Below are positions 1 through 47,267 of a stretch of 47,267 nucleotides of DNA, one piece after another (positions within the stretch are counted from its first letter, which is position 1; each line of letters opens with the position of its first letter). The position numbers and the translations under genes were made by a program. The DNA is from Gammaproteobacteria bacterium. Lineage in GTDB: Bacteria; Pseudomonadota; Gammaproteobacteria; Steroidobacterales; Steroidobacteraceae. The stretch is taken from assembly GCA_028293725.1 (NCBI GenBank), contig JAQGOE010000047.1, positions 1 through 47,267 of the forward strand. The letters run 5' to 3'. The notes beneath the pieces were generated by a model, which was given only the letters and a program-made list of their open reading frames with translations, made no database searches and was not told where the DNA came from.

Positions 1-402
1 CACCTGCCCGACAACATCAAGCTCTGGAATGGCGACTCACGCGGTCACTGGGAGGGCAACACCCTGGTGGTAGAGGTCACCAACAACAACGCCAAGGCCC
101 GCTTTGCCCGAACTGGCGAATTCGCGAGCGAGAACGTTCGCGTCGAAGAGCGCTATATATTCGATAACGCCGGAAAGCGCTTCAACTACGTAGCGACCTT
201 CACCGACCCCACGGTCTACACGAGCTCCTGGACCGCCACCATCCCGATGCGCCGTTATGTCGCCGGCGATCCGCAGGATGGCTGGCACTACGAGGTACCC
301 CTCGCGAACCACAAGGGCAAGGAACTCGTCGCCGATCACGTCGAGCGCCCATGTGTCGAAAACAACGGCCCCTTCGGCCAGGTCGTCGGCGCCGCGCAGT
401 AG
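1..402 (+). CDS. C-terminal part of an uncharacterised secreted-type protein (5' end outside window)
   Basis: The reading frame is open from the first base and ends with TAG at 400-402, giving 133 residues with no start in view. It contains a WEGNTLVVEVTN segment followed by a charged, beta-rich tail. The W-E-G-x-T-L-V-V motif is a hallmark of a widespread family of uncharacterised, probably periplasmic proteins in Proteobacteria and Acidobacteria. No catalytic residues can be assigned. It lies 10 bp upstream of two small membrane protein genes on the same strand and is probably co-transcribed with them. The family link rests on motif memory only; the function is unknown. Confidence 0.7.
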   Translation, partial: HLPDNIKLWNGDSRGHWEGNTLVVEVTNNNAKARFARTGEFASENVRVEERYIFDNAGKRFNYVATFTDPTVYTSSWTATIPMRRYVAGDPQDGWHYEVPLANHKGKELVADHVERPCVENNGPFGQVVGAAQ

Positions 403-412
403 ACAAACACTC

Positions 413-919
413 ATGCCCACCATCGCCGACATCGCCAACGCCATCGAGGCCACCCCCATCGGAACCGCCATCGCCGAGTCCCGGTACGCGTTTCCGATCA
501 TCGAGGGTACGCACCTCATCGCCTTATCCGTCTCTGTCGGGCTCATCTTTCTCACCGACCTGCGCCTGATGGGCCTGTTTCTGCGGCAAATTCCCGCGGC
601 GAGCGTCATACACGGCCTTCGCCCCTACGTACTGTGCGGGTTCGCACTCGTATTCATCTCCGGAGGACTGTTGTTCTGGGCAGAAGCCGCAGAAGTCATC
701 GCGAGCCCGGCCTGGGTCTTCAAATTCGCCTTCATCGGACTGGCAGGACTCAACGCCGCGTATTTCGAGTTCGTGATCTCCAGGCGTCCCGGTGCACTCT
801 CACCGGAGCGAGCCAAACTCCCGCGCGGCGTGAAATTCGCCGGCTTCGCCTCGCTCGCCATCTGGACCCTCGTGATCATCTGCGGCCGGTTGATCGCGTA
901 CCTCCCCCACTGGTCATGA
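413..919 (+). CDS. small integral membrane protein, DUF6644-like
   Basis: 168 residues with about four hydrophobic segments (near residues 28-50, 65-85, 95-115 and 140-160). The start ATG at 413 follows the previous stop by 10 bp; the frame is open further upstream, but that part overlaps the preceding gene and is not protein-like. The I-E-G-T-H-L-I-A-L and T-D-L-R-L-M-G-L segments resemble small membrane proteins annotated as DUF6644, whose role is unknown. The next gene encodes a related protein and overlaps the stop codon by 4 bp (ATGA), so the two are likely translationally coupled and may form a hetero-oligomer. Family name is tentative. Confidence 0.75.
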   Translation: MPTIADIANAIEATPIGTAIAESRYAFPIIEGTHLIALSVSVGLIFLTDLRLMGLFLRQIPAASVIHGLRPYVLCGFALVFISGGLLFWAEAAEVIASPAWVFKFAFIGLAGLNAAYFEFVISRRPGALSPERAKLPRGVKFAGFASLAIWTLVIICGRLIAYLPHWS

Positions 920-1407
920 TCCCAGAATCCCACATGACAACCGCCGACTTCCTGACTCTGATCCAGAGCAGCGCCCTATCACACGCCATCAGCAAGTCCA
1001 ATCACCTGCTCATCGCCGGATTCCAGGTATTCCACGTGATGGGCTTCGTATTGCTGCTGGCGGCCCTGGTGTTGATCAGCCTGCGCCTGTTAGGACTCAT
1101 CCTCACCCAACAGACAGTCCCGGAAGTCGCGGACCAGGCGCTGCGGCTGGTGTGGTCCGGTCTCGCGCTGGCGGTGGGCAGTGGCGTACTGATGTTCATC
1201 GGCAGCCCCAAGCACTATTTCTACAACCCCGCCTTCGAAGTCAAGATGGTGTTGCTGTTGGCCGCGATACTCGTACAGGCCCTTTTGTTCCGCAAAGTCG
1301 CCCACAGCGAGCACCCCAACCCCTGGCTAGCCCGGGCCAGCGTGGCACTCTCACTCGGTTTCTGGTTCGCCGTCAGCATGGCCGGCCGCGCCATCGGTTT
1401 CGTCTGA
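916..1407 (+). CDS. small integral membrane protein, paralogue of the preceding gene
   Basis: 163 residues if translation begins at the ATG at 916, which overlaps the upstream stop as ATGA; a second in-frame ATG at 934 is possible. It has about four hydrophobic segments and the same plan as its neighbour: an N-terminal stretch ending in a helix (F-Q-V-F-H-V-M-G-F), then L-R-L-L-G-L, then two further helices. This indicates tandem duplication and divergence. The role is unknown. The gene ends 34 bp before the convergent UdgX gene. Confidence 0.75.
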   Translation: MIPESHMTTADFLTLIQSSALSHAISKSNHLLIAGFQVFHVMGFVLLLAALVLISLRLLGLILTQQTVPEVADQALRLVWSGLALAVGSGVLMFIGSPKHYFYNPAFEVKMVLLLAAILVQALLFRKVAHSEHPNPWLARASVALSLGFWFAVSMAGRAIGFV

Positions 1408-1441
1408 CACCGGACGCAAGGGCACCGGCGCAGCGAGCGAT

Positions 1442-2965
1442 TTAGATATTCGCGCCCTCAGCCATCGTCGCTGCAAACCGCAGGTCCGCAGTAAGCGCCG
1501 TAGCGATGGTATTCCTCCGCTCATCCTGCGAACGCAGGACCGCCGATGGGTGATACGTCGCCACGACTCGCACCCCGCTCGACGTGCGAAGCTCCATTTT
1601 CCGTGCCTCGTCTATCGTCAACTGCAGCCCTGTCAGCGCTCGGATAGCGGTTCCGCCCAAGGCGACAATGACAAGCGGCGCGACTTCCGCGATCTCACGC
1701 TCCAGCCACGTATGGCAGGCTCGGACCTCTTGCTGTTGGGGCTTCATGTGAAGCCGCCGCTTGCCACGCGGCTCCCATTTAAAATGTTTGACAGAATTCG
1801 TTATAAAAAGCTCGCCCCGTGACAAGGCGGCCTTCCGCAGTGCCTCGTCCAACACCTGGCCCGCGGGGCCAACAAACGGGCGTCCCCGCAGGTCCTCCTC
1901 ATCTCCCGGCTGCTCGCCGACCAACATGATGCGTGCGTCCCGCGGACCTTCACCAAGCACAGCCTGCGTCGCACGCTGCCAGAGACTGCAACGCTGGCAC
2001 GTAAGCGGAGAATCTGCTTCTGGCGTTATTCGCTCTAGCGTCTCGGCAATCGCACGTGGAACCCGCGCGCTTTCCACCGCAGCATCGGAACTCAGGGTCG
2101 TGTGCAGAGTCCGTGGATTCTCATGCAACAGCGCATGAATCTCAGGAGCCTCTGGCAAATGTCGCCAATACCGCTGCGGCATTTCCCGCTGCATCATTCG
2201 GGGGTTAACCCGGGCAACGTTACAGATGTTGCGGTAGTACGCTCGCCAGAGGTCGTGAGTTGGGTCCTCCCGCGGCACAGCCGAACGCCCCGGGGAGTCC
2301 ATGTACTCGGTATGCCCATCCTTCCAGACCGCCGCCCCATCCGGCGTGGCAATCATCCACCGCATGTTACCGAAGCGCTTCTCGAAAAATTCCACGGCGT
2401 AGCGCAGTATCTCGTGCTGCGGCTCAAACCAAGCAACATAACAAGGGACACCGTCATCGCCCGGGGTCTCATGAAATCGCACGAAGGCGTGCATCTTGTG
2501 GACGTCCTGGCTCACCGCCTTCGACCACAGTCGCGCCGTTCGCACGTCGGCATCGGCGTCGTTTTCGAGCAGATCGCGGTTCTCATGGACGACCCGCCAA
2601 GTGAGGCGATACATGAGATCCCAGCGACTCGCGTCGCGATAACAAGCGAGCATCTCGAGCAGCCCGAGCAATTCGCGAGATATTGACGGAGCGGCCCCGT
2701 ACTTCGCATCGCGGCGGCTCGGCAGTTCCCCGCCATTCGCGCTCGGACGTTCGCGATCGGGCACATCCAACGGCACCCCGGCGCGCACCTCCAACCCTCT
2801 GCGCGCTTCCCAGCCCTCACCGTCCCCCGCCCCGCCGCGACTCCCAAACAACGACGGCCTAGTCCCATCCGACCAAACCACCTCATCCGGCGGCACCGCC
2901 GCCGCAAGTCGCTCACGAGCCAACGACCGCCACGACGCGAAGTCCCCAACTACACCGCCGTGCAC
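1442..2965 (-). CDS. udgX: UdgX uracil-DNA cross-linking protein fused to a DUF4130 domain
   Basis: 507 residues in two parts. Residues ~1-250 match the DUF4130 type of 'DNA metabolism protein' that travels with UdgX. Residues ~315-507 are a UdgX-type uracil-DNA glycosylase domain with GEQPGDEED (350-358), the insert loop KRRLH (402-406) and HPSAVLR (482-488). In characterised UdgX the histidine of the KRRIH loop attacks the abasic sugar and stays covalently attached; here that is His406. CQRC (323-326) and Cys417 are likely Fe-S ligands, with His394 near where family-4 enzymes have another cysteine. The start is GTG at 2965, after AGGGGG and inside the end of the radical-SAM gene (16 bp overlap), so the two are coupled and share its SOS-type promoter. 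Confidence 0.93.
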   Translation of the reverse strand: MHGGVVGDFASWRSLARERLAAAVPPDEVVWSDGTRPSLFGSRGGAGDGEGWEARRGLEVRAGVPLDVPDRERPSANGGELPSRRDAKYGAAPSISRELLGLLEMLACYRDASRWDLMYRLTWRVVHENRDLLENDADADVRTARLWSKAVSQDVHKMHAFVRFHETPGDDGVPCYVAWFEPQHEILRYAVEFFEKRFGNMRWMIATPDGAAVWKDGHTEYMDSPGRSAVPREDPTHDLWRAYYRNICNVARVNPRMMQREMPQRYWRHLPEAPEIHALLHENPRTLHTTLSSDAAVESARVPRAIAETLERITPEADSPLTCQRCSLWQRATQAVLGEGPRDARIMLVGEQPGDEEDLRGRPFVGPAGQVLDEALRKAALSRGELFITNSVKHFKWEPRGKRRLHMKPQQQEVRACHTWLEREIAEVAPLVIVALGGTAIRALTGLQLTIDEARKMELRTSSGVRVVATYHPSAVLRSQDERRNTIATALTADLRFAATMAEGANI

Positions 2966-4203
2966 GCCGCCCCCTGAAACAAATCCGGCTGCTGGTTTAC
3001 CAGCCCCCCAGCCCCAGCCAACACCCCACGCAGCCGCGCACCCGAAGCATCCCCACGCGGCACATAATCCGCCGCCACAATAAAATGCTTGGCCTTCCGC
3101 AGCGACGCCCCGAGCGTAATCAAATCCGCATAACGCAACTTCCCTTGCTTACGGGAGGCGACGATGCGATCGACCGCCCTCACACCAAGCCCCGGCACGC
3201 GCAACAACAACTCACGCGTCGCCGTATTCACATCGACCGGGAACTGGTCGCGATGTCGCAAAGCCCATGTCGTCTTGGGATCGAGATCGAGGTCAAAATT
3301 CCCCGAAGGAATGGCCGCCGTCAGCTCGCGTGTTGAAAAGCCGTAGTACCGGATGAGCCAATCCGCCTGGTAGAGCCGATGCTCCCGCATCAACGGCGGC
3401 GCGCGATTCGGCAGGCGCGGCGACGAATGGGTGAAGGGGCTGAACGCCGAGTAATAGATCCGCCGCAACCGATAGGACCGATACAACGTGTCGGCCATAT
3501 CGATGATGTTGGCGTCCGTACTCGAATCCGCGCCCACGATCATCTGCGTGCTCTGACCTGCCGGCGCGAAGCGGGGCGCCTTCCGACCACCCTCGTGGGC
3601 CTCGTCAACAGACACCCGGATGTCGCCCATGGCGCGCTTTATTGAAGTGTCAGTCTTCTCGGGCGCCAGGGCCGTGAGCGCGTCACGACTGGGCAACTCG
3701 ATATTCACACTCAGTCGGTCCGCGTAACGCCCTGCCGCGGCAATGAGCTCCGGACTCGCCTCCGGAATGGTCTTCAGATGGATGTAGCCGTGAAACTCGT
3801 GCTCCTCGCGCAGCAGACGAGCGACTTCCACGAGTCGCTCCATCGTGTAGTCCGCGGACCGGATGATGCCGGAGCTGAGAAACAAGCCTTCGATGTAATT
3901 ACGCCGATAGAACGACAGCGTGAGATCTACGACCTCCGAGACAGCAAAGCGCGCTCGAGGCACGTCGCTCGAACGCCTGTTGACGCAATAGAGGCAGTCG
4001 TAGACGCAGAAGTTCGTGAGAAGAATCTTCAGCAGCGAAACGCAGCGGCCATCGGGCGTGAAGCTGTGGCAGATGCCCATCCCCGTCGTGGACCCGATGC
4101 CGCGTCCCGGCGCCGCGTGGCGCTTCGGAGCCCCACTGCTGGCGCAGGAGGCGTCGTACTTGGCGGCATCCGCCAGCAGGGCGAGCTTGCGTTCCAATTC
4201 CAT
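2950..4203 (-). CDS. radical SAM protein of the UdgX-linked DNA modification/repair family
   Basis: 417 residues. The Cx3Cx2C cluster motif (Cys66, Cys70, Cys73 in FCVYDCLYC) marks a radical S-adenosylmethionine enzyme. Further conserved-looking cysteines lie at 20, 45 and 54. A helix-hairpin-helix DNA-binding element (RVPGLGVRAVDRIVASR, near residues 330-346) sits close to the C-terminus. This architecture is the 'putative DNA modification/repair radical SAM protein' that is genetically linked to UdgX and DUF4130. The reaction is not known. The N-terminus (ADAAKYDASCASSG) matches the usual family start, which supports ATG at 4203. The next in-frame stop upstream is at 4231-4233 and no other start codon lies between. 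An SOS box abuts the start codon. Confidence 0.92.
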   Translation of the reverse strand: MELERKLALLADAAKYDASCASSGAPKRHAAPGRGIGSTTGMGICHSFTPDGRCVSLLKILLTNFCVYDCLYCVNRRSSDVPRARFAVSEVVDLTLSFYRRNYIEGLFLSSGIIRSADYTMERLVEVARLLREEHEFHGYIHLKTIPEASPELIAAAGRYADRLSVNIELPSRDALTALAPEKTDTSIKRAMGDIRVSVDEAHEGGRKAPRFAPAGQSTQMIVGADSSTDANIIDMADTLYRSYRLRRIYYSAFSPFTHSSPRLPNRAPPLMREHRLYQADWLIRYYGFSTRELTAAIPSGNFDLDLDPKTTWALRHRDQFPVDVNTATRELLLRVPGLGVRAVDRIVASRKQGKLRYADLITLGASLRKAKHFIVAADYVPRGDASGARLRGVLAGAGGLVNQQPDLFQGAACTAV

Positions 4204-4204
4204 G

Positions 4205-4220
4205 CTGTACGTATATACAG
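4205..4220 (-). promoter_or_regulatory. LexA (SOS) box
   Basis: CTGT at 4205-4208 and ACAG at 4217-4220, separated by 8 bp of alternating AT-rich sequence, form a full match to the gammaproteobacterial LexA consensus CTGT-N8-ACAG. It lies one base upstream of the ATG of the radical-SAM gene and overlaps its predicted -10 element, which is ideal for repression. It implies DNA-damage induction of the radical SAM-UdgX pair. Confidence 0.85.
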
Positions 4221-4238
4221 CATGGCCAAATCACGCAA
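4210..4238 (-). promoter_or_regulatory. predicted sigma-70 promoter of the radical SAM-udgX operon
   Basis: On the minus strand TTGCGT (4238-4233), a 17 bp spacer and TATACG (4215-4210) form a reasonable -35/-10 pair. Only six bases separate the -10 from the ATG at 4203, so the predicted start point falls on the start codon and the message would be leaderless. No Shine-Dalgarno sequence is present. Prediction only. Confidence 0.5.
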
Positions 4239-4259
4239 GACCCGCCCTGGGCTAGGCGG

Positions 4260-5915
4260 CTATTCGACCGCCTTCCCCCTCGTCTCAGGCAGAAACAGGG
4301 CCCCGATGACAAACGTCCCCAGCGCCACGATGATGGGATACCAGAGGCCGTAGTAGATATTCCCGGTGAGGGCCACGAGAGCGAACGCTACCGTGGGCAG
4401 AAATCCACCGAACCAGCCATTGCCGATGTGGTACGGCAGGGACATCGACGTGTACCGGATCCGAGCCGGGAACAACTCCACCAGCCAGGCCGCGATCGGC
4501 CCGTAAACCATGGTTACGTACAACACCAGGATGACCAGCAGCACCAGTACCACGGGGTAATTGATCTGCTCCGGATCCGCCTTGGCGGGATAACCCGCGG
4601 CCTTGAGCTTGCCGCCCAGATCCTTGGAGAACTGCTCGCTCGTCTTCTTGAAGTCCCCGGCTGACATCACGCCGCCTTCGAAAGAGGCGACCTCCACCGT
4701 GCCGATGCGGACGAGCGCCACACTGCCCACCGGAGCGCGCTCGTTCTCATAGGGCACGCCCGCCTTGGCGAGGGCTGCCTTGGCGATATCGCAGGACTGC
4801 ACGAATTTCTTCTTGCCGACCGGATCGAACTGAAAATGACACGAGTCGGGATCGGCCAGGACCCGCACCGGCGCGCTGGCGGCAGCCGCCTCGATCGCCG
4901 GGTTGGCAAAGTGGGTGATCCCCTTGAAAATCGGGAAATAGGTGAGCGCCGCGAGCAGGCACCCCGCCAGCACGATTTTCTTGCGCCCGATCCGATCCGA
5001 CAGACGTCCGAACACCACGAAAAAGGGTGTCGCAATCAACAGCGCGGCCGCGATGAGCAGATTCGCCGGCTGCGCGTCGATTTTGAGTACCTGGGTCAGG
5101 AAGAACAGCGAATAGAACTGGCCGCAGTACCAGACCACGGCCTGCCCGGCCGTGGCACCGAGCAGCGCCAATATGACCAGCCGCAGATTGCCCGCGCGCG
5201 CGAAGGACTCGGTCAGTGGCGCCTTGGCGGTGGTCCCCGCCGCTTTCATGGCAAGGAACACCGGCGATTCAGCGAGTTGCAGCCGGATGTAGACGGACAC
5301 GGCCAGCAACAGGATCGACACCAGGAACGGAGCTCGCCAACCGACGGTGTCAAAGTCCGCCCCGAACAGCCAGCGGCACAGCAGAATCACCACCAGGCTC
5401 AGAAACAACCCGAGCGTCGCGGTGGTCTGAATCCAACTCGTATACAAACCCCGTTTGCCGGGCGGTGCGTGCTCACCCACGTAGGTGGCGGCTCCGCCGT
5501 ACTCTCCGCCCAACGCCAGGCCCTGCAACATTCGCAATAACACAAGGATGATCGGCGCGGCGACACCGATCTTCGCATAGCTGGGCAACACGCCAACCAA
5601 CGCCGTCGACAGGCCCATGATGATGATGGTAATCAGGAAGGTATGTTTGCGACCCACCAGGTCGCCCAGCCGGCCGAACACCAGCGCCCCGAAAGGCCGC
5701 ACCGCGAATCCGGCGGCAAATGCCAGGAGTGCGAAAATGAATCCGGTCGTCTCGTTGACACCGGAGAAAAACTGCTTCGAGATGACCGCGGCTAGCGACC
5801 CGTACAGGTAGAAGTCATACCACTCGAAGACGGTTCCAAGACTGGAAGCGAAGATGACGCGTCGGTGGGACTTCTCGATCCCCCCTTCAGTGATCGGCAG
5901 GTTGGTCGCGGCCAC
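4260..5915 (-). CDS. MFS transporter, metabolite:H+ symporter (MHS) family
   Basis: 551 residues, GTG start at 5915 preceded by AAGGAG. The N-terminal TVFEWYDFYLYG and the FGRLGDLVGRKHTF loop between helices 2 and 3 are typical of MHS permeases (ProP/ShiA/KgtP relatives), which import dicarboxylates, shikimate, proline or betaine with protons. A second signature, GRLSDRIGRKK, lies in the C-terminal half. Family members are usually about 430 residues; the excess is an insertion of roughly 110 hydrophilic residues after FKGITHFANPAIEAA, bounded by helices and probably periplasmic. The substrate cannot be read from sequence. It stands alone, 56 bp upstream of the SOS-controlled operon and divergent from the M20 gene. 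Confidence 0.9.
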   Translation of the reverse strand: MAATNLPITEGGIEKSHRRVIFASSLGTVFEWYDFYLYGSLAAVISKQFFSGVNETTGFIFALLAFAAGFAVRPFGALVFGRLGDLVGRKHTFLITIIIMGLSTALVGVLPSYAKIGVAAPIILVLLRMLQGLALGGEYGGAATYVGEHAPPGKRGLYTSWIQTTATLGLFLSLVVILLCRWLFGADFDTVGWRAPFLVSILLLAVSVYIRLQLAESPVFLAMKAAGTTAKAPLTESFARAGNLRLVILALLGATAGQAVVWYCGQFYSLFFLTQVLKIDAQPANLLIAAALLIATPFFVVFGRLSDRIGRKKIVLAGCLLAALTYFPIFKGITHFANPAIEAAAASAPVRVLADPDSCHFQFDPVGKKKFVQSCDIAKAALAKAGVPYENERAPVGSVALVRIGTVEVASFEGGVMSAGDFKKTSEQFSKDLGGKLKAAGYPAKADPEQINYPVVLVLLVILVLYVTMVYGPIAAWLVELFPARIRYTSMSLPYHIGNGWFGGFLPTVAFALVALTGNIYYGLWYPIIVALGTFVIGALFLPETRGKAVE

Positions 5916-6121
5916 GGCTACGGCTCCTTATTACAGGTGCGCGAACCGGCCTGGAGACCCCCCTATCGCCGGCCCGACGCGATCATCGCCATTGCACCGT
6001 TCTCCAGACCCCCATCATGCGTGAGCGACAGTGGTGATCGCAACTTGGGCCAAGGTCGGGCACTGTCACATGCGACGATGCAAGATAATCCCCCCACCCT
6101 TTCGTGGACTCGAAACCGCCA

Positions 6122-7459
6122 ATGAAGCCGCAAAGCGCCCTAACCGCCCTGTTCCTTTGCCTGTCAACCGCACCGTCCTGGGGTCAGACCCTGCCCGCAG
6201 TGGTCAAAGGCGAGGTTCCTGACCTCGTCGAGACCTACAAGGGAATTCACTCCCACCCGGAGTTATCTCATCACGAAGAGCATACGTCGGCCCTGCTAGC
6301 CGGCGAGCTTCGCAAAGCGGGCTATACGGTCACCGAGCATATTGGCAAGTATTCCGATGGAAGCCAGGCATACGGCGTCATTGCGATCCTGGAGAATGGC
6401 CCGGGACCGCGGCTGCTGATACGCACGGATCTCGATGCGCTACCCATCATCGAAGAGACGGGGGTCCCCTACGCGAGCCAGGTTAAAACGAAGAACGCCG
6501 CCGGACAGGACGTCGGTGTCATGCACGCCTGCGGTCACGATATTCACATCACTACCATGATAGGCACGGCGCGTGCGCTCGTGGCGCTCAAAAAGCAGTG
6601 GCACGGAACCCTGATGTTGGTTGGCCAGCCTTCGGAAGAGTTGGTTGATGGCGCGCGGGCAATGCTCGCTGATCATCTCTACGAGAGATTCGGAACTCCG
6701 GACCTGGTGATCGGGTTACACGACACCAACACCCGCGCGGCCGGAACGGTTTCGGTCACCAGCGGACCCGCCATGGCGGGCGTCACCTCCGTGGACGTCG
6801 TCATGCGCGGAGTCGGCGGTCACGGCGCGCGCCCGCAAGAAGGCAAGGATCCCGTCGTCATGGCTGCAGAGTTCGTCGTGCAACTCCAGACCATCGTGAG
6901 CCGGCAGGAAAATCCCCGCGATCCCGCAGTAGTCACCGTAGGTGATATTCACGGCGGCACGAAACGAAACATCATCCCCAATGAAGTGAAACTGGAGCTG
7001 ACCACTCGGGCTTTCACCGACCCATCGCAGCAGATCATCCTTGATGGCATCCAACGCACGGCGCAGGGCGTGGCACTGTCGGCAGGCGTCCCGGCGGATC
7101 TCGCACCGATCGTGACCATAATCCCGAACGAGTCCTCACCGCCGACCTACAACAACCCCGCCCTCACCACTCGAGTCAAGAGCGCACTCGTGGCCGCGCT
7201 AGGCACATCCAACGTGTTTGACGAAGATCCCATCATGGCCAGTGAGGACTTCGGCCTGTTCGGACTCGAGGGACATCGCATTCCAACGGTGCTGTTCTGG
7301 TTGGGCGCGATCGAGCCTGCGAAATTCGCTGCGGCCCAGGCCGCCGGCAAGCTGGCCCCCGGCCTACATACGAGTCACTTCCAGCCGGACCCTGAGCTGA
7401 CGTTACGGACCGGTGTCACGGCAATGACGTCGGTGGCGATTTCCCTGCTGCACAAATAA
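6122..7459 (+). CDS. secreted M20-family amidohydrolase (M20D type)
   Basis: 445 residues from the ATG at 6122. An ATG at 6104 would add six residues in front of an otherwise clean signal peptide (hydrophobic core ALTALFLCL, likely cleavage near SWG-Q). The metal-binding motif MHACGHDIH (Cys137, His139, His142) and the HSHPEL segment near the N-terminus identify the M20D branch, which includes aminoacylases, IAA-amino acid hydrolases and carboxypeptidases. The signal peptide places it in the periplasm. The substrate is unknown, probably an N-acyl amino acid or small peptide amide. It is divergent from the MHS transporter and ends 3 bp from the convergent ABC transporter gene. Confidence 0.88.
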   Translation: MKPQSALTALFLCLSTAPSWGQTLPAVVKGEVPDLVETYKGIHSHPELSHHEEHTSALLAGELRKAGYTVTEHIGKYSDGSQAYGVIAILENGPGPRLLIRTDLDALPIIEETGVPYASQVKTKNAAGQDVGVMHACGHDIHITTMIGTARALVALKKQWHGTLMLVGQPSEELVDGARAMLADHLYERFGTPDLVIGLHDTNTRAAGTVSVTSGPAMAGVTSVDVVMRGVGGHGARPQEGKDPVVMAAEFVVQLQTIVSRQENPRDPAVVTVGDIHGGTKRNIIPNEVKLELTTRAFTDPSQQIILDGIQRTAQGVALSAGVPADLAPIVTIIPNESSPPTYNNPALTTRVKSALVAALGTSNVFDEDPIMASEDFGLFGLEGHRIPTVLFWLGAIEPAKFAAAQAAGKLAPGLHTSHFQPDPELTLRTGVTAMTSVAISLLHK

Positions 7460-7462
7460 CGA

Positions 7463-9019
7463 CTACTTCAGATGCAGCGAGCCCTCGAGCCAGCGGGCCG
7501 CCTGGTTCGGTGAGACCCGCTCGGTATCCCGATCGACCATGTAGTTGGCCTGACGCATGGTGTCGATCGGAATCGCACCGACCAGCGGCTGCAGAGCACG
7601 ACGCAACACAGGATCGGCCGCGCGCGCGGGCGAAAGAAGTACGATCGCATCGTAGGGCGGAATGACCTGCAGCGGGTCTTCCAACACCACCAGGTCATAG
7701 GCCTTGATCCGTCCGTCGCTCGATGCCGCGGAAATCACGTCCACCTCTTTGGAGGAAACGGCTTTGTACAGGAAGGTCGGCTGAAACTGCCGCTGCTCAC
7801 GGAACCGCAGTCCGTAACGGTCGCGCAACGCCTGCCACTCGGAACGGGCGAAGAATTCAAAGTCACCGCCAATGCGCAGCTGGGACGCGTGCTGCGACAG
7901 ATCGGCGATCGTGCGGATACCAAGCTCCTCGGCACGATCACGTCGCATGGCCAGCGCGTAGGCATTCTCGAACCCCAGCGCCCCGAGCAGCACGACTCCA
8001 TTCTCCTTGCGAAGTTGGGTCGTCATCTCCTGGAGCATTTGTTGGCGCGGCACGGAATCATGACGGTTCATGATCGTAGACCAGACCGTCCCGGAGTAAT
8101 CGATGTAAGCGTCGATGCCATTGCTCGCCAGTGCGCGGTAGGCGATTACTGAGCCCAGATCCACCCTTGCGGTGACCGGCGCACCCTGTTTGCGGATCTG
8201 GTCTGTCATGACCGCCGCGAGAATGTACTGCTCGGCGAAATTCTTGGCGCCCACCACGTAAGCGGGCTGCCCGGAAACAGCCAGCGACCCGATGCCGGCC
8301 GCGCCTACACCGGCGACCAGCACTCCCAGGCCGAGCCAGGCGACCCGCGGCCGGCGCGTCGCGATACCGGCTTCGATGAGACCCAACAGCTGATCGGCGA
8401 TCAGCGCAAGCGCCACGGCCGCGAGACAACCAAACAGCACCGAGACCCAGTCTTCCACCTGCAAGCCGGAGAAAATATAATTGCCCAGGCTGGTCTGGCC
8501 GACGGGCGTCGACAAAGTCGCGCCGCCGATCACCCAGACGGCGGCGGTCCTCACTCCGGCCATCAACACCGGCGCGGCCAGCGGCAACTCGATGCGCAAC
8601 AGCCGTTGCCGGTTCGTCATGCCAACGCCACGGGCCGCCTCGATGACCGCCGGATCGAGGTTGGTGAGCCCGGTCACTCCGTTGCGCAGAATCGGCAACA
8701 TCGAATACAGGGTCAGAGCCAGCAACGAGGGCAGAAAACCCAACGCGGAAAAGCCGTGGCCGCCAAACAGGTCTTGCCACGCCGTCGATATCGCGAGCAG
8801 GAGCGGATAGAACAGGGCCAACAGGGCGAGACTCGGCACCGTCTGGACGATGCTCGCAAAACCGAGCACCGGCCAGCGGATGCGCGCGTTACGACTGGCC
8901 ACAACCACCAGCGGCAGGCTGATGAGAAATCCGAGCGCCAGAGCCGCGGCGCTCAGCAGAACATGTTGACCAAGGTAGTCCGGCAGCAGGCGAGCGGCTG
9001 CGGTGAAACGCTCACCCAC
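7463..9019 (-). CDS. osmoprotectant ABC transporter, fused permease and substrate-binding protein
   Basis: 518 residues. Residues ~1-215 form a BPD-type permease with about six helices and an [12 protein letters not shown] loop that contacts the ATPase. A linking helix follows, then an extracytoplasmic glycine-betaine/choline-type binding domain (OpuAC/ProX-like) beginning near [13 protein letters not shown] (residues ~258-270) and running to the end. Such permease-receptor fusions are known in the OpuC/OpuF/OsmF branch. The start is GTG at 9019, overlapping the ATPase gene by 8 bp. With the ATPase it makes a complete importer; two permease chains per complex would carry two tethered receptors. 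Confidence 0.9.
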
Positions 9020-9788
9020 GCTCGGCTCGTTCCTGCATCAAAATCCGTACACGCTCCGCCTGACGGCGCGGCATGTCCATGAGCGCCCGGACACCAGCAT
9101 CCGGGTGCGCGTGAAACAACTCGTACGGCTCTCCGTCCGCAACGATTTCACCCTGCCGCACGACGATGATCCGGTCTCCTAGCAAAACGGCCTCCATCAC
9201 GTCGTGGGTAACCATAACCGTGGTGAGACCCATCGTCTCGTGCAGACGCCGATACTCGGACCCGAGAGTGTCACGGGTGACCGGGTCGAGCGCTCCAAAG
9301 GGCTCGTCCATCAGCATTATCGAGGGACGCGCCGCAAGGGCACGCGCCACACCGACGCGCTGCCGCTGTCCCCCGGACAGCTCCGAGGGCATGCGAGTCA
9401 GATAGCTCCGGGGCAACTCGACCAGGTCGATCAACTCGGTCGTACGGGCATCGATTTCCGACTGTTGCCAATCGAGCAGGAGAGGTGTGATGCCAATGTT
9501 CTCCGCCACGCTCATGTGGGGAAACAGCCCGATGCCCTGAAAGACGTAGCCAATCTGCCGGCGCAGGATGTAGCCGGCCATGGACTGCACGGATTCTCCG
9601 GCAACACTCACCGTTCCCTGGTCCGGCTCGATCAGCCGGTTGATCATTTTCAGCAGTGTAGTCTTGCCGGAGCCGGAATCGCCGACGAGCGCCACGAACG
9701 CCCGTGACGCGACGCTGAAACTCACGTCACGTACGGCGAAATCGCGCCCCTCGTCAAATGACTTCGAGACTCCCTGAAAAGCGATCAT
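9012..9788 (-). CDS. osmoprotectant ABC transporter ATP-binding protein
   Basis: 258 residues from ATG at 9788 ([11 protein letters not shown]). An in-frame ATG at 9848 would add 20 proline-rich residues unlike the family and lies upstream of a possible -10 (TATACA on the minus strand near 9824-9829), so the shorter form is preferred. Walker [10 protein letters not shown], signature [16 protein letters not shown], Walker [14 protein letters not shown] and the switch histidine in VTHD are all present. It is closest to the OpuCA/glycine-betaine type. It powers the fused permease/receptor encoded next, which it overlaps by 8 bp, and is divergent from osmC. Confidence 0.92.
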
Positions 9789-9860
9789 GCGGTGATTGAG
9801 GTCGGCCGGATCCGGCGGGCAGTGTATAGGATTGTCTCGAGACGGCATAATAACCGGATC

Positions 9861-9877
9861 TACAGGCAGTGCCTGTA
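9861..9877. promoter_or_regulatory. perfect palindrome upstream of osmC, candidate operator
   Basis: TACAGGCA-G-TGCCTGTA, two 8 bp arms around one base. It lies between the divergent ABC transporter and OsmC genes and ends 13 bp before the osmC start codon, next to its GGAG ribosome-binding site. The TACA...TGTA ends recall OhrR/MarR-type sites, but no regulator gene is adjacent. The symmetry is seen; the operator role is inferred. Confidence 0.5.
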
Positions 9878-9890
9878 AATGGAGAACGCG

Positions 9891-10322
9891 ATGAAGATCA
9901 AACGACGCGGATCAGCCGCCTGGAAAGGCGGACTCAAAGACGGCAAAGGCAGCATCACGACCGAAAGCGGCGCACTGCAGGCGTACCCCTACGGCTTTGC
10001 GAGCCGCTTCGAGGGACAGCGGGGCACCAACCCCGAGGAACTCATCGCCGCGGCCCACGCGGGCTGCTTCACGATGGCGCTGTCACTCATTCTCGGCGAG
10101 GCCAAACTCGTTGCCGAGCAGATGGACACCTCCGCGGAGGTCACGCTCGAGCAGGTCGAGGGCGGGTTCGCCATCACCGCGGTGCACCTGACCCTGAAAG
10201 CCAAGGTTCCCGGTGCCGACAAGGCAACTTTTGACACGCTGGTCGGCAAGGCCAAGGTGGGTTGTCCGGTGTCGAAGCTGCTGAAGGCCGAGATCACCCT
10301 CGACGCAACATTGTTGACCTGA
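9891..10322 (+). CDS. osmC: OsmC-type peroxiredoxin
   Basis: 143 residues. Start ATG 9891 is preceded by GGAG at good spacing and yields the family-typical [14 protein letters not shown]. The two redox cysteines expected of OsmC/Ohr proteins are present: one in [11 protein letters not shown] (near residue 60) and one in [10 protein letters not shown] (near residue 125). OsmC reduces organic hydroperoxides with dithiol partners in the cytoplasm. The [13 protein letters not shown] context is typical of OsmC rather than Ohr. It faces the peroxiredoxin-glutaredoxin gene across a bidirectional hairpin, and has a palindrome directly upstream. Confidence 0.93.
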
Positions 10323-10343
10323 CACTGACAGTGCCGTGACGTG

Positions 10344-10368
10344 AGCGGCCGGCGAGATCCCGGCCGCT
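10344..10368. terminator. hairpin between convergent osmC and peroxiredoxin-glutaredoxin genes
   Basis: AGCGGCCGG (10344-10352), 7-base loop and CCGGCCGCT (10360-10368) form a perfect 9 bp GC-rich stem. It sits between two convergent genes and has no strong T run, so it may be a weak or bidirectional terminator. Confidence 0.6.
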
Positions 10369-10395
10369 GCTCCTGGCTGCGCTCGCGCCGTACGC

Positions 10396-11127
10396 TCAGA
10401 CGCTCTGCAAAAACTCCGCCAGCGCATCCGAGCCGCCGACGAGCTTCCCGGCGATGAATACCTGCGGCACTTTCGCCGCGCCAGTCGCGGCGCGCACCGA
10501 GCTCATGCTGATACCGTCGCCAAGATAAATTCGCTCGTGCGGGATGCCTCGCTCCTCGAGCATCTGATGCGCCCGCTCGCAGAACGGGCAACCGTGCCGG
10601 GCAAACATGGTCACCGAGCCCAGCTTTCGCGACGGATCCAGATAGGCGAGTGCCGTATCGGCGTCGGAAACCTCGAACGGATCGCCCTCCTTGTCCGGCT
10701 CGATAAACATCTTCTCAATGCGGCCGTCGTTCACGAGCATCGAGTAGCGCCAGGAGCGCTTGCCCAGGCCCGCCGCGCTTTTATCGACCAACATGCCCAT
10801 CTCCGCAGTAAACGTAGCGTCCGCGTCTGGAAGGAAAGTCAGAGCCGAGGCGTTCTGTTCCCGCTGCCACGCATCCATGACGAACGGATCATTCACTGAC
10901 AGACAAACGATGTCGTCCACTCCAAGCTTGCGCAACTCGGGCGCCAACTCCACGAAACGCGGCACGTGCCCCGTGGAGCAGGTGGGCGTGTAGGCGCCCG
11001 GCAGTGCGAACAACACTACACGCCGGCCCTTGAAGATGTCATCCGAGCTCACGCTCGCCAGTTGGCCATTGCGTAATACTTTGAATGTGACGCGCGGTAC
11101 TGCTGAGCCTTCACGGCTGGCGGGCAT
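10396..11127 (-). CDS. hybrid peroxiredoxin-glutaredoxin
   Basis: 243 residues, ATG at 11127 with AGGAG seven bases upstream. Residues ~10-165 form a Prx5-type peroxiredoxin with the peroxidatic Cys50 in PGAYTPTC. Residues ~170-243 form a glutaredoxin with CPFC (Cys180/Cys183) and the KVPQVFI cis-proline loop. Fusions of this kind, known from Haemophilus and Chromatium, reduce peroxides with glutathione without a separate glutaredoxin. The active site is CPFC rather than the more common CPYC. It is convergent with osmC, which forms a small peroxide-defence neighbourhood. Confidence 0.95.
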   Translation of the reverse strand: MPASREGSAVPRVTFKVLRNGQLASVSSDDIFKGRRVVLFALPGAYTPTCSTGHVPRFVELAPELRKLGVDDIVCLSVNDPFVMDAWQREQNASALTFLPDADATFTAEMGMLVDKSAAGLGKRSWRYSMLVNDGRIEKMFIEPDKEGDPFEVSDADTALAYLDPSRKLGSVTMFARHGCPFCERAHQMLEERGIPHERIYLGDGISMSSVRAATGAAKVPQVFIAGKLVGGSDALAEFLQSV

Positions 11128-11200
11128 GTCCTACTCCTGGTAAACGGATTAAAAAGTGACGCAATTTGTGGACCCGCCGGCTCGATACCCGCTCAACGGC

Positions 11201-12316
11201 TCAACGCGTCCCCGAAGCGGCCGCCTCGCCAAACAGCCCCTTCAGGTTACCCGGCTGCGACCGCCAATACTGCGGCGGCGCCGCCACGGTCCCTCCCAAT
11301 TGGGCAGCGGCATGCCAGGGCCACCGGGGGTCGTAGAGCATTCCACGCGCGAGCGCCACGAGGTCAGCCTTACCACTGGCAACAATCTCTTCGGCCTGTT
11401 GCGCCTCCGTGATCAGCCCGATGGCGATCGTGTTGACGCCGATGGCCTCTTTGATCGCCTGCACGAACGGCACCTGGTAGTTGGGGCCGACAGCGATCTT
11501 TTGCAACGGCGACAGACCTGCTGACGAGGCATCGATCCAATCCACGCCCCGCTTTTTCAGCTCGTGAGCAAACGCAATGGTCTGCTCGAGGTCCCATCCA
11601 CCGGGCACCCAGTCGGTCGCCGAGACCTTCACACCAACCGGCTTGTCGGCCGGAAATGCTTCCCGAACCGCGTCGAAGAGCTCGAGAGGGAAGCGCAGCC
11701 GATTTTCCAGCGAGCCGCCATAGTCGTCGGTGCGCTGATTGGAGAGCGGCGACAGAAACTCATGAATGAGATAACCATGCGCCGCGTGAAGCTCGATAGC
11801 ATCGAGACCCAACCGCACCGCCCTGCGCGTCGCATTGACAAAAGCCTGGCGGACGCGCTCGAGACCAGCGGCGTCGAGAGCAACCGGCGGGGTTTCACCC
11901 GCTTTGTACGCCACCGCGGAGGGCGCCGATGCTACCCAACCGCCCTCGGACAGCGGAATTTGTTGACCACCTTTCCAGGGTACGTGGCTCGACGCTTTAC
12001 GCCCCGCGTGGGCGAGTTGCATCGCCACTGCGATTTTCGAGTGTTGGCGTACGGCCGCCAGGATCGGCTGCAGCGCAGCCTCGGTTGCGTCGTCCCACAA
12101 TCCCAGGCAGCCGGGTGTAATACGACCCTGGGGCTCGACGTGAGTCGCCTCGATGCAGAACATGCCGGCCCCGGAGAGGGCGAGATTGCCGATGTGAATG
12201 AAATGCCAGGAGTTCGCCGCGCCATCCTGCGCGGAATACTGACACATGGGCGCGACCATGATCCTGTTGGGAAGCGTGAGGCCGCGCAGCTCGAAGGGCG
12301 AGAAGAGTTTTGTCAT
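11201..12316 (-). CDS. old yellow enzyme-type NADPH:flavin oxidoreductase (YqjM/XenA branch)
   Basis: 371 residues from ATG at 12316 (MTKLFSPFELRGLTLPNR), the canonical family N-terminus; an in-frame start at 12373 would add an atypical leader. MCQYSA carries the cysteine that tunes FMN in the thermophilic-like branch, and HAAHGYLIHEFLSPLSNQR and the NRLRFPLEL segment are diagnostic. These cytoplasmic FMN enzymes reduce activated alkenes and nitro compounds with NADPH and are often induced by electrophile stress. A TATAGT hexamer ends only six bases before the ATG, so the message may be leaderless. Divergent from the DUF427 gene. Confidence 0.93.
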   Translation of the reverse strand: MTKLFSPFELRGLTLPNRIMVAPMCQYSAQDGAANSWHFIHIGNLALSGAGMFCIEATHVEPQGRITPGCLGLWDDATEAALQPILAAVRQHSKIAVAMQLAHAGRKASSHVPWKGGQQIPLSEGGWVASAPSAVAYKAGETPPVALDAAGLERVRQAFVNATRRAVRLGLDAIELHAAHGYLIHEFLSPLSNQRTDDYGGSLENRLRFPLELFDAVREAFPADKPVGVKVSATDWVPGGWDLEQTIAFAHELKKRGVDWIDASSAGLSPLQKIAVGPNYQVPFVQAIKEAIGVNTIAIGLITEAQQAEEIVASGKADLVALARGMLYDPRWPWHAAAQLGGTVAAPPQYWRSQPGNLKGLFGEAAASGTR

Positions 12317-12331
12317 AGGTGTACTATATCG

Positions 12332-12392
12332 AATCGAGGCACAAACGGCAGAGTCCGCGGTAGCGGCGGACACGCCCTAAATCGAGGCACAA
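12332..12392. repeat. 13 bp direct repeat flanking a small hairpin in the divergent promoter region
   Basis: AATCGAGGCACAA occurs at 12332-12344 and again at 12380-12392. Between them GTCCGC and GCGGAC form a 6 bp stem with a 7-base loop. The block lies between the old yellow enzyme gene and the DUF427 gene and covers the space where both promoters should be. It could be a paired regulator site; no regulator is adjacent. Confidence 0.5.
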
Positions 12393-12396
12393 GGCC

Positions 12397-12780
12397 ATGG
12401 TTGAACGAACGAAGCGAGTCCCCGGACCCGACCACCCCATCACGATCGAGCGCAACCCGGCGCGCATCACTGTGTCCGTGGGCGGGCGCGTGGTTGCAGA
12501 TACCCATGACGCGCTCACGTTGCGCGAAGCATCTTACCCGCCGGTGCAATACATCCCGCGCAAGGATGTAGACATGTCGCTCTTGGAGCGGACCCAACAC
12601 AGCACCTACTGTCCCTACAAGGGTGACGCCTCGTACTACAGTATTCCTAGCGGCGGCATGAGGTCGGTGAACGCCATTTGGACCTACGAGGCAGCGTTCC
12701 CAGCGGTGGCGGCGATCAACGAATACGTTGCGTTCTACGCCGACCGGGTCGATAAGATCGAGACGCACACAGCGAGTTAA
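12397..12780 (+). CDS. DUF427 domain protein
   Basis: 127 residues. The sequence follows the DUF427 pattern throughout: an N-terminal beta part with VGGRVVADTHDALTLREASYPPVQYIP, then STYCPYKGDASYYSI and an aromatic-rich AIWTYEAAFP. DUF427 proteins are small soluble beta-rich proteins of unknown function. The ATG at 12397 has no strong Shine-Dalgarno sequence; a short AAGG lies close upstream. Its stop TAA overlaps the stop of the convergent PrnB-like gene by four bases. Little more can be said of its role. Confidence 0.88.
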   Translation: MVERTKRVPGPDHPITIERNPARITVSVGGRVVADTHDALTLREASYPPVQYIPRKDVDMSLLERTQHSTYCPYKGDASYYSIPSGGMRSVNAIWTYEAAFPAVAAINEYVAFYADRVDKIETHTAS

Positions 12781-13961
12781 CTCGCCGCACTCTTCAACAA
12801 GCTGCGCAACTTCGCGAGGTCATCGTGCCGCGTGGCAAGGTCGCTGCGCTTCGCGGCGACCCGCAGGTCGCGCAGCGTCTCCAGCGACCGCAGTAGCACC
12901 GGCAACGGCGGCCCGCTGGCCGTAATCCCCTGCAGATCCGTCTCGACGAGACTCCCGGCGGGCTCTTCGATAAAGCGCTTCACCAACATGTTGTGATGTT
13001 GCGTAGCTGTATGCGCGAAAAGCTCGCATACCTGGAGAAATGAGCGCGCGTTCTGCTGGAACCACGGCTCGTGCGGATATTGGTCCGCCACCGCCAGCAA
13101 CTCATCGAGCAGACTGCGGTAACTCATGCACTCGCGCAGGCGCGCCTGGTCCTGCGGCAGCATGAAAAGCATCTTGTCCACCAGCAACTGCGCGTAGTAC
13201 GGGTCGTTGGCACGACACAGGCCCAACAACAGGTCGATCTCGTTGATCCCCGAGAAATCACCGGCATTGGCGCCGCGATATTCCTGGCGACCGATGCGGT
13301 ACGGCTTGTAGTACGGCCGCACACTGTAAAAGAAACGTTGTACGTCGAGCTCACCGAACAGCCTTTCGTTGCTGCGGATCGCATCTCCGAGAGCCCGCCT
13401 GGCGGCATCGAACAGCACATCGTTCACCGGGCTGGAAATGCCCAACGGCACGATCCGCATCAGTGCATCCGCGGCCCGCTGAAACGCCAGGATGCCGCGC
13501 GTGTTCTCGTCGATGAACAGAAACTCGTCGGCGAGCGAAGTGAAACTCTTTCGTACTCCGCCCAACGCCATGTTATGGGTCGTCAAGTGAGCGGTGGCGA
13601 ACCGGGGCACCATCCCCAGTGAGGCGCCCACGTGCATGGCCAGCGAGGACGCCTCGGGAAACGGCGACCGCTCTTCACGCGCCGGGTTTGTGAGCTCGTG
13701 CCTCCGCAACGCTCCGAGATACAGTCCGACATTGCCCAGCACAGCAAAAGCGCTCGCGAAACCGTCTCCCGTGTTGCCCTCGGCCAGCAGCCCGACAATG
13801 TGCGTCCGCCCCTCGTCACGCAGACGCTCCTTCAGGGAATCGCCGACACCCAGCACCCGCGCGCGGTCCTGCTGGGCAAAATACAGGTTCTCGAGCTCGG
13901 TGTTGATGGCGATGAAGGTGGTTCGAATCCACTCATCGAAGGCCTCCGCTTTCTTCCTCAT
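12777..13961 (-). CDS. PrnB-like protein (IDO/TDO heme superfamily, formerly DUF1864)
   Basis: 394 residues, largely helical. The central block FFYSVRPYYKPYR followed by YRGANAGDFSGINEIDLLLGLC matches my memory of the family named after monodechloroaminopyrrolnitrin synthase PrnB, which is structurally related to indoleamine and tryptophan 2,3-dioxygenases. PrnB rearranges 7-chlorotryptophan. Several histidines (HLTTHNMALGG near 130, TATQHHNML near 325) could be heme ligands, but I cannot assign them. No other pyrrolnitrin gene is present, so a different indole-type or unknown substrate is likely. The gene is convergent with DUF427 and divergent from the asparaginase gene. Confidence 0.7.
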   Translation of the reverse strand: MRKKAEAFDEWIRTTFIAINTELENLYFAQQDRARVLGVGDSLKERLRDEGRTHIVGLLAEGNTGDGFASAFAVLGNVGLYLGALRRHELTNPAREERSPFPEASSLAMHVGASLGMVPRFATAHLTTHNMALGGVRKSFTSLADEFLFIDENTRGILAFQRAADALMRIVPLGISSPVNDVLFDAARRALGDAIRSNERLFGELDVQRFFYSVRPYYKPYRIGRQEYRGANAGDFSGINEIDLLLGLCRANDPYYAQLLVDKMLFMLPQDQARLRECMSYRSLLDELLAVADQYPHEPWFQQNARSFLQVCELFAHTATQHHNMLVKRFIEEPAGSLVETDLQGITASGPPLPVLLRSLETLRDLRVAAKRSDLATRHDDLAKLRSLLKSAAS

Positions 13962-14025
13962 ACCCGCACACCTTTGCGCCGAATTACTTTGGATCTAAAG
14001 CATTGTACCGGTTTTTGCAAAGGTC

Positions 14026-14613
14026 TTGAATGCGCGCCGGCAAGACTTCATCCTCGCACCTGCCGCGGCTCCCCGCGGAACCACCGGAACCCCTCACGTG
14101 ACCCAAGATCACTCGTCCTCCCTGCCCCCAATCGTGGTCCTGACGACCGGCGGAACCATAGACAAGACCTATTTCGACGCCCTGAGCCAGTACCAGGTCG
14201 GCGACTCGGTCGTGCAGCGACTGCTCGAGATCGGACGCGTCACCTACCCCTTCCGCATCGTCGAAGCCTTGCGAAAAGACAGCCTGGACCTCACCCCTGA
14301 AGATCGCGAGATGCTGCGTGCAAAAGTTGTGGAACTTGCAACGACACGGGTTGTGATCACTCATGGCACGGACACGATGACAGAAACCGCCCGCGTGCTT
14401 GCCAGCGTTCGTGACAAGACCATCGTGTTTACCGGCTCTCTGTCACCGGCCCGATTTTCGGAGAGCGATGCCTCCTTCAATCTCGGCCTGGCCTTCGCCA
14501 CCGCGCAGGTCGCCCCCCCGGGTGTCTACATTGCCATGAGTGGCCAGGTCTTCCGCGCCGACAAAGTCCGCAAGGACCACGCCGCCGGATGCTTTGTGCC
14601 GCTGGAAGCCTAG
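14026..14613 (+). CDS. short, single-domain asparaginase-like protein
   Basis: 195 residues. VVLTTGGTIDKTY carries the first catalytic threonine (Thr44) and HGTDTMTETA the second Thr-Asp pair of L-asparaginases. Full-length enzymes have about 330 residues in two domains; this one ends after the N-terminal catalytic domain (PF00710), as do several annotated gammaproteobacterial asparaginase-domain proteins. The natural length suggests a real single-domain form rather than a truncation. ATG 14026 follows AAAGG; a GTG at 14098 close to the conserved domain is an alternative start. It lies 12 bp from the convergent SDR gene. Confidence 0.85.
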   Translation: MNARRQDFILAPAAAPRGTTGTPHVTQDHSSSLPPIVVLTTGGTIDKTYFDALSQYQVGDSVVQRLLEIGRVTYPFRIVEALRKDSLDLTPEDREMLRAKVVELATTRVVITHGTDTMTETARVLASVRDKTIVFTGSLSPARFSESDASFNLGLAFATAQVAPPGVYIAMSGQVFRADKVRKDHAAGCFVPLEA

Positions 14614-14625
14614 TAGCAGTCTCGC

Positions 14626-15420
14626 TCACGCAATCGACATCACAACACCACCCTCCGCCCGGATCGGAGCGCCGTTGATTGCCGAAGCCTCGCGTGAGCA
14701 AACGAAGGCGACGACGTTCGCCACCTCGTCGGGGTCGATGAAGCGCTTCAACAACGAAGTGGGCCGCGCGTGCTCGAAAAATCCTTTCTCGACTTCGGCG
14801 ACGGTCTTGCCTTGCGCCTTGGCGAGATTCTCTATGAAGCCGCCAACACCTTCAGACAACGTCGGTCCAGGCAACACGGCGTTGACCGTCACACCGGTCT
14901 TGGCGAGCGCTTGCGCGAATCCTCGTGTCAGGGACAACTGCGCTGTCTTGCTCATGCCGTAGTGAATCATTTCCGTCGGAATCTGAACTCCCGACTCCGA
15001 GGAGATGAAGACGATCCGACCAAACCCCTTGTCGCGCATGTGAGGCGCTAACGCCCGCGTCAGGCGCACACCACTCATCACGTTGACGTCGAAAGCCTTT
15101 TGCCAATCGGCATCGCTGATCTCGAACGCATCCTTGGGCTCGAACCAACCAGCGTTGTTGACCAGAATGTCGACTTTGCCGGCGGCGGCCAGGATAGCCT
15201 CGACGCCTTTCGCCGTCGCGACATCACCGGGTGCCGCGTGAAAGCGCGCGCCCGGCGCCTTGGCCTGCAGCGCCGCAATCGCCTTGGAGACACGCTCCGC
15301 GGTCCGTCCATTCACAACGACTTCGGCGCCGTTCTGGGCCAACCGCGCGGCGATAGCCTCGCCAATGCCAGCGGTGGAGCCGGTTACCAGGGCACGAAGT
15401 CCTTTGAGATCAATTTGCAT
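14626..15420 (-). CDS. SDR-family oxidoreductase
   Basis: 264 residues from ATG at 15420, which is preceded by AGAGGTG; a GTG three codons upstream is less likely because it would overlap that site. Classical short-chain dehydrogenase features: TGSTAGIG cofactor loop near residue 15, NNAG, catalytic Ser in FISSESG and YGMSK (Tyr-x-x-x-Lys). The substitution of an Arg/Asn pair after beta-2 (VNGRTAERV) favours NADP(H). The substrate is unknown. The C-terminal insert EGVGGFIENLAKAQGKTVAEV resembles SDRs annotated as 3-oxoacyl reductase-like. Divergent from the secreted protein at 15514. Confidence 0.9.
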   Translation of the reverse strand: MQIDLKGLRALVTGSTAGIGEAIAARLAQNGAEVVVNGRTAERVSKAIAALQAKAPGARFHAAPGDVATAKGVEAILAAAGKVDILVNNAGWFEPKDAFEISDADWQKAFDVNVMSGVRLTRALAPHMRDKGFGRIVFISSESGVQIPTEMIHYGMSKTAQLSLTRGFAQALAKTGVTVNAVLPGPTLSEGVGGFIENLAKAQGKTVAEVEKGFFEHARPTSLLKRFIDPDEVANVVAFVCSREASAINGAPIRAEGGVVMSIA

Positions 15421-15513
15421 GGCAATCACCTCTAATCGTTCGCAGCGCGGACAGGGCAGGAACAGATGGTGCGTTAAAGTATCTCGCGCCGGAAGTCGGA
15501 AAGGTTAAATCAA

Positions 15514-16161
15514 ATGAAAAATCGCGTGCTCGTCGCGCTCGTTGCGTTTTTGTCCGCCACTGTATCTCTTGGACAGACCCCACGCGCTCCAACACCTCAA
15601 GCCCCGCCGGTGAGCCCGGAGGCCGCGGCCTGGGTACAGAAGAACCTCGTGGGATGGCCAAAAATCTCGATCGGACTCGCCAGCGATCTCATTACCAAGT
15701 ACGGATTGCCCAAGGAAAGCGACGTTCACGAGTTGACCTGGTACGACAACGGTCCCTGGAAACGCACGGTTCTGCGCCGGGAGGAGGTCGAGCACAACTT
15801 CCCCTATCCGCATAAGGATGTTCTCGAGCAGACCGTCAACTACCGGGTACCCATCGGGAAAATCGCGGACCTCGTGAAATACGACGGCAGCCTCGTCGTC
15901 GATCACACGCGGGGCGAGCTAACGGTCCATTGCAACAACGAGGAGTCCAATACCCTTACTCTCAACATCGCGGACGACATCGTGAAAGGCGACCGGTCGG
16001 TGGAGCAGGCGCTCGCCTACCACGCACAGGTCATCCGAGGCGTACAGATCGGCGAGCCCGAGACCTACCCGTATAAGTTGCGCTTCAAAGCGCCGCAGTC
16101 TGCTGCCGACACCGCCGATCCGGCCGGAGAAGCTCCACTCCTGAAGCACTTGAACCAGTAA
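15514..16161 (+). CDS. uncharacterised exported protein
   Basis: 215 residues. The first 20 (MKNRVLVALVAFLSATVSLG) form a signal peptide, probably cut before QTPRAPT. A proline-rich stretch follows, then an unrecognised domain of about 160 residues with an ISIGLASDLITKYGLPKESD segment and a W-Y-D-N-G-P-W-K-R motif; the region around HCNNEESNTLTLNIADDI looks beta-rich. I do not recognise the family. The protein is likely periplasmic. It is followed 52 bp downstream by the metallopeptidase gene on the same strand and could be co-transcribed with it. Confidence 0.75.
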   Translation: MKNRVLVALVAFLSATVSLGQTPRAPTPQAPPVSPEAAAWVQKNLVGWPKISIGLASDLITKYGLPKESDVHELTWYDNGPWKRTVLRREEVEHNFPYPHKDVLEQTVNYRVPIGKIADLVKYDGSLVVDHTRGELTVHCNNEESNTLTLNIADDIVKGDRSVEQALAYHAQVIRGVQIGEPETYPYKLRFKAPQSAADTADPAGEAPLLKHLNQ

Positions 16162-16213
16162 ACTACGGCGCCATCTGCGTACGAAACGCGGCAACAATTC
16201 CGGGAGAGCCACC

Positions 16214-17128
16214 GTGGACATGAACGATCAAGACGAGAGCCGCAACGTCGAGGATGTGCGGGGCTCCGGCGGAGGCGGAGGGTTCCGACCGGTCCATGGG
16301 GTGGGTCTGGGCACCATTGTCGTAGCCCTGGTTGCCGGCTGGTTCTTCGGAATCAACCCGTTGCAGATCCTCGGCCTGCTGGATGGCGGCTCCTCCACGG
16401 TGCAAAACGCGCCCGCGCCACAATCCGCGCCGATTGACGATAACGACCCGCAGGTGAAGTTCGTTTCGCAGGTGCTGCGCAGCACTGAGGTGGTGTGGAC
16501 CGACGTGTTCCATTCCATGGGCGGCACGTATCAGGACCCCAAGCTGCGCTTATATCGGGACAGCTACCCGACCGCCTGCGGCCTGGGCCAGGCTGCCGCC
16601 GGACCGTTCTATTGCCCACAAGACCGGATCGTCTATCTCGATCTGGGTTTCTTCGACCTGATGACCCAGCAACTCGGCGCACCGGGGCAATTCGCGCACG
16701 CCTATGTCATCGGGCACGAAGTCGGCCATCACGTGCAGAACCTGCTCGGCATCATTGACCGGGTGGATTCGATGCGCTCGCGCGGCAGCGAAGCCGAATC
16801 CAACGCGCTGAGCGTGAAACTCGAGCTGCAGGCGGACTGCTTCGCAGGTGTTTGGGCCACACGCGCGCAGTCAGAGCACGGCTGGCGCTTCCAACAAGGT
16901 GACGTCGAGACGGCCGTAAACGCCGCCTCTCAGATCGGCGACGACACCCTGCAACGCAAAGCCCGTGGAACGGTGGTGCCGGAGTCCTTCACTCACGGCA
17001 CCAGCCAGCAACGTGTTAGTTGGTTGAAGAAGGGCCTCGACACCGGCGATCTGAACGCCTGCGACACGTTTGGCGAGGGGCATGTGGCACCGGCAAAGCT
17101 GATGGGCTCGGGCACCACTAATCTCTAA
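16214..17128 (+). CDS. YpfJ-type neutral zinc metallopeptidase, membrane-anchored
   Basis: 304 residues from GTG at 16214, chosen because GGGAG lies seven bases upstream; ATG 16220 would leave 13 bases. One transmembrane helix (residues ~31-50) follows a short glycine-rich cytoplasmic tail. The zinc motif HEVGH is at 168-172, with glutamate 169 as catalytic base, and ELQADCFAGVWA downstream supplies the third ligand, as in the KPN_02809/YpfJ family (PF04228). CGLGQAAAGPFYCPQD is also typical. The peptidase domain faces the periplasm. No physiological substrate is known for the family. Confidence 0.92.
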   Translation: MDMNDQDESRNVEDVRGSGGGGGFRPVHGVGLGTIVVALVAGWFFGINPLQILGLLDGGSSTVQNAPAPQSAPIDDNDPQVKFVSQVLRSTEVVWTDVFHSMGGTYQDPKLRLYRDSYPTACGLGQAAAGPFYCPQDRIVYLDLGFFDLMTQQLGAPGQFAHAYVIGHEVGHHVQNLLGIIDRVDSMRSRGSEAESNALSVKLELQADCFAGVWATRAQSEHGWRFQQGDVETAVNAASQIGDDTLQRKARGTVVPESFTHGTSQQRVSWLKKGLDTGDLNACDTFGEGHVAPAKLMGSGTTNL

Positions 17129-17139
17129 GGTTTCGGGCA

Positions 17140-17172
17140 CGGCACGCGCCAGGGAGACCCGGCAGCGTGCCG
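17140..17172. terminator. inverted repeat between convergent metallopeptidase and SDR genes
   Basis: CGGCACGC (17140-17147) and GCGTGCCG (17165-17172) pair perfectly across a 17-base loop in the 57 bp gap between two convergent stop codons. There is no T run, so terminator function is only suggested by position. Confidence 0.4.
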
Positions 17173-17185
17173 CACTCAAGTGCCT

Positions 17186-17989
17186 TCAGTGCTTCCTCGC
17201 GTACCGCGACGCCGGCTTAACGCGCGAGAGATTCGGCCGCAGCGCCAGCCGCGCCTGCTCGAACGCATTCCAGTCATCGCTCTCGGGCAGCGATGGCACC
17301 GTCGCAAACTCACCCAGATCGAACCCTGCCAGCGCTGAGTCGACCAGATCGTCACCTGACATCACAATCTGCGGCGGCAGGTGCTGCACAGGAACCCCTA
17401 CGACGCCCCAGAAATCGGTGGCAATCGCGCCGGGAAGCACAACCTGCACACGGACCCCCTTGTCAGCGAGCTCGTGCTGGAGCGACTGGCTGAACGCGAG
17501 TACGAAAGCCTTCGTCGCTCCATAAACTCCGTTGAGCATATCCGGGGCGACCGCGACGATCGAAGCGATGTTGATAATAGAGCCGTTACCTCTGGCAACG
17601 AACCCCGGCACCACGGCATAGGTGAGCCGAGTCAATGCCACGACGTTGAGCTCAATCATCTCCTGCATCTTGTTGATATCGGAGTCAGACAGCGGCGTAG
17701 CCGCGCCGAAGCCAGCGTTGTTGACCAACATCGTGATGCGGCCGTCCGCGCGCAAGTTGGCCTCGACACGGGCGAGATCCGCCTTGTTGCCGAGATCGGC
17801 GACGATGACCTCGACCGAGCGCTGTGTCGCCGAGCGAATTCTCTGCGCTACCTCCTCGAGACGCTTGCCGTTGCGGGCGACGAGGACGAGGTCGTAGCCA
17901 CGCCGTGCGAGACGATCCGCGTAAATCGCGCCGATTCCGCCCGAGGCGCCGGTAATGAGCGCCGTTCCTTTATTCTGCGAAGTAGCCAT
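17186..17989 (-). CDS. SDR-family oxidoreductase, target candidate of the divergent GlxA-type regulator
   Basis: 267 residues, ATG at 17989 with GGGAG upstream. TGASGGIG, NNAG, serine in NIASIVAV and YGATK define a classical SDR; VARNGKRLEEVAQRI suggests NADP(H) specificity. The C-terminal region (ATVPSLPESDDWNAFEQAR) resembles the DltE/YqjQ-like SDR group. It is transcribed away from the GlxA-type regulator at 18106 across a 116 bp region holding a strong inverted repeat, the usual layout of a regulator and its target. The substrate is unknown. Confidence 0.9.
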   Translation of the reverse strand: MATSQNKGTALITGASGGIGAIYADRLARRGYDLVLVARNGKRLEEVAQRIRSATQRSVEVIVADLGNKADLARVEANLRADGRITMLVNNAGFGAATPLSDSDINKMQEMIELNVVALTRLTYAVVPGFVARGNGSIINIASIVAVAPDMLNGVYGATKAFVLAFSQSLQHELADKGVRVQVVLPGAIATDFWGVVGVPVQHLPPQIVMSGDDLVDSALAGFDLGEFATVPSLPESDDWNAFEQARLALRPNLSRVKPASRYARKH

Positions 17990-18047
17990 GGGGTGTCTCC
18001 CAGTAACTGCCGGCGGTACTGCCGGGACTGGAAGAACGCTACGCCCC

Positions 18048-18076
18048 TGGACAAAGGCCTGAATGTCCTATATACC
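18048..18076 (+). promoter_or_regulatory. predicted promoter of the GlxA-type regulator gene
   Basis: TGGACA (18048-18053), a 17 bp spacer and TATACC (18071-18076) give a good sigma-70 match. The -10 sits between the arms of the inverted repeat at 18061-18092, so a protein bound there would block it. Prediction only. Confidence 0.5.
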
Positions 18077-18092
18077 ACCTTTTAGGACATTC
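18061..18092. promoter_or_regulatory. 10 bp inverted repeat, candidate operator
   Basis: GAATGTCCTA (18061-18070) and TAGGACATTC (18083-18092) pair perfectly around a 12 bp centre, so equivalent bases lie 22 bp apart (two helical turns). The repeat lies in the divergent SDR/regulator region, spans the predicted regulator -10, and abuts the regulator's GGAG site. It is the likely binding site of the GlxA-type protein for autoregulation and control of the SDR. Confidence 0.65.
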
Positions 18093-18105
18093 GGAGACGG
18101 CCGCT

Positions 18106-19044
18106 GTGCATTGCATTGGATTTGTCATATTTCCGGGCGCTCAGATTCTGTGCACCGCACCCATCTCGGTATTCGAGATGGCCAATCAGACGTCGGGTAA
18201 GCCTTTCTACGACGTGCGCATCCTTTCCGATAACGGTGGCCCGGTGCGCACGTCTGTGGGAATCACCATTGAAACCGAAGCTTTTGGCGAGCCGGATTTC
18301 GACACCCTCCTGATCGGTGCTGGCACGGAGATCGAGCCGGCCACACCGAAGCTTTTGGAGTTCATCGCGAAGGGACTGGGCGTATCGCGTCGCATTGCCG
18401 CTCCCTGCACGGGAGCGTTCATGCTCGCCGAGGCCGGCATACTCGATGGCCGGCGAGTGACGACTCATTGGGCTTTTGCGCGCGAGTTGCAGACACGGTT
18501 TCCGAAGGTAAAAGTCGAAGAGGACCGCATTTTCATCGTGGACGGCACCGTGTGGACTTCGGCAGGAATGACCGCAGGTATCGATCTCGCGCTGGCGATG
18601 GTTGAAAAAGACCTCGGTACCGAGGTCGCCCGCGCGGTCGCGAAGAAAATGGTGGTCTACCATCGCCGCGCCGGCGGCCAGTCGCAATTCTCGATGCTGC
18701 TGAAGTTGGAACCGAAATCGGACCGCATCCAGAGCGCCCTGAGTTATGCCCGCCGCAACCTGCAGACGCCCCTGTCCGTCGAGCAGTTAGCGGAAGTGGC
18801 TAACCTCAGCCCGCGTCAGTTCAGCCGTGCCTTCCGCGCGGAAACCGGGCAGTCGCCCGCGAAGGCAGTCGAAAACCTGCGCGTCGAGGCCGCCCGGCTG
18901 TTGATGGAGCAGGGACAACTGCCTATCGACATCGTGGCTCGGGAAACAGGCTTCTCCGACCGCGAACGTATGCGGCGAGCATTCCTGCGCGCATTCGGGC
19001 AGCCGCCTCAGGCGATCAGGCGCGCCGCACGCGTTGCCGCATAA
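18106..19044 (+). CDS. GlxA-family transcriptional regulator (DJ-1/PfpI domain plus AraC-type HTH)
   Basis: 312 residues, GTG start at 18106 with GGAG nine bases upstream. Residues ~1-175 are a DJ-1/PfpI-like domain with the 'nucleophile elbow' cysteine in APCTGAFMLAEAG; in GlxA-type regulators this domain is thought to sense a ligand. Residues ~210-305 hold two helix-turn-helix units of the AraC/XylS type (VEQLAEVANLSPRQFSRAFR and IDIVARETGFSDRERMRRAF). It is divergent from an SDR gene, with an operator-like inverted repeat between them, and probably controls both. The ligand is unknown. Confidence 0.93.
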   Translation: MHCIGFVIFPGAQILCTAPISVFEMANQTSGKPFYDVRILSDNGGPVRTSVGITIETEAFGEPDFDTLLIGAGTEIEPATPKLLEFIAKGLGVSRRIAAPCTGAFMLAEAGILDGRRVTTHWAFARELQTRFPKVKVEEDRIFIVDGTVWTSAGMTAGIDLALAMVEKDLGTEVARAVAKKMVVYHRRAGGQSQFSMLLKLEPKSDRIQSALSYARRNLQTPLSVEQLAEVANLSPRQFSRAFRAETGQSPAKAVENLRVEAARLLMEQGQLPIDIVARETGFSDRERMRRAFLRAFGQPPQAIRRAARVAA

Positions 19045-19130
19045 CCTGCGTCGCGACCGCTGACGATCGGCTAACTTCGGCGCGCGACACCCCTCCGGGC
19101 ACGCGCGCGTCGGGTCCGCGCCCGCTTTAC

Positions 19131-19571
19131 CTACTGCCGCGCCGGCTCCCGATGAAACACCTTGCGGAGCTCCACCTTCGCCTGATTCAACACCCGACGC
19201 TGCTCGGCCGACAGATTCTTGCCGCCGCGGTTGATCTCAAAATTGAGCATCGACATCGCCGAGCGGAAAGGCGTCGACTTCCGGCGGTGACTCGACTCCG
19301 CCGAGCGCTTTAGCGAAAGCGCGACCTGCCGCGCGCTGCGCGACTTGAACACTCCGCTCTGGAGATCCATCGCGTCACTTCGCGCCATGACACCCGCGGA
19401 CCATTTCTTCGGCGCCTTCGCCTTCGCGCCTGACGCACGCGCCCTCTTCGCCGCCGGCCTAGCTCGCCCGCCCGCCGCTGGCTTTGACCGCCCGCCCGAC
19501 GCGGCGCTAACTCGCCGCCTCGACACCGCCTTGGCATGCCCGGCCGCCGCCCTCTTATGCCTCGTAGCCAT
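19131..19571 (-). CDS. DUF3175 protein with basic N-terminal tail
   Basis: 146 residues from ATG at 19571, just after the stop of the EF-hand gene and with GGAG upstream. The first ~55 residues are rich in Lys, Arg and Ala with low complexity, like histone H1-type or DNA-compacting tails. The rest (KKWSAGVMARSDAMDLQSGVF...SPFRSAMSMLNFEINR-like core) matches DUF3175, a small domain of unknown function found near stress and Ku/ligase-type genes in some bacteria. It is the last gene of a three-gene run with the EF-hand and DUF6496 proteins. A nucleoid-associated role is conjecture. Confidence 0.85.
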   Translation of the reverse strand: MATRHKRAAAGHAKAVSRRRVSAASGGRSKPAAGGRARPAAKRARASGAKAKAPKKWSAGVMARSDAMDLQSGVFKSRSARQVALSLKRSAESSHRRKSTPFRSAMSMLNFEINRGGKNLSAEQRRVLNQAKVELRKVFHREPARQ

Positions 19572-19573
19572 CT

Positions 19574-19840
19574 TCACTCCCTCCCCTTCGACCACGCCAC
19601 GAACTCCTCAAAATCGATAGCGCCGTCGCGGTTCATATCGATCTGGTCGAAGCCGATCTGACATTCCTCCGCCGTCATGTCCTCTTCCACGTTACGCATG
19701 AAGCGAATGAACTCTCCCAGGGTGAGTCGGCCATCGTGGTTGAGGTCGTTATAGTCAAAATCCTCGCGCAGCCGTGCCCGCTCTTCGGCGCCCGGCTTGA
19801 CGTAGTCGAGGGTGGTTCGATCACGTGTTTTCTCACGCAT
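19574..19840 (-). CDS. small EF-hand calcium-binding protein
   Basis: 88 residues from ATG at 19840 (GAGGTG upstream). Two canonical EF-hand loops are visible: DLNHDGRLTLGE and DMNRDGAIDFEE, each with acidic positions 1, 3, 5 and 12 (asparagine at 3) fit for calcium. There is no signal peptide, so the protein should be cytoplasmic. The start overlaps the end of the DUF6496 gene by 8 bp and the stop lies 2 bp before the DUF3175 start, so all three are translationally linked. Calcium sensing or buffering is possible; partners are unknown. Confidence 0.88.
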   Translation of the reverse strand: MREKTRDRTTLDYVKPGAEERARLREDFDYNDLNHDGRLTLGEFIRFMRNVEEDMTAEECQIGFDQIDMNRDGAIDFEEFVAWSKGRE

Positions 19841-20342
19841 GGGAGTGCACCTCACGCGTGTGAGCCGCTTTACGCGCGGCCGCAGACCGCTCCGCCGGAC
19901 CTTTCGTGCGCACTGCTCGGCGCGCCGACGCCGACCGTTGACTGCTCGAACGACGACCCGCGGCAGAATGCGCCTGCTTCGAGAGAGCTCTCGGCGAAGC
20001 GGCGGCGCCTCCCTCCCGCTTGAGGGCCTTCAGTGTCGCCCGAGATCGCTTCGCGGAGGCTTTCGCACGCGCTGGAGCACCATGACCACGAGCGTAGGCA
20101 CGCTGTGCGCTCTTGCGGGTCTTCTCCGAAGTCGTCCCTTTCTTCGGGGGCTTTAATCCGACGCCAGCGCGCCGCGCCTTCGAAAGCCCAATCGCGATCG
20201 CCTGCTTCGTCGAGCGTGCGCCGTGTTTCCCCTCACGGATGTGGTCCATTTCCTCGCGCACGAACTCGCCGGCCTGGGTGCTCGCCGCCTTACCCGCGCG
20301 CTTGTCGTTGCGAGCCCGCTCGATTGTTCGCTTTTCTGGCAT
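19833..20342 (-). CDS. basic DUF6496-type protein
   Basis: 169 residues from ATG at 20342 (GGAG seven bases upstream). The N-terminal 75 residues (EFVREEMDHIREGKHGARSTKQAIAIGLSKARRAGV) match small proteins annotated DUF6496, whose role is unknown. The remaining ~95 residues are a Lys/Arg/Ala/Ser-rich low-complexity tail like that of the DUF3175 protein two genes on. It is the first gene of the three-gene run. The composition suggests nucleic-acid binding; this is inference. Confidence 0.82.
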   Translation of the reverse strand: MPEKRTIERARNDKRAGKAASTQAGEFVREEMDHIREGKHGARSTKQAIAIGLSKARRAGVGLKPPKKGTTSEKTRKSAQRAYARGHGAPARAKASAKRSRATLKALKREGGAAASPRALSKQAHSAAGRRSSSQRSASARRAVRTKGPAERSAAARKAAHTREVHSHA

Positions 20343-20443
20343 GTGAATCTCCAGTGACGTGGCCCGCTCGGGCGCCACAGTCGCCAACCTAACGGGAGAT
20401 TCACATAAAGTCTGTCAGAGGGTGCCTACACAGCAAAGCGCGC

Positions 20444-21820
20444 TCAGCCGTTGCCAACCGCCAACGCCTCGCGCGCAGGATCGATGGAGCGTGATAACCA
20501 CGCATACACCGAGCCCGACACCAACAATCCGACCAGCCAACCCACGTCTACCCCACCAAGTGCTTGCGCAGCCGGGCCGACATAGACACCCGGCAGCACG
20601 AAAAATGGCAGGGTTGCAGCGAAACCTATGACGTAAGCGACCAGCCCGCGCGCGCCCCAAGCGCCATAGATACCGTTTGGCAGGAACAGTTGCGCAATAA
20701 CGTAGCGCCCGCGACGGACAAAGAAGTAATCAATGAGGTTGATCGACGTCCAGGGCACCAGCAGATACAGCATCATGGTGAGCGCCGCGAACAGCAACTC
20801 GATTGAGTTGGAGGTGCTTCCGAAGGCCAGCGTCACCCAGACCACGGCAAGCGCAATCACGGTAATCACACGCAATCGAGTGGTCGGAGTGATCTCGAAT
20901 AGCGAATTCAACGCGGTCACTATCGTGAGCATTCCGCTGTACGCATTCAGCCCCGTGGCGGCGGTAAGGGCAGTGACTGAGCACAGCGATAGCAGCACTC
21001 CGAATCCCGGAATCAGCACATTGCCCGCATCATTGAGTGCTACCAGGCCATCCGAGGCTCCGAGACGCGTCGCCAGCCATGCACCAACGGCGATCAGCCA
21101 TATGGCCGATGAGGCGGCACCCAGATACACCGCCGCTATGATCGAAGAGCGACTGGTGTTACGGGGGAGATAGCGAGAGTAGTCCGAGACCGAAGGCGCA
21201 TAGGTGATGTTGAAGCTCGCGCTCGCCGCGAACTGGCCGGCGAACGCCACGGCTGAAAATCCGCCGACCATGGCATGCGTCGGCGGCACCTTCCCCAAGA
21301 CGATAGCCACGGTCAACAGCGCGTAGAGCGGCAGACAAACAAAGAAGCACCAGCGGAAAATCCGATGCAGCCAGTCATACCCGTAGATCGCCAGCAGCGC
21401 CGCGGCGACCGACGTCACGATTGTCACCGCGCGCTCGTTCCAACCGAGAATTCCGTTGAGCCCGTGAGCGGACAGCACGCTGTTGGCGACATTGAAACCG
21501 AGGAAGGTAAAAAGAGTGCCGATCAACACGACCACCACACCCCGAAAACCAAACTGGGCGCGCGACTGGACCATCTGCGGCAGACCCAACTCCGCGCCCT
21601 GGGAGGCATGAAACGCCGCAAACAAGGTTCCGAATAGAATGCCCAACGTCCCCGCGAGGGCCGTGTAGCCGAAGCTCAGCCCCATGCTCGGACCGACGAA
21701 ACCGATCGCGACCGTAAAAAAATGGAAGTTGCCCAGAAACCAGAACGACACCTGGTCGCTCACGCGCCCGTGACGCTCGGTGTCCGGCACGTAATCAATG
21801 GATTTGCTCTCGATCGCCAA
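20444..21820 (-). CDS. NCS1-family permease (cytosine/purine/allantoin type)
   Basis: 458 residues, about 12 transmembrane segments. The N-terminal FWFLGNFHFFTVAIGFVGPSMGLS, QSRAQFGFRG and the helix-6 segment FNITYAPSVSDYSRYLPRNT are typical of NCS1 (PF02133) symporters for cytosine, purines, hydantoins or allantoin. The only sensible start is TTG at 21820, 11 bp after the DUF1028 stop; the next methionine would remove helix 1. It is the last gene of the six-gene operon led by the TonB receptor and riboswitch, where it should carry the substrate or a product across the inner membrane. A related permease is encoded at 29509. Confidence 0.93.
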   Translation of the reverse strand: MAIESKSIDYVPDTERHGRVSDQVSFWFLGNFHFFTVAIGFVGPSMGLSFGYTALAGTLGILFGTLFAAFHASQGAELGLPQMVQSRAQFGFRGVVVVLIGTLFTFLGFNVANSVLSAHGLNGILGWNERAVTIVTSVAAALLAIYGYDWLHRIFRWCFFVCLPLYALLTVAIVLGKVPPTHAMVGGFSAVAFAGQFAASASFNITYAPSVSDYSRYLPRNTSRSSIIAAVYLGAASSAIWLIAVGAWLATRLGASDGLVALNDAGNVLIPGFGVLLSLCSVTALTAATGLNAYSGMLTIVTALNSLFEITPTTRLRVITVIALAVVWVTLAFGSTSNSIELLFAALTMMLYLLVPWTSINLIDYFFVRRGRYVIAQLFLPNGIYGAWGARGLVAYVIGFAATLPFFVLPGVYVGPAAQALGGVDVGWLVGLLVSGSVYAWLSRSIDPAREALAVGNG

Positions 21821-21831
21821 ACAGCGTCCCG

Positions 21832-22509
21832 TCAGCGATCGCCCGGAACACCGAAACTCGGTGCCGCGGCCGGATCGAGTGCCCGACGGACATAATCCTC
21901 AACCTGAGGCTCGTAGCGCTCCCAGAGCGCCGCGAGCTTCGCGACAGGATCGTCATCAGCCCAGTCGACGCGCAGATCCACAATGGGCCAGCTCACGTCG
22001 CGCACGACTAGAAGCCCCGCTGAGTGGATAGGCCCCGCCTCGCCACCAGCTTCAACACCAGCACGCAAGGCCTGCAACAGCCTGGCGGCGAACTGCGCCT
22101 CAAACTGCGCCTCAAACGCCGCAACCATCACCGCCGGCACATCCGCCCGCGCCAACAGATTCCCCGCCGCCGCGGCATTTGCCCCCACCGCCGAACCAAC
22201 CACTCCCAACGCCTTCGTTCCCGAATGCACTACAGGCGGCCCCTCTCGCCCGACCACGATGAGCTGCCTATAAGCCCCAAAGGGCGTCGAATGCAGTGCA
22301 TCCTCCAGCGCCGCTCGAGCGCTCGCGCCCCTGTCGAGCCCATCCAGAATCTGCGGCCCCAACGAGGGGTCCGTAATGTTCTGGGTAGCGACCGCCCCCG
22401 TACCCCGGCGTGCGTGCGCGCATCGCGCGGCAACAGCCGGCGACGACGACGCGATCGCGACACCAAACATGTTCCCTTCGGGAAAGCGCGCGGCGATCGA
22501 TAAAGTCAT
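21832..22509 (-). CDS. DUF1028 protein, Ntn-hydrolase-like
   Basis: 225 residues. MTLSIAARFPEGNMFGVAIASSSPAVAARC and RGTGAVATQNITDPSLGP are characteristic of DUF1028, a family with a predicted N-terminal-nucleophile-like fold seen in several amide and pyrimidine catabolic clusters. The function is not established. A tandem 12 bp duplication (22091-22114) makes an FEAQFEAQF repeat in a helix; it is in frame and probably harmless. Gap of 3 bp to the RidA gene upstream and 11 bp to the permease downstream: clearly one operon. An amidase-type step is a fair guess. Confidence 0.9.
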   Translation of the reverse strand: MTLSIAARFPEGNMFGVAIASSSPAVAARCAHARRGTGAVATQNITDPSLGPQILDGLDRGASARAALEDALHSTPFGAYRQLIVVGREGPPVVHSGTKALGVVGSAVGANAAAAGNLLARADVPAVMVAAFEAQFEAQFAARLLQALRAGVEAGGEAGPIHSAGLLVVRDVSWPIVDLRVDWADDDPVAKLAALWERYEPQVEDYVRRALDPAAAPSFGVPGDR

Positions 22510-22512
22510 CCT

Positions 22513-22929
22513 TCACTCCTCATCGGGAATGACCGCAATCACATCCACCTCGACCAGCCACTCCGGCCGCGCGAGACCCGCGACCACGATGCCCGTCGAC
22601 ACTGGATAGACGCCCTTCAGCCGGCTCCCGATCGTTCGATACACCGCCTCCCGGAAGCGCGGATCGGTGAGATAGATGGTGATCTTGCAGATGTGCTCGA
22701 TCTTCGCGCCGGCTTCGCCCAACAGCTTCTCGATGTTCTGCATCGCCTGCTCGGCCTGCGCCGCCGCGTCACCGATACCGACATTCACCGCCGTGTCGAG
22801 ATCCTGCCCGACCTGGCCGCGCACGAACACCACACTGCCGCGCGCAACGACGGTCTGGCACAGGTCGTTATCGAGCTTCTGCTCCGGATAGGTATCCCGA
22901 GTGTTGAATTTGCGAATTCGGATGTGCAT
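22513..22929 (-). CDS. RidA/YjgF-family protein lacking the catalytic arginine
   Basis: 138 residues. The fold signature is clear (VVFVRGQVGQDLDT, CKITIYLTDPRFREAVY, EVDVIAVI). Classical RidA enamine/imine deaminases have an arginine in a YPARS segment (Arg105 in E. coli RidA). Here the equivalent is YPVST (residues 108-112), with Ser111 in place of the arginine. It therefore belongs to a divergent Rid subgroup and may have another hydrolytic or binding role. It starts 3 bp after the monooxygenase stop and ends 3 bp before the DUF1028 start. In the Rut pyrimidine pathway a RidA homologue (RutC) also accompanies a flavin monooxygenase, a useful parallel. Confidence 0.92.
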   Translation of the reverse strand: MHIRIRKFNTRDTYPEQKLDNDLCQTVVARGSVVFVRGQVGQDLDTAVNVGIGDAAAQAEQAMQNIEKLLGEAGAKIEHICKITIYLTDPRFREAVYRTIGSRLKGVYPVSTGIVVAGLARPEWLVEVDVIAVIPDEE

Positions 22930-22932
22930 ACG

Positions 22933-24438
22933 CTATTTTCCGGCGAACCACTGTTGGATGGCCTTGTCCCCCGGTGGCCGGTCCGTCTTGGCCATGACCC
23001 GTTCGGACAGATCCGCCGCCTTGCGGACGAACTGCAGCGGCCCTTCCCAATCGAAATTGCGATATACCGCGGCCAGATGCGCGAACGGCGGCGACTGCGC
23101 GAACAGCTGGAACGTCAGCCGGTGTCCGGCGTAGTCGGAGTTCAGCAGGTCCCGCGCCAGGGCGAGCAGCTTACGACGATCGTCCGCAACCCAACTCTCG
23201 TTCACCGAATAATACTTCTCGAGCCAGGGCTTAGTTTCAACAGCGTCGAATGCCGCCTTATCCGGGGTGATGCAGATCTGTCCGCCACACAACTCGCGCG
23301 CGATGTGCATGAGGTGATGCAATTGCGAGCAGGCCAGAACGCGCCCGGCATAAAGGAGCGACTGATTCGGCATGAGCAGCCCTGCCGGACTCTTTTCGGC
23401 GAGCGCGATCGACGCCGTCAGATGGGCGTTGATTCCCTCGCGATACACGGCGAGCTCGGCGAGCTTTTCCTGCACCGCCTGCTGCTTGTCGAGTCCCGTC
23501 TGCCTGACATTGAAAAGCGCAGCGCCAATCATCATGTCCGCGAGCTTCAGGTTCCGCTGCACGAACGCGAATGCCGAGTAGCGGTGCAGGGTCGCTCGAA
23601 TGAACATTGCCGCCTTGGTATGGCGGTAGAAGAGCACGTTTTCCCAGGGAATCAGCACGTCATCAAAAATGACGAGCGCCTCGACCTCATCGAAGCGGTT
23701 CGACAAGGGATAGTCGGCGGCCGGCGCGCGCCCGGCGAACCCGGTGCGGCAGATGAACTTCAGACCTGGCGAGTTGAAATTGCAGATGAACCCGACGGCG
23801 TAGTCCGACAACGCCTGGCTACCCCAGTTGGCGTTAGTCGGTTTGGTGAACGCCTGATTCGCATAGGCCGCCGCGGTCTCATACTTCGCTCCGCGGACGA
23901 CGATGCCCGCGTCGGTTTCGCGCACGACGTGCAGGAGCATGTCGGGATCCTGCTCCTGCGGCGGCTTGGAGCGGTCGCCTTTGGGGTCGGTATTCGCCGA
24001 GACATGAAACGGATCGGAGTGTAAAACCGCGTCGATATGCCGCCGGATGTTGGTCGAGAACTGCGGGTCGACCTCGTTGAGCACGTCCTGCCCGTCGAAC
24101 AGAGACCACATCTCGCCGACCGTCTCGTCGCCGACGCGAGTCACGATCCCGCCGATTTCTTCCAGGATCGTGTCGGTCGCGCGGCGCTTCACCCACCAGT
24201 CTTCCTGCGTGCGCGGTAGCTTGTTGGCGATGGCGTTCCACTCTTCCTGGCCCTCCTCGCGATACGCGAGGAGCTCGCGCGTCCCCGACTCGTGCTGCAT
24301 GTCGTAGATGCGGGCGCGAATATCGATCAACGGCTTGAACATCGGGTGCTCGGCGAGCGCCTTGACGCGCTCGCCGTTGATGTAAACCTCACGGGCGTCG
24401 CGGATGGAGTCCAGATACTCCCGGCCGGTCCTGATCAT
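22933..24438 (-). CDS. HpaB-type flavin-dependent monooxygenase (4-hydroxyphenylacetate 3-hydroxylase family)
   Basis: 501 residues, the normal length. RTGREYLDSIRDAREVYINGERV is the family N-terminus; VIFDDVLIPWENVLFY and the helical C-terminal part complete it. Such enzymes use reduced FADH2 from a partner reductase and O2 to hydroxylate an aromatic or heteroaromatic ring; ring-opening follow-up chemistry is known for some members. No HpaC-type reductase lies in the window, so it must come from elsewhere. The gene sits between the M20 deacylase (22 bp gap) and the RidA-like protein (3 bp gap) in the riboswitch-led operon. A pyrrole- or pyrimidine-like substrate would fit the neighbours better than a phenol, but this is inference. 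Confidence 0.92.
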   Translation of the reverse strand: MIRTGREYLDSIRDAREVYINGERVKALAEHPMFKPLIDIRARIYDMQHESGTRELLAYREEGQEEWNAIANKLPRTQEDWWVKRRATDTILEEIGGIVTRVGDETVGEMWSLFDGQDVLNEVDPQFSTNIRRHIDAVLHSDPFHVSANTDPKGDRSKPPQEQDPDMLLHVVRETDAGIVVRGAKYETAAAYANQAFTKPTNANWGSQALSDYAVGFICNFNSPGLKFICRTGFAGRAPAADYPLSNRFDEVEALVIFDDVLIPWENVLFYRHTKAAMFIRATLHRYSAFAFVQRNLKLADMMIGAALFNVRQTGLDKQQAVQEKLAELAVYREGINAHLTASIALAEKSPAGLLMPNQSLLYAGRVLACSQLHHLMHIARELCGGQICITPDKAAFDAVETKPWLEKYYSVNESWVADDRRKLLALARDLLNSDYAGHRLTFQLFAQSPPFAHLAAVYRNFDWEGPLQFVRKAADLSERVMAKTDRPPGDKAIQQWFAGK

Positions 24439-24460
24439 GCCAATACCCCCGGAAAACTTT

Positions 24461-25606
24461 TTAAACCAGCCGCTCCAGCAGCGCGTCCATCATTGCGTCA
24501 CAGCGGTGCAACTGGTCGCGATCAATATATTCGTCGGGCTTGTGGGCCTGATCGATCGAGCCGGGCCCGCACACCACCGTGGGCACACCCAAGCGCTCGT
24601 TGAACAGGCCCCCTTCGCTGCCGAAGCCCACTTTGATCCGTTCGTGCTGGCCCGTCAAAGCAGCCACAAACGCTACGACCTCCGAGTCAGCCGGCGTATC
24701 GAGCGGCGGATATTCGTTGGTTACCTCCAGCTCGATGCCGACATCCACATCATCTCTTTGGACCGAGCTGGCGATGGCGGCGGCATCCGCGCGCAGTCCC
24801 GCGACGATCTGCGCCGCGTCGTCTTCGGGAAGGTTGCGAATTTCGAATTCGAGGTCGCACCGCGCCGGCACTATGTTGAGCACTGTGCCGCCGCGCACGA
24901 CTCCCACATGGAGCGTGGTGTACGGAACGTCGTAGGCGTCATCGCGCACGCCACCCGCTTCGATGCTCGATTGTCGAACCCGAATCTTGTCGACCAACTC
25001 GGTAGCCATGTAGATGGCATTGACGCCGCGACCCGGAGAGGCGGAATGCGCGGCATGCCCACGACAGGTCGCCGCCAATGCAGTCTTGCCTTTGTGGCCT
25101 ATCGCCGGACGCAGCAGAGTCGGTTCGCCGACGATGCAAAACTGCGGCCGATGGGCCCAGGTCGCCATGTCGTCGATGAGGGAGCGAACCCCCACACAAC
25201 CGATCTCCTCGTCGTACGAGAAAGCCAGCTGCAGCGGAATACGCAACTCGCGCTCGGTTGCGAGCTGTGCTGCCCGCAAGGCACACGCGATGAATCCCTT
25301 CATGTCCGCAGCGCCGCGAGCGTAGAGCCGCCCGCCGCGCTCGACCAGGCTAAAGGGATCGGAAGTCCACCGCTGCCCGTCTACCGGAACGACGTCCGTG
25401 TGCCCGGAAAGTAGCACCCCGCCGCGATCTCTGGGACCTACGACGGCATACAGGTTGGCCTTGCGACCGCTCGCGTCCCCGTAGAGCTTCGCTCGCACAC
25501 CGCAACTCGCCAGGAAGTCCCGCACATACTCGATCAGCGCCAGGTTCGAATCCCGGCTGACCGTTGGAAAACTGATCAGCCGCTCCAGTATCTGCTCGCT
25601 GTTCAT
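24461..25606 (-). CDS. ArgE/DapE-family M20 metallo-deacylase
   Basis: 381 residues. SGHTDVVPVDG carries metal ligands His69 and Asp71, GAADMKGF supplies Asp101, and YDEEIGCVG supplies the catalytic Glu133 and ligand Glu134. The pattern is closest to N-acetylornithine deacetylase (ArgE). No signal peptide: cytoplasmic. Its position second in a catabolic operon, not in an arginine biosynthesis cluster, suggests that it removes an acyl, formyl or carbamoyl group from a pathway intermediate; an ornithine- or arginine-like substrate would suit the guanidine riboswitch. It follows the TonB receptor by 21 bp. Confidence 0.93.
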   Translation of the reverse strand: MNSEQILERLISFPTVSRDSNLALIEYVRDFLASCGVRAKLYGDASGRKANLYAVVGPRDRGGVLLSGHTDVVPVDGQRWTSDPFSLVERGGRLYARGAADMKGFIACALRAAQLATERELRIPLQLAFSYDEEIGCVGVRSLIDDMATWAHRPQFCIVGEPTLLRPAIGHKGKTALAATCRGHAAHSASPGRGVNAIYMATELVDKIRVRQSSIEAGGVRDDAYDVPYTTLHVGVVRGGTVLNIVPARCDLEFEIRNLPEDDAAQIVAGLRADAAAIASSVQRDDVDVGIELEVTNEYPPLDTPADSEVVAFVAALTGQHERIKVGFGSEGGLFNERLGVPTVVCGPGSIDQAHKPDEYIDRDQLHRCDAMMDALLERLV

Positions 25607-25627
25607 TCGACGGCTTGGAGCACTGGC

Positions 25628-28207
25628 CTAACGCTCCTTGAACGAGTAGCCGACCGTGATACCGACCGTACGCGGCTGGGACACGACCGCCTGGAAGCGA
25701 TTCCCGTAAATCGCAGGATCGGTGTAGGAGTTGATGCCCAGATTGTTCGTGATGTTGTTCACGTACAGTGACGCCAGCCAATGGGTGCGCGTAAACGTGA
25801 CGCGGGAGTCGACCATAGTGTAACCCGGTACGTGCGGCACTGTCGCCGACAGCGCGGGAATGATCACGCTCCGATAATTCGCATTCGCCGCGAACTCCAG
25901 CTCACCGTCCGCGATACGGATGTGGCCGTACTCGACCCCGAGCGCGACGCTGTTCTTCGGCGTACCGGGCATCGGCGAGCCCAGGGCGGGCGCGGGCACC
26001 GAAGTGTTTGGGTAAGAGAACAGAGGACTGATGCTCTTGAGCTTCGTCTGGTCGTACGTATAGCTCAACTGCGCACCCAAATGCCGCGTAATGCTGGCAT
26101 TGAACTCCATCTCCACACCGCGGCTCTGGGCGTCGCCGATGTTCAACGCCGCCGGGAGCACCAACGGCGTGAGCTGCACGCCTTCCTGTACGTTGTGCCA
26201 TTCCATGTCGTAGACCGCTACGGAATAGCTGAACCGCCCGGCGAGGGTTCCCTTGGCACCCACTTCGTAGTTGTCGACTTTGTCGGGCGCCAAATGGTTG
26301 AGTGCCGCCGGCAGAACGTAATGATCGTGAAATACACCGTTTTGATCTGTGTAACCCACCGGCTCGGTGGGCGGCAGCGCATTGACTCCGCCGCGCCGGA
26401 AACCCTGCGACCAGGTCGCATAAACCAGGTCGGTCTTGTCCAACTGGTAGGCGGTATTGACCTTCCACAACGCCCTGCGGAACTCGTCGCTCAAAGCCTC
26501 GTTCGCGGCGAAGCCCGGACCGTCGAACAGCAGGCCGGTCTGCTGCGCCTGGTTGACTGTCTGTTTGAACGCGCGCGTACCGCCGGTGACACTCCAGGCG
26601 GAGGTAACATGCCAAGTCAACTCGCCGAAGACAGCGAGGTCTTTGAACCGGGTTTCGAAATCGCCGATGTAAGCTTGATCGCGAACCAGGGGAATGCCGG
26701 CAACGCTGGTTGCGCCCGTATCAATGTACTCGCCCAATCCACACGTCGAGCCGTTCACAGCGCCTAAATCGGAAGGCACCGTCTGCGGACAATTGGCGTA
26801 GAAGCCGTCATAGCCGGGATAGTACTCGTGCTCCTGAATGAAGGTCTTCTGATCCTTGTAGAAGACGCCCGCCACCCAGTCAAACGTGCCTCCCGACTTG
26901 GAAGCCAGGCGAAACTCCTGGGACCATACCTTGTCATCGAACCGGTCGTGCCCCTGGATGAAGGAGCGGGGATTCTGACCGTAGAAGTTCTGGTAGAAGT
27001 AAAAGTTGGTGTACAGCGCAGTGAGATCGGTGTCGGTCGCGTTGTCATGACGCGCCCACGAGCTCGAGGACGTGAGGGTCGCGAAGCCCAGGTCATAGTC
27101 CGCTTCCAGCGCGACCAGGTTGACGCTGTCGCTCGTACCCTCCAGGCTGTTGGTCGCCGAGGATAGCCGATCGACGCCGGCCGGTACTGGGCTGTTATAG
27201 AGCTGCGGGATCAGATTCGTTCCCGGCAGCTGAGTGTTCGGGCTGATCCACTGGTTGTACGCTGCCGACTGTGTCGCTACGTACGGAAACCCACCGGCCG
27301 CGGCCCTCTGATAGTAATAGGAGAGCTGCGCCTTGAAATCATCGTTGGGCTTCCACAACGCCGCCAGACGAACGTTGCGATATTCATAGGTGTTCACGCC
27401 GTACTTGGACCACTTCGCCGGCGCGATGGCCGGATCGACGCCCACCGGGTTCGCGGGGGTGAGGGGTTGCGAAGATAGCGGTACACCGCTGCCGTCGAGC
27501 TGATAAAGGTTCGGTTGATTGATGAACCCCGCATCGTCGGTCCAACCCGCGTTCAAACGGATGGCGAACGTCTCGGTGATCGGCAGGTTGAGCACACCTG
27601 TGATGTCTTCGTTGAGCGCATGAGTGTGGTCTGTCTTGCTCAGACCCGCCTCGACCTTGGCGTCGAAGGCGCTGGGATCAGGCGCATTCTGGACAAAGCG
27701 AATGGTGCCGCCCAGGGATCCGGAACCATACAGTGTGCCTTGCGGCCCGCGCAGAATCTCAACGTGATCAAGATCCTGTAAACGCAAGTTCACAAACAGT
27801 GGTGTGTCATCCACGTAGGTCGCAACAGGCGGTATGACTGGCGAAGCCAACGCCAATTGACCCGCAGTGGCCTCACTGTTCAAGCCGCGAATGATCAGGG
27901 TGCTACCGTTGATGCCGCCAAACGGACCTTTGTCGGTGAAGTTGACTCCTGCCATGGAGTGCGCCAGACCCGCGATGTCCTGGATTCCCTCTTTCTCGAG
28001 AGCAGCACCGCTGACCGCAGTGATACTCAGCGGAATGTCCTGTGCCGTGGTGACACGCCGTGTGGCCGTCACGGTCACTTCACTTATGCCGATGTCCGAA
28101 TCCGCATCCGCGTGCGCAGGCGCGCCATACAGTGCGGTCAGAACGGCCGCCGTTACGGAAGTTGCTTTCAGATAGGTGGAGGGCAGAACAGTTTTTGTCT
28201 TTTTCAC
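25628..28207 (-). CDS. TonB-dependent outer-membrane receptor, first gene of a guanidine-I riboswitch operon
   Basis: 859 residues from GTG at 28207, where a clean signal peptide begins (MKKTKTVL..., cleavage near AHA-DAD) behind GAGGAG; the frame is open to 28309, but that part would overlap the leader and is not signal-like. After the signal come a TonB-box-like ISEVTVTATRR, a plug domain (DIPLSITAVSG...YVDDTPLF...LRGPQGTLYGSGSLGGTIRF) and a 22-strand barrel ending in VGITVGYSFKER. It belongs to the broad iron-complex/organic-substrate receptor group of sphingomonads and gammaproteobacteria. Context points to uptake of an organic nitrogen compound rather than a siderophore. Confidence 0.93.
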   Translation of the reverse strand: MKKTKTVLPSTYLKATSVTAAVLTALYGAPAHADADSDIGISEVTVTATRRVTTAQDIPLSITAVSGAALEKEGIQDIAGLAHSMAGVNFTDKGPFGGINGSTLIIRGLNSEATAGQLALASPVIPPVATYVDDTPLFVNLRLQDLDHVEILRGPQGTLYGSGSLGGTIRFVQNAPDPSAFDAKVEAGLSKTDHTHALNEDITGVLNLPITETFAIRLNAGWTDDAGFINQPNLYQLDGSGVPLSSQPLTPANPVGVDPAIAPAKWSKYGVNTYEYRNVRLAALWKPNDDFKAQLSYYYQRAAAGGFPYVATQSAAYNQWISPNTQLPGTNLIPQLYNSPVPAGVDRLSSATNSLEGTSDSVNLVALEADYDLGFATLTSSSSWARHDNATDTDLTALYTNFYFYQNFYGQNPRSFIQGHDRFDDKVWSQEFRLASKSGGTFDWVAGVFYKDQKTFIQEHEYYPGYDGFYANCPQTVPSDLGAVNGSTCGLGEYIDTGATSVAGIPLVRDQAYIGDFETRFKDLAVFGELTWHVTSAWSVTGGTRAFKQTVNQAQQTGLLFDGPGFAANEALSDEFRRALWKVNTAYQLDKTDLVYATWSQGFRRGGVNALPPTEPVGYTDQNGVFHDHYVLPAALNHLAPDKVDNYEVGAKGTLAGRFSYSVAVYDMEWHNVQEGVQLTPLVLPAALNIGDAQSRGVEMEFNASITRHLGAQLSYTYDQTKLKSISPLFSYPNTSVPAPALGSPMPGTPKNSVALGVEYGHIRIADGELEFAANANYRSVIIPALSATVPHVPGYTMVDSRVTFTRTHWLASLYVNNITNNLGINSYTDPAIYGNRFQAVVSQPRTVGITVGYSFKER

Positions 28208-28607
28208 AGCACACGGTCTCCTCGAGCAAGCAGCAGCTAGCGCACTTGCGGGATGACCGAGCACAGTTGCCGGGATTTTCCCCAACAAAGGAGATCGTCC
28301 CGGGGACACGGTCGACGCCTCCCCGCAATCAGATCTCCCGGGCTTTTATCCCGCCGTGTATCCACGCGAGCCGTTGGCTGCGCGGGGACTGCCTCTCTCG
28401 GACCAGACACCCACTATGGAGCAGGCCGGAACCCTAGACGCACATTTTCCAATGTCGTTGCAAAGCCCGTGCCGGGGTCGGCAGCAGCCCCCGGGATGGC
28501 ATATTTACCTTGGAAAATAGGTGCTTACGTGCGGTGTACAGGTGTGCTGAGAAAGCAACACCGGGTCCGCGCACGCACCACGGCGGAGCAGTGCACCAGC
28601 CGCTGCC
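28208..28607 (-). other. 400 bp gene-free leader and promoter region of the TonB-receptor operon
   Basis: No credible gene lies here. The minus strand holds, in order of transcription, an unassigned 5' part (28607-28440), the riboswitch aptamer (28439-28332) and about 124 bases of downstream leader before the GTG. In that leader GGAGATC at 28290-28296 (plus strand) is complementary to GATCTCC at 28332-28338, the 3' edge of the aptamer, and could form a competing helix. A GTCCC-G-GGGAC palindrome lies at 28297-28307. No clear intrinsic terminator with a U run was found, so translational or Rho-linked control is possible. No promoter could be fixed with confidence. Confidence 0.6.
28332..28439 (-). 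promoter_or_regulatory. guanidine-I (ykkC subtype 1) riboswitch aptamer
   Basis: Read on the minus strand, three blocks appear in order and spacing: CTAGGGTTCCG (28437-28427), CTGGTCCGAGAGA, and ACACGG followed by GGGATAAAAGCCCGGGAGA (ending at 28334). These are the invariant elements of the ykkC class. The GTCCGAGAGA form is that of subtype 1, which binds guanidinium; the ppGpp and PRPP subtypes (2a, 2b) usually have a CCGAGCG-type segment. A variable hairpin (GCAGCC, AAC loop, GGCT) separates the second and third blocks, as expected. It lies about 125 bases upstream of the TonB receptor start. Identified from remembered consensus; a covariance search was not run. Confidence 0.9.
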
Positions 28608-29423
28608 CTAACACTGCCCGTCGAAGTTGGAAGTTAACTGTGCGTAGAGCTCGGGCCGTCGATCGGCCCTGTAGGGAAAACACTTGGCGGCGGCGAGACG
28701 CCGCGCTTGGCTGATCTCTCCGATGATGAGAGCGTCGCCCACACCCGCCGCGGCAATCGCCTTGCCATCGATATCCGCCAGCAGGGAGCCGCCCAGGAAT
28801 CGCATGCCGTTCTCAACCCCGGCATGATTGCAGTAGGCGACGAAGACCTGGTTCTCGACCGCACGGGCGGGAACGATATAGTCGGGCACGACCGAATATT
28901 CGTGGGTCAACGCGGTAGGCACGAGTATGACATCCGCACCGAGCAGGGCCAAACTTCGCACGGCTTCCGGATACTCGACGTCGTAGCAGATCAGCAGCCC
29001 CATTTTGAAGCCTCCCAGCTCGAAGGGCGGCTCGAAACACTCACCCGGACGATAAACGGCCCGCTCGTCCGGGCCGAAGAGGTGGGTCTTACGATAATGA
29101 GCCAGCCGTCCCCCATCGGGACCTATGACCTGGGCCGCGTTGTAGATCTGTCCGCCGGAAACATCCCGCTCCGCGTAGCCGTACGCGATCGCTATGTTGT
29201 TGCGCCGGGCAATCCCCGCGATAACCTGGGAGGAAATGCCGTCCCGTTGCTCGGCCAGCGTCGCCACGGCGGCGCCGATGTTGTAGCCGCAGAGCCAGCA
29301 TTCCGGACATAACAGAAGCGACGCGCCGGCCGTGGCGGCCGCCCGGGCCGTCGTTTCCAGCGCTCCGAGATTGGCCACCGTGTCCGCGGGGAAGCCGGCC
29401 GTCTGCCACAAAGCGAGTTTCAT
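28608..29423 (-). CDS. nitrilase-superfamily carbon-nitrogen hydrolase
   Basis: 271 residues. The Glu-Lys-Cys triad is visible: Glu41 in CPECWLCGY, Lys112 in YRKTHLFGP and Cys146 in LICYDVEYPE. The GPDERAVYRPGE and LVPTALTHEYSVVPDYIVPARA segments are close to aliphatic amidases such as 5-aminopentanamidase and to enzymes assigned to 4-guanidinobutyramide hydrolysis in arginine oxidation. It lacks a signal peptide. It is transcribed toward the TonB receptor, 400 bp upstream of it, and divergent from the permease operon at 29509. With the ureohydrolase at 32660 it could perform amide then guanidine hydrolysis of one substrate; this link is inferred. Confidence 0.92.
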   Translation of the reverse strand: MKLALWQTAGFPADTVANLGALETTARAAATAGASLLLCPECWLCGYNIGAAVATLAEQRDGISSQVIAGIARRNNIAIAYGYAERDVSGGQIYNAAQVIGPDGGRLAHYRKTHLFGPDERAVYRPGECFEPPFELGGFKMGLLICYDVEYPEAVRSLALLGADVILVPTALTHEYSVVPDYIVPARAVENQVFVAYCNHAGVENGMRFLGGSLLADIDGKAIAAAGVGDALIIGEISQARRLAAAKCFPYRADRRPELYAQLTSNFDGQC

Positions 29424-29440
29424 TGTTTTACTGTGCTCCT

Positions 29441-29455
29441 CGCACGGTCCGTGCG
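29441..29455. promoter_or_regulatory. perfect palindrome in the nitrilase/permease divergent region
   Basis: CGCACGG-T-CCGTGCG, two 7 bp arms around one base, in the 85 bp between divergent start codons. It lies 17 bp upstream of the nitrilase ATG on the minus strand. It is placed to bind a dimeric repressor controlling both directions. No regulator gene is adjacent, so the binding protein is unknown. Confidence 0.5.
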
Positions 29456-29508
29456 CAAAGAAGTACGATACCCCAAGGGCGCACTATCATAAGAGGTCGA
29501 GACCCCCT

Positions 29509-30894
29509 GTGAACAACCGCGAGCAGGCCGCGCGCCTGGAAATCAATACCATCCAGCCGATCCCGGTCGATGCGCGGCACGGCACGGCGCGCGATCTGTT
29601 CAGTGTCTGGTTCGGCTCGAATCTCATGCTGCTGACGATTGTAACGGGCGGCCTGGCGGTGACCGTCTTCGCGCTGCCTTTCGGATGGGCCATCGTGGCG
29701 CTCGTGGTCGGCAATCTCGTCGGGGCCGTCTTCATGGCCCTCCACGCCGCGCAAGGGCCGACGCTCGGCGTGCCCCAGATGGTACAGACACGGGGCCAGT
29801 TCGGATCGCTAGGCTCTCTGCTGGTGGTCGGCATCGTCATCATCATGTACCTGGGATTTCTGTCTTCCAACCTCGTCATCGGCGGCGAGGCCATTGCGAA
29901 CGTCAGGCCCGGTTTGTCGGACGTTCCAGGCATTGCCCTTGTGGGCGTGCTCAGCGTTATCGCCGCGATCTTCGGTCACGATCTCATACACGCCTACGCC
30001 CGGGTAATGACTTACCTGTCTGGTGTCGTTTTCTTGGTCACGGTCGGGTGGATCATTTGGGTACACGGTTTGCCCCCCGACTTCCTCACGCGAAACTCGC
30101 TGACGGCCTCCGGATTTCTTGGCACCGTATCGACGGCGGCGCTTTGGCAGATCGCGTACGCACCGTATGTTTCCGACTACTCACGGTACATGCCTCGCGA
30201 CACGGGAGTGCGCACCGCGTTCTGGGCGACCTACTGGGGCTGCACGCTGGGCTCACTTCTACCGATGATTCTCGGCGCCATGGTGGGCCTCGCGGCGACG
30301 GAAAAGAGTCTCGTCGCGGGGCTCGCAACGCTGACTCACGGCATCGCGCCGCTGGTCCTCATCGTTTTCTCCGTTGGTGTGGCCACCACGAATGCCATGA
30401 ACCTGTATTGCGGCGTGCTGTCGGTCCTGACTTTCGGACAGACTCTTTTCCCCGCGTGGATGCCCAAGGCGGCCGCCCGTGGGGTGATTTCGGTGATCCT
30501 CTTCAGCCTCTCACTGGCGGGTGCGCTACTCGGCAAGGACACGTTCCTGGCCAGCTACACCGAATTCATCCTACTGCTTCTGTACGTGTTGGTTCCGTGG
30601 ACCGCCGTGAACCTCGTCGACTACTACCTGCTGCGCCACGGGCAGTACGACGTACCTTCGTTCTTCCGGCAGGATGGAGGAATCTACGGACGTATCAATG
30701 CCGCGGCCGTGGAATGCTATGTCATCGGCATCCTCGTGCAATTGCCGTTTGTCGTCTCTCCGGTGTACACCGGACCTGCGGCGCGCGCGATGGGAGGACT
30801 CGACATCTCGTGGATTGTGGGTCTGGCGGTGACTGGTCCGATTTATTATTGGCTCGCAGGTCGCTCGCAGGCCCGCCGGGCAGCTACCGCATGA
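29509..30894 (+). CDS. NCS1-family permease, second copy in the island
   Basis: 461 residues from GTG at 29509; the frame is open upstream but that part overlaps the nitrilase gene. About 12 helices. QMVQTRGQFGSLGS, WQIAYAPYVSDYSRYMPRDTG and the LYVLVPWTAVNLVDYYLLRHGQYDVPSFF block match the permease encoded at 20444, so these are paralogues of the cytosine/purine/allantoin transporter group. An AGAGG lies 12 bases before the start. The stop overlaps the next start as ATGA. Two related permeases in one island suggest two related substrates, or substrate and product exchange. Confidence 0.92.
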   Translation: MNNREQAARLEINTIQPIPVDARHGTARDLFSVWFGSNLMLLTIVTGGLAVTVFALPFGWAIVALVVGNLVGAVFMALHAAQGPTLGVPQMVQTRGQFGSLGSLLVVGIVIIMYLGFLSSNLVIGGEAIANVRPGLSDVPGIALVGVLSVIAAIFGHDLIHAYARVMTYLSGVVFLVTVGWIIWVHGLPPDFLTRNSLTASGFLGTVSTAALWQIAYAPYVSDYSRYMPRDTGVRTAFWATYWGCTLGSLLPMILGAMVGLAATEKSLVAGLATLTHGIAPLVLIVFSVGVATTNAMNLYCGVLSVLTFGQTLFPAWMPKAAARGVISVILFSLSLAGALLGKDTFLASYTEFILLLLYVLVPWTAVNLVDYYLLRHGQYDVPSFFRQDGGIYGRINAAAVECYVIGILVQLPFVVSPVYTGPAARAMGGLDISWIVGLAVTGPIYYWLAGRSQARRAATA

Positions 30895-31616
30895 CAGTCG
30901 CCCCCCAGGCCGCCGGTACGCCGGCTCCCGGTATGCCCCCTGCAGGGGTTGCGGGCCTGCAGGGCCTGTGGCGGCGATCGCTGATCGCATGGCCCAGCCG
31001 TGGCGCCAGCGACACGACGACGAGCGTCCGTTGGCTGCAGGGCCCACGCGCCTACATCGATCTTCGACAGCCCGCACCCATACCTGACTTCTCCCGCGCA
31101 CGAACTCTCGAAGACCTGACATACGACGACTGTGTCTGGCTGGCACGCCAGGAGGGCTTCGCCGGTTATCTGAGCTTCGACGGAACGCATTTCGAGTGGA
31201 TCCGGGAGATCGACTTTCAGCCACCCTCCCCGAGCGCCGATGCCGGCTCGCTGAGGTGGGAAGGCGACGTGTTGATCGAAACCGGCCGCGACGCCGACTA
31301 CATCGAGCACTGGCACCGCGACCCCTCGATTCCAACCACGCCCGCCGCCATCGTTGATCTGCAAGGCGCCGCACACAAAACCCGGGCAACGTTGCTGCGA
31401 GTGGGTCCGCATTTCATGTTCGCGCGCGCCCGCGCCACGAGCTTGGAGAAGGGCTACGGCTCGCTGGCGGAATATGTCGCAGCCGCGCCAGACCTGACGC
31501 GCGTGCGCGAGTTGATCGATTGCGAAATTTCTTTCGGCCGGGTGGATGAGTCGGGCCTGCGCATCACGGCCTCGACCCTCCCCTACAGAATCGGCGCTCT
31601 CATGGAGTTGGAATAA
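30891..31616 (+). CDS. uncharacterised protein, possibly lipocalin-like (Hri1-type)
   Basis: 241 residues from ATG at 30891, which overlaps the permease stop by 4 bp; the stop TAA shares its last base with the next ATG (TAATG). After a proline/alanine-rich start comes LQGLWRRSLIAWP, then SVRWLQGPRAYIDLRQP and a strand-rich region with WEGDVLIETGRDADYIEHWHRD. The W-R-R-S ... W-L-Q-G ... D-L-R pattern resembles Hri1-like or lipocalin-type barrel proteins, by memory only. There is no signal peptide or membrane helix. Tight coupling to the permease and oxygenase makes it a real pathway gene whose role is unknown; binding or hydrolysis of a small ligand is possible. Confidence 0.82.
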   Translation: MTVAPQAAGTPAPGMPPAGVAGLQGLWRRSLIAWPSRGASDTTTSVRWLQGPRAYIDLRQPAPIPDFSRARTLEDLTYDDCVWLARQEGFAGYLSFDGTHFEWIREIDFQPPSPSADAGSLRWEGDVLIETGRDADYIEHWHRDPSIPTTPAAIVDLQGAAHKTRATLLRVGPHFMFARARATSLEKGYGSLAEYVAAAPDLTRVRELIDCEISFGRVDESGLRITASTLPYRIGALMELE

Positions 31617-32656
31617 TGGGACTCGAGCCCGACAAGCTTCCCGTCGTGAACGTCAGCGCATTGTTCGGCGACGATCCCGACGCCATCGCCGCGACAGCCG
31701 CGGAAATGGGCAAAGCCGCACGAGCGTTCGGCTTTCTATACGTGACCGGCCATCAGCAACCCCCAGCGTTGTTCGACGCAGTACTGGCGGCCGCGAAACG
31801 TTTTTTCGCACAATCTGCCGACGAGAAGCTGCGCGTTTACATCGGCAACTCCCGCAATCATCGCGGCTATGTGCCGGAGGGCGAGGAGGTATTCGCAGGG
31901 GGCGCCAAGGATGCGAAGGAAGCTTACGACAGCTCGCGCGACCTGCCCGCTGACGACCCGGAGTATCTCGCAGGCAACCCCCTGCTCGGCCCCAATCAAT
32001 GGCCCGATCTGCCGGGATTCAAGGCCGCGGTGAGCGACTATTATCGCGCCACCTTCGAGCTGGGTCGCGTGCTGTTGAGAGGATTTGCCCTCGCGCTGGG
32101 AGAAGCCCCCGACCTGTTCGCACCCTTCCTGACACGGCCACCGAGTCAGTTGCGGCTCATACACTACCCGTACGACAACAACGCGTCCGACCGGCCCGGC
32201 CTGGGCGCCCACACCGACTACGAATTCTTCACGATGCTGCGCTCGACCGCGCCGGGTCTCGAAGTGATGAACGAGGCGGGTGCCTGGATCGACGCTCCAC
32301 CGCTTCCGAACGCCTACGCCGTGAACATTGGCGACATGCTGGAGCTATGGACGAACGGAGAGTTCGTCGCGACGTCGCATCGCGTCCGCAAGGTGCGCGA
32401 GGAGCGCTACTCATTCCCGCTGTTCTTTGCGGTCGATTACAACACGCGCATCGCGCCAATGCCGCGCCTGCTACGCCCCGGAGGTCCGATCCGCACACCC
32501 CTCATTGCTGGTGAGCACCTGTTCGCGCAGACGGCGCAGACTTTCACGTATCTGCGCAAGCGACTGGAGACCGGCGAATTGGTCCTACCGGAGTCGTCGC
32601 TCGCACTGGCCTCTTTCGGCCAGCAGGCGAAACTCGGTGCGGTCCAGGAGACGTAG
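31616..32656 (+). CDS. 2-oxoglutarate/Fe(II)-dependent oxygenase, isopenicillin N synthase-like
   Basis: 346 residues. An N-terminal DIOX_N-type domain (FGFLYVTGH) is followed by the catalytic barrel. Iron ligands are His199 and Asp201 (GAHTDYEF) and His255 (ATSHRV); the 2-oxoglutarate carboxylate would bind Arg264 and Ser266 (RYSFPLFF). The RGYVPEGEEVF segment is typical of bacterial members. This superfamily includes thymine-7-hydroxylase and the ethylene-forming enzyme, which releases guanidine from arginine; both fit the neighbourhood, but the sequence does not decide. It is the third gene of a coupled operon (TAATG overlap) and ends 3 bp from the convergent ureohydrolase. Confidence 0.92.
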   Translation: MGLEPDKLPVVNVSALFGDDPDAIAATAAEMGKAARAFGFLYVTGHQQPPALFDAVLAAAKRFFAQSADEKLRVYIGNSRNHRGYVPEGEEVFAGGAKDAKEAYDSSRDLPADDPEYLAGNPLLGPNQWPDLPGFKAAVSDYYRATFELGRVLLRGFALALGEAPDLFAPFLTRPPSQLRLIHYPYDNNASDRPGLGAHTDYEFFTMLRSTAPGLEVMNEAGAWIDAPPLPNAYAVNIGDMLELWTNGEFVATSHRVRKVREERYSFPLFFAVDYNTRIAPMPRLLRPGGPIRTPLIAGEHLFAQTAQTFTYLRKRLETGELVLPESSLALASFGQQAKLGAVQET

Positions 32657-32659
32657 TGA

Positions 32660-33658
32660 CTAGACCAGCGCCTCGGAGCGACCCATACCGAAATGGCGGT
32701 CCGCGATGAGACAAAGGATTTCAAACATCAGGGTCGCGCCCACCAGGGCGGTGTTGCCTGTTTGGTCATAAGGCGGCGCCACCTCCACCACGTCACCACC
32801 GATGAGGTTCAATCCGCGCAACCCACGCAGGAGCCGCTGCGCCTCCAACGTCGTGATGCCACCGATCTCGGGCGTCCCCGTACCGGGCGCATAAACGGGA
32901 TCGAGCCCGTCCACATCGAACGAGATGTACGTCGGCCCATCGCCGACGACCTCGCGAGCCTCCTCGATGACGCGCTCGACACCGAGCGAAGCAAACTCCT
33001 CGATAAAGACAACTCGCATGCCCATCGCGCGGGAGAACTCGATTCCCTCCATGAAGTTCTGGCCGCCACGGATTCCGATCTGAATGGTCCGCCGCGGATC
33101 GAGCAGCCCCGCCTCGACGGCGAGCCGAAAGGGTGCTCCATGATGGAATTTGGATCCTGCAAACTCGCCCCACGTATCGGTATGCGCGTCGATGTGCACC
33201 ATTCCGATGGGTGCGGAGGCGGCGAGCGCTCTGAAGATGGGATAGGTGATCGAGTGATCGCCGCCCGCCGTGACGGGCCGTATACCGGCCGCGTGCACCT
33301 TGCGGTAGAACGCCTCAATTTCCTCAACCTGCTTCGGCAGGTCGAAGCGGTTCGAAAACCGAACGTCGCCGAGATCGGCGATGCGACACAGATCGTAGGG
33401 ATTCAGCTCGAGACCGAGATTGAACGCCCGCATGAGACTCGAAGCGTTGCGGATCTCACGCGGGCCATGCCGCGCTCCCGGCCGGTTCGTGACGCCGAGA
33501 TCGGTAGGGACACCAATGAGCCCGATATCGACTTCAGCGAGGCTCCGCGCCAGCGGCGCACGCATGAAGGTTGCTATCTCCGCATAGCGCGGCTCCTTCA
33601 TCGGATCGTATTCGCCGCCGCCGACGATATCCGGACGAATGTAGCTCTTCTCGGCCAT
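32660..33658 (-). CDS. agmatinase-like ureohydrolase (guanidino-compound hydrolase)
   Basis: 332 residues, ATG at 33658 with AAAGGA about ten bases upstream. All dinuclear metal ligands of the arginase/agmatinase family are present: His135 (GGDHS), Asp157, His159 and Asp161 (HIDAHTD), Asp248 and Asp250 (FDVDGLDP). The family releases urea from guanidino groups. The GVPTDLGVTNRPGARHGPREIR start and KFHHGAPFRLAVE segment place it with agmatinase, guanidinobutyrase and guanidinopropionase, and with the guanidine hydrolases annotated as agmatinases. The exact substrate is not readable. In an island with a guanidine riboswitch it is the obvious guanidino-cleaving enzyme. Confidence 0.93.
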   Translation of the reverse strand: MAEKSYIRPDIVGGGEYDPMKEPRYAEIATFMRAPLARSLAEVDIGLIGVPTDLGVTNRPGARHGPREIRNASSLMRAFNLGLELNPYDLCRIADLGDVRFSNRFDLPKQVEEIEAFYRKVHAAGIRPVTAGGDHSITYPIFRALAASAPIGMVHIDAHTDTWGEFAGSKFHHGAPFRLAVEAGLLDPRRTIQIGIRGGQNFMEGIEFSRAMGMRVVFIEEFASLGVERVIEEAREVVGDGPTYISFDVDGLDPVYAPGTGTPEIGGITTLEAQRLLRGLRGLNLIGGDVVEVAPPYDQTGNTALVGATLMFEILCLIADRHFGMGRSEALV

Positions 33659-33720
33659 GTTTCATTATCCTTTCACCACACTCTATTGGACAGGCCGTCC
33701 CTGCGGCCACACGGATGCAC

Positions 33721-35457
33721 ATGAAATTTAGATTAAACGCCGTTCTGGTGTTCCTGGCCACGGCCGCCACCACGCAGCTTGCCTTAGCCGGGGGCATGCG
33801 CCCGGAAGTTGCCGAGCACGGCATGGTCGCAAGCGTTCACGAGCTAGCCTCCCGCGCCGGAGTGGAGATCATGCAAGCGGGGGGTAACGCCATCGACGCG
33901 GCGGTTGCGACGGCGTTCGCCCTGGCGGTGGTGCACCCGGCGGCCGGAAACCTCGGTGGCGGCGGATTCATGCTCATCCGCATGAAAGACGGCGCGACCC
34001 ATTTTCTCGATTTCCGCGAGAAGGCCCCCGCCAAGGCGACGGCGACCATGTACCAGGATGCGCAGGGAAACGTCATTCCCAACCTGAGCGTCGTCGGCTA
34101 CAAGGCGGTCGGCGTCCCCGGCTCGGTGAAGGGACTCGTCTACGCCGAGGAGCACTTCGGCAAGCTGGGACTGAAGCGGGTAATCGCTCCGGCTATCCGC
34201 CTGGCACGCGACGGTTATGCACTGAGTTGGAACAACGCCCGCCTGATGACCGAGGACAAGGCGATGGCGGAGTTCCCCGACACCAAGCGGATCTTTCAGA
34301 ATGACGGCAAGGGCTGGCACCAGAACGACATTTTCAAACAGCCGGAGCTGGCCCGCACTCTCGAGCGGATTGCCGCCGCACCCGATGACTTCTACACCGG
34401 CAAGATGGCTCACGAGCTCGCCGACTTCATGCAAAAAGGCGGCGGCCTCATCACCGCCGAGGACCTCGCCCACTACGAAGTGAAGGACCGCACTCCGGTA
34501 CGCGGCACGTATCGCGGGCTGGAAGTCATCAGCGCGCCGCCGCCGTCATCGGGCGGCATCGCGCTGCTGGAGGTACTCAACATTCTGGAGGGTTACGACC
34601 TTGGCAAGGCGGGGCTCGACTCGGCCGAATCCATCCATCTCATCACCGAGGCCTATCGGCGCGCCTTCTACGATCGCGCGCAGTTTCTCGGCGACCCGGA
34701 ATTCAGCGACGTCCCGGTGCTGCAACTCACCGACAAAAATTATGCCGTCGCGTGGCGCAGCTCGATCCAACCCACGCAGGCGACTAACTCGAGGACGTTG
34801 CAGCGTCCGCCGACTTCGACCGCCCTCGCTCGATACGTCGCCGCGCACCCGGTCGTCGCGCCCGTGAAAGAGAGCACTCAGACCACGCACTATTCCGTGG
34901 TCGATGCCGACGGTAACGCCGTTGCCGTGACAACGACACTCAATGCCTACTTCGGCTCTCGGGTCACGATCGGCTCGCTCGGCTTCCTCCTCAACGACGA
35001 GATGGACGATTTCTCCGCCAAGCCGGGCGCGCCCAACATGTTCGGCCTGATCCAGGGCGACGCGAACGCGGTGGGACCCAACAAGCGGCCGCTGTCGGCC
35101 ATGACGCCCACCATCGTGTTGAAGGAAGGCAAACTCTGGCTGGTCCTGGGAACCCCCGGTGGACCGACCATTATCACCACGGTCGCCAACATCCTGACCG
35201 GGGTGGCGGACTTCGGTCTCGACATCCAACAGGCCGTGAACGCCCCGCGCTTCCACGAGCAATGGCTGCCCGACCGCATCATGTTGGAGCGCGATCGCTT
35301 CTCGCCGGACACCGTCGCCCTGCTGAAGGAGCGCGGCAACGACATCAGCTACGGTGGCATCGGCGACGGTGAGTGTATCGAGATCGATCTCGGCAGCGGC
35401 CGTCGCCTCGGTGCCAGCGACGCCCGCAACGAAACCGGCAAGGCGGTCGGCTACTGA
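33721..35457 (+). CDS. ggt: gamma-glutamyltransferase, exported
   Basis: 578 residues from ATG at 33721 (an ATG two codons earlier at 33715 is equally possible). A signal peptide (MKFRLNAVLVFLATAATTQLALA) directs it to the periplasm. The autoprocessing threonine is Thr388 in ESTQTTHYSVVD, matching Thr391 of E. coli Ggt; the PLSAMTPTIV serine segment and GTPGGPTII glycine loop are also present. It should split into large and small subunits and hydrolyse or transfer gamma-glutamyl groups from glutathione or gamma-glutamyl amides. It diverges from the ureohydrolase and may be part of the same island, for example in removing gamma-glutamyl caps. Confidence 0.95.
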   Translation: MKFRLNAVLVFLATAATTQLALAGGMRPEVAEHGMVASVHELASRAGVEIMQAGGNAIDAAVATAFALAVVHPAAGNLGGGGFMLIRMKDGATHFLDFREKAPAKATATMYQDAQGNVIPNLSVVGYKAVGVPGSVKGLVYAEEHFGKLGLKRVIAPAIRLARDGYALSWNNARLMTEDKAMAEFPDTKRIFQNDGKGWHQNDIFKQPELARTLERIAAAPDDFYTGKMAHELADFMQKGGGLITAEDLAHYEVKDRTPVRGTYRGLEVISAPPPSSGGIALLEVLNILEGYDLGKAGLDSAESIHLITEAYRRAFYDRAQFLGDPEFSDVPVLQLTDKNYAVAWRSSIQPTQATNSRTLQRPPTSTALARYVAAHPVVAPVKESTQTTHYSVVDADGNAVAVTTTLNAYFGSRVTIGSLGFLLNDEMDDFSAKPGAPNMFGLIQGDANAVGPNKRPLSAMTPTIVLKEGKLWLVLGTPGGPTIITTVANILTGVADFGLDIQQAVNAPRFHEQWLPDRIMLERDRFSPDTVALLKERGNDISYGGIGDGECIEIDLGSGRRLGASDARNETGKAVGY

Positions 35458-35461
35458 GCGG

Positions 35462-37999
35462 CTAGTGCTGCCACAGGATATAAGGCGTTTCCAACGGAAC
35501 CGCGACTCCCGCATGACTCGGCACGACGCGGACCGTGTAGTCCCTTGCCGGACGACTCGCGGGAACCTGCGCGCCGTAAGCCCACGCATGGCCGGTGCCC
35601 ACCAACTGCTGTAACGGCCGCATCTCCTGCCGCACCGGCGCTTCGCCGCTGGCAAACAACTCGACCCGGACCGCTTCGGGCGCAAGACCGTTGAGATAAA
35701 CCTGCACCTCGAAGCTGTGTTGACCGCCGTCAGTGCTCACTTTGAGCTCACCGAAGCGGACGGACGACCATTTCTCATCGAGCTCGCGGCGCCAACGCGC
35801 GATCTGCTCTCCCTGGGCGCCTTTGTTGGCAGACCGTTCGGCGTAGCCCTTCGCGCCGGGAAGATAGAACTTCTCGGTGTATTCGCGAACGGTGCGGCTC
35901 GTGGAGAACTGCCCTGTGAGTTGCGCCATGCTGGCTCGCACCCGAGCGACCCAGGCTAGCGGAACACCCTGGCCGTCGCGGGTATAGAACTGCGGTATCA
36001 CCTCGCTCTCGAGGAGTTGGTAAAGCGCCTCGGCTTCCGCCGCATCCCACTGCGGATCGTCCCCATGCTCGCGACCGTCGCCCAACGCCCAGCCCACCTC
36101 CGGCGTATAAGCCTCCGCCCACCAGCCGTCCAACTCAGACAGATTGATACCGCCATTGACGAGTACTTTCATGCCGCTCGTTCCGCTGGCTTCCCACGGC
36201 CGGCGCGGCGTATTGAGCCAGACGTCGGCGCCCTGCACCAGGCGCTCAGTCAGCAACATGTCGTAGTCGCTCAGGAAAATGACATGCCGGCGTGCTTCAG
36301 TATTACGGATGAACTGGATCCACTGGCGGATCAACGCCTGCCCCGGCTCGTCCGCGGGATGCGCCTTGCCGGCCATGATGAGTTGCACGGGGCGCTGGGT
36401 GTTGGTCAGGATCCGTAACAGCCGCTGGGGATCGTGCAGCAGCAGATTCGGCCGCTTATAAGTTGCGAAGCGGCGCGCGAACGCGATCGTCAGGACATCC
36501 GGATCAAACATCCGGCGCGCATTCGCCGTCTCGTCCGGTGCGGCACCCGAGGTCGCAAGCTCGCGCGATATCCGCTCGCGTGCGTATTCGATGAGCTCCT
36601 TACGTGCGGCGCTGCGAAACTTCCACAGCTCCGCCGGCTCGACCGCACCGATCTGAGCATCATGGGAAGTGGAATTTCCCAACCATCGATCCGGACCGCA
36701 AGCCTTGGCCCAGAGCGCGTCCGCGCCCGCCCCGACCCATGTTGGTGTATGCACACCGTTCGTTACATAACCAACGGGCACCTCTTCCGTCGGCCAACGA
36801 GGAAATAATGACTGAAACAGGCTGCGGCTCACCACCCCGTGAAGACGGCTTACTGCGTTCACCGCGGCGCTGCCCCGTATCGCCAGGTACGCCATATTGA
36901 AGCTCTCGGTCGGATCGTGAGGGTTTTGCCGGCCCAAACCCAACAGCTCGTCACTCGAGATGCCCAATGACGTGCGAGCATACTCTCCGAGCAGGCCCTC
37001 GATGAGATCCGGCGCGAAGCGATCGAAACCGGCGGCCACCGCCGTGTGTGTCGTGAAGAGATTTCCGGCGCAGGTTGCGGCCAGCGCGGCATGGAACGGC
37101 AGCCCGCTCACGGCCATGAAGCTGCGCGCGCGTTCCAACACCGCGAAGGCCGCGTGTCCCTCGTTGAGATGGCAGACTTCCGGCTCGATCCCGAGCGCCG
37201 CGAGCAGCCGCCACCCGCCGATACCGAGCACGAGCTCCTGCATGAGACGCAGATAGGAGCCGCCGCCATAGAGCTCACTCGTGATGCCGCGATACGCGGG
37301 GTAGTTGGCAACATCGTTACTGTCGAGCAGGTAGAGCTTCACCCGCCCCACCTGCACCTGCCACGCACGCAGCCAGATCGAGTGGCCCGGCAGATTCAGC
37401 TGCAGGCGCAGCCAGTCGCCGTTAGGTCCCCGAAGCGGAACGATGGGCAACTGCCCCGGATCGTTGTAGGGGTACATCGCCTGCTGCCCGCCGTTAGCAT
37501 CGATCACCTGGCGGAAGTAGCCTTGACTGTAGAGAAGACTCACTCCTGTGACCGGCACGCCCAGGTCGCTCGCGGCCTTCAGCTGATCCCCCGCCACGTT
37601 GCCCAAGCCACCCGAGTAAATGGGCAGCGCCTCGCTCAACATGAACTCCATGCTGAAGTATGCGATGTGCTTGAGCGAGGACTGCGGATGCGCCTGCTGA
37701 AACCAGGCCGGCTTCGCCAGCGCCGCCCGCTTGGCCTGCTCGATCTGGTCCACTCGGCCGCGAAACTCGGGATCGGCGAGCAGCTTCTCGATGTGATCGC
37801 GCGAGGCGGTGCGCAACACCGCCCAGGGATTGTGCGTGAGGTCCCACAGGACCGGATCGAGGGCCCGCCACACCTGCTCGCTGGCGTGATTCCAGGAGGC
37901 GCGCAGGTCCAGCGCCAGCCCGGCCAGTTCCCGGAACCCCTCGACGTCGTGCGGGAGCGCTCGGAAGAGTCCCCGGCTCGCTTCGGTCTGATCACTCAT
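35462..37999 (-). CDS. glgP: alpha-glucan (glycogen) phosphorylase
   Basis: 845 residues. The N-terminal DUF3417-like part (LALDLRASWNHASEQVWRALDP) and the phosphorylase body mark the short-type alpha-glucan phosphorylase group. HLNEGHAAFAVLER lies in the catalytic centre, FARRFATYKRPNL is conserved, and the SGTSGMKVLVNGG segment carries the lysine that binds pyridoxal phosphate. It releases glucose-1-phosphate from glycogen or maltodextrins in the cytoplasm. It ends 4 bp from the convergent ggt gene and is divergent from the transketolase gene at 38106, another carbohydrate enzyme. No other glycogen gene is in the window. Confidence 0.95.
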   Translation of the reverse strand: MSDQTEASRGLFRALPHDVEGFRELAGLALDLRASWNHASEQVWRALDPVLWDLTHNPWAVLRTASRDHIEKLLADPEFRGRVDQIEQAKRAALAKPAWFQQAHPQSSLKHIAYFSMEFMLSEALPIYSGGLGNVAGDQLKAASDLGVPVTGVSLLYSQGYFRQVIDANGGQQAMYPYNDPGQLPIVPLRGPNGDWLRLQLNLPGHSIWLRAWQVQVGRVKLYLLDSNDVANYPAYRGITSELYGGGSYLRLMQELVLGIGGWRLLAALGIEPEVCHLNEGHAAFAVLERARSFMAVSGLPFHAALAATCAGNLFTTHTAVAAGFDRFAPDLIEGLLGEYARTSLGISSDELLGLGRQNPHDPTESFNMAYLAIRGSAAVNAVSRLHGVVSRSLFQSLFPRWPTEEVPVGYVTNGVHTPTWVGAGADALWAKACGPDRWLGNSTSHDAQIGAVEPAELWKFRSAARKELIEYARERISRELATSGAAPDETANARRMFDPDVLTIAFARRFATYKRPNLLLHDPQRLLRILTNTQRPVQLIMAGKAHPADEPGQALIRQWIQFIRNTEARRHVIFLSDYDMLLTERLVQGADVWLNTPRRPWEASGTSGMKVLVNGGINLSELDGWWAEAYTPEVGWALGDGREHGDDPQWDAAEAEALYQLLESEVIPQFYTRDGQGVPLAWVARVRASMAQLTGQFSTSRTVREYTEKFYLPGAKGYAERSANKGAQGEQIARWRRELDEKWSSVRFGELKVSTDGGQHSFEVQVYLNGLAPEAVRVELFASGEAPVRQEMRPLQQLVGTGHAWAYGAQVPASRPARDYTVRVVPSHAGVAVPLETPYILWQH

Positions 38000-38105
38000 T
38001 GTGGGCTGTCACTCTGTGAGGCGCGGTGGTACAAGAGGCGAAATTCGAGGCAGGCTATCCTGCACCACAATTGTTGCGGATGAATTGAATAAGGATGCGG
38101 GGACT

Positions 38106-40019
38106 ATGGCCAACGAAACCTTTCCGATCGACCTGAGCAAACTGCAGCCGCTCAAGCTCGACCCTGCCGTCACCACGCTGAGCGACGCGCAGAAAGCGAC
38201 GCTCAAGCAGAATATTCAGTTGTGCCGGGATACCATCGTGTTCTTCACCGCGCTCGCCGGTGCGAAAGGCTTGTCCGGCCATACGGGCGGCGCTTACGAC
38301 ACCGTTCCCGAGCTCACTATCATCCGCGCCTTCATCGCCAACGGCGCGCCCATCGTGCCGGTGTTTTACGATGAGGCGGGCCACCGCGTAGCGACGCAAT
38401 ATCTGCTGAGCGTGCTGAATGGCGCGATGCCGGCGGAACGGCTACTGCACTACCGTGAGTTCGATAGCGGGTTGCCTGGCCATCCGGAAAAAGGACTCAC
38501 ACCCGGGGTCGAATTCGCCTCTGGCCGCCTCGGGCATATGTGGGCGTTCTGCAATGGCGTCGCCATGGCGAACCCCGGCAAATCGGTGGTGCTGCTGGGG
38601 TCCGACGGCAGCCAGATGGAAGGCGACAACGCTGAGGCAGCGCGCCTCGCGGTCGGCAAGCAGCTCAACATCAAGGTGCTGGTCGACGACAACAACGTCA
38701 CGATTGCAGGTCACCCGCAGGAGTACCTGACCGGCTACGACCTGACTCGGACATTGTCCGGCTATGGCCTGCAGACAGAAACGACCATGGGTGAGGATCT
38801 CGACGCGCTGTACATCGACCTCTGCCGCGCGTTCTCAGACTCGAGGCCGCACGCCCTGGTCATCAAACGGCCCATGGCTCCGGGCATCGTCGGTGTCGAG
38901 GGCAGCCCGAAGGCGCACGAGGTGCTCGAGACCGAAATCTCCATCGCCTATCTGGAAAAGCGCGGCGGCTACGAGAAGGCGATCGAAATGCTCAAGGCGG
39001 CCAAGCCCGCCAAGAGCCCGCTCACCTACAAAGGCTCGAGCGGCGTCGGCAAGAATCGCGACGATTTCGGCAAGATCATCAACGAGATCCTCGACGGCAT
39101 GAGCGAAGCGGATCGCATCGCCAGTGTGAAGGTGTTCGACAACGATCTCGAGGGCTCCTGCGGTCTGCATCACATCCGCAAGAAACACCCGGAGGTGTTC
39201 GTCCGCGGCGGCATCATGGAGCGCGGCAATTACTCCGCCGCGGCCGGCTTCGGCTCGGAAAAAGGCAAACAGGGCATCTACGCCACCTTCAGCGCCTTTC
39301 TGGAGATGTGTGTCAGCGAGATCACCATGGCGCGCCTGAACTTCTCGAACGTGCTGGCGCACTTCAGCCACAGCGGCGTCGATGACATGGCGGATAACAC
39401 CTGTCATTTCGGCATCAACAGCATGTATGCGGATGGCGGCGTGACACCGGTACACGGCCCGGACACCACCCGACTGTATTTCCCGGTCGACCAACACCAG
39501 TTCGCGGCCTGCGTGAAACGCATTTACAACGATCCGGGGCTGCGGTTCGTATTCACCACGCGCGCACCCGTACCTGACATTCTCGGCGAAGATGGCAAGC
39601 CGCTCTACCAGGGCAAGCCGTTCGAGCCCGGCAAAGATTACATCGTGCGCGCGGCACCTGCGGGCGGCGGTTACGTAGTCGCGATGGGCGAGACGGTGTA
39701 TCGCGCGTTGGACGCGGTCATCCGCCTGCAAGAGCAGGGCGTGAAGGTCGGCCTCATCAACAAAGCAACACTCAACGTCGTTGATCAGGACACGATGAAG
39801 ACGCTGGCGGGCGTTCCGTTCGTGCTCGTCACCGAGGGTTGGAACGTGAAGACCGGACTGGGAAGCCGCTTCGGCACTTACCTGCTGCAGGCCGGGTTCA
39901 AAGGCCGCTACAACCACCTCGGAACCAACCGGGAAGGCTCAGGCGGGCTGTGGCAGCAGATGGGGCACCAGGGGCTGGATCCGGACGGGATCGCGAAAGC
40001 GATCAAGGCGTTGATGTAA
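38106..40019 (+). CDS. transketolase-family thiamine diphosphate enzyme
   Basis: 637 residues from ATG at 38106 (GGGG close upstream; the frame is open before it but not protein-like). The thiamine diphosphate motif is GSDGSQMEGDN...DDNN near residues 160-195; the pyrimidine-binding middle domain (RGNYSAAAGFGSEKGKQGIYATFSAFLEM) and the C-terminal transketolase domain are complete. GAKGLSGHTGGAYD near the N-terminus and the overall form differ somewhat from housekeeping TktA, and resemble the stand-alone 'transketolase C-terminal domain' enzymes near glycogen genes. Two-carbon transfer between sugar phosphates is likely, but the exact substrates are uncertain. Confidence 0.9.
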   Translation: MANETFPIDLSKLQPLKLDPAVTTLSDAQKATLKQNIQLCRDTIVFFTALAGAKGLSGHTGGAYDTVPELTIIRAFIANGAPIVPVFYDEAGHRVATQYLLSVLNGAMPAERLLHYREFDSGLPGHPEKGLTPGVEFASGRLGHMWAFCNGVAMANPGKSVVLLGSDGSQMEGDNAEAARLAVGKQLNIKVLVDDNNVTIAGHPQEYLTGYDLTRTLSGYGLQTETTMGEDLDALYIDLCRAFSDSRPHALVIKRPMAPGIVGVEGSPKAHEVLETEISIAYLEKRGGYEKAIEMLKAAKPAKSPLTYKGSSGVGKNRDDFGKIINEILDGMSEADRIASVKVFDNDLEGSCGLHHIRKKHPEVFVRGGIMERGNYSAAAGFGSEKGKQGIYATFSAFLEMCVSEITMARLNFSNVLAHFSHSGVDDMADNTCHFGINSMYADGGVTPVHGPDTTRLYFPVDQHQFAACVKRIYNDPGLRFVFTTRAPVPDILGEDGKPLYQGKPFEPGKDYIVRAAPAGGGYVVAMGETVYRALDAVIRLQEQGVKVGLINKATLNVVDQDTMKTLAGVPFVLVTEGWNVKTGLGSRFGTYLLQAGFKGRYNHLGTNREGSGGLWQQMGHQGLDPDGIAKAIKALM

Positions 40020-40067
40020 CCGGTTACGGCGCCGGCCCGACACGCGGCGCCTCACCGTCTCCATCCA

Positions 40068-40093
40068 GCGGGTCCGCCGCAACGCGGACCCGC
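40068..40093. terminator. strong hairpin between convergent transketolase and lipoprotein genes
   Basis: GCGGGTCCGC (40068-40077), loop CGCAAC and GCGGACCCGC (40084-40093) form a perfect 10 bp stem in the 119 bp gap between two convergent genes. There is no T run. Position and strength suggest a bidirectional transcription barrier. Confidence 0.65.
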
Positions 40094-40138
40094 GGATTCC
40101 GGATCACCTGCGGCGCAGTTCGCGCCCTGGCAGGGCTG

Positions 40139-40534
40139 TTAGCCGCGATCTGACTTCAACGCCTTGGCGCGTTGCTTGACCATGTCGTATTCAGCGTTCG
40201 CCTGGTTCTTACACGCCTTCTGTGCATCGCCCGCGAGCGCCTCGCACTTCGCCAACGCGATCTTGTTCTCGCCTTCCGCCTGGATGACGGCATCGTCAGC
40301 GGCGGTGCGCACTTCCTTGGTGTTCGCCTTATCGACGTCCTTCGACAGATCATTGGTCACGGCGGCGTCGGTCTTTTCCGCCTTCTCCTCGGCGCGCGCA
40401 TCCTTCTTTTCAGCTGACTCGGTCGCTTTGGCGACGTCGCTCGCCACTTTGTCCGGCGACTCGGCCTTGTTGCAGCCACTCAGCACCAACATGGCGGCAA
40501 CCGCCGCCGACAACAAAAAACCTGCCCTCATCAT
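40139..40534 (-). CDS. small predicted lipoprotein
   Basis: 131 residues from ATG at 40534 (GGAG six bases upstream); longer forms lack a signal peptide. Residues 1-20 end in the lipobox LVLSGC, giving a lipidated cysteine. The mature part is charged and helical, rich in Glu, Lys, Ala and Asp (KATESAEKKDARAEEKAEK), likely coiled coil. A Cys pair (KCEAL and KACKN) near residues 97 and 108 could form a disulfide. I do not recognise a named family; many gammaproteobacterial periplasmic helical lipoproteins look like this. It is 135 bp downstream of dps on the same strand. Confidence 0.85.
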   Translation of the reverse strand: MMRAGFLLSAAVAAMLVLSGCNKAESPDKVASDVAKATESAEKKDARAEEKAEKTDAAVTNDLSKDVDKANTKEVRTAADDAVIQAEGENKIALAKCEALAGDAQKACKNQANAEYDMVKQRAKALKSDRG

Positions 40535-40669
40535 GGCCTTCTCCCGCTTAGGTGTTGTAAATCTCTCGGCCTCGGGGACTCGAGGTCCCCGAACCGGTGT
40601 ATGCACCTTCAGCAAGAGGTGTGCCGTGCAGATCCGCGGGCGGCGGAACTGACGAGCCAGAGGTTCCGC

Positions 40670-41203
40670 TCAGGGGCCGCGGCGACTCGCTTCGAACAGG
40701 AACCACACGCGCCGCTCGGTCTCGTCGATCCAGTTCTCGATGAGGCTGGCGGTGGCGATGTCACGCAGCTCGTCCACGACGTCGTGCACTTCGCGTAAGC
40801 GTGCAGCCAGGGACTGATTGTCCTCCCGCAGCTCCGCCAACATGTCTTGCGGGTCGACGTAATCGGCGTCGTTGTCCTTGATACGCTGGAGTTTGGCGAT
40901 GTGACCGATCGAGCGCAGCGTCGAGCCGCCGACCTTACGGATCCGCTCTGCGATGGGATCGGCCATCGCGTAGATCTGGTCGGACTGCTCATCCAGCAGC
41001 AGGTGATAGTCGCGGAAATGCGGACCACTCATGTGCCAGTGGAAATTCTTCGTCTTCAGATACAGCGCGAAAACATCGGCCAGAATCGCGTTCATACCGC
41101 CACTGATATCCGCCGAGGCCTTCGTGCCCAGGTCAGTCGGCGTCACCAGGGGCGCCTTGCGCCGTTCCTTCAACTCAGTTTTCTTCGCGTCTTTCATTGC
41201 CAT
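40670..41203 (-). CDS. dps: Dps-family DNA-protecting ferritin
   Basis: 177 residues from ATG at 41203 with GAGG seven bases upstream; the frame extends to 41254 but without a good start. The ferroxidase site is typical: KTKNFHWHMSGPHFRDYHLLLDEQSDQIYAMAD. Twelve subunits form a hollow shell that oxidises Fe(II) with hydrogen peroxide and may bind DNA through the Lys-rich N-terminal tail (MKDAKKTELKERRK). It fits with the stress genes elsewhere in the window. A palindrome lies 60 bp upstream of its start. Confidence 0.95.
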   Translation of the reverse strand: MAMKDAKKTELKERRKAPLVTPTDLGTKASADISGGMNAILADVFALYLKTKNFHWHMSGPHFRDYHLLLDEQSDQIYAMADPIAERIRKVGGSTLRSIGHIAKLQRIKDNDADYVDPQDMLAELREDNQSLAARLREVHDVVDELRDIATASLIENWIDETERRVWFLFEASRRGP

Positions 41204-41262
41204 GACGTTGCCTCGATCGAGCGGGTTATGGAGCGAGATACACTCGCGGGACATTTAAGCAT

Positions 41263-41279
41263 GCGGCAGCGGCTGCCGC
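41263..41279. promoter_or_regulatory. GC-rich palindrome upstream of dps
   Basis: GCGGCAGC-G-GCTGCCGC, two 8 bp arms around one base, between the DUF4105 gene stop and dps. It could end the upstream operon transcript or serve as an operator for dps. The symmetry is seen; neither role is proven. Confidence 0.4.
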
Positions 41280-41304
41280 CTGTCTGGTATCAATCTATCA
41301 TTCG

Positions 41305-42321
41305 TCACACAGCCTCCCCCGGGGGTTCGACCGGTGGCACGCCCTGGCGGATATCCGCCGAAAAGGTGTCGCGCCGGTCGGATTCCTTCGCACGTTCGGT
41401 AATGCGCCCGCGCGTGTGGAGTTCCTCCAGTGGGTACCGGGCGTCCAGGCCGCCGACCTTGTAGACGTACGCAGGCAGGTAGCCCGACAGCAGCAGCCGG
41501 TAATCCAACGGCAGATGACCCACAATCCGCTTTGTCATCTGGTAGATGATGGTGGTGCAGTTGGCAGTGATGGTGTTATAGAAACGGGGACTGCGCACCA
41601 GCTCATTGGCCGTGTCCACATAGGAGAGGAACAGCGAGCGTATCTCGGCGACCGGCATGCGGATCCGATACAGATAGTCGTCCTCGCCGCGCACGTTGGT
41701 CCGCACCCGGATCACGTCACGCTCGTCGCAGGCGATGATGCTGAGCTCGAACTCCTTGAAGAAGCCACCGATCTCCGAAAAGCTTTCCGTCTTCTCTCGC
41801 CGGATCTCCACTGAGAAAACAACATGCTCGCCGTCGTCGAAACCGAACGAGATGAGCACGTGCGCGATCGCCGGCATCGACCAGTAAGACAGAATCATGT
41901 CGAGTGAATTCAAGCGGCGCAGATCGTAGACCCGGGTCTCCCAGCGCTGTGTGTAGTCGGTCCTGGTGCGCCAGTCGAAGTGGCGCACATTACGCAGAGT
42001 GACGCGGTCCGCGGCAATCACACCTGTGGTCATCCTCGCCACATCGTCAGCCCATTCACGATCGTTGCAGGGCAGTATCTGCCGCCACCAGAACAGAAGC
42101 GCCGCGAATACGCAGCCGAAGCCCGCGAGGCTGAGAGCTACAACACCCTGCGTCAAGGCGACAACAATCACGACCCCGAACAAACCCCACAGGGATACAG
42201 CCAGGCCCCGCAGGACCGTGGCCAGACCTCCCGGCAACCGGCGGCCCGGCGCCTGGAACCACAGGGCAAAACAGCCCCAGCCAGTGAGGAGACCGACGCA
42301 GAGGATTGCCGCCGCGATCAC
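41305..42321 (-). CDS. DUF4105 membrane protein (Lnb N-terminal periplasmic-domain type)
   Basis: 338 residues, GTG start at 42321 overlapping the mlaA stop as GTGA. Residues ~1-80 contain three hydrophobic segments (8-25, 38-58, 62-82). The remainder matches DUF4105: WADDVARMTTGV, SYWSMPAIAHVLISFGF, VFSVEIRREK, YRIRMPVAEIRSLFLSY, FYNTITANCTTIIY with an Asn-Cys pair. The family is related to the periplasmic domain of lacto-N-biosidase Lnb and to papain-like folds; its role is unknown. Linkage to MlaA and an alpha/beta hydrolase suggests an envelope lipid role. Confidence 0.9.
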   Translation of the reverse strand: MIAAAILCVGLLTGWGCFALWFQAPGRRLPGGLATVLRGLAVSLWGLFGVVIVVALTQGVVALSLAGFGCVFAALLFWWRQILPCNDREWADDVARMTTGVIAADRVTLRNVRHFDWRTRTDYTQRWETRVYDLRRLNSLDMILSYWSMPAIAHVLISFGFDDGEHVVFSVEIRREKTESFSEIGGFFKEFELSIIACDERDVIRVRTNVRGEDDYLYRIRMPVAEIRSLFLSYVDTANELVRSPRFYNTITANCTTIIYQMTKRIVGHLPLDYRLLLSGYLPAYVYKVGGLDARYPLEELHTRGRITERAKESDRRDTFSADIRQGVPPVEPPGEAV

Positions 42322-43265
42322 TTCCCCGCCGGCGCGGCGGGGTTTTGCGGCTTACGCCGCCCACGCGCGCGCAGCGCCTCGTCCTGGATCAGATCCCGGT
42401 GAACGTACAGGAAGCGGATGGTTTCATACTCGAACTGCGAGCCGCTGCCGTAGTAACGGAAGTCGATCGCCGCGCGCTGATCGATCGCGTTGACGACCCC
42501 GAGTGGGTAGGTCTTGTTGCCGCGATATAGATTCGCCACGTTGATTCCATACTCGATGCCGTAATCCGCCAGAAAGCCGAAACCATCACGAAAGGTCGAC
42601 GGACCGAGCAGCGGAATGACCAGGTAGGGGCCGGGATGCATGCCCCAGGTCGACAGTGTCGCACTGAAGCCCGTCTGCTCGTTCGAGAGTTTCAGTTTCG
42701 TGGCGACATCGAACAGCCCGCCGATACCGATGGTGCTGTTGATAACGAACCGGCCGAGGCTGCGCGTCCCGTTACCGAGCCGCCACTGCAGGCCGTAGTT
42801 GATGGTGCTGGTCACTTCCGAGAGGTTACGAAAGAAGTTGTGCACGCCGGCCCGGATCGGACCTGGCACACGGCGATATCCGTTCGCCACTGGGAGAAAC
42901 ACCTTCTCGTCAAAACGGGCGTTGAAACGATAAGTGAAGCGGTTTATTCGTTCCAACGGGTCGTAGGTGTACATGGAGGGGGCTTCGGCGGGAGTCAGGG
43001 GCACGAGTGGAGGCTCGGAGTTCGACGCGGTGGGGGCGCCGGTTGTGTTCGTGCCCGTGCTGGCACTCGCGACAGGCGCAACCTGCGCGGCGGCCGTGGC
43101 CTGCTGCGCCTGGACGAATTCCTCTGCTCTTTTTATGGCCACGGCATTGTCAGCCGCAGGTGTCTCCGGCGGCAGCCGGCGGACTGACACGCCCTCCGTG
43201 GCACAGCCACCCAGAACCAACAGCATCATCCCGGCAAGCAAGCCGGTTGCCACCAGAACCCTCAC
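42318..43265 (-). CDS. mlaA: MlaA (VacJ) outer-membrane phospholipid lipoprotein
   Basis: 315 residues from GTG at 43265; AGGAG lies nine bases upstream and the GTG overlaps the stop of the upstream gene (GTGA). The signal peptide ends in the lipobox LVLGGC. A Thr/Ala/Ser-rich spacer of about 75 residues, longer than usual, precedes the MlaA domain: YDPLERINRFTYRFN, RAGVHNFFRNLSEVTSTINYGLQ, FVINSTIGIGGLFDVA, GPYLVIPLLGPSTFRDG. MlaA removes misplaced phospholipids from the outer leaflet and passes them to the Mla system. No other mla gene is present here. Confidence 0.95.
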   Translation of the reverse strand: MRVLVATGLLAGMMLLVLGGCATEGVSVRRLPPETPAADNAVAIKRAEEFVQAQQATAAAQVAPVASASTGTNTTGAPTASNSEPPLVPLTPAEAPSMYTYDPLERINRFTYRFNARFDEKVFLPVANGYRRVPGPIRAGVHNFFRNLSEVTSTINYGLQWRLGNGTRSLGRFVINSTIGIGGLFDVATKLKLSNEQTGFSATLSTWGMHPGPYLVIPLLGPSTFRDGFGFLADYGIEYGINVANLYRGNKTYPLGVVNAIDQRAAIDFRYYGSGSQFEYETIRFLYVHRDLIQDEALRARGRRKPQNPAAPAGK

Positions 43266-44677
43266 GGCGTCTGCTCCTGCGGCTGACGCGACTGCGGCTC
43301 CTGCTGCATCTCCTGTGGTTGCGGCGGCGGTTCCTGCCGTTGCGCCTGCCCCTGCCAACGCCCCGCCAGCATATCCAGCATATCGGCGATCTGCCGCCGC
43401 TCGCCCAGATTGCCCAGGTGCCCGCCATGGTCATAGACCGCGATGCGACTTCCCAGCGTGGTCCGCAGCCACGCCAGCTCCGCCTTGTCTAGAATCAGGT
43501 CGTCACTGTTGGTCTGCACATAGTAATCGCCATTGTCGCGCAGAGCCGCGCCGATGATGTCGAGACGATTTTCAGCCTGCAACGATTGCGGCGTCGAGCC
43601 CGGCCGGTGCGCCATATAGTAAGGGGCGAATACCTTGTTGAAATACTCCGCGAAGGTCTTATTCCGCAAAGTGCGCCCGATCTGCTCCAGTGAATCTCCG
43701 GCGCCGGGCGGATGCTGTGGATCGATCACGACACCCGAGCGGGCGTACAGGTCGCCGGCAAAAAACACATCGACCAGCTCGAGACGGAAGGTCAGCGCGA
43801 TCGCCGCCGAAAAATCCGCATCCGTCCGGAGAACGCTGGCCGCAGCGCCGAGTAGATCGGTGTCGTCGATCTGCACCTTGTCGGAAGCCCGATACAGGTT
43901 GGCCAGCCGTGTATAGAGTTTCCGATAAAGATTCTCGAGGCCGGCGTCGCCCGAGCCGATATTCAGCGCGAACAACTGGTCGAGCCGGTTGATGGAGGAG
44001 AACAGGCTCACCGGCGGATTGATCATCACCGCGCGGTGGATCTTCAGCTTGCCCTCCGTCGCGTCAATCGATTTGACGATCGCCGCGTTGGCCCCGCCGA
44101 GGCTGTAGCCGAGCACGTCGATATCGGTAATCGGGGCGTGTCGCGGCAGGTGAGCGATGATTCTCTGCATCGCTGCATACAAGTCGTGGCCATCCTGGAG
44201 AAGATCGCCCGCGACACCCGTACTGGATGTAGAGACGATGAATCCCGGAAACGTTGGCGAGGGCAGCGTCAGGACGTGGTAGCCGGCCCCGTAAAGCGCC
44301 CCCCGCAGAGTCGACAGCTTCGTGGTGTTGCCATCGCTACCGGTGCCGGAGATGACGATTGCCAGAGGTGCCGGCTTGTCCTGCGCTGAAAACCAGACGC
44401 GCAACCGGCTGTCGAACCACAGCACCTTAGGCACCGGGCGCGCCCAGGGCATGGAGATGTCTATCTCTTGCAACGGCACTGTCGCCGGCATGGGCGCGAT
44501 GTCCTGCGGAGGCGTACCAAACACCGTCGCGCGGAGCGCGGCGGAATCCGCCAGCCCGGTAGCGGGGTCGTTGTCGGGTGCTGGCGCAGCCAATGCCGAT
44601 GTTGGCCCGACGAGCAGGTGAGGCACGGCGAAAAGCGCCAGCAACCAGCCCCTTCTCCGCGGCAGACCTCGAATCAA
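43262..44677 (-). CDS. exported alpha/beta hydrolase
   Basis: About 471 residues if started at TTG 44677, which gives a signal peptide (RRRGWLLALFAVPHLLVGPTSALA). The frame is open to 44848, but that stretch overlaps the acetamidase-like gene and consists of 5-residue repeats, so the start is uncertain. The nucleophile elbow is GYSLGG in DIDVLGYSLGGANAAIV; VISGTGSDGN forms an oxyanion-type loop and YDHGGHLGN near the end supplies the likely histidine. The C-terminus is Pro/Gln/Glu-rich. Proteins like this are often found next to mlaA and may act on lipids; that is inference. Confidence 0.85.
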   Translation of the reverse strand: MIRGLPRRRGWLLALFAVPHLLVGPTSALAAPAPDNDPATGLADSAALRATVFGTPPQDIAPMPATVPLQEIDISMPWARPVPKVLWFDSRLRVWFSAQDKPAPLAIVISGTGSDGNTTKLSTLRGALYGAGYHVLTLPSPTFPGFIVSTSSTGVAGDLLQDGHDLYAAMQRIIAHLPRHAPITDIDVLGYSLGGANAAIVKSIDATEGKLKIHRAVMINPPVSLFSSINRLDQLFALNIGSGDAGLENLYRKLYTRLANLYRASDKVQIDDTDLLGAAASVLRTDADFSAAIALTFRLELVDVFFAGDLYARSGVVIDPQHPPGAGDSLEQIGRTLRNKTFAEYFNKVFAPYYMAHRPGSTPQSLQAENRLDIIGAALRDNGDYYVQTNSDDLILDKAELAWLRTTLGSRIAVYDHGGHLGNLGERRQIADMLDMLAGRWQGQAQRQEPPPQPQEMQQEPQSRQPQEQTP

Positions 44678-44701
44678 CTCGCGACGCCCGTCACAGCGGT
44701 A

Positions 44702-44769
44702 CTCATCAGACCGGGGCTCATCAGACCGGGGCTCAACACACCGGGACCCAACACACTGAGACTCATCAC
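44702..44769. repeat. 15 bp tandem repeats, about 4.5 copies
   Basis: Units at 44702-44716, 44717-44731, 44732-44746 and 44747-44761 and a partial unit to 44769. The first two are identical (CTCATCAGACCGGGG); later ones have diverged. The array fills the gap between the acetamidase-like gene and the alpha/beta hydrolase. It is read as a 5-residue repeat (SDEPR) only if the hydrolase started far upstream. Confidence 0.85.
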
Positions 44770-45797
44770 TTCGCGACAAAGATGCTCTTCGGCATGCGCA
44801 CGTGAACGCCATAGTTCGGCTTATCGACGAGCTGCGTGATAGCAACATTTCCGGCGAGGCTCACGAGTTGATAGGCCTGATGCTTGGTGAGCTTTCTTTG
44901 CACGGCCACAAAATCAATCATCTCCTGGATCGCGGCCTTGGTGGCCACTGCCAGATCCGGATCGGTCGCCATGCTGATGTAGTCCGTCGCGGTTTCCGCA
45001 CGCGGCCATGTCAACTTCATGTCTTTACGCACGGTGAGCTGCAAACGCCCACGCAGGGAAGTCTCTATCGCCGTCTGGTCGACTTCACCGTCGCCTTGCG
45101 CGGCGTGCCCGTCCCCGATTTCGAACAACGCTCCACGGGTGAAGATAGGGATATAGAGCGTAGTGCCCGCAACGAGCTCGCGATTGTCAAGGTTACCGGC
45201 GTGGCGGCCCGGTGGATTGCTGCTAACGCGCCCCAGCTCCGGCGCGGGCGCTACACCCATACTGCCAAAAAAGGGATGCAACGGCAGCACAATGCCCGGA
45301 GCAAACTCGGAGGTCATCCGACTGCGATCGAGATTCAGAATCTTGCTGGGCGTGTCCGGCTCGCAGTTCTCCGGCAGAAAACCCTTGCAACCGTTGTAGC
45401 CATAGTCGAGTGGCAGCAGGATCGCCAGGATCTTCACTTCCAGCACATCGCCAGGCTCCGCGCCCTCGACATACACAGGGCCGGTGAGAACATGACCACC
45501 CGGTCCTTTGCGATCACCCGTGACCTCTTCGACAATGGCTTTGAGTGAGGCCTGGATCTTCTGGTCCGGCACACCCGCCTTGGCAAGACCCGCCGGGGTA
45601 TTGGTCAACACTGTATCGACGTCAATGATGTCGCCCGAATCGATATGTAGCGCTGGTTTCGCATCCGACCAGTAATACCCGTAGGCCACGGTCGACGGTG
45701 TCACTTCGAGACGGTGGGTTTTCGGGGGCTGGGCAGAGGCAGCAAGCATCGTTCCGAGTGCAACAACGCTGGCGTAGGCGAGTAGAGGTAATTTCAT
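44766..45797 (-). CDS. exported acetamidase/formamidase-family protein
   Basis: 343 residues, ATG at 45797. The signal peptide (MKLPLLAYASVVALGTMLAASA) sends it to the periplasm. HIDSGDIIDVDTVLTN, GPGGHVLTGPVYVEGAEPGDVLEV and FEIGDGHAAQGDGEVDQTAIETS match the FmdA/AmdA family, with the HAAQGDGE motif central to the active site. The family hydrolyses short-chain amides to ammonia; the export signal is unusual for a formamidase but common in a periplasmic subgroup. The ATG lacks a strong Shine-Dalgarno sequence. It is the first gene of the operon with the hydrolase, mlaA and DUF4105. Confidence 0.92.
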   Translation of the reverse strand: MKLPLLAYASVVALGTMLAASAQPPKTHRLEVTPSTVAYGYYWSDAKPALHIDSGDIIDVDTVLTNTPAGLAKAGVPDQKIQASLKAIVEEVTGDRKGPGGHVLTGPVYVEGAEPGDVLEVKILAILLPLDYGYNGCKGFLPENCEPDTPSKILNLDRSRMTSEFAPGIVLPLHPFFGSMGVAPAPELGRVSSNPPGRHAGNLDNRELVAGTTLYIPIFTRGALFEIGDGHAAQGDGEVDQTAIETSLRGRLQLTVRKDMKLTWPRAETATDYISMATDPDLAVATKAAIQEMIDFVAVQRKLTKHQAYQLVSLAGNVAITQLVDKPNYGVHVRMPKSIFVAK

Positions 45798-45897
45798 AGG
45801 CCCAATAACTTAGCACGCTTTATCTGAAGCGCGACCGGGAACAAAAGTCGCACTGCCCCGTTTCGGAAGCATCACCCGAGGAAACTCTGCACCAAAG

Positions 45898-47034
45898 ATG
45901 ACCGATCAGCCGCCTCCTTCGCTTCTCGCCCACGGCGCCGAGCAACTCAGTCTCGTAACCGTCGACGCGTACAACGCGGAGTTGCGCAGTTCCGAAGGGT
46001 TTGTCGGCGACCGCGCCAGCAAGCGGGCTTTCGTAGCGATCATCGACGACTGGCGCGCGCGCGTCCGGCAGGCCGGCGAAGATCCGTTCGGTGATACACC
46101 GACTGCCGAAATCAGCAAAAAGCAGCTCGATAAGGTCATGGCGCAAGGCGATGCGGAGGCGGCCGGCATCATTCAGGGCGCCATCGAGGAATTCTCGCAG
46201 GAATTCGCGCAGGTCATCCGCCGGTTCCTGCGATTGAAGAATTGGAAAGATGTCCAACGTATCGCCGTGGGGGGCGGGCTGCGGCAAAGCCGCATCGGCG
46301 AGCTCGCCATCGGCCGCACCGCCATCATACTCAAAGCCAGTGGCTTCGAAGTCGATCTCAAACCGATTCAGTACGAGCCGGATCACGCCGGCCTGGTCGG
46401 CAGTGTGCAACTCCTGCCCTCATGGATTCTCGCCGGTCACGACAGCATCCTCGCCGTCGACATTGGTGGCAGCAACATCCGCGCGGGAATTGTCGAACTG
46501 AACGCGAAAAAGAACCCCGACTTTTCAGCAGCCGTCGTCGGACGTTTCGAGCTGTGGCGACACAGCGAGGACAGCCCGGCTCGCGAGGACGCAGTGAAGC
46601 GCCTGATCGAGATGCTCGTGGATCTCATCAAGCGCGCCGAAAAAGATGAACTGAAGCTCGCGCCATTCATTGGCATCGGCTGTCCCGGCGTCATCCGCTC
46701 CGACGGCACGATCGATCGTGGCGGTCAGAATCTGCCGGGTAACTGGGAAGTGAAAAGCTTCAACCTGCCGAATCTGCTGCGGGAAGCGATCCCGAAGATT
46801 GGCGACCACGAGACGCTCGTGGTCATGCACAACGACGCGGTGGTGCAGGGCTTGAGCGAAGTCCCGTTCATGCGAGACATACAACACTGGGGCGTGTTGA
46901 CGATCGGCACCGGCCTCGGCAACGCGTGCTTCACGAACCGGGAGAGCGCGGAAAAAGAGCCCGAGAAGGCCGAGAAGGCCGAGAAGGCCGAGAAGGCTGA
47001 GAAGGCTGAGAAGAAGTCGTCCGAGAAAAAGTGA
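45898..47034 (+). CDS. ROK-family sugar kinase with circularly permuted domain order
   Basis: 378 residues, ATG at 45898. Complete ROK kinase motifs occur, but in rotated order. Residues ~70-170 resemble the C-terminal lobe of a ROK kinase: ISKKQLDKVMAQGDAEAA, AVGGG at 123-127 (adenosine loop) and DHAGLVGSVQ at 162-171. The normal N-terminal elements follow: DIGGSNIR at 188-195 (phosphate 1), GIGCPG, GGQNLPGNW, HNDA at 311-314 with catalytic Asp313, and GTGLG at 337-341 (phosphate 2). The zinc Cys cluster is absent. The last 28 residues are a Glu-Lys-Ala repeat. It should phosphorylate a hexose or similar sugar; the substrate is unknown. An upstream GAGGAAA is 13 bases from the start. Confidence 0.88.
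   Translation: MTDQPPPSLLAHGAEQLSLVTVDAYNAELRSSEGFVGDRASKRAFVAIIDDWRARVRQAGEDPFGDTPTAEISKKQLDKVMAQGDAEAAGIIQGAIEEFSQEFAQVIRRFLRLKNWKDVQRIAVGGGLRQSRIGELAIGRTAIILKASGFEVDLKPIQYEPDHAGLVGSVQLLPSWILAGHDSILAVDIGGSNIRAGIVELNAKKNPDFSAAVVGRFELWRHSEDSPAREDAVKRLIEMLVDLIKRAEKDELKLAPFIGIGCPGVIRSDGTIDRGGQNLPGNWEVKSFNLPNLLREAIPKIGDHETLVVMHNDAVVQGLSEVPFMRDIQHWGVLTIGTGLGNACFTNRESAEKEPEKAEKAEKAEKAEKAEKKSSEKK
46963..47013 (+). repeat. 9 bp tandem repeat encoding an Glu-Lys-Ala tail
   Basis: GAGAAGGCC (or ...GCT) occurs five times in a row from 46963 to 47007, followed by a partial GAGAAG. It encodes the (EKA)n tail of the ROK-like kinase, residues 356-372. Such runs change length easily by slippage, so the number may vary between strains. 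Confidence 0.9.
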
Positions 47035-47169
47035 GTTCGAGCGCGCCGCCGCGCGCTGGAATGAACTCGAGCGCCACCGGGCGCAGGTATGAGATCTAGC
47101 GCCGCCCCGGCGCTAGAATGAGCTTCAGCGCCGCCGGGCGCTGGTATGAATCTTCCGGCCGGCCTGGTA
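47032..47169. repeat. tandem array of ~29 bp GC-rich hairpin units
   Basis: Four units at 47032-47061, 47062-47089, 47090-47118 and 47119-47146, each starting TGA and holding an AGCGCC...GGCGCT-type inverted repeat, plus a degenerate fifth (47147-47169) with CCGGCCGG. The second and fourth share the core GCGCC-CCGGGCGC and GGTA ending. The array covers the stop codon of the kinase gene and the tail of the opposing gene, and may stop transcription from both sides. Confidence 0.85.
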
Positions 47170-47267
47170 AAGCGCAACCATCATCCGGCTGTGCGCCAGG
47201 AATTTACTGACCTGCTCTTCCGAGTCGAGGCGTTGCGAAGCCGCCATCACGGCCTGTCTTGCGACCT
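47125..47267 (-). CDS. C-terminal end of an unidentified protein (5' end outside window)
   Basis: An open frame runs on the minus strand from the window edge to TGA at 47127-47125, giving 46 residues: the visible part includes AASQRLDSEEQVSKFLAHSRM then MVALYQAGRKIHTSARRR. It reads like genuine coding sequence, with mixed composition and a helical pattern. I do not recognise the family. Its last codons lie inside the hairpin array, so the repeat supplies the Arg-rich end. Convergent with the kinase gene. Confidence 0.5.
   Translation of the reverse strand, partial: VARQAVMAASQRLDSEEQVSKFLAHSRMMVALYQAGRKIHTSARRR

Follow-up and report, generated by a model that had tools for sequence, protein, structure and literature searches.

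A guanidine-I riboswitch at the head of a TonB receptor operon with a putative role in the uptake and oxidation of guanidino compounds in Steroidobacteraceae

The window, i.e. the whole stretch of 47,267 nucleotides of Steroidobacteraceae DNA that was analysed, carries on its minus strand a guanidine-I riboswitch followed by a predicted operon encoding a TonB-dependent receptor, an ArgE-like M20 deacylase, an HpaB-type flavin monooxygenase, a RidA-family protein, a DUF1028 protein and an NCS1 permease, in this order and with intergenic gaps of 3-22 nt (Table 1). The families of these genes suggest a role in uptake and catabolism, and their position behind the aptamer suggests induction by guanidine. 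Tentatively, and with somewhat more doubt than belief, we regard this arrangement as a new guanidine-I regulon, in which energised outer-membrane uptake and flavin-dependent oxidation of a larger guanidino natural compound would release guanidine, while a three-helix strand-exchange relay would free the ribosome-binding site.

The Rfam covariance search placed the aptamer (RF00442) at 28448-28333 with an E-value of 1.8e-14. It covers positions 1-107 of the 107 of the Guanidine-I model, is not cut off, and is the only Rfam match over the gathering score in the whole window. The original prediction had assigned the element to subtype 1 (guanidine-I) and had named a covariance score below the threshold as the outcome that would speak against it; 87.7 bits lies well over the cut-off of 63. 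The three ykkC blocks that it named are all present in the minus-strand sequence, and its span (28332-28439) was correct as to the presence of the element there, the ends being off by 1 base and 9 bases. Besides Guanidine-I, no Rfam family was found between positions 18000 and 36000 at E<=5, in a library that may be without subtype 2 models. According to PMC6031431, guanidine-I RNAs have A46 where subtypes 2a and 2b have a pyrimidine. In the window, A stands at both places in CCGAGAGA to which this residue may correspond. By its sequence and predicted structure, the RNA is almost certainly a guanidine-I riboswitch, with guanidine as its predicted ligand.

Table 1. Features of the riboswitch-headed operon, its leader and the neighbouring genes in the window
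Feature	Position	Strand	Basis
Guanidine-I riboswitch aptamer	28333..28448	minus	RF00442, 87.7 bits
Expression platform, predicted	28208..28332	minus	covariation and own-partner tests over 10 receptor leaders
Tail	28339-28332	minus	predicted
Arm a	28328-28321	minus	predicted
Arm b	28305-28298	minus	predicted
Arm c	28296-28290	minus	predicted
Arm d	28275-28270	minus	predicted
Arm e	28258-28246	minus	predicted
Shine-Dalgarno	about 28223-28217	minus	predicted
TonB-dependent receptor (probable GTG start)	25628..28207	minus	PF00593, PF07715
M20 deacylase, acetylornithine deacetylase type	24461..25606	minus	NCBIfam PRK07522, 517.5 bits, cut-off 412
HpaB-type two-component flavin monooxygenase, oxygenase component	22933..24438	minus	PF11794 (HpaB_N), PF03241 (HpaB)
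RidA-family protein	22513..22929	minus	PF01042 (Ribonuc_L-PSP)
DUF1028 protein	21832..22509	minus	PF06267
NCS1-family permease (NCS1a)	20444..21820	minus	PF02133 (Transp_cyt_pur)
Carbon-nitrogen hydrolase, just upstream of the riboswitch	28608..29423	minus	PF00795; amidase-type PDB matches
Second NCS1-family permease (NCS1b), divergent	29332..30894	plus	PF02133; probably starts further downstream than 29332
MgdL homologue, predicted N-(hydroxymethyl)guanidine lyase	30891..31616	plus	D57/R59; weak HRI1 match below cut-off
MgdH homologue, 2OG-Fe(II) dioxygenase, predicted methylguanidine hydroxylase	31616..32656	plus	PF14226, PF03171
Arginase-family ureohydrolase, guanidinopropionase-like	32660..33658	minus	PF00491; best PDB 3nip, 382 bits
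Gamma-glutamyltranspeptidase family (GGT)	33571..35457	plus	PF01019

The receptor probably starts at the GTG at 28207, which is preceded by GAGGAGA and followed by a signal-peptide-like N-terminus. The aptamer is separated from this codon by 125 nt, in line with the distance of about 125 bases originally given, although the mechanical ORF begins earlier, at 28309. The identities proposed at that time for the receptor, deacylase, flavin monooxygenase, RidA, DUF1028 and NCS1 proteins were matched by Pfam and NCBIfam profiles. Matches of the receptor to PDB entries were weak, the best being the pesticin receptor (60.5 bits). For the HpaB homologue the best PDB match was 2yyg (181.7 bits), and an assignment to the 4-hydroxybutyryl-CoA dehydratase type was rejected, since such proteins rank below hydroxylases in the PDB comparison. 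No partner flavin reductase was recognised in the operon by the Pfam scan; one may be encoded elsewhere in the genome. The single solved relative of the DUF1028 protein, 2imh, is of unknown function. Among the window genes scanned, no enzymes of the two known free-guanidine pathways (carboxylase, GdmH clade) were recognised.

The association of riboswitch and receptor recurs in related genomes. In a covariance search of the nearest-family set of 217 genomes, 25 genomes had guanidine-I sites over the cut-off, 29 in all, and one further match was weaker. Nine of the 29 directly precede the receptor clade of the window (G001, G279, G383, G372, G410, G370 and G416, as well as G373, with the receptor in pieces, and G409, cut by the contig end). 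The receptor was detected at E<=1e-150 in 19 of the 217 genomes, nine of which have the riboswitch somewhere and seven at the receptor's head; G008 and G009 carry a receptor-HpaB unit without a riboswitch at its head. In a class sample of 369 genomes, 38 sites over the cut-off were found in 29 genomes, and 30 of the 38 were made into loci, among them that of G001. When the remaining 29 loci were searched with four receptor queries at E<=1e-4, none showed a match within 1.5 kb (three loci being shorter than this), although a distant receptor could escape such a search. A tenth family site, in G376, is a guanidine-I riboswitch (L201:7170-7281) directly before a TonB receptor of another clade (L201:4466-7063).

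Gene orders were compared over ten riboswitch-receptor loci, the window and nine others, tblastn included. One of them (L209) repeats the order of the window through DUF1028, receptor-M20-HpaB-RidA-DUF1028; two more (L001 and L198) have the same order plus a flavin reductase with a fused LysR effector domain, and L198 additionally has a TPR-sulfotransferase. In L158 the order is receptor-M20-RidA-DUF1028-TPR-sulfotransferase-NCS1a, with a divergent NCS1b-MgdL-MgdH unit, and in L109 only the receptor and NCS1a stand behind the riboswitch. In the remaining loci (L199, L200, L205 and L202) the stretch read contains the receptor but not the block from M20 to DUF1028. Three genomes (G383, G410 and G409) encode, no more than about 20 kb from the receptor operon, a biotin-dependent carboxylase of the urea/guanidine-carboxylase type, and in G383 a second riboswitch is located about 1.5 kb before that carboxylase, on the same strand.

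Several other arrangements were seen in these genomes. Genes of TPR-sulfotransferases recur beside the receptor clade, with or without a riboswitch (L158:7657-9258, L198:1580-2998, L205:7591-9030, and by tblastn L159, L272 and L273); none was recognised in the window, and a literature search on receptor/sulfotransferase clusters yielded nothing usable. In L161, L165, L167 and L169 the receptor clade faces NCS1a homologues without a riboswitch, and in L161 the two are separated by a TetR regulator and a beta-lactamase-family gene. Two guanidine-I riboswitches are located back to back in L121, at 8775 (minus) and 9282 (plus), driving divergent units, and similarly close pairs of sites occur in G778, G525 and G506.

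The oxidative part of the operon has a wider distribution. HpaB was detected at E<=1e-200 in five of the 217 family genomes, all five of which carry a guanidine-I riboswitch somewhere, as against 25 of the 217 overall (hypergeometric 1.4e-5, kinship not corrected), and in three of the five the riboswitch is at the operon's head. The best 80 of 357 HpaB loci (73-86% identical) were then considered. Among these, RidA is present on the same strand within 5 kb of HpaB in 69 of the 80, DUF1028 in 65, M20 in 20 and arginase-family genes in 2, and NMT1/THI5-like binding proteins cluster near the module in 12. Other neighbours of the module include LysR regulators, aldehyde dehydrogenase, class III aminotransferase, and Rieske, OYE-type and PhyH proteins. 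The genomes of 50 of the 80 loci were subjected to the covariance search; for the other 30 the scan was limited to a motif pattern, which is insensitive to some riboswitches, as it did not flag the one of L050, found by the covariance search. A riboswitch over the cut-off is present in 14 of the 50 genomes, but only in L001 does it head the module, while that of L050 lies about 9 kb beyond HpaB, near the end of the locus. Judged by their record titles, between 34 and 37 of the 50 genomes are Alphaproteobacteria, eight of them with a riboswitch, compared with 18 of 289 in a sample of the Alphaproteobacteria (Fisher 0.003-0.004), a comparison in which the candidates scored per genome differ (up to 61 vs 12) and genome size is a confounder. 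As the HpaB-RidA-DUF1028 module is mostly not under a guanidine-I riboswitch, it may serve several or other substrates. No paper on a RidA/DUF1028/monooxygenase module was found. In two loci (L001:11502-12743 and L065:12763-14019) a fusion of flavin reductase and LysR substrate-binding domain is encoded between HpaB and RidA, which is possibly an effector-controlled reductase.

Beyond the genes of the original prediction, the surroundings of the riboswitch include a carbon-nitrogen hydrolase, which is in the same position in six of the ten riboswitch-receptor loci, and a divergent NCS1b-MgdL-MgdH unit facing an arginase-family gene that adjoins a GGT gene. A GGT homologue (79%) is located divergently to the riboswitch-receptor unit of L202. 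Before the divergent unit no second guanidine riboswitch was found at E<=5 (Rfam, 18000-36000). In V. boliviensis, MgdH hydroxylates methylguanidine and MgdL, which needs D49 and R51, splits the product into guanidine and formaldehyde (PMC12508155). The proteins of the window were likened to these by published description and are predicted homologues. A pair of D and R with the same spacing in the MgdL homologue, D57 and R59, is invariant in 44 aligned sequences, the window protein included, and is also present in the homologues of L124 and L125. A beta-barrel fold would be expected of an MgdL; the AlphaFold model of the window protein consists mostly of beta strands (14 strands, pLDDT 90.4).

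MgdL/MgdH homologues near guanidine-I riboswitches were also found in L124 and L125. Downstream of the L124 (Chthonobacter) riboswitch, the same strand encodes an NMT1-type binding protein, the dioxygenase, the MgdL homologue, ABC-type permease and ATPase proteins, a ureohydrolase resembling GdmH, a small protein that no Pfam family matches and a member of the HupE/UreJ family; the dioxygenase of this unit is 57% and its MgdL homologue 42% identical to that of the window. A reading of the last two genes as the nickel chaperones HypA/HypB was rejected, Pfam giving HupE/UreJ for one and nothing for the other. The 2OG-Fe(II) dioxygenase adjoins the MgdL homologue in the window, G410 and L124, and both are thus present in G410, whereas tblastn found no dioxygenase with the MgdL homologue in L001, L198 and L200, though all three have MgdL homologues. 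The arginase-family gene of the window was rejected as a GdmH: its match to the guanidinopropionase 3nip compares with 157 bits (7esr) and 150 bits (9fek), and it is 34-36% identical to the GdmH-like proteins of L124 and L126.

In the leader, binding of free guanidine likely turns on translation. From the leader sequences we infer translational ON control by strand exchange. In the OFF state the aptamer tail would pair with c, and a with b, while e would cover the Shine-Dalgarno sequence; in the ON state the ligand would hold the tail, b-c would pair with d and a with e, leaving the Shine-Dalgarno sequence free. Helix a:b excludes both b-c:d and a:e, because it shares strand b with the former and strand a with the latter. 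Covariation was measured on an alignment of the ten receptor leaders (A1), with arms picked by eye and with the tool's warning that related rows can beat such shuffles. For helix a:b, with 100% of cells paired and 5 pairs, 2 of them changed on both sides, the covariation score was reached in 1 of 500 shuffles, and for helix a:e (7 pairs, 88.7%, 4 such pairs) in none of 500. For b-c:d (6 pairs, 90%, 2 such pairs) the score was reached in 4 of 500, and the count of both-sided-change pairs alone in 128 of 500. In L198 and L205, for example, an A in column 37 is accompanied by U in columns 57 and 115, and the U in column 57 in turn by A in column 95; in L199 an A in column 38 is accompanied by U in columns 56 and 114. 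Duplexes of a leader's own arms beat those with shuffled partners for a:b, b-c:d and a:e (7, 0 and 7 of 5000), while in two control arm pairs own partners were no better than shuffled ones (2652 and 2283 of 5000). The values for tail:c and e:SD were weak (428 and 398 of 5000), and an alternative anti-Shine-Dalgarno pairing, c:SD, was rejected as no better than shuffled partners (3527 of 5000). Equilibrium folding with the tail locked freed the Shine-Dalgarno sequence in only three of the ten leaders (L109, L200 and L205); access fell in L198 and was unchanged in the window. Since equilibrium folding fits the ON state in only these three, either a kinetic relay is needed or the OFF/ON assignment is wrong.

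Alternatively, the riboswitch might act by transcription termination, intrinsic or Rho-dependent, the covarying helices only shaping an untranslated leader. Guanidine-I riboswitches are described as transcriptional in PMC12508155 and PMC11410670, and a generic terminator scan listed one weak terminator-like site of 5 pairs (28308-28296). An intrinsic terminator is nevertheless disfavoured, as a pattern search found a U-tract in none of the ten receptor leaders, and the 20 other family leaders contain a single one, broken, within 90 nt. The covariation of alternative helices with shared strands also argues against termination, which we consider unlikely, although a Rho-dependent form may operate.

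Translational control of this kind would serve product induction, in which a larger guanidino compound gives off guanidine and this would switch on the uptake and breakdown of the compound, an account that, as a whole, we believe and doubt in equal measure. The TonB receptor and the NCS1 permease would bring a guanidino compound of larger size than guanidine through the outer and inner membranes. The M20 deacylase, HpaB-type monooxygenase, RidA and DUF1028 proteins might shorten and oxidise this compound, with hydrolysis of an imine-type intermediate, and so set free guanidine or a small guanidino fragment. The neighbouring MgdH/MgdL-type pair may demethylate methylguanidine, and the arginase-family enzyme may hydrolyse a guanidino acid.

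The main rivals of product induction are uptake of free guanidine and a Rut-like ring opening. In the former, free guanidine, perhaps together with methylguanidine, would be the imported nitrogen source, the receptor and NCS1 the import pair, and the enzymes would act on co-arriving nitrogen compounds. Being small, guanidine should pass through porins, which would make a TonB receptor for it unusual, and the deacylase-monooxygenase-RidA-DUF1028 set would be left unexplained. The locus with receptor and NCS1a alone behind the riboswitch (L109) would fit such import, as would the riboswitch-controlled permeases and ABC importers proposed for guanidine in PMC12186494 and PMC11410670; on balance, this explanation appears improbable.

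Slightly less probable still is the opening of a 2-aminopyrimidinone-type ring (isocytosine, guanine or pterin derivatives) by the HpaB-type monooxygenase, RidA and NCS1 proteins, along the lines of uracil degradation by the Rut pathway, with the release of guanidine, which for such a ring is a chemical inference. NCS1 permeases belong to the nucleobase/allantoin/thiamine family, the RidA protein weakly matches RutC, and the NMT1/THI5-like binding proteins near the HpaB module in other loci would also be consistent with a ring substrate. However, RutA belongs to a different flavoprotein family than the HpaB type, the M20 protein is of the acetylornithine deacetylase type, and an acyl or peptidyl guanidino compound would be the better match for the GGT and arginase-family neighbours. 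That the receptor supplies a Ni-dependent guanidine hydrolase with its metal, as nickel or a nickel chelate, the riboswitch co-inducing this supply, is very improbable: guanidinium hydrolase is Ni-dependent according to PMC12508155 and the L124 riboswitch unit has GdmH-like and HupE/UreJ-family genes, but the ureohydrolase of the window is outside the GdmH clade, the ten receptor loci are without a GdmH-clade gene by tblastn except for arginase-family matches of the window and L001, and organic compounds are the substrates of the permeases and hydrolases nearby.

Compared with known systems, the aptamer is like RF00442 over its full length, whereas the element differs in heading a TonB receptor and an oxidative enzyme set, in having no U-tract and in its putative strand-exchange platform. 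Targets of guanidine-I are reportedly listed by Nelson et al. 2017. Associated genes named by other sources include urea carboxylases, efflux pumps and nitrate/sulfate/bicarbonate-type transporters (PMC7266159), and guanidinase, carboxylase, and ABC and APC permeases (PMC12186494, PMC11410670). No report tying a guanidine riboswitch to a TonB receptor was found in the available parts of the open-licence literature. The methylguanidine operon of V. boliviensis, described in PMC12508155, combines guanidine-I and -II riboswitches, the gca pathway and MgdH/MgdL. The window resembles it in having a homologous-type dioxygenase and lyase, matched by description, beside a guanidine-I unit, but here the pair is in a divergent unit with an NCS1 permease, no riboswitch was found before it, and no gca pathway was recognised. 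In the guanidinase operons of comammox bacteria and Synechocystis, guanidine-I controls the hydrolase GdmH and an importer (PMC12186494 and PMC11410670). The window would share the control of an importer, whereas its ureohydrolase is guanidinopropionase-like, is not of the GdmH clade and has no riboswitch heading it. The HpaB-(flavin reductase)-RidA-DUF1028(-M20) module, known here from Alphaproteobacteria and other groups, contains the same gene types as the window, but differs in its regulators and neighbours, with a riboswitch at its head only in L001 among those examined.

Few enzymes are known to produce free guanidine (PMC12508155), so that the origin of the riboswitch ligand calls for explanation. 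With a guanidine riboswitch recurring before a TonB receptor and oxidative enzymes, a source compound further upstream is indicated, and its existence can be put to the test; if this is true, guanidine would be the induction signal of its own source.

Two further genes of the window may be mentioned. The minus strand encodes a PrnB-family protein (12777-13961; PF08933, monodechloroaminopyrrolnitrin synthase), with no obvious pyrrolnitrin cluster among the genes scanned, and an Acetamidase/formamidase-family protein (44766-45797; PF03069), which is another possible nitrogen-compound hydrolase.
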